Shown: piece by piece, positions 1 through 64,000 of the stretch
Numbering within the stretch: the first letter of the stretch is position 1
Layout of the letters: each line of letters begins with the position of its first letter
Source of the DNA: Bremerella volcania
Lineage (GTDB): Bacteria; Planctomycetota; Planctomycetia; Pirellulales; Pirellulaceae
Direction: 5' to 3'
Length of the DNA: 64,000 nucleotides
Assembly: GCF_007748115.1 (NCBI RefSeq)
Contig: NZ_CP036289.1
Coordinates: 992,001 to 1,056,000, forward strand
Notes under the pieces: model-generated
What the model saw: the letters and a program-made list of their open reading frames with translations, nothing else
Told to the model about the DNA's origin: nothing
Database searches by the model: none
Program-made: the position numbers and the translations under genes

Positions 1-2
1 CC

Positions 3-3000
3 CTCGTATTTGCGAATGATGCTTCGTTCGATTTGCCTGCGATCGATATCCTGGGGGACTTGTTTGTTAGCGTTGGAGGTGATCTCAGCGATCAAAGCGG
101 CAAACAGATCGTGGTGGGGAATATCGCTTCATTCGCTGCCACGAATATCAATTTGACGAATCATCTGCCTGGGCATGACTTTGAAAAGTTGACGCTCAAC
201 GCTACCGCAAATGCCAGCGTTACTGAAACCGATGGCTTCACCTTTGCGGGCATCAGCAATATAACGGGTGACCTGGTCGTCACTTCCGGCGGAGCCATTG
301 TTGACCAGGCCGATACGGAATTGACGGTTGGTAATCTGGCCAACTTGACGGGCACCCAAATCGATCTGACGAACACGACGGCGGTAACGGGTCACGCGCT
401 GAACCTGGTGACCCTCGTTACCACTGGTACCGATCCGAACGACAATGCCTCGCTGTTGGAACTCGACGGATTTACCTTTGCGGGCGTGAATACGATCTTA
501 GGCAACTTGACGGTCACTTCGGGCGGTGAGATCCTCGATCAGACCGATACGGAACTGTCCGTTGGCGATCTGGTGAGCCTGACCGGCACGCAAATCGATC
601 TGACGAATACCACGGCGGTAACGGGTCACGCGCTGAACCTAGTGACGCTGGTCACCACCGGGACCAATCCGAACGACAATGCCTCGCTGCTGGAACTCGA
701 TGGCTTCACTTTCGCCGGTGTGAACACGATTCTCGGTAACCTGACCGTCACCTCCGGTGGTGAAATCTTGGATCAGGCTGACACGGAATTGTCCGTCGGT
801 GACCTGGCCAGCCTGACGGGCACGCAAATCGATCTGACCAATACCACCGCCGTGACGGGTCACGCACTGAACCTGGTGACCCTGGTCACGACTGGCACCG
901 ATCCGAACGATAACGCGTCGCTCTTGGAATTGGATGGATTTACCTTTGCGGGCGTGAATACGATCTTAGGCAGCTTGACGGTCACCTCGGGTGGCGAGAT
1001 CCTGGATCAAGCCGATACGGAACTTTCGGTCGGCGATCTGGCCAGCTTGACGGGCACCCAAATCGATCTGACAAATACCACGGCGGTAACGGGTCACGCG
1101 CTGAACCTGGTGACCTTGGTTACCACGGGTACCGACCCCAACGATAACGCGTCGCTCTTGGAACTCGATGGCTTCACCTTCGCTGGGGTGAACACGATTC
1201 TTGGTAATCTGACCGTGACCTCCGGGGGTGAGATCCTCGATCAGACCGATACGGAACTATCCGTTGGCGATTTGGCGAGCCTGACCGGTACGCAAATCGA
1301 TCTGGCCAATACCACGGCGGTAACGGGTCACGCGCTGAACCTGGTGACCTTGGTTACCACGGGTACCGACCCCAACGATAACGCGTCGCTCTTGGAACTG
1401 GACGGGTTTACCTTCGCTGGGGTGAGTACGATCCTGGGTAACCTGATCGTCACATCCGGGGGTGAGATCTCGGATCAAGCCGATACGGAACTTTCGATCG
1501 GTGATCTGGCCAACTTGACAGGCACCCAAATCGATCTGACGAACACCACGGCAGTGACGGGTCATTCGCTGAACCTGGTGACCTTGGTTACCACGGGTAC
1601 CGACCCCAACGATAACGCGTCGCTCTTGGAACTGGACGGGTTTACCTTCGCTGGGGTGAGTACGATCCTGGGTAACCTGATCGTCACATCCGGGGGTGAG
1701 ATCTCGGATCAAGCCGATACGGAACTTTCGGTCGGTGATCTGGCCAACTTGACAGGCACCCAAATCGATCTGACGAACACCACGGCAGTGACGGGTCATT
1801 CGCTGAACCTGGTGACGCTGGTAACGACTGGAACCGACCCGAACGACAATGCGTCGCTCTTGGAATTGGACGGCTTCACGTTCGCTGGGGTGAACACGAT
1901 CCTGGGTAACCTAACCGTCACCTCGGGCGGAGAGATCTCGGATCAAGCGGATACGGAACTTTCGGTCAGTGATCTGGCCAGTCTGACGGGTAGCCAAATC
2001 GATTTGGCCAATACCACGGCGGTATCGGGTCATGCGTTGAACCTGGTGACGTTGGTAACGACTGGAACCGATCCGAACGATAACGCGTCGCTTTTGGAGT
2101 TGGATGGCTTCACGTTCGCCGTAGTGAATACCATCCTGGGAAGTCTGACCGTCACCTCCGGGGGTGGGATCTTGGATCAGACCGATACCGAACTTTCGGT
2201 CGGTGACCTGGCGAGCCTGACCGGTACGCAAATCGATCTGACGAACACCACGGCCGTGACCGGTCACGCGTTGAACCTGGTGACCTTGGTTACCACTGGT
2301 ACCGACCCGAACGACAACGCTTCGCTTTTGGAGTTGGATGGCTTCACGTTCGCCGGAGTGAATACCATCCTGGGAAGTCTGACCGTCACCTCCGGGGGTG
2401 AGATCTTGGATCAGACTGATACGGAACTTTCGGTCGGTGATCTGGCAAGCCTGACCGGCACGCAAATCGATCTCGACAATACCACGGCGGTAACCGGTCA
2501 CGCGCTGAACCTGGTGACGCTGGTTACCACCGGTACCGACCCGAACGACAATGCCTCGCTGTTGGAACTCGACGGATTTACCTTTGCGGGCGTGAATACG
2601 ATTCTTGGTAATTTGACGGTGACCTCGGGTGGCGAGATCTCGGATCAGAACGACACGGAACTGTCCGTCGGTGATCTGGCGAGCCTGACCGGTACGCAAA
2701 TCGATCTGACCAATACCACGGCGGTAACGGGTCACGCGTTGAACCTGGTGACGCTGGTTACCACCGGTACCGACCCGAACGATAACGCGTCGCTCTTGGA
2801 ACTCGATGGCTTCACGTTCGCGGGCGTGAACACGATCTTAGGCAACTTGATGGTCACCTCGGGTGGCGAGATCCTGGATCAAGCCGATACGGAACTTTCG
2901 GTCGGCGATCTGGCGAGCCTGACGGGCACCCAAATTGATCTCGACAATACTACGGCGGTAACCGGTCACGCGTTGAATCTGGTCACGCTGGTTACCACGG

Positions 3001-6000
3001 GTACCGACCCCAACGACAACGCCTCGCTCTTGGAACTCGATGGGTTTACCTTCGCTGGGGTGAATACGATTCTTGGTAATTTGACGGTGACCTCGGGTGG
3101 CGAGATCTCGGATCAGAACGATACCGAACTATCCGTCGGTGACCTGGCGAGCCTGACCGGTACGCAAATCGATCTGACCAATACCACGGCCGTGACGGGT
3201 CACGCGTTGAATCTGGTAACCCTCGTTACCACTGGTACGGATCCGAACGACAATGCCTCGCTGCTGGAACTCGATGGCTTCACTTTCGCCGGTGTGAACA
3301 CGATTCTCGGTAACCTGACCGTCACCTCCGGTGGTGAAATCTTGGATCAGGCTGACACGGAATTGTCCGTCGGTGACCTGGCCAGCCTGACGGGCACGCA
3401 AATCGATCTGACGAATACAACGGCCGTGACCGGTCACGCGTTGAACCTGGTGACCCTGGTCACGACCGGGACCGATCCGAATGACAATGCCTCGCTGTTG
3501 GAGTTGGACGGCTTTACCTTCGCTGGTGTGAACACGATTCTCGGTAACCTGACCGTGACTTCCGGTGGTGAGATCTCGGATCAAGCAGATACGGAACTGA
3601 CCGTCAATGATCTGGCCAGCTTCACAGGCACCCAGATCGATCTGGATAACACGACGGCGGTGGTGGGTCATTCGTTAAACATGGTCAGCTTCGTCACGAC
3701 CGGTACGGACCCCAATGACAATGTGTCTTTGGCGGAATTGGACGGTTTTACCTTCGCCGGAGTGAATACATTCCTGGGTAGCTTAACCGTAACGTCCGGT
3801 GGTGCCATCGTTGATCAAGCGGATACGGAACTTTCGGTCGGCGATCTGGCCAGCTTGACGGGCACCCAGATCGATCTGACGAATACAACAGCCGTGACGG
3901 GGCACTCACTGAACCTGGTGACTCTCGTTACCACGGGTACCGACCCGAATGACAATGCGTCGCTGTTGGAGTTGGATGGCTTTACGTTCGCGGGCGTAAA
4001 CACGATTCTCGGTAATCTGACCGTCACCTCCGGTGGTGAGATCTTAGATCAGACCGATACGGAACTATCCGTAGGTGATTTGGCGAGCCTGATGGGCACC
4101 CAAATTGATCTCGACAATACCACGGCGGTAACCGGTCACGCGCTGAACCTAGTGACGCTGGTTACCACGGGTACCGACCCGAACGACAACGCTTCGCTGC
4201 TGGAACTCGATGGCTTCACCTTCGCTGGGGTGAACACGATTCTTGGTAATCTGACCGTGACCTCCGGGGGCGAGATTCTCGACCAGACCGATACGGAACT
4301 GTCCGTTGGTGATCTGGCGAGCCTGACCGGTACGCAAATCGATCTGACGAACACCACGGCAGTGACGGGGCACGCGCTGAACCTGGTGACGCTGGTTACC
4401 ACCGGTACCGACCCGAACGACCATGCTTCGCTGCTGGAACTCGATGGCTTCACGTTCGCGGGCGTAAACACGATTCTCGGTAACCTGACCGTGACTTCCG
4501 GTGGTGAGATCCTCGATCAGACCGACACGGAACTGTCCGTTGGCGATCTGGCGAGCCTGACGGGCACCCAAATTGATCTCGACAATACCACGGCGGTAAC
4601 CGGTCACGCGCTGAACCTAGTGACGCTGGTCACCACTGGTACCGATCCGAATGACAATGCCTCGCTCTTAGAACTGGACGGCTTTACGTTCGCTGGGGTG
4701 AACACGATCTTAGGCAACTTGATGGTCACCTCGGGTGGCGAGATCTTGGACCAGGCCGATACGGAACTTTCGGTCGGTGATCTGGCGAGCCTGACCGGTA
4801 CGCAAATCGATCTGACGAACACCACGGCCGTGACGGGTCACTCGCTGAACCTGGTGACGCTGGTTACCACAGGTACCGACCCGAACGATAACGCGTCGCT
4901 CTTGGAACTCGACGGATTTACGTTCGCGGGCGTGAACACGATCTTAGGCAACTTGATGGTCACCTCGGGTGGCGAGATCTTGGACCAGGCCGATACGGAA
5001 CTTTCGGTCGGTGATCTGGCGAGCCTGACCGGTACGCAAATCGATCTGACGAACACCACGGCAGTGACGGGGCACGCGCTGAACCTGGTGACGCTGGTTA
5101 CCACCGGTACCGATCCGAACGACAATGCCTCGCTGCTGGAACTCGACGGATTTACCTTTGCGGGCGTGAATACGATCTTAGGCAACTTGACGGTCACTTC
5201 GGGCGGTGAGATCCTCGATCAGACCGACACGGAACTGTCCGTTGGCGATCTGGCGAGCCTGACGGGCACCCAAATTGATCTCGACAATACCACGGCGGTA
5301 ACCGGTCACGCGCTGAACCTAGTGACGCTGGTCACCACCGGGACGGATCCGAACGACAACGCCTCGCTGTTGGAGTTGGATGGCTTCACTTTCGCTGGTG
5401 TGAACACGATTCTCGGTAATCTGACCGTCACCTCCGGTGGTGAGATCCTCGATCAGACCGACACGGAACTGTCCGTTGGCGATCTGGCGAGCCTGACCGG
5501 TACGCAAATTGATCTGACCAATACTACGGCGGTAACGGGTCACGCGCTGAACCTGGTGACCTTGGTTACCACTGGTACGGATCCGAATGACAATGCTTCG
5601 TTGCTAGAGTTGGACGGGTTCACGTTCGCTGGCGTGAACATGATTCTCGGTAACTTGACCGTGACTTCTGGGGGCGAGATCCTCGATCAGGCCGACACGG
5701 AACTGTCCGTCGGTGACCTGGCGAGCCTGACCGGTACGCAAATCGATCTGACCAATACCACGGCCGTGACGGGTCACGCGTTGAATCTGGTAACCCTCGT
5801 TACCACTGGTACGGATCCGAACGACAATGCCTCGCTCTTAGAACTGGACGGGTTTACGTTCGCTGGCGTAAACACGATTCTCGGTAATCTGACCGTGACC
5901 TCCGGGGGAGCCATTGTTGATCAGACTAATACTAAGCTGACGGTCAACGATCTGACTGATCTTAAGGGTACGGCGATTGACTTGGCCAATACGACGGCGG

Positions 6001-9000
6001 TTACCGGTCATTCTTTGAATCAGGTTACCTTTGTCACGACCGCTGGTGATGCCGAACTTAAGGAACTCGACGGTTTCGAGTTTGTGGGGGCAAATGACAT
6101 TCAGGGCGGTCTGACGGTAACCACAGGCGGTGGTATTACGCAGCCTAACGGCACGCTCACCGTGACCGGAATAACGAACCTGACCGTTGGTGAAGGCGAA
6201 TTGGTCACGCTCGATAAGATGAACGACTTCCAAGGCACGGTCAGCATCAAAGGTGCAACCAATCGTGCTGGCGATGTGACGCTTGTCGACATCAACGCCA
6301 TCGAGTTTGGGGATGTCGTCAGCAACAAGCTCAAGATCACCGCCGGTGGGAACATCACGCAAGACACCGGAACTCATTTGGATATTCTGACGCAGACCAT
6401 TCTTGGCTTGTCGAGCAAAGCAACCATTGAACTGCTGAATGTCGGGAACGATCTGTCCACGGATGTCCAGCTTGACACCGCTGGCAACATCGATCGAGTC
6501 TGGGACTTCGAGATTCGAAACGAAAATGCCGGCGGCATCGTAGTACCAGGTGGTGATTTCGAAAATGTGGTCAAGGGGGGAATGGTCGACGACCTGACAC
6601 TCGAATTCGTCAATGCCCCGACCCTGACACTTCCTGAAATCAAGATTACGGATGATCTACGCATTGTTATCGCTGGCCTTCTAACTCAAAGCGGTGACAT
6701 CGAAGCTGGCGATACGGCACAGTTTGATGCCGGTACCATTACCCTGGCTAATGCGAATAGCCTGACGGTCGCCAATAACGCCAGCTTCACCGTCGATACT
6801 GGGGATCTCAACGTTGGTGTTACTCCGACGACGGCAGCGGATAAGGATCGAGGGACCGTCGCACCAGCAACCGTTAATCTCGGTACGCTGACATTCTCGG
6901 CCGATGGTCATAACGTGACGATCTCCGAGAACAGTGCCATGAACCTGGCAGGTGACAATGTCGCCCAAACGGTGTACTTGCGGTCCGAGAATGCCAGCAT
7001 TGAAACCAATGCCGATGCAACGCTTGATGTTAACGACTTGGCCGCATTCAGGGCGTTCACTGATATCAGTCTCGGGAACGCGACGAATTCGGAAGTCGAT
7101 CTGCGAATCCTGCTTGTCGATGCAGGCGGAAGCGTTTCGATCATCGAAAACTCTGATTTCAGCAGCATGACCGACACAGAGACGGCTCTCGCTGTGATGA
7201 ATGGCACCACGGTCACGGGAACCCTGGCCATTCAAACAGGCGGTCATATCATCCAGGTTAACGATATTCGCACTGCAGGGCCTGGTGATCGCATTCAAGC
7301 CGGCTTCGCTCTCTTCGATTCCGAAGGCAGCATTCTGTTGACCGATCTTGAGGTCGGTCGAATTGCCGCCTCGGCAGGTGGAACACCACTGTTTGTCACG
7401 CAGGGAGTTGGGCTTGACTTTGACGCGGCTGGAATCAACAAGGGCAATGGATTTGGTGGCGACTTGGCAACGGCGGTGATCGATTCGTCTTTGCCAACCG
7501 AGAATGCGGATACGTTTGCTGATAACGCTCGTGCCGATGCATTTCTCTTTCAAGATGTCGATGGCAATATGATCGACGATGGCGAGGCCTACTCGATCAT
7601 CATTTCTGATATCGACGGATTGGTCATTGGAAGTGTTGCCGATGCGATCGCCGGTGGCAAAGTGCCGCTGATTGACGGTCTCCGCACAAACGGAGCGGAA
7701 GCCGGCCATGTCTTTGTGCGAGCCGAGGGAGGCAACTTGACCTTCGGAACGGGCGCGGGGCTTGTCGTCGGTTTGGCAAACTCTGGGGTTATCACGGCGC
7801 TGGCCAGTGGTGATCTGACGATCACGCCTGGAAGCTGGTTGCATGTTACCGATGGTGCGGATCCGGTTGCTTCCGCATTTGCCGTCGTCACCACGATTGA
7901 AGGCTTCGTGGATAACCCGACGAACAAGTTCGAGTTGCCTAACTCGACCACGGTTGCCATGCCGAACGAAGGTCCGGCATATTCGCGCATACCGGGTAAC
8001 GTCGATACCTATGTCCTCGGTACGCAGACGGGTAAGGACTCGACGGCAACGATCGTGTTGAACAAGCTTGGTACGCTAGGCGCCCCAGATGAAATGGACT
8101 TCGAGGTGGTTCTGAACTTTAACGATACGACCCCACCTCAGTTGGAACCGTATCCCGTCGCATTCAATTCGGACACGGTCATCCTGCATGATATTCCGTG
8201 GGAATTTGCGACGACGAATGCTTCGACCGTTGTTACCCTCCAGGCTTACAACAGCCCAAATATCAACCTCTATGCGGATGTCGCCGCCGACGAATCGAGT
8301 TTCAATAATCTGAACGTGGTGATCGATCAGTTTGAGATCTTCTTCCTCACGCCGATCGACTACGTGCCAGAGATGAGCAACTTCGCTGCCCCGAACAATC
8401 CGTACCTCACGCCGATTATTGTTCCTGAGCCTGAGGTGGCACCGTATGCGGCTCTGACCGAAATTGCCGACGATACGCGTGTGGCGACTCAGATCGATGG
8501 TGTGACGGTCGTCGAAGTGGACCCAAGCGACTTCATGGAAATCGGCGAGGAAATCGAACTCGACGATGACTTCATGACGCTGGATGCCGTCAAGGAGTTC
8601 ATCCAGAATGGCGATCAGTTCCCACCGGGGCTCTACAAGATCGAAATCCTCTACCCAGGCGCGGAAGTGCCGGAAGAGCACTTCTACTGGAAGCAGGATC
8701 GTCCTGATCCGTTCGACTTGTTCAGTCGCAGTTCCAAGCCGGTTGCCCCACAGGCAGCTGAACTGGCCGCGGCTGATCAGGCAAAAGCTCAGCTTTCGGC
8801 CGAAGAGGTTTGGGCTCGAGAGTACGAAAAGTGGTTTCCGACCGCCGCTGATATGCAGCCAGCCGACGACCTTTTAGTGCCTTCCGCTGAAGGTGAGTCG
8901 GGCGATATGATCCCGAGTGAGGACGATATTCTCCTTGAACGCGTCACAACGGTAAGTTTGCAAGAAATCGACCGGATGACCGATCGATTGCGAGCCAAAC

Positions 9001-9194
9001 GATCCATCGTCCGCGACAGCCTGAATGGGGCGATGATTGGTGGCGCGGCTCTGATGGCTGCGGTTGCCGCCCAGGGACGTCGAGATGATGAGGCACCTAA
9101 TCATCATCCGGACGAACAAAGGGAGCAGCCTGAGGATTCTTTGGACGAGACTTCTCTCGGTCGACTACGCCGCCGCGTTCGTCAATGGCTATGA
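3..9194 (+). CDS. Giant beta-strand-repeat surface protein (5' truncated by window edge)
   Basis: The reading frame is open to the left edge of the window, so the true N-terminus is missing; at least 3,060 residues are present. From about base 246 to 6090 it consists of 25 copies of a 78-residue unit with the core TSGGEILDQADTELSVGDL and the signature TGTQIDL-TNTTAVTGH. The spacing is exactly 234 bp. After the array come more divergent beta-rich stretches (about 6100-8300), an acidic/proline-containing region (8400-8950), one short hydrophobic segment near SLNGAMIGGAALMAAVAA (about 9020-9070) and a basic tail ending RRRVRQWL. Repeats of this kind resemble filamentous haemagglutinin-like beta-helical or 'beta strand repeat' adhesins, which are common as giant proteins in planctomycetes; that assignment is by pattern only. 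It is probably exported and surface-associated. No catalytic domain is visible. An 11-bp hairpin follows the stop codon. Confidence 0.85.
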   Translation, partial: LVFANDASFDLPAIDILGDLFVSVGGDLSDQSGKQIVVGNIASFAATNINLTNHLPGHDFEKLTLNATANASVTETDGFTFAGISNITGDLVVTSGGAIVDQADTELTVGNLANLTGTQIDLTNTTAVTGHALNLVTLVTTGTDPNDNASLLELDGFTFAGVNTILGNLTVTSGGEILDQTDTELSVGDLVSLTGTQIDLTNTTAVTGHALNLVTLVTTGTNPNDNASLLELDGFTFAGVNTILGNLTVTSGGEILDQADTELSVGDLASLTGTQIDLTNTTAVTGHALNLVTLVTTGTDPNDNASLLELDGFTFAGVNTILGSLTVTSGGEILDQADTELSVGDLASLTGTQIDLTNTTAVTGHALNLVTLVTTGTDPNDNASLLELDGFTFAGVNTILGNLTVTSGGEILDQTDTELSVGDLASLTGTQIDLANTTAVTGHALNLVTLVTTGTDPNDNASLLELDGFTFAGVSTILGNLIVTSGGEISDQADTELSIGDLANLTGTQIDLTNTTAVTGHSLNLVTLVTTGTDPNDNASLLELDGFTFAGVSTILGNLIVTSGGEISDQADTELSVGDLANLTGTQIDLTNTTAVTGHSLNLVTLVTTGTDPNDNASLLELDGFTFAGVNTILGNLTVTSGGEISDQADTELSVSDLASLTGSQIDLANTTAVSGHALNLVTLVTTGTDPNDNASLLELDGFTFAVVNTILGSLTVTSGGGILDQTDTELSVGDLASLTGTQIDLTNTTAVTGHALNLVTLVTTGTDPNDNASLLELDGFTFAGVNTILGSLTVTSGGEILDQTDTELSVGDLASLTGTQIDLDNTTAVTGHALNLVTLVTTGTDPNDNASLLELDGFTFAGVNTILGNLTVTSGGEISDQNDTELSVGDLASLTGTQIDLTNTTAVTGHALNLVTLVTTGTDPNDNASLLELDGFTFAGVNTILGNLMVTSGGEILDQADTELSVGDLASLTGTQIDLDNTTAVTGHALNLVTLVTTGTDPNDNASLLELDGFTFAGVNTILGNLTVTSGGEISDQNDTELSVGDLASLTGTQIDLTNTTAVTGHALNLVTLVTTGTDPNDNASLLELDGFTFAGVNTILGNLTVTSGGEILDQADTELSVGDLASLTGTQIDLTNTTAVTGHALNLVTLVTTGTDPNDNASLLELDGFTFAGVNTILGNLTVTSGGEISDQADTELTVNDLASFTGTQIDLDNTTAVVGHSLNMVSFVTTGTDPNDNVSLAELDGFTFAGVNTFLGSLTVTSGGAIVDQADTELSVGDLASLTGTQIDLTNTTAVTGHSLNLVTLVTTGTDPNDNASLLELDGFTFAGVNTILGNLTVTSGGEILDQTDTELSVGDLASLMGTQIDLDNTTAVTGHALNLVTLVTTGTDPNDNASLLELDGFTFAGVNTILGNLTVTSGGEILDQTDTELSVGDLASLTGTQIDLTNTTAVTGHALNLVTLVTTGTDPNDHASLLELDGFTFAGVNTILGNLTVTSGGEILDQTDTELSVGDLASLTGTQIDLDNTTAVTGHALNLVTLVTTGTDPNDNASLLELDGFTFAGVNTILGNLMVTSGGEILDQADTELSVGDLASLTGTQIDLTNTTAVTGHSLNLVTLVTTGTDPNDNASLLELDGFTFAGVNTILGNLMVTSGGEILDQADTELSVGDLASLTGTQIDLTNTTAVTGHALNLVTLVTTGTDPNDNASLLELDGFTFAGVNTILGNLTVTSGGEILDQTDTELSVGDLASLTGTQIDLDNTTAVTGHALNLVTLVTTGTDPNDNASLLELDGFTFAGVNTILGNLTVTSGGEILDQTDTELSVGDLASLTGTQIDLTNTTAVTGHALNLVTLVTTGTDPNDNASLLELDGFTFAGVNMILGNLTVTSGGEILDQADTELSVGDLASLTGTQIDLTNTTAVTGHALNLVTLVTTGTDPNDNASLLELDGFTFAGVNTILGNLTVTSGGAIVDQTNTKLTVNDLTDLKGTAIDLANTTAVTGHSLNQVTFVTTAGDAELKELDGFEFVGANDIQGGLTVTTGGGITQPNGTLTVTGITNLTVGEGELVTLDKMNDFQGTVSIKGATNRAGDVTLVDINAIEFGDVVSNKLKITAGGNITQDTGTHLDILTQTILGLSSKATIELLNVGNDLSTDVQLDTAGNIDRVWDFEIRNENAGGIVVPGGDFENVVKGGMVDDLTLEFVNAPTLTLPEIKITDDLRIVIAGLLTQSGDIEAGDTAQFDAGTITLANANSLTVANNASFTVDTGDLNVGVTPTTAADKDRGTVAPATVNLGTLTFSADGHNVTISENSAMNLAGDNVAQTVYLRSENASIETNADATLDVNDLAAFRAFTDISLGNATNSEVDLRILLVDAGGSVSIIENSDFSSMTDTETALAVMNGTTVTGTLAIQTGGHIIQVNDIRTAGPGDRIQAGFALFDSEGSILLTDLEVGRIAASAGGTPLFVTQGVGLDFDAAGINKGNGFGGDLATAVIDSSLPTENADTFADNARADAFLFQDVDGNMIDDGEAYSIIISDIDGLVIGSVADAIAGGKVPLIDGLRTNGAEAGHVFVRAEGGNLTFGTGAGLVVGLANSGVITALASGDLTITPGSWLHVTDGADPVASAFAVVTTIEGFVDNPTNKFELPNSTTVAMPNEGPAYSRIPGNVDTYVLGTQTGKDSTATIVLNKLGTLGAPDEMDFEVVLNFNDTTPPQLEPYPVAFNSDTVILHDIPWEFATTNASTVVTLQAYNSPNINLYADVAADESSFNNLNVVIDQFEIFFLTPIDYVPEMSNFAAPNNPYLTPIIVPEPEVAPYAALTEIADDTRVATQIDGVTVVEVDPSDFMEIGEEIELDDDFMTLDAVKEFIQNGDQFPPGLYKIEILYPGAEVPEEHFYWKQDRPDPFDLFSRSSKPVAPQAAELAAADQAKAQLSAEEVWAREYEKWFPTAADMQPADDLLVPSAEGESGDMIPSEDDILLERVTTVSLQEIDRMTDRLRAKRSIVRDSLNGAMIGGAALMAAVAAQGRRDDEAPNHHPDEQREQPEDSLDETSLGRLRRRVRQWL
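246..6090 (+). repeat. Tandem array of 25 x 234 bp (78 aa) units inside the giant protein
   Basis: The codon of the Ile in TQIDL starts at 360 and recurs every 234 bases without exception until 5976 (24 intervals), so 25 units can be counted. Units differ mostly by synonymous changes and a few residue swaps such as ILDQ/ISDQ and LTN/LDN. The last unit is slightly shortened (AGDAELKEL replaces GTDPNDNASLLEL). Bases 1333-1582 and 1567-1816 are identical except for one base, which marks a very recent unit duplication or gene conversion. The same periodicity creates long antisense open frames that are not genes. Confidence 0.95.
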
Positions 9195-9220
9195 TAAAGG
9201 TCTGAAATTTGGATAAACTC

Positions 9221-9250
9221 GCGAGTCCATTTCCTTGGGAATGGACTCGC
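9221..9250 (+). terminator. Hairpin downstream of the giant repeat gene
   Basis: A perfect 11-bp stem (GCGAGTCCATT pairing with AATGGACTCGC, 8-nt loop) lies 26 bases after the stop codon of the giant protein gene. No T-run follows, so it is either a weak/Rho-assisted terminator or an mRNA 3'-end stabiliser. Confidence 0.5.
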
Positions 9251-9394
9251 GGCGCGTTATCATCGAACTTTCTTTGAGATCCTTGATTCACCCAGGCTAG
9301 AATTGAGTTAGGATCGAGAAAAGGCGCCGCCAGTCACCAGCAGTGCATGGGTTGAGAGAGAAGGTGCGCGCAACGAATTGGGGGATTTAGCTTC

Positions 9395-12300
9395 ATGTCG
9401 ACTTTCAAGTGCCCAAGTTGTCAGGCTGAACTACCAGATTTTCAGCAAGCGGCGGGATTCTGTCCCTATTGCGATGCGAAATGGGAAGACGCGTCTGCCG
9501 AGGATAGCACGTCTGAAAATTCGACGACGCTCAATATCGATAAGGAAGGTATTGGCGATCATCCCCATGAAGACACGGAATCTGCTCCCGAACCATCCGG
9601 CGGACAAACGATTCAGCTAGAAAGAGAGAATGACGGTCCATCGACTGGCATCAATCAAACCATCGATTTGCCCGGAGCCGCCGATGTCGGTCAAGAATTC
9701 ATGGGCAGCGATCAGGAGGAAGGGGGGCAAACGATCCAGCTCAGTGGTGAAGACACCTCTGCGACGATTGTGCCTGACAAGGTTCCAAGCGGCGAAGATC
9801 CCAATCAGACGGTCAATCTCGAACAGGACGACGCATCTGACATTCATTCCAATCAAACGATCGATCTGCCCGCTGGCGGCAGTGTCGATTCGATGCAGAC
9901 GATCGATCTTCCTGAAGGGGGAAGTGCCGACTCGATGCAGACTCTCGATTTGGATGCATCGAAAGGGGACGTCAATCGAACCGCCCAGACGATGGCGTTT
10001 CAGCTAAATGACGACAATCAGCAGACGATCGACATCGGCGATAGTCAGCATGGCCAGGAAGACTTACACGTCACATTTGGCTCGAAGCCTCTTTCCCCGA
10101 GCGACGTCAAGCGTTTCTGGGGATCCGGCGAAGGCTCGCCTATGCAGACGATGCGAACGGCGACCGTTTGCAAAGCGAAAGAACTGGGGGTCGACTTGCG
10201 GCGACGGGTTCTTTCCGATCAGGAAGAAGGCTCCGACTACGCGATTATCAATCAAATCGGCAAAGGGGGGATGGGGGTCGTCTACGCGGCCAAGCAGAAG
10301 TCGCTGCGTCGCCGAGTTGCCGTCAAAACGCTGAAGCGCGATATCGGACAGCGTGACGACGATCGCGCCAAGTTCCTAAGTGAAGCCGTTATTACCGGCG
10401 TGCTCGACCATCCAAATATCGTGCCGATTCACGAACTTGGTCAAACCGAGGACGGCACGCTCTTCTATTCCATGAAATGCGTGACGGGTACCGAGTGGCA
10501 CAAGGTCGTCCGTAATAAGACAGAAGCGGAGAACCTCGAAATCTTTTTGAAAGTGGCCGATGCCGTTGCGTTCGCCCACTCCAAAAACGTCATCCACCGT
10601 GACTTGAAACCGGAAAACGTCATGCTGGGCGAGTACGGTGAAGTGCTTGTGATGGACTGGGGTTTGGCAGTCGATTTGAATCGCAAAGAAGAATTCACCA
10701 TGGGGGGCACACCGGCATACATGTCGCCGGAAATGGCCAAGGGCCCGTTGGAGCGAATTGGCAAGTGCAGCGACATCTATCTGTTGGGGGCGATGCTGTA
10801 TGAAATCGTGACGGGCTTTCCGCCGCACGCGGCATCGACGATCACCGAGTGCTTGGTCGCCGCCGCACAGAACGTCATTGTTCGCTCAGATTCGACCAGT
10901 CGATTGAAAAACATCGCGTTAAAAGCGATGGCAACCTCGCCCAAACTGCGTTTCAACTCCGTTGCGCTACTGCAAGAAGAAGTCCGCAAGTATCAAGCGA
11001 CGGCCCAAAGTATCGAACTTACCAATACGGCTCAGAGGGAACTTGAAACGGCGAAGGAAACCGATAACTACGAACTCTTTTCGCGAGCGATGTTCGGGTT
11101 TGAGGACGCCCTCAAGCTGTGGGGCGAAAACGACGCTGCCGATCGTGGTATTCATGAAGCCCGTCAGGAATACGCCAAGTGTGCTCTTAAGAAGGCCGAC
11201 TACGACCTGGGGCTGCAACTGGTCAGTCCGACCGATCCAGACGAAGCTCCCATTTACCAAGACCTGATCACTGCCAAGGCGGACGCGGAACGTACGGCCC
11301 GCAACGCGAAGGTTGCCCGCTATGTGGCCGTCGGTTCGTTGATGTTTGCATTGGTCGGTGCCGGGGTTGGTCTGTTTATCATCAATGGCTTGTATCAAAA
11401 GGCCGAAGAAGCCGCGCAGATTGCCATCGCGGCGGAAAAGGAAGCTACCGAGCAGCGCGATGAAGCTCAGAAAGCACGCGACAAGGCAGAGGGTCTGGCG
11501 AAGGCCCTGGAGACCGAAAGAGACACGCTGAAAGTAACCAACAAGAAGCTCGATGACGCGTTGGCGGATATTACCAATGCGAACGAAGAGCTCGCGATGA
11601 ACGCCAAGACCATCGAAGGACAAAATGCCAAGCTGCAAAAGCAAACCAAAGACCTGCAAACGGCCCTGGTAACCGTCGAACAGGAACGCAATCGTGCTAC
11701 GTTCGCAGGTATGTTTGCTTCCGTGGGGCTCGCACAGTCCAAAGTTGAGGCCAACGATATCTCGGCGGCCTTGAATCTCTTGGAAGACGTTCCGGTTAAA
11801 TACCGCGGCTGGGAATGGAAACACCTGGCCTATCTTTGCCACCCGGACGTTCCTCGCATTGCGTTTAAGGAGGCAGCGACTTCGGTGGCCATTTCTCCCG
11901 ATGGCCAATGGACTGCCATTGGAACCGATGGCGGAGGCGTGGACGTCTATCCGACGCAAAATGCGGTCGCCCCAGGCGTCATGGCCCAACATGTGGATGT
12001 GCCTGACAGCCGTATTACGGCACTACAGTTTTCCAACGATGGCAAGCAGTTGTGGATTGGCACCGATCATTCTCAGAAGTACCTGCAAATCTGGGATCTT
12101 AAAGGCAAACCAGCGGTGGTGCCCTTGAGTGGACTCAATCCGTATTCCACATTCCCGATAGTCAGTGCGATCGAGTTTGTGCCGGACAATAGCGGAGTCG
12201 TATTTGTTGCCGTCAGCGGACGCTGCTACAGGCTCAACGCGAACGACCTCAAGGGACGCGCGGTGATCAACGTTGATAGCGTGTTCGATCTGGCAATTTC

Positions 12301-14860
12301 GCCCGACGGTAAAGAGTATGTCCACACGCAAGAGTCTCGTGGTGAATACAATGTTTCGCGATTGCCGACGGACGGAACGTACAAAGAAATCGCGAGAATG
12401 CAACTTGAGGATCGAGCTACACATTGCGTTTACCTGACCAACGATCTGACAGCATTGGCCTTGGCCGACGGTAGCATCAAGCTGTGGGGAGGACCGAGCA
12501 AGCTGAACGAAATCGTGTACACGCTCCCTTCGCAGGCCAATCAGCTGCATTTCGATCGACGAAAGAACCTGATGTCGGTCGCCTTGGCGGACGGCTCGGT
12601 GAAGCTGCTGCGTTTCGATCCAGCATCCAATGCGTTGTCCGACTACAAAACGCTGCGTGGACATCAGGGTTCCGTTCTCGATTGTGCCGTGCACCTCAGC
12701 CAGCCGACCCTTGTTTCGGTTTCCGAGGACAACACTTCCCGGTTCTGGAATTACGAAACGTACCAGGACCGGTTAGAGTTGGATCTCGACGATAGCGTCC
12801 TGTGGGTTAATTTTTCCGAGAACGGAAACCAATTCATCACCGGCGATCGAGGCGGTCGGGCTTGGATCTGGAACAGCAATACCAGCAGTGAGAAGCCACT
12901 TCAGGAATTTGTGGTTGGAGATTGGACCAAGCAGAACGTAGCGCAGAAGTCGGCCACGATTCCCCTAGGAGACGGTAAGCACGTCGTCACGGCGGATGCG
13001 GACGTTGGTGTTGCCGTTTGGGATATTAAGTCGAAGCAGATTGTCTGGAAACAACCAACGTTTGCAAAATCGTACCAGGTTGCCGCGGTCCCTAAGACAG
13101 ACCGGTTTCTCTTTGTCGACATCGTCAAGGATGGCCAAGGTGCTGAAAAGACCATGATCCGTGCCGCGAATTCCCAGGGAGAATCGGTCTTTAATGTTCA
13201 TAGCCTGGTGGAAGCGAAACAAATTCTCGACTTGGTAGTCGCACCCAGCGGAAATTACTTTGCGATGCGAAGCCCCAATGGTATTCGTGTCTACCCCATG
13301 CCAACTGGCAGCGATACCAAGCTGGCCGCCGAAATCTGGAATTCCGATTCCGACCCGGTACTACAAATGGAGTTTCGATCGGATGACACCATCTTGTTGG
13401 GTTACCATCCAGGGCAAGGAACCGGTCGCGTTTCGATTGTCGATTTCAAGAATCGAAAAGATCTCCATGAATTCCCGACCTCCGAAAACAATCTGCGTTA
13501 CCTGCACTTCGGCTTGTCGCCTGACGAGTCTCATGTCGCGATCGCCTACACGAACTACACGGGTTCACAATCGGCCGATATCAAAAATACGGTATCCCAA
13601 ATCAGCTTGTATGCGCTGGATAACCCCCAGAAACCAGTCAGCACTGTCCAGTGTAAAGGGGTTGCCGCCTATCCTGCCGTTTCCAACGACAACAAGGTAG
13701 TTTACTTCGTGCAGCAGCACCGACCAGGCGACCGTGACATCGCACGCTGGGAGGTTTCCAAGCCTGAAAGCGAAATCCTGGCGTACTCGCGAAAGGGAAC
13801 CGATGCAACCGGCACGTCGTCGCGGGAAGTGGGGCAGGTCGAAGTGATTCCGGGATCTGCTGACGAGGTCTTGGTGGCGTTCAGCAATCGTGATATCGAA
13901 GTGTGGAATACTTCTACCGGGAAGAGCCTTGCTCGATTGGCACCGTCGCGCGCCGTGATCTACTGCGACTTTTATAACAACGACCAGCAAGTGTTAACGG
14001 TTCATGTCGATGGTCTCGTGCGCATTTGGGACACAAAAACTGGCAACGTAGTTGATCAATACGAGGCCCAGTACCAAACGCTTGAGGCTGCGGCTCGAAT
14101 AGGTGATCTACTGGCGGTTGGTGGAAGTGCAGGCGAGGTGGTCGTATTTGATCTAGCCAAGAAGGCCGCCGTGCAGGCGTTGCCTTACCAAGGCTCGTCA
14201 ATCGATGCCTTGGCATGGGTATCCACGCAGCAGAATCCGGCGTTGATGGTCGCCACCAGTCGCATGAAGCCCGACGCGGACGCCGGCGAGCGTCTCGCAG
14301 GTTCATTGAATCTGATCGACGGAGGAACCTGGCAGCCGATCGGAGAAGCGTTTGCTGAGCATGCAGGACGTTATCGAAGTCTCGCCGCATCGAAAAGTGG
14401 CGCCCGTTTCGCGGCGACCAGTAGTGATACAGGCGTTCGTCTCTGGGCGGATATTCCGCTAGCAGAGTTGGCTACGACAGAGCCGCGTCGGCTTGAGGGG
14501 CATTCAACGGAAGTCACGAGTGCCGCATTCTCTGCAAACGGCGAGCGATTGGTCACAGGCAGCTTCGATGGATCGTTGACGGTTTGGTTTGTGGATCGTC
14601 CTGCGGCCAGTGCCGATATGGCTGGTGAAGAAGCGCCAAAGGGCGAATTACATGTCCAACAATTCGTGCCTTTGAAGGGACATCGAAAAGAAATCTCGTC
14701 GATCGTATTCTCTCCCAACAGTGAATTGCTGTTGACTTCGTCGTTGGATCGAAGCGCCATACTTTGGTTTACCACCAATCTGCCTGACAATCTGGCGGGT
14801 AACGTAGCTCCGGAGAAGGACGCGGTTGCCTCGGCAGAGGTGCCAGCCGCGCAGCGATAG
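9395..14860 (+). CDS. Ser/Thr protein kinase with zinc ribbon, QTIDL motif array, TM segment and WD40 repeats
   Basis: 1,821 residues. Domains in order: an N-terminal zinc ribbon (CPSC at 6-9, CPYC at 23-26); an acidic low-complexity linker (about 40-225) with eight QT[IVL]x[LI] motifs (Thr 72, 89, 113, 139, 155, 169, 183, 211); a protein kinase domain (about 282-545) with glycine loop GKGGMG 289-294, VAVK Lys311, HRDLKPEN 401-408 and DWG in place of DFG at 421-423, then SPE 444-446; a membrane segment at about 643-665; a coiled coil (about 666-770, rich in E/K/A); and WD40-type propellers to the end (clear GH...LVTGSFDGSLTVW repeats near the C-terminus). The catalytic residues are intact, so it should be an active membrane kinase with a cytoplasmic kinase domain. 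DWG is frequent in planctomycete kinases. A GGGGGA tract lies 11-16 bases before the ATG. Its position directly before an FHA gene and T6SS genes suggests it signals to them. Confidence 0.93.
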   Translation: MSTFKCPSCQAELPDFQQAAGFCPYCDAKWEDASAEDSTSENSTTLNIDKEGIGDHPHEDTESAPEPSGGQTIQLERENDGPSTGINQTIDLPGAADVGQEFMGSDQEEGGQTIQLSGEDTSATIVPDKVPSGEDPNQTVNLEQDDASDIHSNQTIDLPAGGSVDSMQTIDLPEGGSADSMQTLDLDASKGDVNRTAQTMAFQLNDDNQQTIDIGDSQHGQEDLHVTFGSKPLSPSDVKRFWGSGEGSPMQTMRTATVCKAKELGVDLRRRVLSDQEEGSDYAIINQIGKGGMGVVYAAKQKSLRRRVAVKTLKRDIGQRDDDRAKFLSEAVITGVLDHPNIVPIHELGQTEDGTLFYSMKCVTGTEWHKVVRNKTEAENLEIFLKVADAVAFAHSKNVIHRDLKPENVMLGEYGEVLVMDWGLAVDLNRKEEFTMGGTPAYMSPEMAKGPLERIGKCSDIYLLGAMLYEIVTGFPPHAASTITECLVAAAQNVIVRSDSTSRLKNIALKAMATSPKLRFNSVALLQEEVRKYQATAQSIELTNTAQRELETAKETDNYELFSRAMFGFEDALKLWGENDAADRGIHEARQEYAKCALKKADYDLGLQLVSPTDPDEAPIYQDLITAKADAERTARNAKVARYVAVGSLMFALVGAGVGLFIINGLYQKAEEAAQIAIAAEKEATEQRDEAQKARDKAEGLAKALETERDTLKVTNKKLDDALADITNANEELAMNAKTIEGQNAKLQKQTKDLQTALVTVEQERNRATFAGMFASVGLAQSKVEANDISAALNLLEDVPVKYRGWEWKHLAYLCHPDVPRIAFKEAATSVAISPDGQWTAIGTDGGGVDVYPTQNAVAPGVMAQHVDVPDSRITALQFSNDGKQLWIGTDHSQKYLQIWDLKGKPAVVPLSGLNPYSTFPIVSAIEFVPDNSGVVFVAVSGRCYRLNANDLKGRAVINVDSVFDLAISPDGKEYVHTQESRGEYNVSRLPTDGTYKEIARMQLEDRATHCVYLTNDLTALALADGSIKLWGGPSKLNEIVYTLPSQANQLHFDRRKNLMSVALADGSVKLLRFDPASNALSDYKTLRGHQGSVLDCAVHLSQPTLVSVSEDNTSRFWNYETYQDRLELDLDDSVLWVNFSENGNQFITGDRGGRAWIWNSNTSSEKPLQEFVVGDWTKQNVAQKSATIPLGDGKHVVTADADVGVAVWDIKSKQIVWKQPTFAKSYQVAAVPKTDRFLFVDIVKDGQGAEKTMIRAANSQGESVFNVHSLVEAKQILDLVVAPSGNYFAMRSPNGIRVYPMPTGSDTKLAAEIWNSDSDPVLQMEFRSDDTILLGYHPGQGTGRVSIVDFKNRKDLHEFPTSENNLRYLHFGLSPDESHVAIAYTNYTGSQSADIKNTVSQISLYALDNPQKPVSTVQCKGVAAYPAVSNDNKVVYFVQQHRPGDRDIARWEVSKPESEILAYSRKGTDATGTSSREVGQVEVIPGSADEVLVAFSNRDIEVWNTSTGKSLARLAPSRAVIYCDFYNNDQQVLTVHVDGLVRIWDTKTGNVVDQYEAQYQTLEAAARIGDLLAVGGSAGEVVVFDLAKKAAVQALPYQGSSIDALAWVSTQQNPALMVATSRMKPDADAGERLAGSLNLIDGGTWQPIGEAFAEHAGRYRSLAASKSGARFAATSSDTGVRLWADIPLAELATTEPRRLEGHSTEVTSAAFSANGERLVTGSFDGSLTVWFVDRPAASADMAGEEAPKGELHVQQFVPLKGHRKEISSIVFSPNSELLLTSSLDRSAILWFTTNLPDNLAGNVAPEKDAVASAEVPAAQR

Positions 14861-15031
14861 CGTACATGCATCGACGTGATGTGATGTGTAAGGAAGAATC
14901 CTTGCCAATTTCATGCAAATTTCCCAAATCACGCCGGAAAAGTGGGAAAATTCTGGTATGGAAAATCTCTATTGTTGGATAATTAGAATAGCGATAAACG
15001 AAGATCTGCGGGCAAACGGTCTTTTTCTCTG

Positions 15032-16276
15032 ATGGAGATTTCGCTCTTGCGTTTCGCGCTTCAAATTTACTCGATGAATTCTGGCAGTCGTCGTGTCTGG
15101 CTCGATCCGGGTCAAACGATTCGCATTGGTCGTACTACGCGCTCCGACCTGACCGTCCCAGATGATCCACATTTGTCCGGCATCCATTTTTCAATCGCCC
15201 GCGAGTCGGATTCGGTTGTTCTAAAGGACCTTCAGAGCCGCAACGGGACTTTTGTGAACGGGGCCAAAGTGGGCAGCGCTTTGGAACTGCACGATGGCGA
15301 CGTCATCGTCGCTGGCAAGACTCAGTTCCAGGTCGTCGCCGTAAACGATTTGCCAGGCACCAATGTTGGCAACATTCCTCCGGTATCGCCTGGCGCTTCG
15401 CACCCAGGCGTGAACGCCGCGCAGTTCGATTACGATCAGACCGAATCGATCTCGCCAGAGAACAACCCATTTTTCCAGGCTGCCAGCAAGTCGCACGATT
15501 CAAGGACTCTACAAAACTACCCGCGATTGAGCAGTCAATCGTTCAAGGACGTGCGGAGAAACGCCGGCCTTGGTAGTGACTATCCTGGTCGACGTTCGGT
15601 ACAACTTCCCGGTGCAAGTTCCAGTAGCGATGCACAGCAGCCAATACCTTCGCAGCCTAGTGGAAGTGTTTCCAGCAACCAGCCATTACCCCAGAGATCG
15701 TTGTCGGCGGCGGAGTTATCTCGTGGGCTGCAAATGCGGTATGAAACGCGGATGGCGCCTTCGGGCATGACCTACTTCTGCCCTCGCAACGAAGTGAAGC
15801 CACCGACCGACGTCGCTGACTTTATCGGTCAAAATCGTTTTCTTTACGCGGTGGTCAACTTCGGTCGTCTTCAGCCACAGCAGCAACCTGGTTTTTATAA
15901 CGAAGCCATCGCCGCTGGAGCCGTGCAGATTTCGAGTACCCAACTTCTCATTCCCAAACGCGACGCCGCCGCCTTCCATGGGATCTTGCGGCATACGTGG
16001 GGGCAGGACGCCATGATCTGCATGGCGAGTCGTCTGAATAAGTTGGAGTTCATGAGCTTGGCCTATCGCTTGACCAATGAATTGGCGAGTCCGGCTCAAT
16101 TGCTGAACCATCTCTATTCCGATGGTCAGTACACCAACTATGGTTTCCTCGAGGGAATCTCGGCGGTGTTGCTCGAGATCGAGCGAGGTGCCCGGTGGGT
16201 GATCTTTAAGAATGATTCCGAGATCCGAACCTGGCGAACGCTTGGCTTGCCTTGTCCGCCGGAACTAGTTGGATAG
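15032..16276 (+). CDS. FHA-domain protein with C-terminal domain shared with the 34193 protein
   Basis: 414 residues. The N-terminal FHA domain (about 5-102) has the expected landmarks: IGR at 32-34, S49 and H52, and the NGTFVNG loop at 71-77. FHA domains bind phosphothreonine peptides. A low-complexity linker rich in S/P/Q follows (about 105-235). The C-terminal domain (about 250-414) carries WGQDAMICM and ends with a W-x-I-F-K...LG pattern; the same landmarks recur in the other FHA protein of this window, and the layout is loosely reminiscent of DUF4123 VgrG adaptors (low certainty). An ATG at 15074 is an alternative start, but the first FHA strand (LRFALQIY) needs the upstream one. It follows the kinase by 171 bp on the same strand and converges on the PAAR gene. 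Likely a phospho-dependent T6SS regulator or adaptor (inference). Confidence 0.85.
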   Translation: MEISLLRFALQIYSMNSGSRRVWLDPGQTIRIGRTTRSDLTVPDDPHLSGIHFSIARESDSVVLKDLQSRNGTFVNGAKVGSALELHDGDVIVAGKTQFQVVAVNDLPGTNVGNIPPVSPGASHPGVNAAQFDYDQTESISPENNPFFQAASKSHDSRTLQNYPRLSSQSFKDVRRNAGLGSDYPGRRSVQLPGASSSSDAQQPIPSQPSGSVSSNQPLPQRSLSAAELSRGLQMRYETRMAPSGMTYFCPRNEVKPPTDVADFIGQNRFLYAVVNFGRLQPQQQPGFYNEAIAAGAVQISSTQLLIPKRDAAAFHGILRHTWGQDAMICMASRLNKLEFMSLAYRLTNELASPAQLLNHLYSDGQYTNYGFLEGISAVLLEIERGARWVIFKNDSEIRTWRTLGLPCPPELVG

Positions 16277-16344
16277 AACGCAACATCGCTACCGTGCATG
16301 TAGGAAGCTTTCAGGCAGAGACCGTTCCGTTGTGAGGGTCTCCG

Positions 16345-16635
16345 TTATCCGCCAATCATTACTTGCGGAAAACCTACCGTGATGACGCCGCCGTGAGCCG
16401 TGTTATCCCCCAGGCGTGCCGCCGGCATGAAACCAATCATGACGGTCGCGGAACCTTTTGCGATGACGTCCGGCGGACCAACGCACACGGCCATATCGCC
16501 AACACGAGCAGCTGGCATGAAACCGATGATCACGTTGGGCGATCCCATGCACACCGGTCCACCAACGTGAGGCACCGGGCCTGGATTGACCATCGGGCAA
16601 GTGTGCATGTCGCTGATTCGGGCGGCTGGCGGCAT
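16345..16635 (-). CDS. PAAR-domain spike-tip protein
   Basis: 96 residues, the usual size of a stand-alone PAAR protein. It starts MPPAARISD and has repeated PAAR-type modules: ARISDMHTCP, GFMPAARVGDMAVC and GFMPAARLGD, with paired GSPNVIIG/GSATVMIG strands and His/Cys residues that could bind the tip metal. PAAR proteins cap the VgrG trimer of the type VI secretion spike and can carry effectors; this one has no C-terminal extension. It lies 24 bp downstream of vgrG on the same strand, so the two are very probably cotranscribed. A GAGG ribosome-binding-like sequence precedes the start. Confidence 0.95.
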   Translation of the reverse strand: MPPAARISDMHTCPMVNPGPVPHVGGPVCMGSPNVIIGFMPAARVGDMAVCVGPPDVIAKGSATVMIGFMPAARLGDNTAHGGVITVGFPQVMIGG

Positions 16636-16659
16636 GATTGACCTCTTTTTTCAGGACCA

Positions 16660-18996
16660 CTAATCGGGTGCGGACTTGAAGCCCGTTTCTTCCTTGTGAG
16701 CCATGTCTGGCTCGGTAGGATCGGCTTCTTCAACGTTCTGTTCGGGTTTGACCGGTTGATCTGGAGCCGTTGGGCTTGCTTCGACAGCAGGCGACGCCGA
16801 GCCACCGCTGTTGATGTTGACCAGCGTACCTTGAATGAAGACGCCCCCTGGGTTGATGTTGATGAAATTGCCGCCGACCTTCAGCGAAATACTGAGCCCC
16901 GCTTCGATGTTGACGTTCATCCCCCCCTTGAGATTCAAGTCCATGCCAGCGGCATAATTCATGTTTGTGCCGGCCTTGGACTGAAGCTCCATTCCGGCCT
17001 CGGTGCTAATGTTTTGTCCTGCCTTCGAGTTGTAGTTGGAATCGACGCCGATATGCAGTGACTTCGAACTCTGCCGCCAGTCTTTATCGACGGAAATATC
17101 CTGCGAACCTTTGATCCAGGTTTTGGAGTCACCTTCGTTGGTCAGCCCTGAACCTTGTTGCCCGATAAGAATGCCAACGTTCTTCTCGATGACGATTGCC
17201 AGGTTGCCGCCAGAGGGTTCCTCGCCGTTGCCAATCATCATTTGATGATTGCCTTCGATGTGCTCGATTTGGTGGCGTTTGACGTTGATTTCTTTGTCTT
17301 GGTAGATCATCTCCCGCTGGGAACCGCCTTTTTGGCCGTCCTTTTCCCAGCCAATGATCTGCGACCGGTTTCCGTAGGTCCGGTTGCGTGAATCATTCCT
17401 GATACGAACATCCAAGTCCTTCTGGGCATGCAGGAAGATTCGTTCTTTCTCGGCTTTATCGTCGAAGAAGAGTTCGTTGAAGCCATTACCACCAGGTGTG
17501 CTGTTGGTCTTGAAATACGTTTTCGCTTTGTCGTCAGGCAGGTTGTAAGCCGTCTTCTGGATTTCGTTGTATACCGACCCAACCACGAGTGGCCGATCCG
17601 GGTTGCCGTCGAGGAAGTCGACGACAACTTCCTGGCCGATACGTGGAATGGAGAGGAACCCCCATTTCTTTCCGGCAGAAGCCTGAGCGACGCGTACCCA
17701 GCACGAAATTTCCGTATCCGGTTTTTTACGGTTCTTGTTTTTGGGTCGTGCCCAATGGAACAGGCACTTGATTCTTGCATACTCGTCGGTATGAATTTCT
17801 TCGCCATCCGGCCCCACGACGGTCGCCGTTTGGATACCGGCGACCATGGGCTTGGGTGTGGTGCGAGGCGGATTGTAGAGCGAGTCTTCCGGAATGCACG
17901 TAAATGAATTGCTGTACTCGGTTCCCGACTCCGTGCCGGTGGTGTAGCTCGCGTTCGATCCGGTGTGTTGAATGGAGATGATGGCGAACGTTTTTCCGTC
18001 GTCATCTGGGACCCGCTTGGAATTGAACGTGAACTTTCCGCCAGGGGCAAAGGTGGTGCAGTCGCTCGTTGCCACAACGCGATCGAACATCACCTCTTCT
18101 TCACCCATACGAGTCTTCGAGAGTTCGGTCGACTGCGAACTGGCGTTCCCGGAGGACTTCGAGTCGACAAAGTCGCCTGGGTGATCGTACAACTCGTACT
18201 TCTTGAAGTCGGAATTAAGTTGATTGCTGATCTTGGTTTCCGAGTTCTTCTCGAAGTTCTCGTACGGTTCTTTAAAGGTGTGATCGGAATGGGCCCATTT
18301 ACCAGATACGAATTCGTATCGATGTTCCCAGTCGAGAATCTCGGACTCGTAGCCGTGGGTACCGGCGGACGTTGTACGTTGGATCGTCTCTTTTTCGGCC
18401 GTATCGAAGTAGGCCTGGACGTTATCGGCGAGAATGAGCGTGTCGCTGTTTTCGCCGTCTCCCGAATTGTCGAAGAAGTAGAAGATACCTGCTTCTTCCA
18501 TCAGGCGACTGACGAAGTTGAAGTCGGTCTCGCGATATTGCACGCAGTATTCCAGCTTCGGGTAGGTCTTTTGCAGCTTGGTATCGAACTTGGCGATACT
18601 GCTGATTGGTTCGCTGCCGAAGACTTCCTCGATGATGTCCGGAATGGTTTTGTCTTCAAAGATGCGGCAATCGGACGTTTGCGTCAGAAACCACAGCCAG
18701 GGGACCATTTCGGCATGGAATTGTGCCATGGTGCCAGGCTGGAAGTCGGACGAGAAACGATTGATGTAACCCTTGATGTAGCGTTTTTCGTTGTCACCGT
18801 ATGCGAAGCGAAGCTTGGCTTCCTTGTTGATGATCTCTTCAGGCTTGTGCTGCAGATTCTCTCGGCGAGACACCAACGAAAGTTGATAATTAAAGAGTCT
18901 CGAGATTCCCTCGTTCCCGGTGTACGACAAGAGAAAGAAATCTTCCCCCAAGCTGTCTTCGAGGGCAAATGCGCGGTGCTCTTGTGCTTGATTCAT
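16660..18996 (-). CDS. vgrG: Type VI secretion spike protein VgrG (TssI)
   Basis: 778 residues from the ATG at 18996 (MNQAQEHRAF); the open frame continues upstream but would overlap hcp, so this start is preferred. The N-terminal gp27-like region has the family pattern (LFNYQLSLVS, then a phage-tail hub domain with YRETDFNFVSRLMEEAGIFYFF). The central gp5 OB-fold region shows CLFHW...SCWVRVAQASAGKKWG...PRIGQEVVVDFLDGNPDRPLVVGSVYN, diagnostic of VgrG. The C-terminal needle has short Gly-rich beta repeats (STEAGMELQSKAGTNMNYAAG) and ends in an acidic/proline-rich tail of about 55 residues without a recognisable effector domain. It sits between hcp and the PAAR gene. The trimer sits on the Hcp tube and punctures target cells. 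Confidence 0.96.
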   Translation of the reverse strand: MNQAQEHRAFALEDSLGEDFFLLSYTGNEGISRLFNYQLSLVSRRENLQHKPEEIINKEAKLRFAYGDNEKRYIKGYINRFSSDFQPGTMAQFHAEMVPWLWFLTQTSDCRIFEDKTIPDIIEEVFGSEPISSIAKFDTKLQKTYPKLEYCVQYRETDFNFVSRLMEEAGIFYFFDNSGDGENSDTLILADNVQAYFDTAEKETIQRTTSAGTHGYESEILDWEHRYEFVSGKWAHSDHTFKEPYENFEKNSETKISNQLNSDFKKYELYDHPGDFVDSKSSGNASSQSTELSKTRMGEEEVMFDRVVATSDCTTFAPGGKFTFNSKRVPDDDGKTFAIISIQHTGSNASYTTGTESGTEYSNSFTCIPEDSLYNPPRTTPKPMVAGIQTATVVGPDGEEIHTDEYARIKCLFHWARPKNKNRKKPDTEISCWVRVAQASAGKKWGFLSIPRIGQEVVVDFLDGNPDRPLVVGSVYNEIQKTAYNLPDDKAKTYFKTNSTPGGNGFNELFFDDKAEKERIFLHAQKDLDVRIRNDSRNRTYGNRSQIIGWEKDGQKGGSQREMIYQDKEINVKRHQIEHIEGNHQMMIGNGEEPSGGNLAIVIEKNVGILIGQQGSGLTNEGDSKTWIKGSQDISVDKDWRQSSKSLHIGVDSNYNSKAGQNISTEAGMELQSKAGTNMNYAAGMDLNLKGGMNVNIEAGLSISLKVGGNFININPGGVFIQGTLVNINSGGSASPAVEASPTAPDQPVKPEQNVEEADPTEPDMAHKEETGFKSAPD

Positions 18997-19087
18997 GGTC
19001 GGTGGAACGCCCGAGGTGGTTTTGCTGAAGAATAACCAACGATCTGAAAATGACTCGTTGGTTTGACGTTCTTGCCCTGTGCGAATG

Positions 19088-19126
19088 CAAAAACGCAGGG
19101 GAGCGCGAATTGCGATTCCCCTGCGT
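19088..19126 (-). terminator. Intrinsic terminator between hcp and vgrG
   Basis: Read on the minus strand, a 10-bp GC-rich stem (ACGCAGGGGA with TCCCCTGCGT, 14-nt loop) is followed at once by five T. It lies 19 bases after the hcp stop codon and before vgrG, so it can end or attenuate transcripts of hcp before they reach vgrG. Confidence 0.8.
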
Positions 19127-19144
19127 CGCTGATCCGCAATCGGA

Positions 19145-19636
19145 CTAGGTGGTGCCTTCTTCCACCTTCCAGGTGGCTTCGACCTTACCTTGGTTCGATC
19201 CGTCCTTACCGTACTGATTGTAGGTCCACTTGGCTTCTTCAAAGTTCATGCCGAACGATTCGGTCGGCACGGTGCCGTCGTCGTCAACCGCAGCACTGAA
19301 ACTGTAGCTGGTGACGATCACGTTCTTCAACTCGAACTGGAAGTAAGGCAGACGCTTGCCCTTGTCGCCCAGCGATTGGCACAGGTCGAGCTTAACGACC
19401 GGGTGAACCTTACCGGAAGCGACCGACTCGATGATCTTTGGACTCGACTTGTCCAATTCTTTGACACAGACCAGGTCGTCGAAGACGGCACTTTGCACGT
19501 TACGCGATGAACCCGACTTACCACGCTGCACCATGCGAGAAATGGCCTCGCTCACCGACAACAGGTTGATCCAGTTCTTGTGTTCCGAATCGGTGCTTTC
19601 CCCTGGAATGGCGTCGAAAAAGATGTAACCAGCCAT
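19145..19636 (-). CDS. hcp: Type VI secretion tube protein Hcp (TssD)
   Basis: 163 residues, the normal Hcp length. The start MAGYIFFDAIPGES matches the family, as do VSEAISRM, the LCVKELDKSSPKI region, the HPVVKLDLCQ strand and the late FELKNVIVTSYSFSA and SFGMNFEEAKWTY strands. Hcp forms hexameric rings that stack to the inner tube propelled by the contractile sheath. A GAGGGAG ribosome-binding site about 10 bases before the ATG supports strong translation. The gene has its own terminator before vgrG, which would fit the large excess of Hcp over VgrG. It is the first gene of the hcp-vgrG-PAAR group. Confidence 0.95.
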   Translation of the reverse strand: MAGYIFFDAIPGESTDSEHKNWINLLSVSEAISRMVQRGKSGSSRNVQSAVFDDLVCVKELDKSSPKIIESVASGKVHPVVKLDLCQSLGDKGKRLPYFQFELKNVIVTSYSFSAAVDDDGTVPTESFGMNFEEAKWTYNQYGKDGSNQGKVEATWKVEEGTT

Positions 19637-20035
19637 TACTTAACTCTCCCTCAAATCGTGAAATGTGTTAGATGGAACGATGGAATCGGCTTTGGCTCTT
19701 TTGTCCAATGCGAAACCCCTGTGTTTTAAACTCAGGTTGGCCTCGCTTCCCCTGAATGTACCTAGGTTTACGGCGCGTCTCGGAAATCGTTGCGTGGTTT
19801 TTAGAAAGAATCTGGGAAAACATTTCCCGTTGGGAAAAAGAAGGCTGGAGATGCATCTAAGGCATTGTATTTCAAGGGTTTGCGGCAATTTTTTTGATGC
19901 CTGATTACGCCGCCGCGGAGCCTATCCAAGTCATGCGCCGGCTGCTGCGATCGTGCTTGAGGCCGGGGTGAAAAGAGTTGCAGGCTTCAAGTGTCGCAGA
20001 AGAAGTAGTTCAGATCATAGTGTCGAGCCAGAATA
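19637..20035. other. Intergenic region upstream of hcp (399 bp)
   Basis: No convincing gene is seen here. It must contain the hcp promoter on the minus strand and the 3' end signals of the caspase-like/vWA gene. Apart from a short GGGAAA-acat-TTTCCC inverted repeat near 19815 I see no clear regulatory site, and no clear sigma-54 box. Confidence 0.4.
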
Positions 20036-23000
20036 TCACCATTTAGGAATTTGTACGTCAACGCTGAAGGAGGGTGCTCCCGTGGTCAATTGTTCGCGCG
20101 TCCAAATATCGATGCGCGGATTGGCAGCCGCTTCGACGTCGGTCTTGCTTTCATACATAAATCGATGGGTGATGTTCAGGATCTCTTTGCTGCCGTCGCC
20201 GGCCAGAGTATACGTTCGCTGAATTCGCGGCGGAGATGGCGTGATTCCCACGTGATGAGGCTGAATTCCCTGCGTTCCGGGATCAACTCGCACCACGATG
20301 TGGTATTTATACTGGTCCAGGCTGTTCGACGACTCGACTTTGAAATTGCCTGACTCGAAATCGGCCCCGCTGTTGGTCACATTGTTGACCAACAGGTCTC
20401 GCAGCGAGATGGTCTTCTTCGGCTCAATCGGCTTTTCAAGCTGGGTATAGACCTTCACCCGCGCCCATTTGGCAGCTGGCTGCCACTGATTCAAGCGGAT
20501 CAAGAATTCCGGAAACTGCGTTTCATTCCGTAGTAGCAGGTCGCTGAAGTACCGTGTCTCGAAGACTTCGTTGGTATGAAACGCGTTGGTGACACTCGGC
20601 ACGATTTCTGCCCAGACATGGAAAGGGCGAACGGTGAAGTGCGTGTCGTTGGTATTTTCCAGACGGACTGGGATTTCGAGCGTCCCTGTGTCGGGATCAG
20701 GGGCCTGGAAGTTAAGAATCCGAGCGAGGTACTCACCGTCGTATTTCAGGGCATCGTTGACCGAAATGTTTGCCTGAGCGGCTTCTTCGGCCGGGTCTTC
20801 GATGAAAACCAACTGTTTGAGTTTACCATCGTAAGCCAGGCGAACTTTCTCACCCCCTCGCAGCTGAATTTTGGCGGTATCGTTCGTGTGCAATTCGCGG
20901 ACGGTGTAGTCGTGGCGACGGTCATCGAAGCGATCCTTGGCGTACCAGATGGCCCCGAAATCGTAAGGGACGGGTTCTTTGGGGTCGTCGGTTCGCTGGA
21001 CCGTGAAGAAGATCTTCGTCTTTATCAACTCCTCGATGCGTTGCTTCAACTGAATCTGCTGATCGGCCGGAAGGAAGCCTCCCCGGCCTCGGTTTTTGGC
21101 TAGCCAGGCAATTTCAGTCAGCGTATTCGCCGGCGGTTTAGAGGTGGGATCGGTTTCCAGGTTGCGTGCCTGTTGCCCCAGGGCAAACCCCACGACTTGA
21201 AGTTGCGTGTTTCGATACTTTGGCTTATCCAACTCATCAATCAGGTTGATCGCACTGGTGCGGAAGGGGCGTCCTTGCGGGTCGTCGGCCTGATCGTTGG
21301 CACCGTCGGTAATCACAATAATCTGGGTGGGTTTGCTGGGGTCGACTTTCTGCAGGGCCTGGTAGATCGAGTAGTACAGTGGCGTCTCGCCGAAAGCTTC
21401 CAGGCCTTCGATCGCATCTTGAATGCGGGCAACGTCCACGCCGGGCTCGTTGCGCTGCGGCGCCCGATTGAGTAGCGGCGTCAGATTCTGGTTTTCCAGT
21501 GCCATGACGTCATTTGCCGGGACGATCCCGGCAGGGACGTCAACGCCTGGACGTTGGATCGCTCGGTTGTTGGCATCCCAGCCGACACGGCTGCCGAATG
21601 CATAGGTGAGCACACGGAATTGCCCCTTGGGACTTGCCATCGTTCCCAGAATGTCTTTCAGCACTCCCTTAGCGACGCTCATGCGGGACGCCGGTGGGTT
21701 GCCTGGAACCACTTTGGCCATGGTCGCCGAACAATCCAAAATGAAGATGACGTCCGCGGTGCCGGACAATTCTCCCGTAACCGAGACCGTGGGCTGACGG
21801 AACGGGAAAGGATTGATGTCAACGACTTGGGTTATGCTGTCTGGCCGTTGCGTACCAGAGATATTAAGTGGAAAACGTCGAACGTTTCCGCGAAAACGAA
21901 ATCGCTCCGTGCGGGAAGTGGTCTGCAAGACCTGTTTGGTTTTGATGACCTGCTCGAACAGACGCTGTGACTGGTAGAGCCCCGGGGGCTGCGTATCGAA
22001 CGGATGGCACGGCTCGACTTTGCCCGTTGAGTCTCCGACGGCGATGGCTTTCCCTTCGTCCACCAGCAAGTCGATCGCCGAGATGCCGGCTGGAATAGAC
22101 TGTGGAAAGTGAATGGTCAGTTTATGCTTGATGTCGTCAGAGGAATCGTTGATCGACTCGTCCGGATTACCGACTTGGATCCATTGGCTATAGTCTTTTC
22201 GCAACGTGGCTAAGCGGTTAATGACCTTGCCCGCCAATTCGCTGGGAGCATTCGCCGATTCGATGCTAAACGGACCGAGAAAACTTTGCGAAAGCCGGTC
22301 GAAGTAAGGATTGACCGAGTTGTTTCCCCAGAAATCTTCCATCGCTCGATTGGCCGACCAGGCCAAGTGTTCCTTCCGCTGAATACGGAATTCGATCTGG
22401 GAAGGGGTCTTTTCATTGCCATCCAATCGCGATCGATTCCGGACGACAAGCCCGGTAAATGCGGTCGCCTCGGCTGCGTTGGGGGCACTCGGAAACGATT
22501 CGATTTCCCGCGTGGGTGCCAGCGAGCTTTCCAATGCCTGTTCAACCACCCTTTCCGCAAACAAGACCACAGACCCGGTATCTTTCAAAAGCAGCGCGGC
22601 ATTCGACTCACGATCGGGACTTAACGGGGCGATACGATAGTCGGATGTCCCGCCGGCCTGATTCAATGCGAGTTGCCACGGCCCCTTCTCATAAGAGGAC
22701 AGCCCGAGAATCAACGGGCTCATGGAGTCAGGCTTGACGTTTACGTTGCCCAGCGACTGACCCAAGATCGACTGCTTCTTCGCACGCAGCGAATTTCGGT
22801 CGTAGGTCGTCATCGATGGCGTAAGCTTCGCGACAAAGCGAACCCGCAACAGGTTGTAGATTTCCAGTAGCGTTTCCGAATCAGAACGGTCCTTACCCCC
22901 TTGGGCGTCGATGATGTCTTGGGATTCGCGATTGAGAAACCGGACCACATCGCTATAGTTCTGGGTAATCTCATCGATCAACTGCTGTTCGGGTACGGCC

Positions 23001-25339
23001 ACCTTGGTGTAGTCCGGGCGGCTCTCTCCCTCCAGTTTGCGGGGAGTGAGTGCGTTGGCCAATTCGTGGGTTTTCTCGATGGCGGTGGTTACTTGACCCA
23101 GACGCAGCTGACGATCGGCATTCGGGTAAGGGTGATGGGTTAGCCACGACAATAGGAACGGAGCGGAAACCCGCACGCTGTCGACCACCACGTAGGCCTC
23201 AATCAACCGAGCCTTCCTCTTCTCCAACGCTTCGAGCCCCTTCGAACCCTCAGCGAGAGGGCGAATCAGGTCCATTGCTTGCTTGGGTTGCAGAGCAAAC
23301 AAGCGATCTTCCGCTTCGCGACGCACTTCATCGGCATTGTCGAGCCCTTGTTCGAGCCAAGGGAAGACGCGTTGGTCTTCGACGAAGGCAATCTTTTCGA
23401 TCCGGCGTCGGCACGCGAGCGCATCCACCATGGCATTACGATAGTCGGTGGCATCGTAAGAACTCGCTTCGATGCCGAAGTTCGTCTCTAAGGTCTTGAA
23501 GAAATCACGCAGCATTGCGAGAAACTCGATCTCGACGACATGCATTCCTTCGTTTTCACCTTGGACCGGCGAATTGGGAGCCGAACGCAAATATTCGAGA
23601 ATCAAGTCGATGTTCGCGGGGGTCATGTCCCGCTGGTTTTCCTTCGTGTAATGATCGAGAAGGAATTCCGCCGCGGCGTAATAGTCTGGGCAGACCAGTG
23701 GCTTCGTTCGTTTCTCGGTGGGAAGTTCCTTATCCTTTTCTTCTTCCGCAATCTTGTCCGAGTTGGCTTTTAATTCCGCCAAGGTGGGGATCTTGGTGAG
23801 TGGGCCAGGGTGTGTCGAACGCCAGCAGGCAAGGCTGCTTATCGGGAATGGTTCGGCATCGGCCAGGTCGCGTTGAAGACTACTTCCCTGGTAGTACGGC
23901 AACTGGGAATTCATGATGGCACTCTTCGCTCCGGTATCGTACTGCGCGAGCGTCATGGCCAGGCTGTCGATCGACTTGTTGAGGGCCTTCAGGCTTTGCG
24001 TGAGCTCTGACTGATAAGCTACGCCTGACTCTGCCAGGCTCTCGGCCCGGGTCAGGTCGTATTGAATCAAGCTAAATCGGTAAGGCGCCAATTTCAGAGC
24101 GCCATGATCGCCGAGAAGTTGCAGCGCGTCCCATAGCTGCGATAAACGCTCCTGGTCGGAAGTGCCTGAGCCAGCCGCACTGTTGGGGCTAATCTGGAAC
24201 TTGGCGTCGCCCACGCGGCTAAGCAGCACATTGGCGGGGCCGGGAGATTGCCCAATCGGAATCAAAAGTGGAACCTGGCGAGAATTGCGATGTTGGACAG
24301 CCCAGTCGTCGACATTCTTCTGAAGATAGGCTTCCATCTCGGCTAGAGACACGCTGTCGTCATCAACCGACGAGGGCATTTCGTTGGCCTCGCCCATGAT
24401 CCCACGACCAAAAAAGAGGCCGAAATTCGTGCCCCCTTCAAACGGATTGGCCCAAGACTTTTGCCCGTCGCTGCTGGATAGCAGCAGATAGGTATTGGAA
24501 AGCTGAATGTTCTGAGGAAGCGACTTGGCTAACAATTGAGCGGAAGACGGAAAGTCGTTGTAGAGACGGTTCGCCGACCATTGCGACTCCATACGCCCCA
24601 TGTCGAAAACCAGAAGCTTGTACGATTTGGGATGCTTCTTCACCTTCGGGTGATCGGCAATCGCTCGGAGGATCGATTCCAGGGGAACAAGCTTGCCGTC
24701 GGCCACCGGCCTGTTGGGTGAAAGGGCCTGGCTGTTCTTGGCCACCAGGTACGGAACGCCATCGAAGTTGGTGATGCCGTGGCAGCTGAAATAGAAGATC
24801 CATCCGCCGGGACGCGGTCCCCCTGGGCCGTTGGCCGTTTCGAGGTACTTCGTCACGGCCGAGGTAAATTCGGCTTCGTTCAGATTGGTCCATGGCTTCT
24901 TCTGCTCGGCCCCGGCGGCCATTCCTTGGCCGGCTACGAGTTCAATATTGCTTGCCGAGTCCTCCATCGAGAGGGTGAAGTTGCTGCGATCTTCCTGGGC
25001 AAAAGCATTGGGAGCCCACAACGAGTCATCGTGCTCGAGCGTGGCCAGGTGCATCATCGGGGTTTTCGTGGGTTGGCAACCAATAATCGCGATGAACGAG
25101 CCAACCAGCAGTACCAGGGCAAATAACAGAAGGTTGAGAATGCCGATGTTCTTCGGCCCCTTCGGTTTGTTATCTTGCAGATAGGTCTTCTCAGAACGGT
25201 GGCCTCCGGTTGCCGGTTCGTTCTTCTTGCGACCACGCCAATCAGAAGGGTCTTTGGGCGAACTGGGAGCAGGCTGAGGAGAATGAGCCGGTTTGCTTTT
25301 GGACTTTGGTTTACTCTTACCTTCTCGCCAATCGGCCAT
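20036..25339 (-). CDS. Giant membrane-anchored caspase-like (inactive) and vWA-domain protein
   Basis: 1,767 residues. The first 60 residues are basic and Pro/Lys-rich, followed by one membrane segment (about 64-88), giving a cytoplasmic N-terminus and a large extracytoplasmic body. Residues about 150-370 look like a caspase/C14 fold: IFYFSCHG (about 183) matches the His motif, but where the nucleophile motif D-x-C is expected (KLLVFDMGR, about 245) there is D-M-G, so the catalytic Cys is absent. A long alpha-rich middle follows. A von Willebrand A domain lies at about 1190-1430 (FILDCSATM as a DxSxT metal site, TQIIVITDGAND), followed by beta-rich domains to the end. It is probably a binding scaffold rather than a protease. 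It lies next to hcp and is followed in the locus by a second inactive caspase-like giant. Confidence 0.75.
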   Translation of the reverse strand: MADWREGKSKPKSKSKPAHSPQPAPSSPKDPSDWRGRKKNEPATGGHRSEKTYLQDNKPKGPKNIGILNLLLFALVLLVGSFIAIIGCQPTKTPMMHLATLEHDDSLWAPNAFAQEDRSNFTLSMEDSASNIELVAGQGMAAGAEQKKPWTNLNEAEFTSAVTKYLETANGPGGPRPGGWIFYFSCHGITNFDGVPYLVAKNSQALSPNRPVADGKLVPLESILRAIADHPKVKKHPKSYKLLVFDMGRMESQWSANRLYNDFPSSAQLLAKSLPQNIQLSNTYLLLSSSDGQKSWANPFEGGTNFGLFFGRGIMGEANEMPSSVDDDSVSLAEMEAYLQKNVDDWAVQHRNSRQVPLLIPIGQSPGPANVLLSRVGDAKFQISPNSAAGSGTSDQERLSQLWDALQLLGDHGALKLAPYRFSLIQYDLTRAESLAESGVAYQSELTQSLKALNKSIDSLAMTLAQYDTGAKSAIMNSQLPYYQGSSLQRDLADAEPFPISSLACWRSTHPGPLTKIPTLAELKANSDKIAEEEKDKELPTEKRTKPLVCPDYYAAAEFLLDHYTKENQRDMTPANIDLILEYLRSAPNSPVQGENEGMHVVEIEFLAMLRDFFKTLETNFGIEASSYDATDYRNAMVDALACRRRIEKIAFVEDQRVFPWLEQGLDNADEVRREAEDRLFALQPKQAMDLIRPLAEGSKGLEALEKRKARLIEAYVVVDSVRVSAPFLLSWLTHHPYPNADRQLRLGQVTTAIEKTHELANALTPRKLEGESRPDYTKVAVPEQQLIDEITQNYSDVVRFLNRESQDIIDAQGGKDRSDSETLLEIYNLLRVRFVAKLTPSMTTYDRNSLRAKKQSILGQSLGNVNVKPDSMSPLILGLSSYEKGPWQLALNQAGGTSDYRIAPLSPDRESNAALLLKDTGSVVLFAERVVEQALESSLAPTREIESFPSAPNAAEATAFTGLVVRNRSRLDGNEKTPSQIEFRIQRKEHLAWSANRAMEDFWGNNSVNPYFDRLSQSFLGPFSIESANAPSELAGKVINRLATLRKDYSQWIQVGNPDESINDSSDDIKHKLTIHFPQSIPAGISAIDLLVDEGKAIAVGDSTGKVEPCHPFDTQPPGLYQSQRLFEQVIKTKQVLQTTSRTERFRFRGNVRRFPLNISGTQRPDSITQVVDINPFPFRQPTVSVTGELSGTADVIFILDCSATMAKVVPGNPPASRMSVAKGVLKDILGTMASPKGQFRVLTYAFGSRVGWDANNRAIQRPGVDVPAGIVPANDVMALENQNLTPLLNRAPQRNEPGVDVARIQDAIEGLEAFGETPLYYSIYQALQKVDPSKPTQIIVITDGANDQADDPQGRPFRTSAINLIDELDKPKYRNTQLQVVGFALGQQARNLETDPTSKPPANTLTEIAWLAKNRGRGGFLPADQQIQLKQRIEELIKTKIFFTVQRTDDPKEPVPYDFGAIWYAKDRFDDRRHDYTVRELHTNDTAKIQLRGGEKVRLAYDGKLKQLVFIEDPAEEAAQANISVNDALKYDGEYLARILNFQAPDPDTGTLEIPVRLENTNDTHFTVRPFHVWAEIVPSVTNAFHTNEVFETRYFSDLLLRNETQFPEFLIRLNQWQPAAKWARVKVYTQLEKPIEPKKTISLRDLLVNNVTNSGADFESGNFKVESSNSLDQYKYHIVVRVDPGTQGIQPHHVGITPSPPRIQRTYTLAGDGSKEILNITHRFMYESKTDVEAAANPRIDIWTREQLTTGAPSFSVDVQIPKW

Positions 25340-25526
25340 GATACTCGCCTAGCTCCTATCCATTGCACATGGGAGTCAATCGAATCTCGGTCGCAATCGT
25401 TCTCTGGCGGTGATTGTAAAACAATCCTGATGCCTTTCCATCGAGGTTACCAGATAAACACTTCCTAAGAGAGCGAGATTCTCCGAAAATCATGGACGCG
25501 GAGCATCTGCCGGGGGCGACAAGAAA

Positions 25527-25566
25527 GCAAAACGCCACGTCATGGATAGCCAATGACGTGGCGTTT
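25527..25566 (-). terminator. Intrinsic terminator after the HEAT-like lipoprotein gene
   Basis: A 14-bp perfect stem (AAACGCCACGTCAT with ATGACGTGGCGTTT, 9-nt loop). On the minus strand it is followed by TTTTGCTTTC. It lies 31 bases after the stop codon of the lipoprotein gene. Confidence 0.85.
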
Positions 25567-25597
25567 GATGGCATTCAAACTTGCGGAGACAGATCGA

Positions 25598-26821
25598 CTA
25601 GCGGGCAATCGAGATCGAGCTGCCTGGTCGCAGTACTCGCAGTGCCAACCCATCGACGGGGCTGACGTGTACCAGGCTGCCGTCAACCTTCATGACCTTC
25701 ACTTTGCCGTCGATCGTGTGATCGCCACGGCGGCTGTGAATCTGAACAGCCAACACTTCGCCGACAGCCACTTTGGCTGTCTTAGGCATGTGCATCACAG
25801 CGGTGTTGGCGTGATCCAGGACGAACTCGACTTTGGTGCTCACGATGGCTGGTTCCTTCGCAACCGGTACTTCGGGAACCAGGAAGGAATCTTCTTGTTG
25901 ATCGTGGACAACTAGTGGTGCCGCCGAGGAAACCACTTGTGCCGAGACCGTCTTCACTTCCGACTTCTTGACGACCTGGGCTGGGATTTCGCCAGCGAAT
26001 CCCACGTTGATCGGGGCATAGAAGTTGGTTTCTGGGGCCTTGACCGGAGCGGCTGGCAGCGAAACGAATTCCGCGTTCTGCAGCTTCGAGTTCGAGGCTT
26101 CCATCGGTGCCGGTGGTGGAATCGGTGGCAGCGGTTCGCCAGTGCCAGGAGCCGTTTCGCGATCAGGTACCGGTGGAGTTGGAACCGTTTCACGATTTTC
26201 GTTATCACTTGGCTGTACGCTGATCGGTGGGCAAGCCGACAGAGCACGCATGGCGATTGCTCGGACTTCAGCCGAAGGTTCGTGCCAACATCCGTCCGTT
26301 TCGCCGTAGGCCATGTCCTGCAGCTTCTCTTGGATTTTTTCGGTGCAACAGTTGTTACCGCAGCCGTCGTGGCAGCTGCAGTTACCCACCAATGTCAGAA
26401 CGGTCTCGGCGGCGGTCTTACGCACTTCTTCCGTGCAATCGTTCAGACCGGCCAGCAGGGCGGCTTCGACCTTGCCTTCCTTGTCGTAGCATCCACAACC
26501 GATGGTCGCGAGATACTTCAAGGCCTTGATCTTCTGTGGTGCCAGATCTTCCTCGGCCTTGATCTCGGCGGCAGCCTTGATTGCGGGGTTCGGAGATTCC
26601 AAGTTGGCTGGGTCGGCAATGCGCTTCAGAGGAGGAGTGCGTTCCCGCTGTGGGTTGTTACCTCGACGGTTGACCCAGTTGGCATTGGCGGCATCAAATG
26701 CCTGGGGAATGCCCAGCTTGTTCCAGACCGTTACGGTTGGAGGAGCTGAGTGGATTGCACATCCATTGACGAACATGGCTACGCACGCGAGCACGGCGTA
26801 CGGCAAAGCTGGCCTGACCAT
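25598..26821 (-). CDS. Cys-rich HEAT-like lipoprotein with C-terminal beta domain
   Basis: 407 residues. The N-terminus is a lipoprotein signal peptide with lipobox FVNGC (Cys at about 21). Residues about 85-215 are helical and look like HEAT-type repeats (AALLAGLNDCTEEVRKTAAE, then AEVRAIAMRAL), interrupted by a striking Cys cluster (GCGCYD, NCSCHDGCGNNCC, GCWHEP) that could bind metal or form disulfides. A long Pro-rich linker follows (about 225-300), then a small C-terminal beta domain (about 335-407) with KVEFVLDH and VKVMKVDGSLVHVSPVDG, possibly for ligand or wall contact. The start is supported by an AGGAAG site 7 bases before the ATG. It stands between the two caspase-like giants and has its own terminator. 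Family name and function are not recognised; anchoring to the outer membrane is inferred. Confidence 0.75.
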   Translation of the reverse strand: MVRPALPYAVLACVAMFVNGCAIHSAPPTVTVWNKLGIPQAFDAANANWVNRRGNNPQRERTPPLKRIADPANLESPNPAIKAAAEIKAEEDLAPQKIKALKYLATIGCGCYDKEGKVEAALLAGLNDCTEEVRKTAAETVLTLVGNCSCHDGCGNNCCTEKIQEKLQDMAYGETDGCWHEPSAEVRAIAMRALSACPPISVQPSDNENRETVPTPPVPDRETAPGTGEPLPPIPPPAPMEASNSKLQNAEFVSLPAAPVKAPETNFYAPINVGFAGEIPAQVVKKSEVKTVSAQVVSSAAPLVVHDQQEDSFLVPEVPVAKEPAIVSTKVEFVLDHANTAVMHMPKTAKVAVGEVLAVQIHSRRGDHTIDGKVKVMKVDGSLVHVSPVDGLALRVLRPGSSISIAR

Positions 26822-27128
26822 GGAAAACTTCCTGTTGGTTATGTCGCAAATTCGAGGAATGCCTTTGGTGGTGGTCAGTTCAAATGCACGGGATCAACGG
26901 GCATTAAAATTCCCCCCACATGCACTACCATCGGAGTCCATGTCCCATAAAAACAGTATTCAAGATGCTTGCGCAATGATCTCCCCAAGTTGCGAACTCA
27001 CCGCGACCCGTAATATTTGCCAAGTTTTCCAGGTCGAGGCCCACATCTGGAAAGGTGTGGGGGCTGGGGAGACTGTCGAAGCTGAGCGAATGCTAGCGAT
27101 GCGAGGACTACAAAAATAGAGAAACCGA
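26822..27128. other. Intergenic region (307 bp) between the lipoprotein and the second caspase-like gene
   Basis: A 60-codon open frame (26940-27119, plus strand) exists but has no family resemblance and poor start context. I see no RNA, repeat or clear operator. The lipoprotein promoter must lie here on the minus strand. Confidence 0.4.
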
Positions 27129-30100
27129 CTAGTCGAACTTCAGTTTGTAGACCGGAGCGCGTTCTTTGGCGGGGGTGGCCTGGGCCACGGTCTCGGTCGA
27201 TTTGATTCCGCCAGAGGATTGCCGCCCACTCGACTCAAGCGTGTAGTTTGTCCCCGGTTTGAGCATATCACTTTCAAAGACCCAGGTAACGCCGTCCGGG
27301 TCGAGTCGTGGCTGGAGAGGTAGTTCCTTGATGCTCGGCTTGTACTTCGGATCGGTGGCAGGGCGTCCGTTCACGAAAACGACTTGCGCCTTGATGACCA
27401 TTAGCCGCATCGGGCCGTCCCCGTTCATCGGTTCGTCACTCTTGGGACCAACCCGCACGATCAGGTCCAGTGGCTCCGACTTCAGATCAGCGCGATTCAC
27501 GGCGCGAACGCGCAGCTTGTGGGTGGTGCCAACATCCCACTTTAGCTCTGCCGGTTGGATGTTCAGCAGGAACTGGGGAACCCGCAAGAAGGCATCGTTG
27601 GGGTTGGGCAAGATGTTTCCAACCAGCGGCTCCAGTTTCAAAGGCTTGTCGGCAATCGTGTCGCCTGGGCCGGGGGAACCGTACTCCAGGCATTTAATGC
27701 CAGAATCATTGTCTTGCGTGGGGATCGTCACCTTGAGCCCTTCGTTGACGGGAATCGTCAGGGGCGACGGCTGAATGTTGATCGTGGGAGGGTCTTTGTC
27801 GATCACGACCGGAATTCGCAAATCGTTGACCCGTTTGGGGCCATTGTAGATTTCGACGACAAAGTCTCCGACAAAGGTCTCGTACGTTTTGGCACTCAAT
27901 CCAGAGGCAACGACGTCTTCTAGCGTCGCCGTGATCACGAGTGGACCTTCTGCCTGGGCGGCGGTCAGTTGGGCCGAGAACGACCGATTCGAGTAAATCG
28001 TCTCGGTGAAGTTCAGCCGAGCCGACTCGAAACCATTCCCTGCTTCAAGCAACCCCAGCTGGATCTTGTCGGGATTGATCTCGCTGGCACCGTTGAAGCT
28101 GTTGGTGTCGGTCGAGATCGCCATCATCCAGTCAATGGTTTCGATGTTGGAGGGGAGGATGATGGGAAGTCGACTCGCCGGCCAGGACGAGGCCATGACT
28201 GGGATCGACGGCAGAGGTTTTTCTTCGTCCTCAACGTGTGGAAAGTAAGAGTCGAGACGCAGAGCCTCGAACCCGGCCGAGCCGTCGGCATCGAGTTTTC
28301 CTGAATCCAAATCCATGACATTACGAAACGCACGCCGTAGCGTCGGAAGTTTTTCACCGGACGCAACATCCAGCAGAACAGGACGTTTGACGGGCTTGGT
28401 TCCATCGAGATTGAGAATCGCGCCAAGCGTCACCGTGGCTTCGGGGGAAGCAATCGTGCCGAAGGCCTGACGCTTGATGAGTTCTGATTCACCGAACGTC
28501 TCTTCCCATTTCCAATCCCATTCCACGCGAATAGGCACCTTGGCCAGGTTATGGGGAAGACCAGGAAAGCCAAACAGTCGTTGCTCGTCCCACGTTGCCG
28601 TCGGAAGCGATTGGGGACCGGTGATCGGTTGAACGACCATTTCCAAGCGTGAAAGCTTGTCCGCTGGTAAAACCGCCGTCTGGACGTCCAAGTACGATTG
28701 AGGTTTACGCGGTACCCACTCGATCCAACGCATCCAGCGAACCGGCTTGTTGTTGGCGTCCTTGTTTTCCTGGTCTTCGATGACCACCAACAGTCCGTTG
28801 GAAATATCGGTGGGCGTGACCTTGCCCGTTTCACCGGGCTTTCCGTCGGGGCCAGGGGGGCCTGGCGGACCGGTAAATTTCAGCCACTGGCATCGCTCGG
28901 GCTGGACCGCCTCATTCACAATGCGTCCACGTGCCCTGGTCGCGGGTGGCGGGATCTGATCGTACGACGTCAGGCTGATACCGCTTGCCACGCCGGTGGG
29001 CAGGAAATCGGTGCCCAGGTTCACCATGGGACGCTCGAAGGTCGCCACACGCCAGGGGGCGATTTCGGCTGCTTGACTATCCGCTCCACCTTCCAGAGGT
29101 TTGCGATGATACTGGTCCGAGAAAATACGCCCCGTCGGCATCAGGCTCGTCTCAGGTCGAATGACCGGGTATAGCGAGACATTCACTTTACGATTGATCC
29201 GCGAGCGATTGATGACACCCAAACGGAATTCAGACTCCCGGTTGTCGAACAAGGGGATCTGTACGCGCTGGCCGTAGTAGATGCCTGGCCCGGATGCGCC
29301 GACTTGTTGGACGACGATATCGACCTGCTCGGCCCACGGAAGAGAAACGTTCAGCTTGCCGGATCGACTTGCCTCGGCGCCAGGCGGAATGAACTTGGCG
29401 GGAATCGTGAACTCGATCGGTTCGCTTTGGGCCGCTCGGATGTCCGATTTGTTTTCCCGCAAGGCATTCGCTTCGCGGTCGAGCTTGGCCGAGACACGAC
29501 CTTGGATGGTGATCGGACCGCTGGCATCAATCGTGTAGTTCAACGTCCCGCTGGACGAGTCGAAGCTGCCGTTCTTGAACGAGACGCTTAACGCATTGCG
29601 ATCATAATCGACGGTGAAAACGACTTGCCCCGGCGGAAAATTCGCGGCCGTCAACTCAAACTCGAAATCGACCTGCTCGTCGATACGATCTAGCTGGAGC
29701 GATTGCGTTTCCTTGCCGGGTCTTACCGTTAGACGCGGTATCTTTTCCTTGACGGGAAAACGAAAGGGGAGGGGAGCCACATGCCCAACAATCTGTGGCG
29801 TGTCGCGCCAATCGAGTGTGCGCACCCGGACCTGGTAACGGACCTGGTCACGATAATCGGTATCCGATGGCATGTTGGCTTGGATCGTACCGCCTAAATC
29901 AACGAACGGAGTTGCCGAGTCTTCGGGGGGTGGGCTGCCGGCTGAGGATATCTGCAAGTAGAGATCCCTAAGCTTCTCCATGCTTTCCTCCGAGGCCCGC
30001 GGCAACATCGCCGTCGACAGCCGCGCCAGGAAAGGGGCCGAGTTATCGATATACGTGTATTCGGGCACCGGCTGCTGCGAGAATTCTCGGAGCGAGTCGG

Positions 30101-31940
30101 CCATCTTCCTGCGATCAGCCGCGGTGGGCATAGCGGTGCGCAGGTAACCAAGAAGCCGCAGAGCGTCGGCCATCTGGGCATTCAAGTTCGACGACTCGTT
30201 GTCCCGTGGGACGATCGTCATCTCGGCATTGGCGAATCGTCGCATCCCTTCGAGGTCGCTGAGCGAACGATTGATGACGCTTGCCAGCGGCAGGTTCGTT
30301 AATTCAGGTCCCGATGACCCGCTCGGAGGAACTTCGAGCATACCGATTGTGACGTTGCGAATATCCTTGAGCAGCGACTCATAGCCAGCCAATGTCGAAT
30401 CGCTGCCGGTATGCTCGAACATCTGCGTCAGTTCGGGAACGTGGTAGACGCAGTAGTTCCAACTGAGAACCGCGTCGCGGGCCTTGAGTCCGTCGTCGGT
30501 TAAATCGGCACTCCAGGCCAGTTGATACGGTGTGTTGACGAACTTATTCCAAGCATCGATAAGGTTGTCTGCCGGCGTGTCGCTAATGGGCGGAATCATT
30601 TGGACTTCGCGCTGCTGCTGAAGATGATCCAGCAGCACTTCCAGCGAATGCTTCATCATCGCCATTTTTTCTTCGGGAACGCTCCCGGTATCGAACAACA
30701 GGCGAAACTGGTAGCCAATCAAGTAGCTGTCCAGACGACGGAAGTATTGCGGTGCAAAATCGATCGGACTCCAGATCATTCCACCGCGGCGAGCAGGGGG
30801 CTGTGCGAGTTGTTCTCGAAGTTGCCAGACTTCGTGAAGCGTGGCCCAGCGGGGATCTTTCTCTGCGGCCGAATCCCCATCCTTTTCCGCATCGTCTTTC
30901 TCGGCATCCGCTTTAGGCTCTGGCGGTGGTGCTGGTTTCTCATCCTTCGCCTCTGTGGACGCCGCTTCTGCGCCTTCTTCTTTCGGTTCTTCCTGGTAGT
31001 AGCGGCAAACAAATTTGGCCGGGAAGTCCTCGGTCAGAATTCCTTGTCCCCCTTGAAACAACCGCGGCGTCTGGGCGATGACCCCTTCGCCAAGGTGATT
31101 TTGAACGCGCACGCAGATGTGGTGATACAACTCGTCGAGGTCCAGCAAGTTATCGCCAGACATATCACTGATGCCCTTGCCGGTCAGCGCTTCCTGAACG
31201 GCCTGCGAGAAGATCGAGTTCCTCTGCAGCGACAAGGAGAGCGACTTCTGGCCATTCTCGTGCGAGGTGATCAGAAACAGGTTCGGGTCCTTCCGACCGC
31301 GCATCTCGCTTTCCAAAGCCGAAGTGAAATTGTTCTCGTACAAATCAATGCGTCCGTCGGTCACGATCGTGCCTGCGTCGAGCAGCACCAGCTTTAACGG
31401 GCAATTGGCTGTTTGCATCCAATCGAGCACGACGCTCAAATCGAGGACGCCACTGTTCTCCCAATTGGCGAGCGAGTTCCGCAGGAACGTCGGCGTGGCC
31501 ACCACGACGTGCGGTACGTCTTCGACGTCATACCGTAACGTATGGGCTTGAATGTAAAGGACGCAGGCATCGTTCTGGCCAGGTACGTTGCCGTTGGCGA
31601 CTTGCGCGGCCAACTGATCGATCGGAGGAAACGATTCTTCCAGGGCAATGCTGCCCATATGAAACGATTTCGGATCGTAATTACCCTCTTTGGCAAGCTC
31701 TTGGGCAACCGAGCTATGGACCAATGGAACGGTTGCCCAAAGATCGTATTCGATGGGGTTGGCGGCAAAGAAATAAGTCCGCTGCTGGGCAGGGGGCAAG
31801 AGAAACCAGATGAGTACGCCAACGAGCAGCAGAAAGAGAGTCGCCACAAAAATCAGGCGAAACATTCGGTTCATCGGCCGACCGCCTTGGGACGGGCGGT
31901 GCTTCCAATCCTGCTTCATGCCGGGAGTCAGCTTGGCCAT
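27129..31940 (-). CDS. Second giant membrane-anchored caspase-like (inactive) protein with collagen-like tract
   Basis: 1,603 residues. A short basic N-terminus precedes one membrane segment (about 27-50), then a large extracytoplasmic part. Residues about 70-310 follow the caspase/C14 plan: CVLYIQAHT (about 131) at the His motif and LKLVLLDAGT (about 187) where D-x-C should stand. The His-motif Gly pair and the Cys are both lost, so it should be catalytically dead. An acidic Lys/Glu/Pro linker lies at about 320-365, then an alpha-helical middle, beta-rich domains and a short Gly-X-Y tract GPPGPPGPDGKPGETG near residue 1025. The C-terminal third looks like Ig/cadherin-type beta domains. It shares the order TM-caspase-like-helical-beta with the 20036 protein but has no vWA domain. 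No good Shine-Dalgarno is visible. Its role is unknown; the context suggests the T6SS block. Confidence 0.7.
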   Translation of the reverse strand: MAKLTPGMKQDWKHRPSQGGRPMNRMFRLIFVATLFLLLVGVLIWFLLPPAQQRTYFFAANPIEYDLWATVPLVHSSVAQELAKEGNYDPKSFHMGSIALEESFPPIDQLAAQVANGNVPGQNDACVLYIQAHTLRYDVEDVPHVVVATPTFLRNSLANWENSGVLDLSVVLDWMQTANCPLKLVLLDAGTIVTDGRIDLYENNFTSALESEMRGRKDPNLFLITSHENGQKSLSLSLQRNSIFSQAVQEALTGKGISDMSGDNLLDLDELYHHICVRVQNHLGEGVIAQTPRLFQGGQGILTEDFPAKFVCRYYQEEPKEEGAEAASTEAKDEKPAPPPEPKADAEKDDAEKDGDSAAEKDPRWATLHEVWQLREQLAQPPARRGGMIWSPIDFAPQYFRRLDSYLIGYQFRLLFDTGSVPEEKMAMMKHSLEVLLDHLQQQREVQMIPPISDTPADNLIDAWNKFVNTPYQLAWSADLTDDGLKARDAVLSWNYCVYHVPELTQMFEHTGSDSTLAGYESLLKDIRNVTIGMLEVPPSGSSGPELTNLPLASVINRSLSDLEGMRRFANAEMTIVPRDNESSNLNAQMADALRLLGYLRTAMPTAADRRKMADSLREFSQQPVPEYTYIDNSAPFLARLSTAMLPRASEESMEKLRDLYLQISSAGSPPPEDSATPFVDLGGTIQANMPSDTDYRDQVRYQVRVRTLDWRDTPQIVGHVAPLPFRFPVKEKIPRLTVRPGKETQSLQLDRIDEQVDFEFELTAANFPPGQVVFTVDYDRNALSVSFKNGSFDSSSGTLNYTIDASGPITIQGRVSAKLDREANALRENKSDIRAAQSEPIEFTIPAKFIPPGAEASRSGKLNVSLPWAEQVDIVVQQVGASGPGIYYGQRVQIPLFDNRESEFRLGVINRSRINRKVNVSLYPVIRPETSLMPTGRIFSDQYHRKPLEGGADSQAAEIAPWRVATFERPMVNLGTDFLPTGVASGISLTSYDQIPPPATRARGRIVNEAVQPERCQWLKFTGPPGPPGPDGKPGETGKVTPTDISNGLLVVIEDQENKDANNKPVRWMRWIEWVPRKPQSYLDVQTAVLPADKLSRLEMVVQPITGPQSLPTATWDEQRLFGFPGLPHNLAKVPIRVEWDWKWEETFGESELIKRQAFGTIASPEATVTLGAILNLDGTKPVKRPVLLDVASGEKLPTLRRAFRNVMDLDSGKLDADGSAGFEALRLDSYFPHVEDEEKPLPSIPVMASSWPASRLPIILPSNIETIDWMMAISTDTNSFNGASEINPDKIQLGLLEAGNGFESARLNFTETIYSNRSFSAQLTAAQAEGPLVITATLEDVVASGLSAKTYETFVGDFVVEIYNGPKRVNDLRIPVVIDKDPPTINIQPSPLTIPVNEGLKVTIPTQDNDSGIKCLEYGSPGPGDTIADKPLKLEPLVGNILPNPNDAFLRVPQFLLNIQPAELKWDVGTTHKLRVRAVNRADLKSEPLDLIVRVGPKSDEPMNGDGPMRLMVIKAQVVFVNGRPATDPKYKPSIKELPLQPRLDPDGVTWVFESDMLKPGTNYTLESSGRQSSGGIKSTETVAQATPAKERAPVYKLKFD

Positions 31941-32132
31941 GGTGAATCTCGTGCTACGGCGTGGTTGTCAATTGGCGGTCGATGCGGACCGGTTCTCCTC
32001 CAAAAGAAACGATGCCGCAAGTTTCACTTCCGGTCATTAAATCAAACCCAGATGGGGTTGCAAGTCACACGGTCGCGGCGGCTGGATCGTCGGAGCCGTT
32101 TTTCCAGTGAATTATTGATCGTCTCAAGAACG

Positions 32133-32162
32133 AAAAAAGCGGACCGACTTGCCGCGGTCCGC
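32133..32162 (-). terminator. Intrinsic terminator of the methyltransferase gene
   Basis: Stem GCGGACCG/CGGTCCGC with an 8-nt loop; on the minus strand it is followed by six T (GCTTTTTTCG). It lies 26 bases after the stop codon of the methyltransferase. Confidence 0.9.
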
Positions 32163-32187
32163 TTCATATTTGGGGGGTGATTATCGG

Positions 32188-33804
<1,617 letters not shown>

Positions 33805-34192
33805 GAGCTCTTTCACGAAGGGGTCAGAAGAATGGGACGAGGTAACAGGGCCCGATTGCCCTTACTTGGTTAAGGTTTCATTCTTCCCACAAATGGGGAA
33901 AGTGTCGTGGGCAAAGTCGGGAAACTCCGCGAATTCTTCCGGTTTTTAGGGGGATTCTTGGCGATTGCAGTCATCGAGACAGTTAGGGTAAACCGCGGGG
34001 TATGCGCGATATTACCAGACAATCCGGTTTTAACGCCTGGGATCGATCTGATGGAACCGTTATCTGGCAGTACACTCTTTAAACTTCATTCCCCGAAAGC
34101 CTTAGGACGTAATTGTTTGACGAGGCACTTAGATACTGATCTAATCGACTGTTGGATTCATTCCCCCTAAATTAGGCGCAAGTTTTTACATC
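33805..34192. other. Divergent promoter region (388 bp)
   Basis: This stretch separates the minus-strand methyltransferase from the plus-strand FHA-sheath genes. A weak 87-codon open frame (33907-34170) has no family resemblance and is not called. It should hold promoters for both directions. Confidence 0.5.
34117..34145 (+). promoter_or_regulatory. Candidate sigma-70-like promoter for the FHA-sheath unit
   Basis: TTGACG (34117-34122) and TCTAAT (34140-34145) are each one base away from the -35 and -10 consensus and are spaced by 17 bases. They lie 47 bases before the FHA gene start. Planctomycete promoters are poorly characterised, so this is a sequence match only. Confidence 0.4.
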
Positions 34193-36529
34193 ATGTTGGT
34201 TGTCCTTGAGGTGGTTGTCGGCTCGGAGGTCGGACGCCAAATCAAAATTCCGCAAGATCGAACGTGCAAGGTTGGACGCACGAATTACTCGGATGAGGCC
34301 TTCACCGACGACGTGATGATGTCGGGCCAACACTTTGAGATTCGCAACGACGGAAAGTATTGCTGGCTGCGTGATCTGGAAAGCCGCAATGGAACGCGTG
34401 TTGACGATGACTTCGTCAAAGAGAGTCTCGTCATCCGGGACGGCCAGAAGGTCTTTGCCGGGCGGACCGAGTTCCTGGTCAAGATCGACGGGGGAGCCAA
34501 GAGTCCGTACGAGTCGACCAGCGTAGGCACGTTCGAGCCGGTCCGAAATCGCTCGCTCATGTCGACGACGTTTGGCAGCCAGGTCTACGCCGAGGATGAT
34601 CCGCGTTTTCCCAAGTCCGAGAAAAATCCTCAGGGCAATCCACAGCCGTTACCTCCAGGGGCACCTGCCGGTCCGCCGATGCCGCCAGTGATGCCCACGC
34701 CACCTCCGTCCGGCGTGCCTCAGCATCCGTCAGGCGGCAACATGGAGCTTCCGCCGACTCCCGAAACCCCCAAGTTTCCTCGAGTGGAAAACTTCAGCCC
34801 ACCCGAATTCGCCAAGCCCGATACCGGCACGGCTCCGGGGCATCCGCCGGGATTCCCACCAGCAGGCAGCCCGCCACCGCCGGGACCAGCTTCGCAGGGT
34901 ACCTCCAAGAGTCCTCCCTGGGCGCACCCCGCTCCCACGCCGGTAACACCTGGTCAGCCCATGCCGGGGCAAGTCATCCCGGGTCAGTTACCGTCTGGTT
35001 CGCCACCGCCAAGCCATCAAGAGTTTACGCCACCTCATAAACGAGGTGGAGACGAAGGGCCGATCTTCAAGTTCGCCAAAGGAAGCGGTGGTCCCGCTTC
35101 TGCAGGGCCACCTCCGGGTATGCCGCCCAGCTTTCGGCACACGCCAGGTACGCCTCCTGGTAGCCCGCCGGCTGGCGATCCGAGATTTCAAACGCCACCT
35201 CACGCGGAACCTCCTGCGGTCTCTGGTGCCCCGCCCAGCTTTGAAACTCCTGGGCAGCCACCTCAAGAGAAGCCGACCAATTTCGCCGCACCACCGGAAA
35301 GACCCCTGCCACCTGGAACACCGCCAGGGCCTCCAGGCACGCCGCCGGGTGGCTTTCCAAACTTCGACGAGCCGGCGGCTCCTCCGCAGTTTTCCAGTTT
35401 CGCATCGCCTCCCTTACCGCATGGGACTGAGCCGCCCGAGCATAAGGGGCCTCCTGGTACTCCGCATGTGGCTCCTTGGGAAGCTCAGGGAGGTGGTAAG
35501 AATCCCAATCTCGACTTCGGGTCGGATGATTTCGGTCCCAACGTCGGGCCAGCGCTTGATTTCGGGGACGAAGCCGACGATGAAGATGAGCCGCTGTTTG
35601 GTCCCCCTTCGTTTGCCGGGGGAAGTGGTCCGTCGTTTACCAATCAAATGGGCCCTGCCGGTGGGAACCCTAATCTAGTCGACTTTTCGTTCGACCAACC
35701 CCCGGGTAACAAGGTCACTGGGCCGCCATCCGAGGACGAACCGCTTCCTCCGACGGGCATCCCCCAGAATGTGATTGAGCCTGCTCCGCCGACTCCGTCA
35801 TCAAACTGGCGGAATCCCGATTACGTCTCTGCGGCTCCCCCGCCATCGCAAATCGATGAAGGGGAACAGAACGCGGCGGCTGCATCCCCTGATTCGGTCC
35901 GAGGGTTGTGCTTCCAAGAGGAGACGGCCGACTCTGGCTATCCCGTTTATCACAGCATCATCGAAGGGGTTCCCAAGGTTCCCTTTTCTCCCTTCGCTTT
36001 GATTCATGAGTTGTCGAAGGTGGCCAAGCCGGTGCTGTCGATTCACTTCATGAGAGCCGAAATGCAAATCCCGGAGAACCTGGAGGGGACACCCCTGCGT
36101 GGCGACCTGGATGCGAAGTTCGCGGCGCTGGGCGGACCGATGCTTTACTGTCCGCAAGATCTCGAGCCGTTTCGCGAGATCATCAACGAGCTATGGGGAC
36201 TGGACGCGATTAGCTGCATGTTTACCTCGGGAGATCCCCAAGGCGTTGTCGATCACTTTCGGCAAGGGTTGTTTGCTCCCAAACGGGGTGACCTGCCCAC
36301 CCCAGGACCAGGCCCGCAATTTTTCGCCGTCTTTTCGCCTAATCTGTTGACCACGTTCCTATCGCAGCGCGATCAAGAGACGGTTGACGAACTGTTGGGT
36401 ACTGAGGTCGTCGGGGTGTTGGCCGAAGTGGCCGACATGCCCGAAAGCTGGCAGTTGTTCACCAAAAAATCGTGGGCCGAATCACTCAAGAAGCTGGGCA
36501 TGAATCGCGTTGTCGAGCAGCCGCAATAG
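34193..36529 (+). CDS. FHA-domain protein with long proline-rich linker and shared C-terminal domain
   Basis: 778 residues. The FHA domain (about 1-98) keeps VGR (27-29), S44, H47 and RNGTRV (65-70). Next comes a very long, flexible Pro/Gly-rich segment (about 135-600) with repeated PPG/PPGTPPG and GAPPSFETPG-like motifs. The C-terminal domain (about 610-778) has LWGLDAISCM, then SPNLLTTFL and W-x-L-F-x-K...LG, matching the C-terminal domain of the FHA protein at 15032. The FFAVFSPNLLTTFL stretch is also reminiscent of DUF4123 T6SS adaptors (tentative). The gene ends 50 bases before the fused sheath gene and is surely cotranscribed with it. No Shine-Dalgarno is seen. Expected role: phosphothreonine-dependent assembly control of the sheath or spike (inference). 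Confidence 0.85.
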   Translation: MLVVLEVVVGSEVGRQIKIPQDRTCKVGRTNYSDEAFTDDVMMSGQHFEIRNDGKYCWLRDLESRNGTRVDDDFVKESLVIRDGQKVFAGRTEFLVKIDGGAKSPYESTSVGTFEPVRNRSLMSTTFGSQVYAEDDPRFPKSEKNPQGNPQPLPPGAPAGPPMPPVMPTPPPSGVPQHPSGGNMELPPTPETPKFPRVENFSPPEFAKPDTGTAPGHPPGFPPAGSPPPPGPASQGTSKSPPWAHPAPTPVTPGQPMPGQVIPGQLPSGSPPPSHQEFTPPHKRGGDEGPIFKFAKGSGGPASAGPPPGMPPSFRHTPGTPPGSPPAGDPRFQTPPHAEPPAVSGAPPSFETPGQPPQEKPTNFAAPPERPLPPGTPPGPPGTPPGGFPNFDEPAAPPQFSSFASPPLPHGTEPPEHKGPPGTPHVAPWEAQGGGKNPNLDFGSDDFGPNVGPALDFGDEADDEDEPLFGPPSFAGGSGPSFTNQMGPAGGNPNLVDFSFDQPPGNKVTGPPSEDEPLPPTGIPQNVIEPAPPTPSSNWRNPDYVSAAPPPSQIDEGEQNAAAASPDSVRGLCFQEETADSGYPVYHSIIEGVPKVPFSPFALIHELSKVAKPVLSIHFMRAEMQIPENLEGTPLRGDLDAKFAALGGPMLYCPQDLEPFREIINELWGLDAISCMFTSGDPQGVVDHFRQGLFAPKRGDLPTPGPGPQFFAVFSPNLLTTFLSQRDQETVDELLGTEVVGVLAEVADMPESWQLFTKKSWAESLKKLGMNRVVEQPQ

Positions 36530-36579
36530 TTCAGCACCACGTTACAACCTCAAGCAAGGCAATGTCGGGGGGAGACATC

Positions 36580-38028
36580 ATGGCGGAAATCCAAGTTGGT
36601 GGTTCGCGTTCTCATGCTCCGGAAGTCAACGAAAAGACGCCGCTGCATATTCTGCTAATTGGCAATTTCCGGGGCACAGGCCACCAGGCCGATCGTAAGA
36701 GCCCGAAGCCGGTCTTCGTCGATCGCGACAATATCTACGAACTGCCTGAAAAGCTAGGAGTGCGACTCGACGGTATTCTGGCCTCGGCCGATGGCCAAAC
36801 CGAAGATATCGAATTCCAGGAGTTCGAAGACTTCGAGCCGGACGAATTGTTTGAGAAGCTGGCGCTGTTCGAGAATCTCCGAACCCTTCGCCGTCGTCTG
36901 CAAAACCCCAAGCACTTCGATGCGGCCGCAGCCGAAGTGTTGGCTTGGGCACCCCAGCAGGAAGAACCGGCGGCCACGGCATCTGCGGACATGATGCCTG
37001 CTTCAGCGGCGGCACCAGGCTCGGAAGATCTGTTCGCGGATGTCCTCTCGCAATCGAGCGATGCCAGCGGTTCCCCCTTGGAAACCGGCAACTGGGGAGC
37101 GTTCATTGAAGAGGTACTCTCCGGCAGCAATATTCAGAAAGTCGATCCGCGTCAGGACGAGTTGGTCGCCATCGTCGATCAGGCGATCCAGGAAACAATG
37201 CGGCGTGTGCTGCAAGGGCCGAAGTTTCACGCGCTGGAAATGAACTGGCGGGGACTGCGGATGTTGACCTTCCAGGTCGAAACGCATGCCAAGCTAAAGT
37301 TCTATATTCTCGACGTCACCGCCCAGGCGTTTCGCGAAGCGCTGCAGGACGAAAACTGGCAAACTGGTTGGCTGGCAGAAACGATTACGACGCCATCCAA
37401 GACGCCGGGTGCCACGCCGTTGGGCTTGGTGGGCTGCCTGTTTCCTTTTGGAGTCAATCAGGACGACCTGGTCCTGGCGGCGAAGCTGGGTGACCTCTGC
37501 CAATCCGCCGGGGCCGCAGCCGCAATCGAACTGCGGGCGACCAAAGAGCAGTGGCTGAATCCGGAAGCGTCCATTCATGAAGCGTGGAATGCCAATCGCA
37601 TGTCGCGTCCCATGCTCAACGTGACCGGGCTCTGGCCGCGGGTGCAACTGCGATTGCCATACGGCAAGAAATACAAGTCGACCGATAGCTTCGACTTTGA
37701 AGAAGTTTCCAAGCCAGGCGGAAGCCAATTGGCCTGGGGTAGCCCCGTTTGGCTGGCTTGTGCGGCTTTGGCCAATGGTTACAACGAGTCAGGCTGGGGT
37801 CTTGATACTTCCGCCGTTTCGCAGTTCAGCGACTTGCCGGTCTACTACGATCCCGCTGACGATGGCGATGCCCATCCATGCGGCGAGTGCCTTTTGACCG
37901 ATGAAGAGTCGGCCAAGCTGATGGAGATTGGCCTGAGCCCGGTGATCTCGTTCAAGAACCAAGACCGCGTCCAGATTCGCGGTCTTCAATCGCTACGCGG
38001 CGGCAAGCTACAAGGGCCTTGGAAGTAG
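36580..38028 (+). CDS. Fused TssB-TssC type VI secretion sheath protein
   Basis: 482 residues from the ATG at 36580, chosen because GGGGGGAG lies 7 bases upstream; an in-frame ATG at 36562 is less likely. Residues about 15-125 match TssB/VipA: PLHILLIGNFRG, then VFVDRDNIYELPEKL and FEDFEPDELFEKLALF, followed by LRTLRRRL. After a flexible Ala/Pro/Ser linker (about 130-170), residues about 180-482 match TssC/VipB: VDQAIQETMRRVLQGPKFHALEMNWRGLRML, with later LGLVGCLFPFG, WNANRMSRPMLNVTGLWPRVQLRLPYG and a C-terminal sheath fold. Normally these are two proteins of about 170 and 490 residues; here they are fused and the TssC part is short. The sheath polymerises around the Hcp tube and contracts. 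A SEDLFADVLS-type acidic linker joins the halves. Confidence 0.88.
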   Translation: MAEIQVGGSRSHAPEVNEKTPLHILLIGNFRGTGHQADRKSPKPVFVDRDNIYELPEKLGVRLDGILASADGQTEDIEFQEFEDFEPDELFEKLALFENLRTLRRRLQNPKHFDAAAAEVLAWAPQQEEPAATASADMMPASAAAPGSEDLFADVLSQSSDASGSPLETGNWGAFIEEVLSGSNIQKVDPRQDELVAIVDQAIQETMRRVLQGPKFHALEMNWRGLRMLTFQVETHAKLKFYILDVTAQAFREALQDENWQTGWLAETITTPSKTPGATPLGLVGCLFPFGVNQDDLVLAAKLGDLCQSAGAAAAIELRATKEQWLNPEASIHEAWNANRMSRPMLNVTGLWPRVQLRLPYGKKYKSTDSFDFEEVSKPGGSQLAWGSPVWLACAALANGYNESGWGLDTSAVSQFSDLPVYYDPADDGDAHPCGECLLTDEESAKLMEIGLSPVISFKNQDRVQIRGLQSLRGGKLQGPWK

Positions 38029-38056
38029 CGGCTTGCTTCCTCGGAGGAAGAGAGAG

Positions 38057-38139
38057 AACCACGGATATCACGGATGAAGAATCAGGAGTCGTCGAAGACG
38101 ACTCGCAAACATCCGTGTTCATTCGTGTAATCCGTGGTT
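38057..38139. repeat. Compact nested palindromic element (REP/MITE-like)
   Basis: Outer arms 38057-38078 and 38118-38139 pair at 19 of 22 positions (AACCACGGAT...ATCCGTGGTT). Inside are CACGGATG/CATCCGTG arms, and at the centre a perfect 8-bp hairpin GAGTCGTC-GAA-GACGACTC (38086-38104). Short AACCACGGAT-type palindromes are known as dispersed intergenic elements in environmental bacteria. Here it sits between the convergent sheath and deoxyhypusine synthase-like genes and could act as a bidirectional terminator; a right-side TTAAAAAATC tract follows. No second copy is seen in the window. Confidence 0.75.
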
Positions 38140-38164
38140 AAAAAATCTTCCTCTTCGAGGTCTC

Positions 38165-39127
38165 TTACTGCCCCAGGATATAGGCGAACATCAGTGGTGC
38201 CACGATCGACGCGTCGGAGTTGATCATGAACTTGGGGCTTTCCTTGCTCAGCTTGTACCACGTGATCTTTTCATTGGGGACCGCACCGCTGTAGGAGCCG
38301 AACGAAGTCGTCGAATCGGAGATCTGGCAGAAGTAGCTCCACAGATTCGAGTCGCGCAGTTCCAGATCTTGCAGAATCAGCGGAACGGCGCAGATTGCGA
38401 AGTCGCCCGCGATGCCGCCACCGATCTGGTAGAACCCGATCCCCTTCTTTTCGTGCTCCAGGTACCACTTCACCAGGTCTTGCATCATGCGGGTGCCTGG
38501 GTGGATCACGTTGTGCGTGGAAAGGGTACCGTCATAAACGCGAGCCGCGAAAATGTTGCCCAGGGTCGAGTCTTCCCAGCCTGGGGTGAACACGGGAATT
38601 CCCTTTTCGTAGGCAGCCAGAACCCAGCTGTTTTCCGGCGGGATCTGGTAGTGCTCTTGCAGCTTGCCGTCTTTCAAGAGGCGGAAGAAGTAATCGGTTG
38701 GGAAGTGCTGCTCGCCCTTTTCGTCGGCTTCCTTCCAGTACTCGAGCAAGTTGTGCTCGAAGTGGCGAATCACCGTCTCGGGAATACAAGTGTCCGTCAC
38801 GCGGTTGAATCCCCCTTCGCGAAGTTGGAATTCATCTTCCGGCGAAAGGTCGCGGTAGTTCGGGCAAAGCTCGTATTCGTCGTGGGCCACCAGGTTGAAG
38901 AAGTCTTCCTCGAAGTTGGCCGCGGTGCAGCTAATGGCATGTACCTTGTCCTGGCGGATCATTTCGGCCAGCGAGATGCCCAGTTCGGCGGTGCTCATCG
39001 CCCCGGCGATCGACATGAACATCTTGCCACCACCTTCGACCATCGATTTATAGGTTTTGGCCGCTTCCACCATCTCGCGCGCGTTGAAGTGGCGGTAATG
39101 CTTTTCCATAAACGCACTGATGCTCAT
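38165..39127 (-). CDS. Deoxyhypusine synthase-family protein
   Basis: 320 residues from the ATG at 39127 (MSISAFMEKHYRHFN), preceded by GGAG 9 bases upstream; the open frame extends further but without support. The family pattern runs throughout: MFMSIAGAMSTAELGISLAEMIR (NAD-binding region), ISCTAANFEEDFFNL, IPVFTPGWEDSTLGN, then GIGFYQIGGGIAGDFAI and the late STTSFGSYSGA...NEKITWYKL with Lys292 at the position of the catalytic lysine, and SDASIVAPLMFAYIL. Archaeal and eukaryotic members transfer an aminobutyl group from spermidine to eIF5A lysine. Bacteria lack eIF5A, and some bacterial members make homospermidine instead, so the acceptor here is open. Single gene, convergent with the sheath gene. 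Confidence 0.92.
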   Translation of the reverse strand: MSISAFMEKHYRHFNAREMVEAAKTYKSMVEGGGKMFMSIAGAMSTAELGISLAEMIRQDKVHAISCTAANFEEDFFNLVAHDEYELCPNYRDLSPEDEFQLREGGFNRVTDTCIPETVIRHFEHNLLEYWKEADEKGEQHFPTDYFFRLLKDGKLQEHYQIPPENSWVLAAYEKGIPVFTPGWEDSTLGNIFAARVYDGTLSTHNVIHPGTRMMQDLVKWYLEHEKKGIGFYQIGGGIAGDFAICAVPLILQDLELRDSNLWSYFCQISDSTTSFGSYSGAVPNEKITWYKLSKESPKFMINSDASIVAPLMFAYILGQ

Positions 39128-39334
39128 CGACAATCTCCAGCTAAAAGAAGGGGAAACCCCCAGGGCAACCATGGTGGATGTAAGGCGCGAAATTATAACA
39201 GGGGGGAAAAGAGTGGGAAATCGGGTGACATGAGCGGGTGCGGAAACCAGTACCCGCCGGGAATGAATTCGCAATAATCTAGGTGCCTATCCGAAGTACT
39301 CAACGGAAAGCTTATCCCCCAGAGAAGATCCCCC

Positions 39335-40000
39335 ATGGTCTATGTCGCTGCCGTTTTGCTCATGCTGGTCAATTCCGTTGCCTGGCTGACGACCTTCGTC
39401 ACGCTGCCGGGTAATTGGATATTGCTGCTATGCACGGTTCTGTATGCCTATTTCCTGCCCGCCGGCTATTTCCCACGGGTCAGCTGGACCGTGGTGATCG
39501 TCATTGCCGTGCTGGCGGTGATCGGGGAAATCGTTGAGTTTCTGGCCGGTGCCGCCGGGGCAGCCAAGCAGGGAGGAAGCCGCTGGGGCGTGTTCCTGTC
39601 GCTGGTGGGGGCGTTTGTCGGTAGCCTGGCAGGAGCCATTCTGCTGAGCTTTATTCCCATTTTGGGAACGATGATCGGCGCGCTTTTGGGAGGGGCACTC
39701 GGGGCGTTTGGTGGGGCCTGGCTCGGAGAGCACAACACCGAGAAGACGCACCAAGAGCGTATGGCGATTGGTCAAGGAGCGTTCATCGGACGCATCCTGG
39801 GCACCGTCGGCAAGCTGATTGTCGGCGTGATCATGCTGGTGTTGGTCACGCTCGATTCGTTTTTCGATTTGAAGAAGGAGCCGATTCCCGAGCAGTTGTC
39901 GACCGAAGCCGAGGTCAGCTATCTCTTCAATTGGAAGTCGAACGTGGTGGAGCCATCGCCCACTTCAGCCGAAAGATCGGTCGTATCAACCGACATGTAA
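39335..40000 (+). CDS. DUF456 membrane protein
   Basis: 221 residues with several hydrophobic segments: LLMLVNSVAWLTTFVTLPGNW at the start, WTVVIVIAVLAVIGEIVEF, and a Gly/Ala-rich pair (VGAFVGSLAGAILLSFIPILG, IGALLGGALGAFGGAWLGE) typical of DUF456, plus a final VGVIMLVLVTLDSFF. The family is a conserved membrane protein of unknown function with glycine-zipper helices. The start is 35 bases after AGTACTCAACGG without a clear Shine-Dalgarno. The last 82 bases overlap the 3' end of a lipoprotein gene on the other strand. Confidence 0.85.
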   Translation: MVYVAAVLLMLVNSVAWLTTFVTLPGNWILLLCTVLYAYFLPAGYFPRVSWTVVIVIAVLAVIGEIVEFLAGAAGAAKQGGSRWGVFLSLVGAFVGSLAGAILLSFIPILGTMIGALLGGALGAFGGAWLGEHNTEKTHQERMAIGQGAFIGRILGTVGKLIVGVIMLVLVTLDSFFDLKKEPIPEQLSTEAEVSYLFNWKSNVVEPSPTSAERSVVSTDM

Positions 40001-40311
40001 CGTTCCGGCACGTTTTGCGCGTACTTCATCTCGGGCGGGGACATTCCGTCCTTCGACTTCACTTCGATTTCGATCGGCTCGATCATCACCTGGTAGCTAC
40101 CTTCGGGCAGTTGCACCGTGTAGCTTCCGTCTTCTTCGATGACTCCTTGGGCTGCTTTTCCTGTGGTAGGATCTTCGAAGGAAACGAACCCTCCATTCAT
40201 GGGCTTCTTGCCGATGGTAACCTTTCCATCGACCGGATAGATCTTGGGGCCAGACTCGCTACATCCGACCAAAAGGCCGACTGCGACCAGACAAAGGCCA
40301 TACTTAGCCAT
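39919..40311 (-). CDS. Small lipoprotein with carboxypeptidase-regulatory-like fold
   Basis: 130 residues from the ATG at 40311. The N-terminus is a lipoprotein signal peptide (MAKYGLCLVAVGLLVGC, Cys17). The mature part has the beta-sandwich pattern IYPVDGKVTIGKKPMNGGFVSFED, then GVIEEDGSYTVQLPEGSYQVMIEP, seen in planctomycete lipoproteins of the carboxypeptidase regulatory-like group. Function unknown; probably attached in the periplasm or outer membrane. It follows the DUF1559 gene by 104 bases on the same strand, a pairing found very often in planctomycetes. GGAG lies 11-14 bases upstream of the start. Its 3' end is antisense to the DUF456 gene. Confidence 0.85.
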   Translation of the reverse strand: MAKYGLCLVAVGLLVGCSESGPKIYPVDGKVTIGKKPMNGGFVSFEDPTTGKAAQGVIEEDGSYTVQLPEGSYQVMIEPIEIEVKSKDGMSPPEMKYAQNVPERYMSVDTTDLSAEVGDGSTTFDFQLKR

Positions 40312-40415
40312 ATCGCGCACTCCGATAAAGCGTCTATGAGAATGAGAAGAGATACAATAAGAGTGAGAAGTGACGCGCTGCCTCGCGCCACTCCTCAAGA
40401 TGCAACTCGGCCTAG

Positions 40416-41405
40416 TTACGGAAACTGAACCGGATTGCCATCGTCTCGGTTTGCCAGGCTTTTCACGATGGAAAGCGTCGTGGTTTCCGGCATGAAACGC
40501 ACCGAAGCATCGCTGACGATCACCAGCGATCCGCCTGGGTGGGCCGACTGAACCGGGGTGTTACAGCGTGGTGCTTTCGCCCAGTTGCCACCAATTACTT
40601 TGGTGTTGATTCCTTGACGGATGGTGGTCACGTTGTAGCAGCGATCGTCCTCGCCGCCCGCTCCCCACGAGTCATCGGCACCGGTTGGGCGGGTGTAGTT
40701 CTTCGATCCCATGTACCAGCCACTATTTGGATGAGCGCGGGCATCAAACGTGTTGTTGTTGCCGCTCCTGGTGTGGCCGGACTGCTCGCCGATACAGAAG
40801 GTGTTCGATGTACCGTCGGTGATGTCACGGAACGAGACTCCCAGTTGTTGCCGGAACACGCCACCATCGGAAAAGTGACTGTTGCTCTCGGCCTTGCGAT
40901 CTCGACGCGAATGATTATTTGCCCCAGCGACGAACACGTAGTCGATCTGTTGAATCTGCCGACTGTTTTGGGTTTTGAAACGAGCCAAAGGACTCGAAGG
41001 GCACCAATACGATTCTACGGACAGTTCGTCAACGGCATTGCGAATCGGTGCCGCGGCGCCAGAGCCGAGCCAGAAGTTGAGATTGAAATTGTTTGAGGCC
41101 TGGCTGATGCGATCATGAAATGAACTCTGTTCGATAAACGGCAGCAGAAAGACCCAGCCTGTCGTACCGTGTTTGCCACCGGCTGGATCGCCATCTTCTG
41201 GAGCGACCGAACAAGGAGGCATCTCTCCAAACGTGTCGTGGTAGTTATGCAGGCCCAACCCAATCTGCTTCAGGTTGTTGCTGCAACTCATCCGCCGGGC
41301 CGCTTCCCGGGCTTGCTGTACTGCTGGAAGCAAGAGGGCAATCAAAACACCAATGATGGCGATTACCACAAGTAATTCCACAAGTGTGAATCCGCGCGTT
41401 CTCAC
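40416..41405 (-). CDS. DUF1559 (prepilin-like N-terminus) protein
   Basis: 329 residues from a GTG at 41405, chosen because GGGAG lies 10 bases before it and the protein then starts RTRGFTLVELLVVIAIIGVL, a normal type IV prepilin/pseudopilin leader and helix. The next part (LLPAVQQAREAARRMSCSNNLKQIGLGLHNY) and the late NTFCIGEQSG and HPGGSLVIVSDASVRFM are hallmarks of the DUF1559 family, which is hugely expanded in planctomycetes. The role is not established; the leader suggests processing by a prepilin peptidase and export. It is probably cotranscribed with the small lipoprotein downstream. Confidence 0.93.
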   Translation of the reverse strand: MRTRGFTLVELLVVIAIIGVLIALLLPAVQQAREAARRMSCSNNLKQIGLGLHNYHDTFGEMPPCSVAPEDGDPAGGKHGTTGWVFLLPFIEQSSFHDRISQASNNFNLNFWLGSGAAAPIRNAVDELSVESYWCPSSPLARFKTQNSRQIQQIDYVFVAGANNHSRRDRKAESNSHFSDGGVFRQQLGVSFRDITDGTSNTFCIGEQSGHTRSGNNNTFDARAHPNSGWYMGSKNYTRPTGADDSWGAGGEDDRCYNVTTIRQGINTKVIGGNWAKAPRCNTPVQSAHPGGSLVIVSDASVRFMPETTTLSIVKSLANRDDGNPVQFP

Positions 41406-41596
41406 AACAAAATCTCCCAGATATAGAGAAAAGAAAAGTAAAATCTGGTTAGAAAAGACTAGGCATGTGATCTTACGGGATATCACCTTGTGATTTCAAC
41501 GCAAATTCGCACATTTCCCGATTTATAGGCGGTTTTCAGTACCACTAAGCCATTGCCTATGCCTCGTTGTGGCTGATTAAGGGAAATTAACCTGAC

Positions 41597-42148
41597 TTAG
41601 TTTGCTAGATGCTTGATGGTTAGCTTGCGAATCGTATTCATGTTGCGCATGGTATGCGTTGGCAGCTTCAGCGCCTTCATGGCGGACAGGTCCCATACCT
41701 GAGAGTCTGACATACGCCCTTTCCGCAGCCAGAAGAGTTCTCGATCAATCACGCGGAATGCATCTGTGTCCGTTTGGATCGCTTCGAGATTCCGGACCAT
41801 TTTCGGCGGCAGCTTCTTCGCGAAGAACGAGACGTGAACGTTCCAGTCAGGCTCGTTCTGTCGCGGAAAGACTTCCCGCTCGGCGACAGCCCGAACTTCC
41901 GCCGCAGACCGAACGAACGTATCGACCGGGTAACCCAGCGAAGATTCGAGATGCTGGGAGATGCTCGCGGCAAGTTTCGCTTCGGCGGTCTTGGGGACCC
42001 AGAAGACCACATTCCCGCTGGCGATGTACGTTTCGACCTGTTGGTAGTCGAGTTCGATCAATAGTCCTCGCAACCGGTCCATGCTGAGCCTTCGTTTGCC
42101 CAAATTCATGCCACGCAAAAAGGCAACGTATTGATTGAGGTTCGCCAT
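41597..42148 (-). CDS. DUF1697 protein
   Basis: 183 residues. The DUF1697 pattern is clear: YVAFLRGMNLGKRRLSMDRLRGLL at the start, VETYIASGNVVFW, then VRSAAEVRAVAERE and the late WLRKGRMSDSQVW, LKLPTHTMRNMNTIRKL. These small soluble proteins have no settled function. The length is typical. The start has a GGAAGTGAACC context 5-13 bases upstream. Neighbours (two monooxygenase-fold proteins) do not suggest a pathway. Confidence 0.9.
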   Translation of the reverse strand: MANLNQYVAFLRGMNLGKRRLSMDRLRGLLIELDYQQVETYIASGNVVFWVPKTAEAKLAASISQHLESSLGYPVDTFVRSAAEVRAVAEREVFPRQNEPDWNVHVSFFAKKLPPKMVRNLEAIQTDTDAFRVIDRELFWLRKGRMSDSQVWDLSAMKALKLPTHTMRNMNTIRKLTIKHLAN

Positions 42149-42198
42149 GGTTCACTTCCATCGGGCAACAACGAACAAACAGTCCTGATCCGATGATC

Positions 42199-42780
42199 TC
42201 AATTCGAGGCCTGATCGGAAAGGGCTTCACCCAAGATGGGAACGCTCGAGATGGGCGGGTGCAGCCACGCGGCGAAAACCTTGGTCAGGATTGGCATGAC
42301 CAGCCAGGCCAAGGTTATGGTGACGAAGATCGTCGTCACCGCCGTCGCCACAAGACTATGCAGGCTACTCAGAGCCGGGGGCAGCAAATTGCCCCAGAAT
42401 AAAACCGAAGGATAGACACCCAGCCAGGTGATGGCCGCCATCTTCCAACGCGGAGGACTCAGCTTGGGGTCGCGGAAGAAGGCCTCCAGACCGTGCAGCT
42501 TCCGGCGCGTTGCCTCTTCGACGACCAGCGGCTTGGTCAACTCGTGGAAGTCGCGAAAGCGGGCCGATTGATAAAACGCGTCACATGATGCTTGATCCTC
42601 AAACGATCTCAAGATGCCGTACTCGCAGCCGTACGTTCCCGGCACAGGGGCCAGCAGCAGCACGCCGGCCGTGCCTGGTTCGTGCAGCGATTCTCGGGCA
42701 AACTCACGCAGCGCCGCCTCGTACTCAGCCTCTTTCCCAGGTTTGGCTTGGTGAGTAATCGCGACATGAACGTGACTCAT
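42199..42780 (-). CDS. Antibiotic biosynthesis monooxygenase-fold membrane protein (copy 1)
   Basis: 193 residues from the ATG at 42780 (MSHVHVAITHQAKPG). Residues about 1-95 form an ABM ferredoxin-like domain (KEAEYEAALREFARESLHEPG, YGILRSFEDQASCDAFYQS). Then come two or three hydrophobic segments (WKMAAITWLGVYPSVLFW, LVATAVTTIFVTITLAWLVMPIL). Stand-alone ABM domains bind small hydrophobic substrates or haem; the membrane-bound form has no settled role. It is about 60% alike to the next gene upstream and is clearly a tandem duplicate. Confidence 0.87.
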   Translation of the reverse strand: MSHVHVAITHQAKPGKEAEYEAALREFARESLHEPGTAGVLLLAPVPGTYGCEYGILRSFEDQASCDAFYQSARFRDFHELTKPLVVEEATRRKLHGLEAFFRDPKLSPPRWKMAAITWLGVYPSVLFWGNLLPPALSSLHSLVATAVTTIFVTITLAWLVMPILTKVFAAWLHPPISSVPILGEALSDQASN

Positions 42781-42896
42781 GAGGGCCTCGTCTTGAGCTT
42801 CGGATTGAATCAAAGGCGACCGTCGAAAGCGCAGGCAGTAGCGGCTTACGGCACTGGGACACAGTACCCTTGGAATTGTTCGCAATCAAGCAAACA

Positions 42897-43526
42897 TCAA
42901 ATCCGTTCCAACTCAAGTTGCTCGAAGAACTCTTCTCGATCTTCAGGCTGCGGTTCTTCGCGGGCAGTCGCAAAGTCGGGGATCGCGGGTTGCTCTTGAG
43001 GAGGAGACAGCCACGGACGAAAGAGTCGCGTTAAGAAGGGCATGATGATCCAGGCCAACGAGGCGACGACGAAGACGTTGACGATGGCCCGGATTAATAG
43101 ATCCGGCATAAAGCTGATTAGCGGGGGAATGGTCACGGAAAAGAGCAGGGCACTGGGGAATACGCCTAGCCAGGTCACGACGAACATCTTCCACTTCGGA
43201 GGGCTCGTGCGGGGATCGTGGAAAAAGACTTCCAGGCCACTCAGAGGACGACGCTTGGCATCATCCGCCACCAACGGCCGTGTCCGGCGATGGAATTCAC
43301 GATAACGTTCCGAGCGATAAAACGCCTCGCAAGATGCTCGGTCTTCGAAGGTGCGCAGGATTCCATATTCCTTGCCTAACGCTCCAGGTGCCGGGGCCAA
43401 CAGCAGAACCCCAGATGTGCCTGGTTCGTCCAGCGACTCTTTTGCGAACTGGCGCAAGGCGGCCTCGTATTCTTCCTCCTTGCCCGGTTTGGCTTGATGT
43501 GTGATGGCGATGTGAAACTGGCCCAT
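42897..43526 (-). CDS. Antibiotic biosynthesis monooxygenase-fold membrane protein (copy 2)
   Basis: 209 residues. It shares with the gene at 42199 the start HIAITHQAKPGKE, the LDEPGTSGVLLLAPAPGA stretch, YGILRTFEDRASCEAFY and the membrane part WKMFVVTWLGVFPSALLF and VFVVASLAWIIMPFLTRLF. It differs by an acidic C-terminal tail (PQPEDREEFFEQLELERI). The two genes run in the same direction, 116 bases apart. The function of either is not known from sequence. Confidence 0.87.
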   Translation of the reverse strand: MGQFHIAITHQAKPGKEEEYEAALRQFAKESLDEPGTSGVLLLAPAPGALGKEYGILRTFEDRASCEAFYRSERYREFHRRTRPLVADDAKRRPLSGLEVFFHDPRTSPPKWKMFVVTWLGVFPSALLFSVTIPPLISFMPDLLIRAIVNVFVVASLAWIIMPFLTRLFRPWLSPPQEQPAIPDFATAREEPQPEDREEFFEQLELERI

Positions 43527-44042
43527 TGTCTATTCCTTGGAATGGTCACAAGTTGACCTCATTTCCCTTGCGGGATGCTATCGATCTTTCAGGGCAGCAA
43601 ACTTCACACCAAAGTCCCGCTCGGAGGTGGTCTTTTCGTGATCAATGAGCCGAGAGGTCCTGATAACCGGTCAAAGATTCGCGTTTTGCCCGGATATAGG
43701 CCGTCAGAAGTCTAGAAGGGAATGACTTAGGAATGAAAAACGATGGGTAAAGTCGTGGTTAAGTCTCCGCAACGCGTGCCTTTGGTTCGCGATGGTCGCT
43801 TTCTTACGCAGTTGTGCTCGACATTGCCTATCCCTTTATCAACACTTAGACAAAGCGGTTGCCTCGTGACATTCTCTGGGGGGATTCCCTGGTAATTCAT
43901 GATTCAGCGGAGAGCGAATTCGATATTCTGAGCGTCGCCTCGCATTCTGTCAGGAAAAAAGCGATTTTCTACGCAACCCCTCGAGATTGCCGGCGATAAC
44001 GCATTTATTAGCAGGCATCTCTAATTGCGAAGGATTCAGCTC
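43527..44042. other. Intergenic region (516 bp) between divergent genes
   Basis: No gene, RNA or repeat is recognised here. It should contain promoters for the monooxygenase-fold pair (minus) and for the peptidoglycan-binding protein (plus). Confidence 0.4.
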
Positions 44043-44903
44043 ATGTGGAAGATTAGCGCGTCGGTGGGAAGTTATGAGAGTGGTGCCGTAAACCACATGG
44101 CGGATGTCAAGACCGTGCAGAAGATGCTGACGGAGGTTGCCAAGAAGACGGCCAATCCACTCTTTGATCCCAAGGGTATCGACGGAAAAATTGCTCGGGT
44201 AGGCGCGACTTCCAACACGGTCAAGGCAATTATCAACTTCCAAGTAAAGCGTGTCGGCATGGCCAAAGCCGACGGACGGATTGACGTGGGAGGGAAGACC
44301 TGGAAGGCGATGACTTCCATCGTGGGTGCCGTGGCACCTCCGGCTGCTCCGCCTGTCCCGGTGGGCGGCCTGATCACGCTGACGGTACAGCACGGCGGAA
44401 AGATGCCGACGAAAACGAAGCGCAAGGGAAACGAGTCCGCGACCTTCAATGGGATGTATGAGTCGACCTTCATGCTCACCGGTGGTGGCGTGAACGGCAC
44501 CTTCAAAGGATCGATTTGGCCAGACGATATGACCGTCAAAGGACGCGTCCTCGATGGTACGTACCCTTTGCATATCGGTTTTCACAAAGGGGGAAACGCC
44601 GCCAAGCAAGGGGCCGACAAACTGGTAATGAAGCGAGAGGGGATTCGTCCTGGGCTTTTGGTCAACATGCGAAAGCCAGTCAACGTCCAAAGCGACAATC
44701 CAGCCAAGACGACTTCTTCAGGGATCAACGTCCACAATGGGTTTAACAACAATCGCGGGTCCGATGGTTGTCTGACGATTCAGCCAAATGACTGGCCGCG
44801 ATTCATTCAGATCTTTCTGGATGGGTTTCCTGACATCAACGACTGGCACGCGATGTACAACAACACCGGCAAGAAGATCGGTCAGTTGGTGATCAAGCCA
44901 TAG
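44043..44903 (+). CDS. Peptidoglycan-binding protein with L,D-transpeptidase-like C-terminus
   Basis: 286 residues from the ATG at 44043 (MWKISASVGS), with AAGGA 9 bases upstream. No signal peptide is seen. Residues about 15-95 look like a PG_binding_1-type domain (VKTVQKMLTEVAKK, DGKIARVGATSNTVKAIINFQ, DGRIDVGGKTWKAM). A Pro/Ala linker precedes a beta-rich domain (about 115-286) ending in GINVHNGFNNN-RGSDGCLTI-QPNDW. The His, then GSxGC, then a downstream Asp match the spacing of YkuD-type L,D-transpeptidase/cysteine motifs, so a catalytic Cys is likely. Lack of a signal peptide together with wall-binding parts is a common feature of T6SS-delivered wall enzymes; that reading is an inference from location about 6 kb from the sheath gene. 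Confidence 0.7.
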   Translation: MWKISASVGSYESGAVNHMADVKTVQKMLTEVAKKTANPLFDPKGIDGKIARVGATSNTVKAIINFQVKRVGMAKADGRIDVGGKTWKAMTSIVGAVAPPAAPPVPVGGLITLTVQHGGKMPTKTKRKGNESATFNGMYESTFMLTGGGVNGTFKGSIWPDDMTVKGRVLDGTYPLHIGFHKGGNAAKQGADKLVMKREGIRPGLLVNMRKPVNVQSDNPAKTTSSGINVHNGFNNNRGSDGCLTIQPNDWPRFIQIFLDGFPDINDWHAMYNNTGKKIGQLVIKP

Positions 44904-44990
44904 CTATTCGACTCGAACAAGAAAAGAAAATGGCCAGTCGATGCGATTCGACTGGCCATTGGTATACGCGAAGTGATCAATCACGTGGGG

Positions 44991-47171
44991 TTAGTCTTTC
45001 AAGTAGACGGGACGCCCGTTCGAGTAGATCATCTTTTGCATGGTGCTCGGTTCCAGGCCTTTGGTAGAGACTTTGGTCGAACCAAATCCACGTCCGTACT
45101 TAGGATCCAGAATCATCGCCGGAAGTCGGCTGCGGGTGAAGAAATTAACGTCTTCCGTCTGACGATCGACTTGTTGCTGAATCGTTTCATCGGCACCGAC
45201 GAACATGCCTGGCCCGGTGGAGGTTTGGTTGAGCCAGATCGTCGCGTCGCCGATGGTCATATCCAGTTTCGAGATGATCGGCGTATAGGTGACCGTTTCA
45301 GGGGCCCGGGAAAAACCAAAGAAGCGATACGTCCGCGTGACCGGCTCGCCGCGCGTGATTTCCGCGTGCATGATCGCGTCGTAGTCTTCCTGGTTTAGCT
45401 CCCAACCATTCTCTCGAATCTTGGCCACCAAGGCATTGTAGACCGCGGGATTGTGTTGATCGCCGCAGCGTACTTCCAGCCGGATCTTGCTGCCTGGCTT
45501 GACCACAACCAGGTCTTCTCGCGAGACCCCTTCCACTTTCTCTCGCACGTCAGGGCCAGGCAGTTTGACGTTACCGACGGCCAGGCCGGCACGTCGACCG
45601 TTGGCTTGAAGCTCCGCTCCGTAAACCAAATGGCCATTGAGCACGCCCATAGTCTGGCGGCCTTCCGACTCTTTCACGGCGGTGACCGTTCCATGTTCCA
45701 GATGGTAATTCCAAATGGCGATGCCTTCGTTGAGGTCGTACAGGATCATCTCCATGAAGTTCTTGATCATCAGCATGTCGCTGTTGACCCAGTACATTTC
45801 CTTGGCCATCGAACCACCGATCGACTCGGCAGGATGCGTCACTGGTTCGGCGGCTGGGTCGGTCAGGTTCCAAATCGTCAGCGTATTCTCTTCCAGCGTT
45901 GCCAGTTTCGAACCGTCTTCGCTGGGGGTCGCCAGCTTGACGGGGTTCTCGGTGATCAGTTTGGTGATCGTCGTCCCGGTTACCGCATCAAAGATACGCA
46001 CGCTCTTGTTTTCGACCAGGAACCCATATTTCGACGTCCCGCTGAGCGTGGGAGGCGTCGACCACATGTTGTCCTGGAAGATGCGGTAAGCGACGGACTT
46101 GTTGGCGATATCCCAACCGACGTACTGCTTGTCGGCAAAACGGTGGAGTACCAGGTTGCCGTTGATCAGACGTGCCCACGGTTCTTTGTCGTATCCATCC
46201 TCTGGGTAGGCTTCCCAGCTGACGATCGGCGTCATCGATTCGTCGGTCGGCAAGACTTCCCAGATCGAAAGAATCGACTTCCGGCGACCAAAGCTGCCGC
46301 TGATACGTTTGTAACGATACGTCAGCAGCCGGTGCGAAGCGGGATGGTAGTCCAAAACCATCTCGCCGTCGGGAAGCGCCTGCTCTTTGGAGATCTTCTT
46401 TTCCTTGAGCGAGATCCAGGCGATACGCGTGCGATCGAACTCGTCCGCCTTGCGAGGATCGACCGGGTACTCGGCCGAGACAAGCACTAGGCCGTCTGGA
46501 CCACCAATCGGTTGAATCAGGCCGAATTGCTCTTCTTCGTAATGTTTGCCGAAGCCGACCCCCCCTTGCGGAATCACCATATACGACGGAAGCGGATCCG
46601 GCAGAATGGCGATGCGTTCTTCCGCGTAGCCGACGCTACCAAACGCATTGAGGTTCTCGTTGTCGGTTCCAGCAAAGCGAATCGGCGGAATTGGGTCAGG
46701 GGACGGTACGGCGCGGATGCCCATCTCGGCCTTCATGCGGTCGATATACCGCTGATCGGCGTCTCCGAGTTTGGCAATCGGCACTTCGATTTCCGACATG
46801 TCTTCACGACGCAAGCGTATCTTGTCTTCGACGATTCCCAGCGGGGCGGCCATGATTTTGAACGTGCCGCTGGTATCGGTCCATGTTCGGGCCGGTCCGA
46901 TCGCACCATCTTCATACGCAAATCGAACGACCTTCGGCTGATAAACATCGCGACGAAGATTACCGTACGACGCCGTTTCAATCAGAAGCTCACCGCGTCG
47001 GTTGACGTCGACGACCGTGCCGTTCTTCCACTCTTTTTTCCAGTCGTCATAGACCTGGACGACGTCACCGACTTTGAATTTGCCGGCTTCAGCAACCACT
47101 GGAATGAGGAACAGCAAGAGAGGAATAAATAGCCATGCCCGAAATCTATTTTTTTGATTCATCAGATTCAT
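44991..47171 (-). CDS. Secreted SHD1-like/beta-propeller protein
   Basis: About 726 residues. Start uncertain: ATGs at 47207, 47171 and 47162 are all in frame; the last two give a clean signal peptide (NRFRAWLFIPLLLFLIPVVAEA). The N-terminal part has an SH3-like KVGDVVQVYDDWKKEWKNGTVVDV stretch, followed by an SHD1-like region (ARTWTDTSGTFKIMAAPLGI...IEVPIAKLGDADQRYIDRM), a domain frequent in planctomycete exported proteins. The rest (about 220-560) has blade-like repeats (KLATLEENTLTIWNLTD) that suggest a degenerate WD/beta propeller. The C-terminal 170 residues are not recognised. Function unknown. An inferred periplasmic or cell-surface protein. Confidence 0.8.
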   Translation of the reverse strand: MNLMNQKNRFRAWLFIPLLLFLIPVVAEAGKFKVGDVVQVYDDWKKEWKNGTVVDVNRRGELLIETASYGNLRRDVYQPKVVRFAYEDGAIGPARTWTDTSGTFKIMAAPLGIVEDKIRLRREDMSEIEVPIAKLGDADQRYIDRMKAEMGIRAVPSPDPIPPIRFAGTDNENLNAFGSVGYAEERIAILPDPLPSYMVIPQGGVGFGKHYEEEQFGLIQPIGGPDGLVLVSAEYPVDPRKADEFDRTRIAWISLKEKKISKEQALPDGEMVLDYHPASHRLLTYRYKRISGSFGRRKSILSIWEVLPTDESMTPIVSWEAYPEDGYDKEPWARLINGNLVLHRFADKQYVGWDIANKSVAYRIFQDNMWSTPPTLSGTSKYGFLVENKSVRIFDAVTGTTITKLITENPVKLATPSEDGSKLATLEENTLTIWNLTDPAAEPVTHPAESIGGSMAKEMYWVNSDMLMIKNFMEMILYDLNEGIAIWNYHLEHGTVTAVKESEGRQTMGVLNGHLVYGAELQANGRRAGLAVGNVKLPGPDVREKVEGVSREDLVVVKPGSKIRLEVRCGDQHNPAVYNALVAKIRENGWELNQEDYDAIMHAEITRGEPVTRTYRFFGFSRAPETVTYTPIISKLDMTIGDATIWLNQTSTGPGMFVGADETIQQQVDRQTEDVNFFTRSRLPAMILDPKYGRGFGSTKVSTKGLEPSTMQKMIYSNGRPVYLKD

Positions 47172-47420
47172 GCCCAAGGCGATAAGGACGTAAAATAAAG
47201 GTGCCATGAGGATGTGGTTGGAGGGGGGATAGGCGCGCGGGATCGCCTACGCATGGACCAACCGATTGCCGCTTCTCTGTCCTTAAGCTATCGGGGGGTA
47301 GATAACCATCCCCAGCTACCCATTATGGCAACGATGATGTCTCGTGTCAGCCGGAATCTCGGAGATTTGACCAAACTCAAACAAAACCCTCGTTGTTTCC
47401 TATGCATTAGACGAACGACA

Positions 47421-47463
47421 ACGAAAAAAGGATCCGGCAGAACCGAATCCTTTTTCGTTTTCT
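47421..47463 (-). terminator. Intrinsic terminator of the glycogen phosphorylase gene
   Basis: A stem of about 14 bp with one mismatch (GAAAAAGGATTCGG with CCGGATCCTTTTTTC on the minus strand) ends in a T-rich run. It begins 21 bases after the stop codon. Because the arms are A/T-rich at both ends it could work in both directions. Confidence 0.8.
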
Positions 47464-47483
47464 CAGAGTCTTTACGTTGGTGT

Positions 47484-49679
47484 TTAACCAGGCATTTGGC
47501 TGCTTAAGCCGCCTGCGGCTGGCACGTAGCACAGCTTGGTGTAGTCGGCCACCATGCGGTGGGCACTAAATCGCCAGGCCGAAGTGCTGATGCTGTACAT
47601 CATGCGTTTGATCCAGTCGCGCGGCAGACCGTCGACGTCGCGATCGTAATACAGCGGAATCACTTCGTTTTCCAGCACCTTGTACAGGTCTTCGGCGTCG
47701 CGGGCATCCTGCTTGGCCACGTCGGTGTGCGTGCGGCCGGTGCCGATGGCGAAGCCGTTGCGGCCGTCGTAGGCTTCTGCCCACCAACCGTCGAGGATCG
47801 AGCAGTTCAAACCGCCGTTAAGAACGACCTTCTGCCCCGAGGTGCCAGAGGCTTCCAGCGGCTGTCGAGGGTTGTTCAACCAAACGTCCACACCTTGGAT
47901 CAGGTGACGGCAGACGTTGATGTCGTAGTCTTCGATGAACACGATCTTGTCTCGGAACTGAGGATCGTGACGCAGGTTGTTGATCCTCTTGATCTTGGCC
48001 TTCCCCGGTTCATCTTTCGGGTGAGCTTTACCGCTGAAGATGAACTGCACCGGACGTTTGGGATCGCTCATCATTTCAACCAGACGATCGACGTCGGTCA
48101 TGAACAGGTCGGCTCGCTTGTAGGTGGCAAAACGGCGCGCGAACCCGATCGTCAGGACGTTCGGATCCAGCACGGTTCGTGCGTGTTCCACGGCATCATC
48201 ACTTTCACCTCGGCGACGACATTGACGCGAGATACGGCGACGGACGAACTGCAGCAGCAGGTTCTTCAGCGTGGCGTGCGTTTCCCAAAGTTCGCCGGGG
48301 TCGACGTCGTGAATGAACTGCCAGACGTCCGATTCACCCATGCGTTGATACCAACCGCTGGGGAAGTGGCGATCGTAGAGCTGCATCATCTGCCAGGCGA
48401 TCCACGATGGGATATGCACACCGTTGGTGATGTGTCCGATCGGAATTTCTTCTTCCACCCGCCATGGCCACAGGTGAGCCCACATGCTACGCGAGACGTG
48501 ACCATGAAGCTGGCTCACGGCGTTGGCTCGGCGCGAGGCCTTGAGGCCCAACACCGTCATGCAGAACGTTTCGTGCTGGTTATTGGTGTCGACGCGACCC
48601 ATTCCCATTAGTTGTTCGTGCGAGATGCCGACTGACTCTCGCAGGTCACCCAGGTGCTCTTCGATCAGACCGGCATCGAAGCGGTCGTGACCGGCAGGCA
48701 CCGGGGTATGCGTGGTGAAGACCGTCCGCTTGGCAACTTCGCGAAGTGCGTCGTCGAAGCTCATGCCATCCTCGTGCATGTGATCGCGAACGGCTTCCAG
48801 CGTGGCGAACGCGCTGTGACCTTCGTTCAAGTGATACACGCCTGGGGTAATGCCCAGCGCCTTGAGGGCCTTGATGCCCCCCACGCCGAGCACCATTTCC
48901 TGGCGGATACGAGTGCGTTCGTCACCACCATACAGACGGCTGGTCAGTTCGCGGTCTTCCGGGTTATTCCCTTCGACGTCGCAGTCCAACAGGAACAGTG
49001 GCACACGACCGACGTTCATCTGCCAGACTTTGGCCAGCAGCTTGCCACCCTTCATGTTGATGGTGACGGTGATGTGCTTACCATCGGGATCGTTGGCTGG
49101 CTTCATCGGAAGGTTCTCGACTTTGGTGTCGAGGTACTCTTCGATCTGGTAGCCTTCGTCGTTGAGGTGCTGCTTGAAGTAGCCTTGATCGTAGAACAAA
49201 CCAATCGCCACCAACGGCACGCCCAGTCCACTGGCACTCTTGATATGGTCGCCAGAGAGAACCCCCAGACCGCCAGAGTAAATCTGAATTGATTCGTGGA
49301 TGCCGAACTCGGCCGAGAAGTACGCGACCGGCTTGCCGCCGAGCACGCCTGCATGGGTATCTGCCCATGGAGTACTGCTGGCCATGTACTCTTTCAGTCG
49401 GCGATAGGCATGATTGATGCGGCTATAAAGCACCATCTCCGCGACCCGCGATTCTAATCGTTCGGGGGTGAACTCGCGGAGCAACGCGATTGGGTTATGG
49501 TCTAACTGTCGCCATCGAATGGGATCGAGATCGCGAAACAGATTGAATACGTCCGGTTGCCAAGTCCACCAAAGATTGTTGGCTAACGCCATGCACTTTT
49601 CGTGAAGTTTTTCGGCCGAGAGTTCAACGGGTGCTGTCACGTTGTCGTCCTCGGTTCGGGTCATTTCAGCCTGGCTCAT
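47484..49679 (-). CDS. glgP: Alpha-glucan (glycogen) phosphorylase, short GT35 type
   Basis: 731 residues. It catalyses phosphorolysis of alpha-1,4-glucans to glucose 1-phosphate with pyridoxal phosphate. The short-type GT35 pattern is clear: ANNLWWTWQPD near the start, AYFSAEFGIHESIQIYSGGLGVLSGDH, TPGVYHLNEGHSAF, FTTHTPVPAGHDRF, and the cofactor region EASGTSGQKVVLNGGLNCSI with the Schiff-base Lys, followed by WWAEAYDGRNGFAIG. The length matches the short family (about 700) rather than the long E. coli MalP type (about 800). It stands alone with a strong terminator; no other glycogen gene is near. Confidence 0.96.
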   Translation of the reverse strand: MSQAEMTRTEDDNVTAPVELSAEKLHEKCMALANNLWWTWQPDVFNLFRDLDPIRWRQLDHNPIALLREFTPERLESRVAEMVLYSRINHAYRRLKEYMASSTPWADTHAGVLGGKPVAYFSAEFGIHESIQIYSGGLGVLSGDHIKSASGLGVPLVAIGLFYDQGYFKQHLNDEGYQIEEYLDTKVENLPMKPANDPDGKHITVTINMKGGKLLAKVWQMNVGRVPLFLLDCDVEGNNPEDRELTSRLYGGDERTRIRQEMVLGVGGIKALKALGITPGVYHLNEGHSAFATLEAVRDHMHEDGMSFDDALREVAKRTVFTTHTPVPAGHDRFDAGLIEEHLGDLRESVGISHEQLMGMGRVDTNNQHETFCMTVLGLKASRRANAVSQLHGHVSRSMWAHLWPWRVEEEIPIGHITNGVHIPSWIAWQMMQLYDRHFPSGWYQRMGESDVWQFIHDVDPGELWETHATLKNLLLQFVRRRISRQCRRRGESDDAVEHARTVLDPNVLTIGFARRFATYKRADLFMTDVDRLVEMMSDPKRPVQFIFSGKAHPKDEPGKAKIKRINNLRHDPQFRDKIVFIEDYDINVCRHLIQGVDVWLNNPRQPLEASGTSGQKVVLNGGLNCSILDGWWAEAYDGRNGFAIGTGRTHTDVAKQDARDAEDLYKVLENEVIPLYYDRDVDGLPRDWIKRMMYSISTSAWRFSAHRMVADYTKLCYVPAAGGLSSQMPG

Positions 49680-50083
49680 CGCAGTTACCTAACTGGTTCA
49701 AGATACAAGGGCTTCTGAATCCATGCACACAGGCAATGTAGCGAGTTGACTTCCGGCATGCGACCCCTGCAAGCAAAAGCAGGGGGTGGATTGTAGGAGG
49801 AAATTCGCACAAGCGTCAGATGGATCTCCAATGGCTTCCCTTAATTCTTTCGCAGCTTGCCAGCTTGGCGTAGCTTAAGGGTGAATGACTAAAGTCGGGA
49901 GGCCGATTGTTAAGGGTGAGTTCCAAAGAAGACCGCCTTGTCGACCTGACTTAGTCCGCTTGCCACTTACGCAGACACGGGGAATGATGGTTTCAGTGAA
50001 ACGGAATAACTTGCAGTAGAAGCAAATCGAATGCCAACGTGCCAGCGCTGCTGGCATGCCCTGACCCTCTGATGGGGATGACG
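49680..50083. other. Intergenic region (404 bp) between glgP and the acyl-CoA dehydrogenase-like gene
   Basis: Divergent promoter space. A short GCCAGCTTGGC-type inverted repeat near 49859 is the only structure noticed; no gene or RNA is recognised. Confidence 0.4.
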
Positions 50084-51163
50084 ATGTCCGATAAAGAAAT
50101 CATCACGCCCGATTCTGCCAACCTTGCGGCACTATGCGCGCAACTAAGTGAAAACGCGAATTCCTTGCAGACCGCCCAGGATTGGCCTGCTCAGCAGCTA
50201 CTTAATTGTGCACAGCACGGAGTTTTCCGCTGGTTCATCGCCCAAGAGCAAGGCGGGCTCGGCTGGTCCGGCGATGATGTCGTACGTGGATATCTCGAAC
50301 TTTCGGCCGCGTGTCTCACTACCACTTTCGTGATCACTCAGCGCACCGGGGCATGTCGACGGATCGCTTCCAGCGAAAACGAGGCCCTGAAGAAGTCGCT
50401 GCTCCCAGATCTGTTATCAGGCCGAACATTTGCCACCGTTGGCATTTCGCATCTAACGACCAGTCGTCAGCACTTAAAGAAACCGGCCCTGCTGGCGACC
50501 GAGGTCGACGGCGGCTACAAGCTCGATGGGTACAGCCCTTGGGTCACCGGTGCGAAAGCGGCCGATACGTTGGTGATTGGCGCCTGCCTGGAAGATGGTC
50601 GACAAATGCTGCTGGCGGTGCCTGCCAAAGGGATTGGTGTGGAAGTCGGTGAGCCGGCCGAACTGGTCGGACTGTCGGCCAGCCAAACAGGGCCGGTCCA
50701 TTTCAAAGACGCATTTTGCCCGCACGAGTGGGTCTTGGATGGTCCCCGCGAAGATGTGATGAAGAAGGGGAAAGGAGCCAACACCGGCGGCCTGGAAACT
50801 TCGACTTTGGCGGTGGGTCTTTCCACGGCGGCGTATCGTTTTCTGGTCGCGCAGCGAGAAAAGCGGAGCGAGTTCGCCCAGCCGACCGAGCACTTCGAGG
50901 CGGAACTGGAAGCTCTGAAGAACGATCTTCTCGCTGCCGCAGCCGGAGAACCCCAGTGTGATCCGATGCAGATCCGCTCGCGCGCAAACAGCCTGGTTTT
51001 GCGGATCACCCAGGCCGCACTCAGTTCGGCCAAAGGGGCTGGTTACTTGCAAAGCCATGACGTCGGGCGATGGTGCCGCGAGGCGTTATTCTTCCTGGTG
51101 TGGAGCTGCCCGAGCAACGTGTTGTCCGCGAATCTTTGCGAACTTGCTAGAATCGAGGGCTAA
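50084..51163 (+). CDS. Acyl-CoA dehydrogenase-like protein
   Basis: 359 residues from the ATG at 50084; ATGs at 50072 and 50078 are also in frame, but a GGGG tract fits this one. The N-terminal helical domain (QLLNCAQHGVFRWFIAQEQGGLGWSGDDVVRGYLEL) and middle beta domain (SPWVTGAKAADTLVIGACLEDG, HFKDAFCPHEWVL) match acyl-CoA dehydrogenases, where FAD oxidises an acyl thioester. The C-terminal helical part is short and the usual catalytic Glu/Arg motifs are not obvious, so the substrate and even activity are uncertain. It precedes the APS kinase gene by 52 bases in the same direction and may share its mRNA. Confidence 0.8.
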   Translation: MSDKEIITPDSANLAALCAQLSENANSLQTAQDWPAQQLLNCAQHGVFRWFIAQEQGGLGWSGDDVVRGYLELSAACLTTTFVITQRTGACRRIASSENEALKKSLLPDLLSGRTFATVGISHLTTSRQHLKKPALLATEVDGGYKLDGYSPWVTGAKAADTLVIGACLEDGRQMLLAVPAKGIGVEVGEPAELVGLSASQTGPVHFKDAFCPHEWVLDGPREDVMKKGKGANTGGLETSTLAVGLSTAAYRFLVAQREKRSEFAQPTEHFEAELEALKNDLLAAAAGEPQCDPMQIRSRANSLVLRITQAALSSAKGAGYLQSHDVGRWCREALFFLVWSCPSNVLSANLCELARIEG

Positions 51164-51215
51164 ATTGGAACCGCTCTCAACAATTCGCCTCATTGCAACT
51201 GCGTAAGAACACACC

Positions 51216-51887
51216 ATGTCCGAAAACGTTGATATCACCTGGCACGACCACCACGTTTCCCGCGCCGATCGAGAAAAACTTAATGGACATGGAGGTGGCG
51301 TGGTTTGGTTCACCGGGCTGAGCGGAAGCGGCAAAAGCACCGTCGCAAACGCCGTCGACGGAAAGCTCCACCAGATGGGAATCCACACCTTCCTGCTCGA
51401 TGGCGACAACGTACGCCACGGCTTGAATGCCAGCGGCAAGATTCTGGAAGAGAGTTATTCGCCGGAATTTGCCCAGCGCTTTGGGCTCGGGTTCGGAGCC
51501 CAGGATAGGGCGGAGAACATTCGCCGAATCGGCGCCGTCGCTGATCTCTTCTGCCAGGCAGGAGTCTTGGTGCTGACCGCATTCGTCAGTCCCTATCAGG
51601 CCGATCGTGACGCCGTGCGGCGAATTGTCGAGTCGAGCGGAAGTGCCGGCGATTTTATTGAGGTATTCGTCGATACGCCGCTAGCGGTATGCGAACAGCG
51701 CGATCCCAAGGGGCTGTATAAGAAAGCTCGGGCAGGCGAAATCAAAGGATTCACCGGCATCGACAATCCCTACGAAGCTCCGGCCAAACCTGAAGTTCAC
51801 TTGGCCGGTGGAGATTACTCGCCGGATCAACTTGCCGATCAAGTCATCGCAGAGCTTCGAAAGATGAGAAAGCTGCCTCAGGTTTAA
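51216..51887 (+). CDS. cysC: Adenylylsulfate (APS) kinase
   Basis: 223 residues. It phosphorylates APS to PAPS for sulfate activation. The P-loop GLSGSGKST (34-42), DGDNVRHGL, the [16 protein letters not shown] stretch and [13 protein letters not shown], then [39 protein letters not shown], are all diagnostic. It is a stand-alone kinase, not fused to CysN or a sulfurylase, and no other sulfate assimilation gene is near. PAPS could serve sulfation of surface sugars; planctomycetes often encode many sulfatases and sulfotransferases (context inference). Confidence 0.96.
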
Positions 51888-52065
51888 CTTGACCACTTCT
51901 TGATCAGGTCCTACAACTAATGGGTGCATCGCTGCTCTGAGGAACACACGACGCGACGGATTTGCCGTGGCGATGCCAATCACTACCTTCTCTCGCATAC
52001 CTGTCTTGGCCTGGCGCGAAAGTGCTGTTTTTTCGTGGTATGGGCCCTCCCTTGAGGATTTACGG

Positions 52066-52302
52066 ATGATTAGTTCCTCGATGAAAGACATACGCTCGCG
52101 CGTCGTCACGGCGCTCGCGGCGTGTGGCAATCCCCGCCTCCGTTTCATTCAGGTTGAACTCGACGAAGAGCACGAGAACACGGTCTACCTCAGCGGTCGA
52201 GTGACCTCGTTCTATCAAAAGCAACTTGCCCAGGAACTAGTTCGTTCGATCGACGGCGACGTCCAGGTCCGCAACAATCTTCGAGTGGACGATTCCGTCT
52301 AA
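52066..52302 (+). CDS. Small BON-domain protein
   Basis: 78 residues from the ATG at 52066 (MISSSMKDIRSRV). The pattern RVVTALAACGNPRLRFIQVELDEEHENTVYLSGRVTSFYQKQLAQELVRSI-DGDVQVRNNLRV is a BON fold (alpha-beta, hydrophobic, Gly in SGRV). BON domains bind membranes or polymers. There is no signal peptide with this start; a longer GTG-started frame from 51967 adds 33 residues without any recognised feature. A GAGG tract lies 9 bases before the chosen ATG. Confidence 0.75.
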   Translation: MISSSMKDIRSRVVTALAACGNPRLRFIQVELDEEHENTVYLSGRVTSFYQKQLAQELVRSIDGDVQVRNNLRVDDSV

Positions 52303-52330
52303 CGGCAGATAGAATCGAGCCGAACGTTGC

Positions 52331-53398
52331 TTAGGCCGCGCGCGATTGATCGGCTTGCCAGTCGAGTTGTCGCTGGGCAGCAAGCAGAACGTCATTCACC
52401 GCCAGGTCTCGCATGCAGCGATGATGCTTCAATGGGCACTCTCGCTGGGCACATGGTGCACAGTCGGCGTCGGCCGAGAGGATGATCTCGTACGGGTTGT
52501 AGTTCTCGGCCCAGCGTGGATCGGTCGGGCCAAAGATGGCGACCGCTGGTACTTGGAATGCCGCTGCGAAGTGTCGCGGCCCCGAATCGGTCGTGATCAT
52601 CAGCGAGGCCATATTGATCACCGCTTTGCTCAGGCCAATGCTTGGATCTTCTTCGGCCAAACTTCGGACGAACGGGTGATTCACTTCCCGCTCGATCTGA
52701 GCCACCGTTTCGCGCTCGCTGGGGCCACAAATCAACAGCACCGCGTTGCGTGGGTCTTCGACCAATCGACGAGCCAGAGCCGCGTAGTAGTCCGCCGGCC
52801 AGTGCTTCGCGCCGCCGTAGGCTCCGCCGGTGTTAAACACGATCACGCGGCGCTCGAAGAAACGATACTGTCGCCATAGGACCTGGGCCCGCAGGTCGTC
52901 GATGTCGGTGTAGCCCAGTTCGCAGTGACGCGAACGAACCTCATAGCCGGCCAGTTCGGCCAGCGAAAGATAATAGTCGACGGCCGATACCGGGATTCGC
53001 TCGCCGTTTTCCGTCGGTGGATCCAACGCATGCGTCAGGAGAGGACCGCGGCCGTAGCGGCGGTAACCGATGCGCTGTTTGACCCCGCCCAGGTAGACGA
53101 GCCCTGCCGAACTGATCGAGTTGGGTAGCAGAATGGCCTGATCGAAGCCTTGCCGACGCAGCGTCGATGCGACGTTCAAAAACCGCTGACTCGGCTCCTT
53201 CGCCTTTTTGCTCCACAGGATCACGTCGTCCAGGAAACTGGTGCCGGCGAGCACATCCTGCACGTAGGGACGCATGATGCCGACCAGGCGATCGCCTGTC
53301 TTCAGCCCTTCGCGAATGGCGCGCAGGGTCGGCGTGGCCATGACCACGTCGCCGATCCAATTGGGTAAAACGACCGCAATGTTTCGTGTGCCATCCAT
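52331..53398 (-). CDS. ADP-heptose:LPS heptosyltransferase-like (GT9)
   Basis: 355 residues from the ATG at 53398 (MDGTRNIAVVLPNWIGDVVMATP), with AAGGA 10 bases upstream. Family 9 glycosyltransferase motifs are present: NWIGDVVMATPTLRAI, ILLPNSISSAGLVYLGGVKQRIGYR, KHWPADYYAALARRL and late SLMITTDSGPRHFAAAFQVPAVAIFGPTDPRW. WaaF-type enzymes transfer heptose from ADP-heptose to the LPS core. A Cys-containing tail (CAPCAQRECPLKHHRCM) is typical of this subgroup. It lies 22 bases downstream of hldE, the enzyme that makes the heptose donor, so the two form one unit. Confidence 0.92.
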   Translation of the reverse strand: MDGTRNIAVVLPNWIGDVVMATPTLRAIREGLKTGDRLVGIMRPYVQDVLAGTSFLDDVILWSKKAKEPSQRFLNVASTLRRQGFDQAILLPNSISSAGLVYLGGVKQRIGYRRYGRGPLLTHALDPPTENGERIPVSAVDYYLSLAELAGYEVRSRHCELGYTDIDDLRAQVLWRQYRFFERRVIVFNTGGAYGGAKHWPADYYAALARRLVEDPRNAVLLICGPSERETVAQIEREVNHPFVRSLAEEDPSIGLSKAVINMASLMITTDSGPRHFAAAFQVPAVAIFGPTDPRWAENYNPYEIILSADADCAPCAQRECPLKHHRCMRDLAVNDVLLAAQRQLDWQADQSRAA

Positions 53399-53420
53399 GG
53401 CGACGATCCTTGGAAACCGA

Positions 53421-54923
53421 CTAGGCAGCCGTGCGGCGAATGGTTTCGTTGGCCGCAACCTTCTGAATGATGTCGGTCGTCGAGAAACCACCGACAATGT
53501 CGACCAGGCGAATCTCTCCGCCATATTCCTGCAGAATGTCGTACCCCGGGATTTCTTCCGGTACGTAATGCCCTCCCTTGACCAGGACGTCAGGTCGGAC
53601 CGCTTTGATCAGGTCGTACGGCGTGTCTTCGCCGAAGACCACCACGTAGTCCACGCACGATAGCGCGGCCAGCATCGCCGAGCGTTCGGTCTCGCTGATC
53701 ACCGGTCGCGTCGGCCCTTTCAGCTTCGAGACGCTGGCGTCGCTGTTGAGTCCCACGACCAGGACTTCACCCATCTTCGAGGCTTCGGTCAGGTTGGTCA
53801 CGTGTCCGAAGTGCAGCAGGTCGAAGCAGCCGTTGGTGAACACGATCTTCTCGCCGCGGCGGCGATGTTCTTCGGCGATCGAGGCAATTTGCTCGTGCGT
53901 GACGATCTTCTTCTGACCCGGCAGCAGGTCGGTGCGAAGTTCGGCTTCGATCTCGGCCAGGGGAATCACGGCGACGCCCGACTTTTCGACTTCCAGTCCG
54001 GCGGCGACGTTGGCCAGACGAACCGAATTCTCACGATCCAAACCGCTCCCCAGGCAAGCGCCCAGCATGGCCAGAACCATGTCGCCGGCTCCGGTGATGT
54101 CGTACACGCTGCGGGCCTGGGTGGGGAAATGACACGACGAACCATCCCGGCTGACCAGGGCCATGCCGTCTCGATCGAGGGTCACGATCACGTCCTTTAG
54201 GTCCAACTGTTGGCACAGTTGGCTGCCGGCGGCAGACGCGTCGGCGACGGTCTGCAGCGAAACGCCGCTGGCCAGTTCGGTTTCGATTCGATTGGCCTTG
54301 AGTAGCGTTGCGCCTCGGTAACGCTCGTAGTCGTGCCCCCGCATCGGGTCGACCAACGTCGGAATGTTGTGCTTATTGGCCAACTGGATGACCATTTGTA
54401 GTAGTTTTGGCGTGCAGACTCCCTTGGCATAGTCAGAAATCAGTATGACGTCGAAGTCTTCAATTTGATTCTCGATACCGGAGTAGATCTTCTCAACAAG
54501 CCAGTCGCCGATCGCTTCGGTCTTTTCGTGATCGACGCGTAAGATTTGGCTGGGGTGTCGCGAACCGGCTCGGCCGACGAATCGCTCTTTTAGCGTGGTG
54601 GGACGCGACGCATCGCAGGCAATCAGGCGCGTATCGATGCCGGACTGCTGGGCGAGTTCCACCATCTGGCTACCAGACTCGTCACGGCCGTGCACGCCAG
54701 CGGCAACCACGTGGCAATCGAGCCCTCGCAGCATGTTGCAAACATTGGCTGCCCCGCCCAGACGCAGTTCCTGGTCGTCGGCATGCAGCACGATGACCGG
54801 CGATTCCTGGCTGATTCGCTGCGCGTTGCCGTAGGTGTAGCGATCGAGGATCATGTCCCCCAAGACCAGAACCTTGGCGGGACGCATCGATTTAAACGCT
54901 TGCAAGAGCGGGGGGAGGCTCAC
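53421..54923 (-). CDS. hldE: Bifunctional heptose-7-phosphate kinase / ADP-heptose synthase
   Basis: 500 residues from a GTG at 54923 (SLPPLLQAF), chosen because AAGGAAG lies 8 bases before it and the length then equals that of HldE. The N-terminal PfkB-type kinase (about 10-335) shows ILDRYTYGNAQRISQESPV, LGGAANVCNML, ILISDYAKGVCTPKLL and VYDITGAGDMVLAML. The C-terminal nucleotidyltransferase (about 365-500) has VFTNGCFDLLHFGHVTNL and VVGLNSDASVSKLKGP with VKGGHY. It makes ADP-D-glycero-beta-D-manno-heptose, the donor used by the adjacent heptosyltransferase, and shows an LPS-core type sugar is made here. Confidence 0.96.
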   Translation of the reverse strand: MSLPPLLQAFKSMRPAKVLVLGDMILDRYTYGNAQRISQESPVIVLHADDQELRLGGAANVCNMLRGLDCHVVAAGVHGRDESGSQMVELAQQSGIDTRLIACDASRPTTLKERFVGRAGSRHPSQILRVDHEKTEAIGDWLVEKIYSGIENQIEDFDVILISDYAKGVCTPKLLQMVIQLANKHNIPTLVDPMRGHDYERYRGATLLKANRIETELASGVSLQTVADASAAGSQLCQQLDLKDVIVTLDRDGMALVSRDGSSCHFPTQARSVYDITGAGDMVLAMLGACLGSGLDRENSVRLANVAAGLEVEKSGVAVIPLAEIEAELRTDLLPGQKKIVTHEQIASIAEEHRRRGEKIVFTNGCFDLLHFGHVTNLTEASKMGEVLVVGLNSDASVSKLKGPTRPVISETERSAMLAALSCVDYVVVFGEDTPYDLIKAVRPDVLVKGGHYVPEEIPGYDILQEYGGEIRLVDIVGGFSTTDIIQKVAANETIRRTAA

Positions 54924-55088
54924 GGCTCGTCTTCCTTGACGTGGCTTTGATCGAAAAACCCAGGCCGACTCCAATCCGTGGACAGCCCAGGCAAGGTTTA
55001 TCGGGACTTGGTTATACCCAGAATGGTGAACTGGGCAAATAGAGAACCTGCCAGCGGTTGTGTTCGTGGTTGATGGCAACGTTCAACC

Positions 55089-55454
55089 CTAGTAGCTGCT
55101 AGCACTCAGAATGGCTTCGACCTGATTGATCACCTGGCGACAACTGACCGCCGCCATTTTGAAGTTCGTGTGGTCGGAGATCTCAGGCTGGATCTCCTCG
55201 AACAGTTCACACGCTTTACGAAGCTTGCTGAACTTCTTCTTCGCTTGCTTCAGATAGGTGGCCGGATCGTTCGCTTGAACCGCCGGACCGAGCGCCAGCA
55301 TGTAGTCGTACAGCGTTCGGGCCACTTGCTGCAGCTCTTCGTCTTCTTCCGTTTCCTCGGCATGCTTGAGGAACGTACGCACCATCCACAGATGGGCCAT
55401 CTGCAAATCGATGGCCTCCATCTGGGACTGCGGCGAAAGAGACGACTCATTCAT
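55089..55454 (-). CDS. Small helical protein of unknown function
   Basis: 121 residues. Almost entirely helical (LQMAHLWMVRTFLKHAEETEEDEELQQVARTLYDYML, YLKQAKKKFSKLRKACELFEEI), acidic in the first half. No signal peptide, no Cys pair, no family recognised. It sits between a membrane protein gene (22 bases upstream) and hldE (165 bases downstream) on the same strand; the tight spacing upstream suggests cotranscription. It is a real gene by its composition and by lying in an otherwise gene-free slot. Confidence 0.7.
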   Translation of the reverse strand: MNESSLSPQSQMEAIDLQMAHLWMVRTFLKHAEETEEDEELQQVARTLYDYMLALGPAVQANDPATYLKQAKKKFSKLRKACELFEEIQPEISDHTNFKMAAVSCRQVINQVEAILSASSY

Positions 55455-55476
55455 CGATTCAAGCGAACCCTGAAAG

Positions 55477-56061
55477 TTACTCGGACTTGGCTTGCGATTT
55501 GCCAGTCAGCTTCTCGATGGCGCTGGGCTGCTGGGTGGGCTCTGCCTTGCTGACCTCTTCGGTCTTTTCCGGAGCGTGGGCCGACTTCTGCGGCGGAGCA
55601 CCCTTGGGGGCGAACAGCAGCACCGTCACAGCGCCGGCGATCGTCATGATGATCCCGGCATAGAAAACAGGTCCGGCTTGGCTCCAGAGGTTCTTGGTGA
55701 ACAGCGAGATGATCGTCGTCACGATCGGGGCGAAGCCAAACACCAGCGGCATCACGATCCATGGCTTACCACCGTTGGTCAGCGCCAGAATCAAACCGAA
55801 CGCGCCAAACGTACCACAGGTACCCGCGATGAAGCTCCACGAGAACCCGCTGAAGGTCCAGTCGGTGGTGAACTTGCCTTGGGCAATCAGGATGGCCGAA
55901 GGAATGATCACCGCAACCACCAGGTAAGCCAGGCCGACGCAGATCAACGGCTTGATGCGGTCGTTGCCGAGGTAGTGTTGCCCCTCGTGCAACACCGGGC
56001 CGTAGCTTCCCCAGGCCAGTGCCGTTAACGCGATACCGCAGATGACGAAAATGAAATGCAT
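55477..56061 (-). CDS. Multi-pass membrane protein, EamA-like half transporter
   Basis: 194 residues. Five hydrophobic segments are visible (FIFVICGIALTALAWGSYGPV, GLAYLVVAVIIPSAILIA, FSWSFIAGTCGTFGAFGLILAL, WIVMPLVFGFAPIVTTIISLF, AGIIMTIAGAVTVLLFAP), then a charged tail (about 155-194). The ALAWGSYGPV motif and topology recall one half of EamA/DMT permeases, but this is not certain. The substrate is unknown. Confidence 0.65.
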   Translation of the reverse strand: MHFIFVICGIALTALAWGSYGPVLHEGQHYLGNDRIKPLICVGLAYLVVAVIIPSAILIAQGKFTTDWTFSGFSWSFIAGTCGTFGAFGLILALTNGGKPWIVMPLVFGFAPIVTTIISLFTKNLWSQAGPVFYAGIIMTIAGAVTVLLFAPKGAPPQKSAHAPEKTEEVSKAEPTQQPSAIEKLTGKSQAKSE

Positions 56062-56172
56062 GGAAAACTACTCCAAGTTGAGTCAGGGGGGAAGCGAAAT
56101 AGTTGTTAGAACGACTTTTTCCCATTCTAACGAGCAAAGCTACCGTTGGCGAGGTCCAGCTGCGTGAAGCGT

Positions 56173-59100
56173 TCAACTCCCGCGCAGGGCCGGAACAATA
56201 TTCCCTTTCAACGCCGAACGGACCGCCAAGCTACTGCTGACGATACCGACAACCAGGATCACACCTAACATGCCCCCCAGCGAAGCAAAGGGAATCGACG
56301 CGTTGCCAAACACCATATGCGGCACGACCGTGACCAAGGCCGAGATCACCCCCGTCGCCAGCCCGCCCAGCAGCAGAACCATCGTCTCGCGCATCACCAG
56401 CGAGTAAAGCCGGCCGTCGGAGAACCCGGCCGCGCGAAGCAAAGCCAGTTCAGACCGCCGTTCGAGAATCGTTCGCAGCTGCACGGCTGCCAGGCCAAAC
56501 GTTCCCAGCAGTAGCCCGAGCGCCCCCAGGCTTTGGAACGTCGACAGGTAAGTGTTCTGCACTGCTAGAAGGCTGGTCAAAATCTTCTCAGCCGATGTGA
56601 TGTCGAAACCTTGGTCTGCCAGGCGATTCTCCAGGATGTCGCGAACTTCTTCCTCTTTCCCTTCCGGCGTGCGAATGAGGAACATCTCGTAGCCACTCAC
56701 ATCGGGGTAACTCGCTAGGAAGTTGGCCTCGCTGATCAGCAAGTTCCCTTGGAAGACGCAATTGGAAAGCAAACCCGCGACAACGTACCTCGTCTCGCGG
56801 CCGTCGTCTTCGGTGGTGGTGAACTCTTCGCCGATGCCGCCATATAAGTGCAAGGCATACATGGCGGTGTTGTTGTCGAGCACCACGGGAATCGGCTCGG
56901 TGATGCCATCGGCTTTTTCTGCTAGAACTTCCCATTTCGACTCGCCGCTGGTCGCGGCCGAAGCGACCCAGTCGAAGTGCGTTACATCGGACTGGGCGTA
57001 ATACTGCATCATGCTCGGCGTCACGCCCAGCACGCGAGGACTGTTCGATTGGTAGAGGTTCAAACAACTGGCATCGTCGCCGGGTTGAACCCTCAGGGAG
57101 AGAATCGTGGTCGACTTTAGTTGTTGGTCTTCCTCATCGCTGAAGCCTGTCTCCAGGCGGCCTTCCGGCGTGTTGAGATCGCGGTACAGCGGCTGGGAAC
57201 TCTCCGCAATCAGATTCATCCCGCCCGAGCCGGTGTCGGTCGGCGAAAGCCGGAAAGCCCCGATCGCCACGATTAAGAACGCGGCCGACGCGATCAAGCC
57301 GATCGTCAGCGTGCTGCGGCCTGGGTTACGGGCCGCATTGCTCAGGGCCAGTTGCCCGAGGCTAAACGAACTTTCGCGGCCTGACCCGGCACCGCTGCGC
57401 AGCATGTGCCAAAGCAGCAGCAGGCAGGCAGTCAGAACCAATGCTCCAGAGCCGAAGAACGCCCCGGCCTGGGCTTCCCCTCCGAGACCAGCGGCGAGAA
57501 ATGACAGGCCAACGGCACCCAGCGCACAAGCGATTCCGGCGAACATGGCCCAGCGGATAGGCTTGCCGAACGTTATTTGCGTATCGGTGGTGCTTCCCTG
57601 CAACAGCCCCCGTACTGAAAGCTTCTTCAGACCACGCATGCCGAAGAAAATCGTCAGCAGACAAACGAGCGAACCGCTCACCAGGCCGATCAGTAGACTG
57701 CTGGGGTTATCCAGGTGCAGCGTCAGAAACGGCGTCACGACCGCCCCCAACCACCACGTTCGCAGCCCCACCAGCATCAGCCAGGCATAGCCGATGCCGA
57801 TGATCACGCCGGCGATGCTACCGACCAGGGCAATCAGCCCGGCCTCGCGCATCAGAAGGCCCTGCGTGACCTTGCGGTTGAGGCCGACCGCTTGCAGCAG
57901 GCCGATCTGCTGGCTTCGCTGTTCGAGCCCCAGGCGAAACAGCAGCGACACCAGCATGATGGCCGAACCGATAATGAACATCGAGAACCCCATGAACAAC
58001 ACGTTGAACGGAGTGGTCCCGGCTGCGGCACGCAGGGCATCCTGGCGTACCGTTAAGAGGCGAAAACCAAGTTCGCTGCGATGCGAAGCCAAGGCGTCTT
58101 CGATCTTCGTTTGCAGGGCATGCTCGTCGGTGTACTGTTCGCCGAAAAAGCGGAACGCAGTCACTTCACCGAAGCGGCTTCCCCACAGCTCTTGCCCCGT
58201 TTCGAGCGCGACGAACGCTTTGGGGGTGGTGCGGTAGTTGTCCCAATACTCTTCGTCGTCTCCATCGACGCGCGAGTTGTCGTACGGAAACGGAGGGTCC
58301 CAGTCGTCGATCGAGTCTTGATCGGTGATTCCCTTCACGACCGGCGTGTAATCGGGATCGTTTGCCGTGGTGGGTGCCTTGTCGAACACCGGCGGACGAC
58401 TCCGGCGGAAGGGCTGATCCGGCTCGGTCAGCGGCGTGATCGCCGCCAGGCGAAACGTTCGACCGATCTCCTGGGCCACGCCATGCGAACTTTCTGGCGC
58501 GAAATATTGCAGGTAGATCGTATCTCCTGGCTTCAGTTTTGATTGCTGCTTTGCCTCTTCGTCGCTCAGGTCGGGGTTGGCCTTCTGCAGCTTCTTGGCC
58601 TGGGCACTGGCGAGGTGCTCGGCCGTCCACGAGTTAAGGACGATTTCATTCTTGCCGATCTTTTCGATCGGTTTGCCGTCCTGATCAACCAGTGGGTAGT
58701 CGAGGCCGCTGAACTGCAAGGCCGTGACGGTGGAGTAGGGGATGGAACTCTTGTCTTCCCCGTCGGGTACTTCACCGACCCCGATCGACGTGGCCAGGTA
58801 GGTGAACGTCGGATGGGCATCTCCTTCGAAGGCTCTCTCGACGGCATCCGCCGCGGCATTGCCAAAGATCATCCGGCTACTGGTCAGTTGCCAATAGTCG
58901 TAGATCGTTTTCTGCTGGAACGTTTGCTCGACCTTCGTCAGTTCGAAGTTGTAGTCGGCCAGCGTCAGAAACAGCTTGCTGAGATCGAGCGTTTGTCCAT
59001 CGGGGTGGCTCACCAGGACGGCGTTGACGCGATCGTCTTGTTCCAAAGCATCTTGCAGGGCGGCCTTCGAGGCATACGCATTGAGCGGCAACTGCTGCGT

Positions 59101-59712
59101 GGGATGCATGCCGAAACGCCCGAGTCCTTCGGCCGGAATCACCGCTTTTACGGTCAATCGCGGCAGGCTTTGCGTTTCCGCCGTCTTGCGTCCCAGGGGA
59201 CTATCGGCTGGTACATCGTTACCGCCTGGCAGACGCAGCGTGACGAGGTCTCCCTGCTTCACACCTAGCTCATCGGCCAGCGGCTGGTTGAGGATGATCT
59301 CGTCGTCACTGATCTGGGTGGGCGTCCAGCCTGGGACGTCCCCCAGTTTCCAAAAGGCCTCATCAATGCCCAGTACCGCCAGGTTGCCGGCGACCTTGGT
59401 CGGCTCGTCGGGCTTGCTGGCTACCGTTTGCAGGGTGCCTTGCATGAGGACGATCGGAACGGTGGTGGTGTTTGCATTGTGCTGCGAGATCTGCTCGGCG
59501 ACATTCGGGCGAAAGAAGCGATCGGCGAGGAGGATTTCTTGAATCGAGCCCAATCGAGATAAGGCCAAATCACGAAGGCTACCCCTGACGGAGTCGCCGA
59601 TGATCAGGGCACCGGTGAGTACGGCCGTCGCGGCGGCGACACCCAGCAGAACGGCCAGGTTGGTTTGCCAGAACTGCTGAGCACTTCGCAGGACCAAACG
59701 CCAACGATTCAT
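56173..59712 (-). CDS. FtsX-like ABC transporter permease, giant form
   Basis: 1,179 residues. A membrane segment near the start (about 17-42, LAVLLGVAAATAVLTGALIIGDS), a long extracytoplasmic region, three segments in the middle (about 560-700: FNVLFMGFSMFIIGSAIMLVS; GLIALVGSIAGVIIGIGYAWL; LLIGLVSGSLVCLLTIFF), further segments around 730-830, and a final FtsX-type cluster (about 1040-1170, with LAALRAAGFSD-like LALLRAAGFSDGRLYSLVMRE). The LEQRSQQIGLLQAVG and LERRSELALLRAAG loops are the coupling-type helices typical of MacB/LolCE permeases, and two of them are present, so the protein is an internal FtsX duplication. AAGGAGG precedes the ATG by 9-15 bases. It follows the LolD-like ATPase by 19 bases and works with it, probably in envelope lipid, lipoprotein or peptide export. 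Confidence 0.9.
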   Translation of the reverse strand: MNRWRLVLRSAQQFWQTNLAVLLGVAAATAVLTGALIIGDSVRGSLRDLALSRLGSIQEILLADRFFRPNVAEQISQHNANTTTVPIVLMQGTLQTVASKPDEPTKVAGNLAVLGIDEAFWKLGDVPGWTPTQISDDEIILNQPLADELGVKQGDLVTLRLPGGNDVPADSPLGRKTAETQSLPRLTVKAVIPAEGLGRFGMHPTQQLPLNAYASKAALQDALEQDDRVNAVLVSHPDGQTLDLSKLFLTLADYNFELTKVEQTFQQKTIYDYWQLTSSRMIFGNAAADAVERAFEGDAHPTFTYLATSIGVGEVPDGEDKSSIPYSTVTALQFSGLDYPLVDQDGKPIEKIGKNEIVLNSWTAEHLASAQAKKLQKANPDLSDEEAKQQSKLKPGDTIYLQYFAPESSHGVAQEIGRTFRLAAITPLTEPDQPFRRSRPPVFDKAPTTANDPDYTPVVKGITDQDSIDDWDPPFPYDNSRVDGDDEEYWDNYRTTPKAFVALETGQELWGSRFGEVTAFRFFGEQYTDEHALQTKIEDALASHRSELGFRLLTVRQDALRAAAGTTPFNVLFMGFSMFIIGSAIMLVSLLFRLGLEQRSQQIGLLQAVGLNRKVTQGLLMREAGLIALVGSIAGVIIGIGYAWLMLVGLRTWWLGAVVTPFLTLHLDNPSSLLIGLVSGSLVCLLTIFFGMRGLKKLSVRGLLQGSTTDTQITFGKPIRWAMFAGIACALGAVGLSFLAAGLGGEAQAGAFFGSGALVLTACLLLLWHMLRSGAGSGRESSFSLGQLALSNAARNPGRSTLTIGLIASAAFLIVAIGAFRLSPTDTGSGGMNLIAESSQPLYRDLNTPEGRLETGFSDEEDQQLKSTTILSLRVQPGDDASCLNLYQSNSPRVLGVTPSMMQYYAQSDVTHFDWVASAATSGESKWEVLAEKADGITEPIPVVLDNNTAMYALHLYGGIGEEFTTTEDDGRETRYVVAGLLSNCVFQGNLLISEANFLASYPDVSGYEMFLIRTPEGKEEEVRDILENRLADQGFDITSAEKILTSLLAVQNTYLSTFQSLGALGLLLGTFGLAAVQLRTILERRSELALLRAAGFSDGRLYSLVMRETMVLLLGGLATGVISALVTVVPHMVFGNASIPFASLGGMLGVILVVGIVSSSLAVRSALKGNIVPALRGS

Positions 59713-59731
59713 GATGGTTGCCTCCTTGGCG

Positions 59732-60424
59732 TTACGAGTGCGTGGCTGGCTGCTGCCCTTGCAGCTTGCCGTCGTCCAGTTGGTACTGCTGCTGGAAGAT
59801 CGCGGCCAGTTCCTGGCTGTGCGTGACGACGATCAAGATCGATTGTTCTTCTTTCTGCAGTTCCAGCAGCAGGTTGCCGATCGCCTCGGCGTTGGTTTTG
59901 TCGAGGTTGCCGGTAGGCTCGTCGGCCAGCAGAAGCTTGGGCTGGTGGATCAAACTGCGGGCAACGGCGACCCGTTGCCGTTCACCGCCGGAGAGTTCCG
60001 CCGAGCGGTGTTCGATCCGCTGCGAGAGACCTACCCGCTCGATGAGCATCTTGGCCCGTTCGATCTGCTGAGGCGTCGACTTGCCGCCGGCCAAGGTCGG
60101 CACGAGCACGTTTTCGAGCACGGTCAATTGCGGCAGCAGGTGATGGTCCTGGAAGATGAAGCCGATGTTCTCACTGCGAAACCGGGCCAGGTCGACCTCG
60201 CTGAGCGTGAAGGGATCTTTCCCATCGAGCGTGATGCTGCCGGAGGTGGGTTCTTCGAGCGTTCCGATGCAATAGAGCAGGGTACTCTTGCCGCAGCCGC
60301 TGGGCCCCAGGATCGCGGTGCTTTCACCTAGGGAAAGCGAGAGGGATACCTCCCGCAGGACTTTCAGGGATTCGGCCCGGGTCGGGTACTCTTTGGCCAA
60401 CTGCTTGATTTCCAGGTCTGCCAT
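59732..60424 (-). CDS. LolD/MacB-type ABC transporter ATPase
   Basis: 230 residues. Walker A GPSGCGKST (40-48), Q-loop FIFQDHHLLPQLTVLENV, signature LSGGERQRVAVARSL and Walker B LLLADEPTGNLD, then VVTHSQELA. It is of the LolD/MacB family that pairs with FtsX-like permeases. It lies 19 bases upstream of the giant permease and 6 bases downstream of the terpene-cyclase-like gene, so all three are one operon. Confidence 0.95.
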   Translation of the reverse strand: MADLEIKQLAKEYPTRAESLKVLREVSLSLSLGESTAILGPSGCGKSTLLYCIGTLEEPTSGSITLDGKDPFTLSEVDLARFRSENIGFIFQDHHLLPQLTVLENVLVPTLAGGKSTPQQIERAKMLIERVGLSQRIEHRSAELSGGERQRVAVARSLIHQPKLLLADEPTGNLDKTNAEAIGNLLLELQKEEQSILIVVTHSQELAAIFQQQYQLDDGKLQGQQPATHS

Positions 60425-60430
60425 GATGGT

Positions 60431-61375
60431 TCATTCCAGGGTGAAGTCGTTGGGTACGTGCAGCAGGGCGAGGCTGCCCAGTCCGTAGAACGTGTATTCC
60501 ACGTCGGCCACCTCGTCCCAGGCCGCTCCGAAGAAGCCGCCGGTGTCTTGCTCGAGGCCGCGCACGTAGGTCAGCGCGTCTTCCGTTTCAATCTCGTGCA
60601 GGGCATCCAGATCGGTCAGGGTCAGCATGCCGGTGAACGTGCTCAGCACATCGGCGATGGGAATGCGGGTGTTCGCACGCAGTCCCCCTTCATCGTTTTG
60701 CATCTCGACCAGAAAGTCGAGCGTTCCTTCGATAATCTCTTCGGTCAGGCTATCGAGGATCCGCAGCGCCCCGATCGCGGCGGCCGTCGGATTGGTGCCG
60801 GCCCTTTTGCTGGCTCGGATCTCGCGAAAGCCGCCATCCTCCGCTTGTTGCGAAAGCAGAAACGTGACCATCGCTTCGGGCTGCGGGATCGGTTGCTCGA
60901 TCAGTTGCAGGCATAAAAGCACTAGAAACGTGTGGTACGTGCTGCTGGCCATCCCTTCGGGACCCTTGGCATAGCCGCCATCTTTTCGACGCAAGGAGTT
61001 CAGCGTATCCGCGACACTTCGCCGCCAGTCGGATGAAGCACCGGCGAAGATATCGATCCCCGCGGCCGTTTCTAGCAGCTTCGCTCCGTAGATCAGCGAA
61101 AGAAAATCGACGACCCCTTCGTGCCCCGACAGCTTGGTTTGCAGGAACGCCGCAGCCTTCTCGGCGACTTCCCCATGCAGCTCGCCCAGGATGGCCAGGC
61201 TTCGTAGGCCGAAGCTGGTGTAATACAGGTCACTGGCACCTTCCCGGCCGGCAAAGCCCCCATCGACCCTCTGCTTGGCCAACAGAAACTGGGTGTGCCG
61301 CGCGCGGGTCGCCTGGTCGAGTTCGCCGATGCCGGCGGCTAGTCGCAGCGTGAGTTGTTCGTGGTAGGAAAGCAT
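60431..61375 (-). CDS. Prenyltransferase / squalene-cyclase-repeat protein
   Basis: 314 residues made of alpha-alpha barrel repeats as in geranylgeranyl transferase beta subunits: FLLAKQRVDGGFAGREGASDLYYTSFGL, LRRKDGGYAKGPEGMASSTYHTFLVL, LLSQQAEDGGFREI, FLVEMQNDEGGLRA, GLEQDTGGFFGAAWDEVADVEYTFYGLGSL. Repeats of the DGGF type followed by Y-x-T-F-x-x-L are diagnostic. In true transferases a His/Asp/Cys set binds zinc; the last repeat here has DVEYTF where a His is expected, so catalysis is doubtful. It is the first gene of an operon with an ABC ATPase and permease, an unusual pairing; it may be a binding subunit. Confidence 0.85.
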   Translation of the reverse strand: MLSYHEQLTLRLAAGIGELDQATRARHTQFLLAKQRVDGGFAGREGASDLYYTSFGLRSLAILGELHGEVAEKAAAFLQTKLSGHEGVVDFLSLIYGAKLLETAAGIDIFAGASSDWRRSVADTLNSLRRKDGGYAKGPEGMASSTYHTFLVLLCLQLIEQPIPQPEAMVTFLLSQQAEDGGFREIRASKRAGTNPTAAAIGALRILDSLTEEIIEGTLDFLVEMQNDEGGLRANTRIPIADVLSTFTGMLTLTDLDALHEIETEDALTYVRGLEQDTGGFFGAAWDEVADVEYTFYGLGSLALLHVPNDFTLE

Positions 61376-61408
61376 GAAGCAGTGGCTGTCGCGCGAAGGA
61401 TTATCTCT

Positions 61409-61586
61409 CGTCCCCTCTCCCTCGCAGGGAAAGGGCTAGGGTGAGAGTTTGCTGAGCGACGTTAGTCTAACATCGTCTGTCAATGTACTGCATTAATCGT
61501 TGGGAACTCAGGCGGCGACTCTATTCCATTCCGGCGACACGTCCCCTCACCCTAACCCTCTAACCCGCAGACGGGGGCTAGGGGAC
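61409..61586. repeat. Two REP-like palindromic sequences
   Basis: Element 1 (61409-61445) starts CGTCCCCTC and folds as CCCTCTCCCT-CGC-AGGGAAAGGG. Element 2 (61540-61586) starts with the same CGTCCCCTC and is closed by GTCCCCT/AGGGGAC arms. Such CCCTCACCCTAACCC palindromes are widespread short intergenic repeats of bacteria. They sit between the terpene-cyclase-like gene and the thioesterase gene. No T-run marks either as a clear terminator. Confidence 0.65.
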
Positions 61587-61587
61587 A

Positions 61588-62022
61588 TTAGGTGGTGGCG
61601 GTCTGATCGACGAAGGGCTCTAGTTTTTCTTTGAACCACTCGGGGATTTCCATGCTCTTGGGAGCGTGACCGGGACGAACCTGGCAGCAGACGGCAGTCA
61701 TGGTTCCTTCCGCGAAGGTCAGTTCGTCACGCTCGAAATGGAAACGATACGTCACGCTCCGCGAGCCGATCCGGGCAATGGTCAGCGAAACGTCCAGCAC
61801 GTCCTCGAACTTGGCCGGGCCGCGGTAGTCGCAATCGACAGATACCCGGGGCCAGCTCATCGACGTGTCTTCCAACTGGTGATGAACGCTGAGTCCCAGC
61901 GAACGCAGGAATTCGTGCTCGACCTGTTCCATGTAAATCAGAAAGGCCGAAAAGTGCACGATGCCGGCAGCATCCGTATCTCGGAATTCGACGCGGCGGG
62001 TCGTTTGAAAGGTTTGCGACAT
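61588..62022 (-). CDS. YbgC-type acyl-CoA thioesterase
   Basis: 144 residues from the ATG at 62022 (MSQTFQTTRRVEF), with AGGAG 7 bases upstream. The hot-dog fold signature VEFRDTDAAGIVHFSAFLIYMEQVEHEFLRSLG contains the catalytic Asp (FRDTD) and the helical HFSAF(L) part, and RVSVDCDYRGPAKFED follows, as in YbgC/4-hydroxybenzoyl-CoA thioesterases. It hydrolyses acyl-CoA or acyl-ACP thioesters; the acyl group cannot be told. The tol-pal genes that often flank ybgC are not nearby. Confidence 0.92.
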   Translation of the reverse strand: MSQTFQTTRRVEFRDTDAAGIVHFSAFLIYMEQVEHEFLRSLGLSVHHQLEDTSMSWPRVSVDCDYRGPAKFEDVLDVSLTIARIGSRSVTYRFHFERDELTFAEGTMTAVCCQVRPGHAPKSMEIPEWFKEKLEPFVDQTATT

Positions 62023-62110
62023 GGTGTTCTCCTGGTCCCATTGTTGGCACTTATGGCCGGTAATCAATATGAGGCAACCAGAGGGCGACCAGAGAACAAG
62101 AGGAAAGCAG

Positions 62111-62142
62111 GGTGCTCCAGAGAGATTTCTCTCTGGGGCACC
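62111..62142. terminator. Strong hairpin between rpsR and thioesterase genes
   Basis: A 15-bp stem with one wobble pair (GGTGCTCCAGAGAGA/TCTCTCTGGGGCACC, 2-nt loop). It is the second of two hairpins after rpsR. It has no T-run; it may be a mobile palindrome or stabilise the 3' end. Confidence 0.55.
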
Positions 62143-62157
62143 CCCACTGGGGCGCAT

Positions 62158-62195
62158 GAAAAAAGCCTGCTCTCTTTGTCGAAAGCAGGCTTTTG
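62158..62195 (-). terminator. Intrinsic terminator of rpsR
   Basis: Stem AAAAGCCTGCT/AGCAGGCTTTT with a T-rich 3' side (CTTTTTTC) when read on the minus strand. It lies 31 bases after the rpsR stop codon. Confidence 0.88.
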
Positions 62196-62226
62196 GGTAT
62201 CCGGGGGCGGATGTTCCAATCAGGAA

Positions 62227-62496
62227 CTAGTCCTTGACGTAAGCCAACAGGGCCATGAAGCGGGCACGTTTGATGGCCTGCGTAACGGCGTGTTGGCTGA
62301 CCGCGGTGCAACCGCTCTTGCGACGACCGACAATACGACCGTGACGATTGGTCAGCTTCTTGAGCAGTTCCACGTCCTTGTAGTCCACGAACATCGGACG
62401 CGGACGCTTGCCATCGACGAAGATCGGATCCTTTTTGGATACACGAGCTTTGGTCTTGGCACGCTTACGGGCTTTGGTCTTATTGGCTGGTCTCAT
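62227..62496 (-). CDS. rpsR: Ribosomal protein bS18
   Basis: 89 residues from the ATG at 62496 (MRPANKTKARKRAK), with AAAGAGA 5 bases upstream. The bS18 core FVDYKDVELLKKLTNRHGRIVGRRKSGCTAVSQHAVTQAIKRARFMALLAYV is unmistakable. It is a 30S subunit protein that binds bS6. In many bacteria rpsR sits between rpsF and rplI; here it stands alone with its own terminator, flanked by a thioesterase and a cytochrome gene. Confidence 0.97.
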   Translation of the reverse strand: MRPANKTKARKRAKTKARVSKKDPIFVDGKRPRPMFVDYKDVELLKKLTNRHGRIVGRRKSGCTAVSQHAVTQAIKRARFMALLAYVKD

Positions 62497-62776
62497 AATT
62501 CTCTTTCGGGCGTTTCTGGCCACATGCTGACGTGGCAACGTTCGATATGACTTAGGTTTAGGGGCTGGTAGCTCCCTAACCTCGGATTTCCTTCGAGTGG
62601 AAACTCAAGATTTTATAACTCACCGGGCGAAGTCGCAACCCCCAATGACAGAATCACGTTGTTTCGGGTGATACGACGACGCCAATAGCAGTCGCAGTCT
62701 CTTTCTGCGGTTCTGCTTCCATCCCCATGGCGACGTCGCCGTGACACCCAAAACATTGTGGTAGTAACAACTTGCG

Positions 62777-64000
62777 TTACTCCGCAGCCTCCGCGGTGAC
62801 TGCCATGACGACCGGGGCCGTATTGTCGTTGCCTTTGACCAGGTCGATCGTCTTGACCGGCTTCGCTTCGCTGGGACGAACGGCCAGGTAACGGATCTGG
62901 CGACCAGCCAGGTCGAAGGCGAACTTCGACTCCGGCACGTCGACGCGGCGGATGTAGTCCGCGATGTGAACGCCGTTTTTCAGTTCATGATCCTCGGTCG
63001 TGCCGTCCTCGTAGTGGAAGCGGACGATCATCGAGGTCGTCTGCTTGTCGCTGTAGGGGAACGCCCAACCGGCGACGCCACCCAGGATGTGCACCACCTT
63101 GAGCGGCATGTTGCACGGCAGCGAGACCGATTTGGGCATCTTCGGCGGCAAGTAGCCACTCGGGCCGTACAGCATCACGACATTCGGCTTGGAGGTTCCC
63201 TGCGGATCGACCAGTTGGAACGGCACCCCTTCGACCGTCTTGGGAGACCAATCGTCGAAGACCAACGTTTCGACCGGGGCGTCCTTCGAGATGAACATCC
63301 CTTCGGTGCTGACCGCCGTGGCGACCTTTTCCAGCGGCAGAGGAACGAACTTGCCACGTTGGGTGAGGAAGGCCAGCAGGTCTTCAAATTCCTTCGGCTT
63401 GATCTGCTTCTCGAAACCGACCGGCATCAGTGACTGAGGCGTTCCCAGCAGTTCGTCGATGTCTTCCCGCAGGATCGATTGCTGTTTGCCTTCGGCGTCG
63501 ACCAGTTCAATGGCCGTCCGGCTTTCCGAGGCGAGCAGGCCGCTCAGCACGCGTCCGTCCATGGTGGCCACCATGTAGGTGCGGTAGTTCGACTCGACGC
63601 TGCGGTTGGGGTCGAGGATTTCGGTCAGCAGTTGCGACTTCGGATGCACGGCCATCCCGGTCAGGTCGGGACCGATCTTCGAGCCTTCGCCGCTGTGCAC
63701 GTGGCACTTCGAGCATTCCCGCTTGAAGACCAGCTTGCCGGCGGCGGCATCCCCCTTGGCTTCGGTCGTCGCCCACAGTTCCTTGATCACCTTCTGACGA
63801 TCCGCGTTGGGCAGAGCCCCACCGCGAGCGAACATCTCTTCGGCCTTCTTACGCAGGTTCTTATCAGGATGCTGCGAAAGGGCCTGACGCTGGTCAAGCG
63901 CCAGTTCGTTCAGTTGGATCACCCCTTTGTCCATCGAAGCAAGCAGATCGGCGGTCCAGGCCGGGCGACCCAGCAATAGGCTGATGGCCTCCTTGCGGGC
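62777..64000 (-). CDS. PVC-type c cytochrome (N-terminal part beyond the window)
   Basis: At least 407 residues; the frame stays open through the right edge, so this is the C-terminal part of a larger protein. The visible part has helical repeats, then the haem c motif CSKCH with the following GPDLTGMAVHPKSQLLTEILDPNRSVESNY, the hallmark of the PVC-type haem-binding domain. After it comes a beta-rich C-terminal region (about 230 residues) that ends with VVMAVTAEAAE. Such proteins often carry an N-terminal dehydrogenase-like propeller and HEAT repeats, act in the periplasm and are massively expanded in planctomycetes; substrate unknown. Confidence 0.92.
   Translation of the reverse strand, partial: ARKEAISLLLGRPAWTADLLASMDKGVIQLNELALDQRQALSQHPDKNLRKKAEEMFARGGALPNADRQKVIKELWATTEAKGDAAAGKLVFKRECSKCHVHSGEGSKIGPDLTGMAVHPKSQLLTEILDPNRSVESNYRTYMVATMDGRVLSGLLASESRTAIELVDAEGKQQSILREDIDELLGTPQSLMPVGFEKQIKPKEFEDLLAFLTQRGKFVPLPLEKVATAVSTEGMFISKDAPVETLVFDDWSPKTVEGVPFQLVDPQGTSKPNVVMLYGPSGYLPPKMPKSVSLPCNMPLKVVHILGGVAGWAFPYSDKQTTSMIVRFHYEDGTTEDHELKNGVHIADYIRRVDVPESKFAFDLAGRQIRYLAVRPSEAKPVKTIDLVKGNDNTAPVVMAVTAEAAE

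Follow-up and report, generated by a model that had tools for sequence, protein, structure and literature searches.

A conserved threonine array in the linker of a planctomycete membrane kinase, a candidate docking platform for the adjacent FHA protein

The kinase gene and its linker

We analyzed a window of 64,000 nucleotides spanning positions 992001-1056000 of the 6.5-Mb single-contig genome of Bremerella volcania. It encodes a membrane Ser/Thr kinase of 1821 aa (9395..14860, + strand) composed of a zinc ribbon, a linker carrying an array of threonine motifs, a kinase domain, a predicted transmembrane helix (11327..11383, +; hydropathy peak at residue 645) and WD40 propellers. The zinc ribbon (residues 6-26; 9410..9472, +) contains two CxxC motifs whose cysteines are invariant in 11 aligned sequences. 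The kinase domain (residues 282-507; 10238..10915, +) matches Pkinase with an E-value of 7.5e-40, and its catalytic residues K311, D403, N408 and D421 are intact and invariant in the same 11 sequences. Directly 5' of the kinase gene is a gene for a 3053-residue protein (33-9194, +) with a tandem array at bases 306-5905 (a 234-bp unit encoding 78 residues, 23.9 copies, 84% matches).

Two FHA proteins are encoded in the window, as the original prediction had noted: FHA1 (15032..16276, +), whose gene lies directly 3' of the kinase gene, and FHA2 (34193..36529, +), which adjoins a sheath (TssB/C-like) gene further along.

Between the zinc ribbon and the kinase domain runs the linker (about residues 31-228), which holds eight QT[IVL]x[LI] sites. 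In order along the + strand these are QTIQL at T72 (9605..9619), QTIDL at T89 (9656..9670), QTIQL at T113 (9728..9742), QTVNL at T139 (9806..9820), QTIDL at T155 (9854..9868), QTIDL at T169 (9896..9910), QTLDL at T183 (9938..9952) and QTIDI at T211 (10022..10036). The original prediction had listed these same eight threonines, had given their spacing correctly as irregular (14-28 residues) and had assigned Leu or Ile to T+3 in all of them, as the site sequences confirm; it overlooked a ninth, imperfect site, QTMAF at T199 (9986..10000, +). A 42-bp tandem repeat of 2.2 copies (9857..9949, +) covers T155-T183 and is the likely source of an extra site.

An array of eight such sites is far from chance. 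In 100,000 composition shuffles of residues 32-240 the motif occurred 0.026 times on average and never more than twice. At the DNA level, a QT[h]D[L/F] pattern that covers four of the eight array sites had 38 matches genome-wide (13 for a backward-pattern control). Four of these fall within 300 bp inside the kinase gene, the other 34 lie at least 12,997 bp from one another, and the pattern forms no other cluster in the genome. A compact QT array was likewise not found in any of the 16 other kinase ORFs of this genome that were recognized by regular expression in 27 loci. The idea that the array is a general property of the kinases of this genome is not supported by these 16 ORFs or by the DNA pattern, which clusters here alone.

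The linker had also been described as acidic and disordered. Its acidity is plain from composition, with 44 D/E and 8 K/R in 209 residues. As for disorder, no secondary structure was predicted for residues 31-234 (pLDDT 22-33) in a model that is poor throughout (mean 37.5), a result that suggests, in the sense of being consistent with, a disordered segment.

Conservation of the threonine sites

Orthologues of the kinase in eight congeners are nearly full length and 57-86% identical to it. We aligned these nine congeners, the present species included, with the orthologues from two further genera (G028 and G026). Over residues 29-228 of the 11 sequences, which represent three genera, the invariant columns are limited to T72, T89, L92, P93, T155, P159, T183 and T211, a picture that is somewhat flattering because repeated motifs help the aligner and inflate apparent conservation. 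The threonine of T113 is present in nine of nine congeners, T139 is gapped in one sequence (L012), and T199 is gapped in two (L011 and L012). T169 is absent from the eight congeners and lies inside the 42-bp repeat, and it likely stems from a tandem duplication specific, among the nine, to this species.

In the linker alignment of the nine congeners, mean pairwise identity was 0.82 at the motif threonines (T169 included, although one species only has it) and 0.38 over 156 filler columns. Among the nine congeners, the nine motif columns hold threonine in all 70 ungapped cells and serine in none. Four Thr codons are in use at these columns, with synonymous variation at seven of the nine. The nine non-motif Thr columns of the linker behave in a mixed way: six vary, and three (T121, T124 and T227) are invariant or nearly so in the nine congeners. 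These last three sit in DTSATI and VTFG, outside the QT motif.

Outside the genus, only two to five sites per kinase keep the strict QT[IVL]x[LI] form (L013, L014 and L187-L189). The relaxed form T[IVLM][DEQN][LIF] occurs eight or nine times in these same five kinases and five to nine times within the genus. Because the strict form drops in other genera and the relaxed form stays, we read the core from these alignments as a threonine followed by a hydrophobic residue, an acid or amide, and Leu or Ile. The essential core is, on this reading, T-[IVLM]-[DEQN]-[LI], and Gln at -1 is not required, so that its inclusion in the motif by the original prediction does not hold. Its wider claim, that the motif is conserved and the filler is not, stands in the eight congeners and two further genera; the orthologue alignment that it proposed showed the expected pattern of a motif that varies in number and yet persists.

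FHA1, FHA2 and the type VI secretion genes

FHA1 consists of an FHA domain (15119..15310, +), a linker and a C-terminal alpha/beta domain. In 11 aligned homologues R34, S49, H52, N71 and G72 of the FHA domain are invariant; from knowledge of the family we take these residues to be the pThr pocket. In structural comparison 3po8, an FHA domain that is phosphothreonine-dependent, ranked first (TM-score 0.87, normalized by target length). The 50 PDB matches listed, aligned over 93-139 columns, have titles that name FHA proteins or complexes containing them. FHA1 has a threonine site of its own in a low-confidence linker, T137-E-x-[IL] (15440..15451, +): T137 and E138 are present, with I or L at +3 from T137, in 14 of 14 homologues.

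No Pfam match was obtained for the C-terminal domain of FHA1, and we used this part to search for homologues. There were 12 strong homologues and one weak one in 396 genomes of the order, and 14 strong and one weak in 241 genomes of the family, own genome counted in each search. All 14 of the strong homologues are encoded directly 3' of an array-bearing kinase, and these 14 kinases, defined by strong FHA1 matches, are referred to here as FHA1-linked. At the 13 loci other than our own we found no case of the gene order kept with the motifs gone, the arrangement that the original prediction had named as evidence against it. The weak matches, in G329 (E 9.8e-6) and G431 (E 3.1e-6), were left out of the 14; neither 15 kb of G329 (L190) nor the 2.4-kb G431 locus (L186) contained a recognizable kinase.

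A contig scan with the FHA1 alignment returned one close homologue (L091) among the best 80 of 453 matches. A further FHA gene, on a Thermoguttaceae contig (L092, 3221-4618), is 27% identical to FHA1 over residues 5-383. By eye its start and end are FHA2-like rather than FHA1-like. It is followed by an open frame of 1796 residues, and no kinase was recognized in 13.5 kb of this locus.

FHA2 is not a constant partner of the array. Its C-terminal part has a homologue in nine of the 14 FHA1 genomes, namely eight of nine congeners (63-93% identity in the seven others) and G028 (34%). None was found in G004 or in four g19 genomes, all of which keep the array. On gene content, then, FHA2 appears to go with the secretion genes and FHA1 with the array.

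Within the stretches read, the genes 3' of FHA1 include those for VgrG, Hcp and the long protein P1767 in eight of nine congeners (window counted) and in G028. PAAR is also found 3' of FHA1 in those loci, with no match found in L038 and L039. P1767 (20036-25339, - strand) lies near Hcp in the same eight congeners and G028 and has a weak VWA match; its FYFSCHG segment presumably recalls the His-Gly motifs of caspase/CHAT proteins. Immediately 3' of FHA2, one ORF (36472-38028, +) has TssB-like and TssC-like sheath matches, each below the NCBIfam cut-offs. TssK and a second sheath-type match are at G000:C1:958478-974646, about 17-34 kb before the window begins, so the set of T6SS genes is divided across a larger stretch than the window. 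The sheath-like gene of one congener (G006:C266:56996-58426) contains one in-frame TAG stop.

Searches of the whole G004 genome (96% complete) gave no VgrG, sheath protein or TssK, and a kinase with six T[IVLM][DEQN][LIF] sites still adjoins FHA1 there. The VgrG matches of the four g19 genomes are >1 Mb from the kinase-FHA1 pair or on another contig. Because these five genomes keep the pair without nearby T6SS markers, the pair is, by gene order, separable from the secretion system, and a T6SS-specific reading of its function is weakened.

A docking model, its alternatives and known systems

A tree of 47 kinases placed the FHA1-linked kinases in one clade (support 100/98). Arrays of T-[h]-[DEQN] are more widely distributed: among 19 related kinases that lack FHA1, shuffles show them to be enriched at p<0.01 in 12. 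Other linkers in this family carry threonine arrays of different form, such as mostly QT[IV]D[SAG] in L018, 26 T[h][DEQN] sites in L023 and ETVD[LFV] in L033. The linked kinases stand apart at the +3 residue of T[h][DEQN]: across the 14 of them, 99 of 115 such sites have Leu or Ile there, against 22 of 129 in the 19 unlinked relatives. The shuffle p-values and Fisher tests applied to such counts take no account of shared descent and serve as description only. A hydrophobic +3 also occurs in unlinked kinases with no detected FHA neighbor (10 of 10 sites in L033, 7 of 9 in L025). Since the linked kinases form one clade, the +3 shift and the acquisition of FHA1 count as one evolutionary event and not as independent replicates, and no second independent origin of an FHA-linked array was found among the kinases compared.

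We also looked for FHA genes in 24 stretches around unlinked kinases (about 15-20 kb each, mostly on one side). None was found in 22 of them. The two exceptions are L212 and L218, and the linker of the L212 kinase contains just two T[h][DE] sites. Because related kinases have arrays and no FHA gene in the stretches examined, an array alone does not imply an FHA neighbor.

Within the linked kinases the preference for threonine is pronounced. Although serine is the more abundant residue in the 14 proteins (358 Ser, 270 Thr), there are 57 occurrences of QT[h][DE] and none of QS[h][DE], 91 of T[h][DE] and 9 of S[h][DE], and 80 of T[h][DE][LI] and 3 of S[h][DE][LI]. In the unlinked kinases the preference is weaker (39 QT[h][DE], 2 QS[h][DE]). 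These counts, with the alignments, support the inference that the sites are under selection as threonine, mostly with Leu or Ile at +3. It is plausible from the same comparison that T-[h]-[DE] is the preference of the kinase itself and that the +3 Leu/Ile was added for FHA1 as its reader. FHA domains are reported to bind pThr and to discriminate against pSer (available part of PMC3146460), and the +3 position often matters for their specificity, yet this +3 rule is debated (available part of PMC4037201).

Our preferred reading, to which we give a probability of roughly 0.6, is that the linker, autophosphorylated at several threonines, docks FHA1 much as the linker of MST2 docks SLMAP. The kinase would phosphorylate threonines in the core T-[IVLM]-[DEQN]-[LI] on itself or on a neighboring copy, and FHA1 would then dock through its FHA domain on each phosphothreonine, the +3 Leu/Ile providing a further contact. 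With several interchangeable sites along a flexible arm, the membrane-anchored kinase could in this way recruit FHA1 multivalently. Phosphorylation of FHA1 itself, probable at T137 (TEx[IL]), could allow it to chain or self-associate. The pair probably regulates the T6SS genes, among which it sits in most congeners; control of the T6SS need not be its sole job, because the pair persists in the absence of detectable T6SS genes. Docking is favored by the invariant Thr columns, the 70 of 70 Thr cells, the intact pThr pocket and the presence of FHA1 beside the kinase in all 14 genomes. Against it stand the single clade of linked kinases, the unlinked relatives that have arrays and no FHA gene (22 of 24 loci), and the Thr-over-Ser preference, which is seen in unlinked kinases too and could reflect a Thr-preferring kinase alone.

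In one alternative the autophosphorylated threonines would regulate the kinase in cis, through charge or pseudosubstrate feedback, with no FHA reader and with T-[h]-[DE] as the substrate preference of the family. The enrichment of T-[h]-[DEQN] in 12 of 19 unlinked relatives and the rarity of FHA genes around such kinases indicate that the core belongs to the wider family, and the phosphorylated multi-Thr juxtamembrane domain of StkP works in a genus that lacks FHA domains (available part of PMC12077195). We nonetheless consider cis-regulation unlikely as the full account, as it leaves unexplained both the +3 Leu/Ile of the FHA1 clade and the unbroken adjacency of FHA1. Another possibility is that the sites are unphosphorylated short linear motifs, read as an extended T-I-D-L strand by some other partner, for instance an adaptor or a component of the T6SS. 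The alternation of hydrophobic residues fits this, as does the conservation of residues past the threonine (L92, P93 and P159). However, a phosphothreonine reader is the better match for strict threonine (no serine in 70 cells) next to an FHA gene, and G004 keeps the array although no VgrG, sheath or TssK was detected there; we regard a linear motif of this kind as quite improbable.

The original prediction had the array recruit several FHA clients, and in its fullest form this would make the linker an assembly platform on which FHA1, FHA2 and others dock for the whole gene block. Two FHA genes do lie inside the block, the genome has 17 FHA domain matches, and the FHA2 C-terminal homologue accompanies the array in eight of nine congeners and G028. 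FHA1 adjoins the array in all 14 genomes, however, and the FHA2 homologue was not found in five of them (G004 and the four g19 genomes), for which reason we slightly lowered the already small odds of this platform; we now think it very unlikely, and the claim of several clients is unsupported. Least credible is the suggestion that the array is a by-product of short-unit DNA tandem duplication with no function at the level of the sites. The 42-bp repeat over T155-T183 and its species-specific T169 copy invite it, but the other sites are common to most or all of the nine congeners and partly to three genera, across filler with a mean identity of 0.38, and their Thr codons vary synonymously at seven of nine columns. 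Conservation and codon variation lead us to reject a tandem-repeat artefact for every site except T169, and as a general explanation it is largely refuted.

Returning to docking of FHA1 by the linker, the genomic setting most closely resembles the PpkA-Fha pathway of the T6SS, which likewise combines a Ser/Thr kinase and an FHA protein in a T6SS context (PMC3953482, PMC6082577, PMC12607579). According to the available portions of these papers, Fha binds pThr (T14 of TssL in Agrobacterium) or is itself phosphorylated; the known pThr sites are thus on TssL or Fha, and those portions make no mention of a Thr array in PpkA. FHA1 scores 37 bits against the NCBIfam TagH model (cut-off 120.25), too low for assignment to the TagH/Fha family. 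With the PP2C model PF13672, no phosphatase of the PppA type was found near the pair, the sole match in its own genome being ~93 kb away. Because FHA1 falls below the TagH cut-off and no nearby PP2C_2 phosphatase was found, we do not file the pair under PpkA-Fha, from which it differs further in surviving in G004 without detected T6SS markers.

Two other bacterial systems share parts of the arrangement. Pneumococcal StkP is a kinase with several phosphorylated threonines in a disordered segment that recruit partners, but streptococci are without FHA domains, and the available text mentions no conserved repeated motif of the present kind (PMC12077195). In the mycobacterial pair PknQ-MupFHA, the kinase gene lies near an FHA gene and FHA-kinase binding depends on phosphorylation; docking, however, is on activation-loop residues and not on a linker array (available part of PMC4238996). 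As far as these sources go, docking in bacterial kinase-FHA pairs has been described at one or a few defined sites, such as TssL T14 or the PknQ activation loop. We found no paper on such an array by title in the open-licence literature, and the words zinc, linker and disordered are absent from PMC11032199, on planctomycete kinases.

The closest working analogue of the kinase linker is, by our comparison, that of the human Hippo kinase MST2, in which the available part of PMC5663475 describes seven autophosphorylated TM sites, with binding of the SLMAP FHA domain at the three sites tested. The likeness lies in several Thr sites in a flexible kinase linker and an FHA domain in a separate protein; it is one of arrangement, and homology is not claimed. 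At our locus the Thr array lies in a kinase linker for which the poor model suggests disorder, the FHA pocket residues are invariant, and the two genes adjoin in 14 of 14 genomes. In that source, moreover, the TM motifs are bound redundantly, and phosphorylation and binding are proven there, whereas here we infer them. The systems differ in that the MST2 sites are TM and those here T[IVL][DE][LI], the MST2 linker lies between kinase and SARAH domain and ours between zinc ribbon and kinase domain, and SLMAP brings a phosphatase.

With some doubt, we put forward the possibility that the pair is a bacterial, independently evolved multivalent scaffold, in which many interchangeable pThr sites on the kinase arm face an FHA reader with its own TEx[IL] site, phosphorylation would trigger assembly at the membrane, and T-[h]-[DE] would serve the kinase, the +3 Leu/Ile having been added once for the reader when FHA1 joined the clade. 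The array offers directly testable peptides, and the wider kinase family, with its differing +3 residues, provides a ready-made comparison for telling what the kinase prefers from what the reader prefers. If the docking model is true, bacteria would have, in a conserved kinase array and one co-inherited FHA gene, a counterpart of the MST2-SLMAP arrangement of the Hippo pathway.
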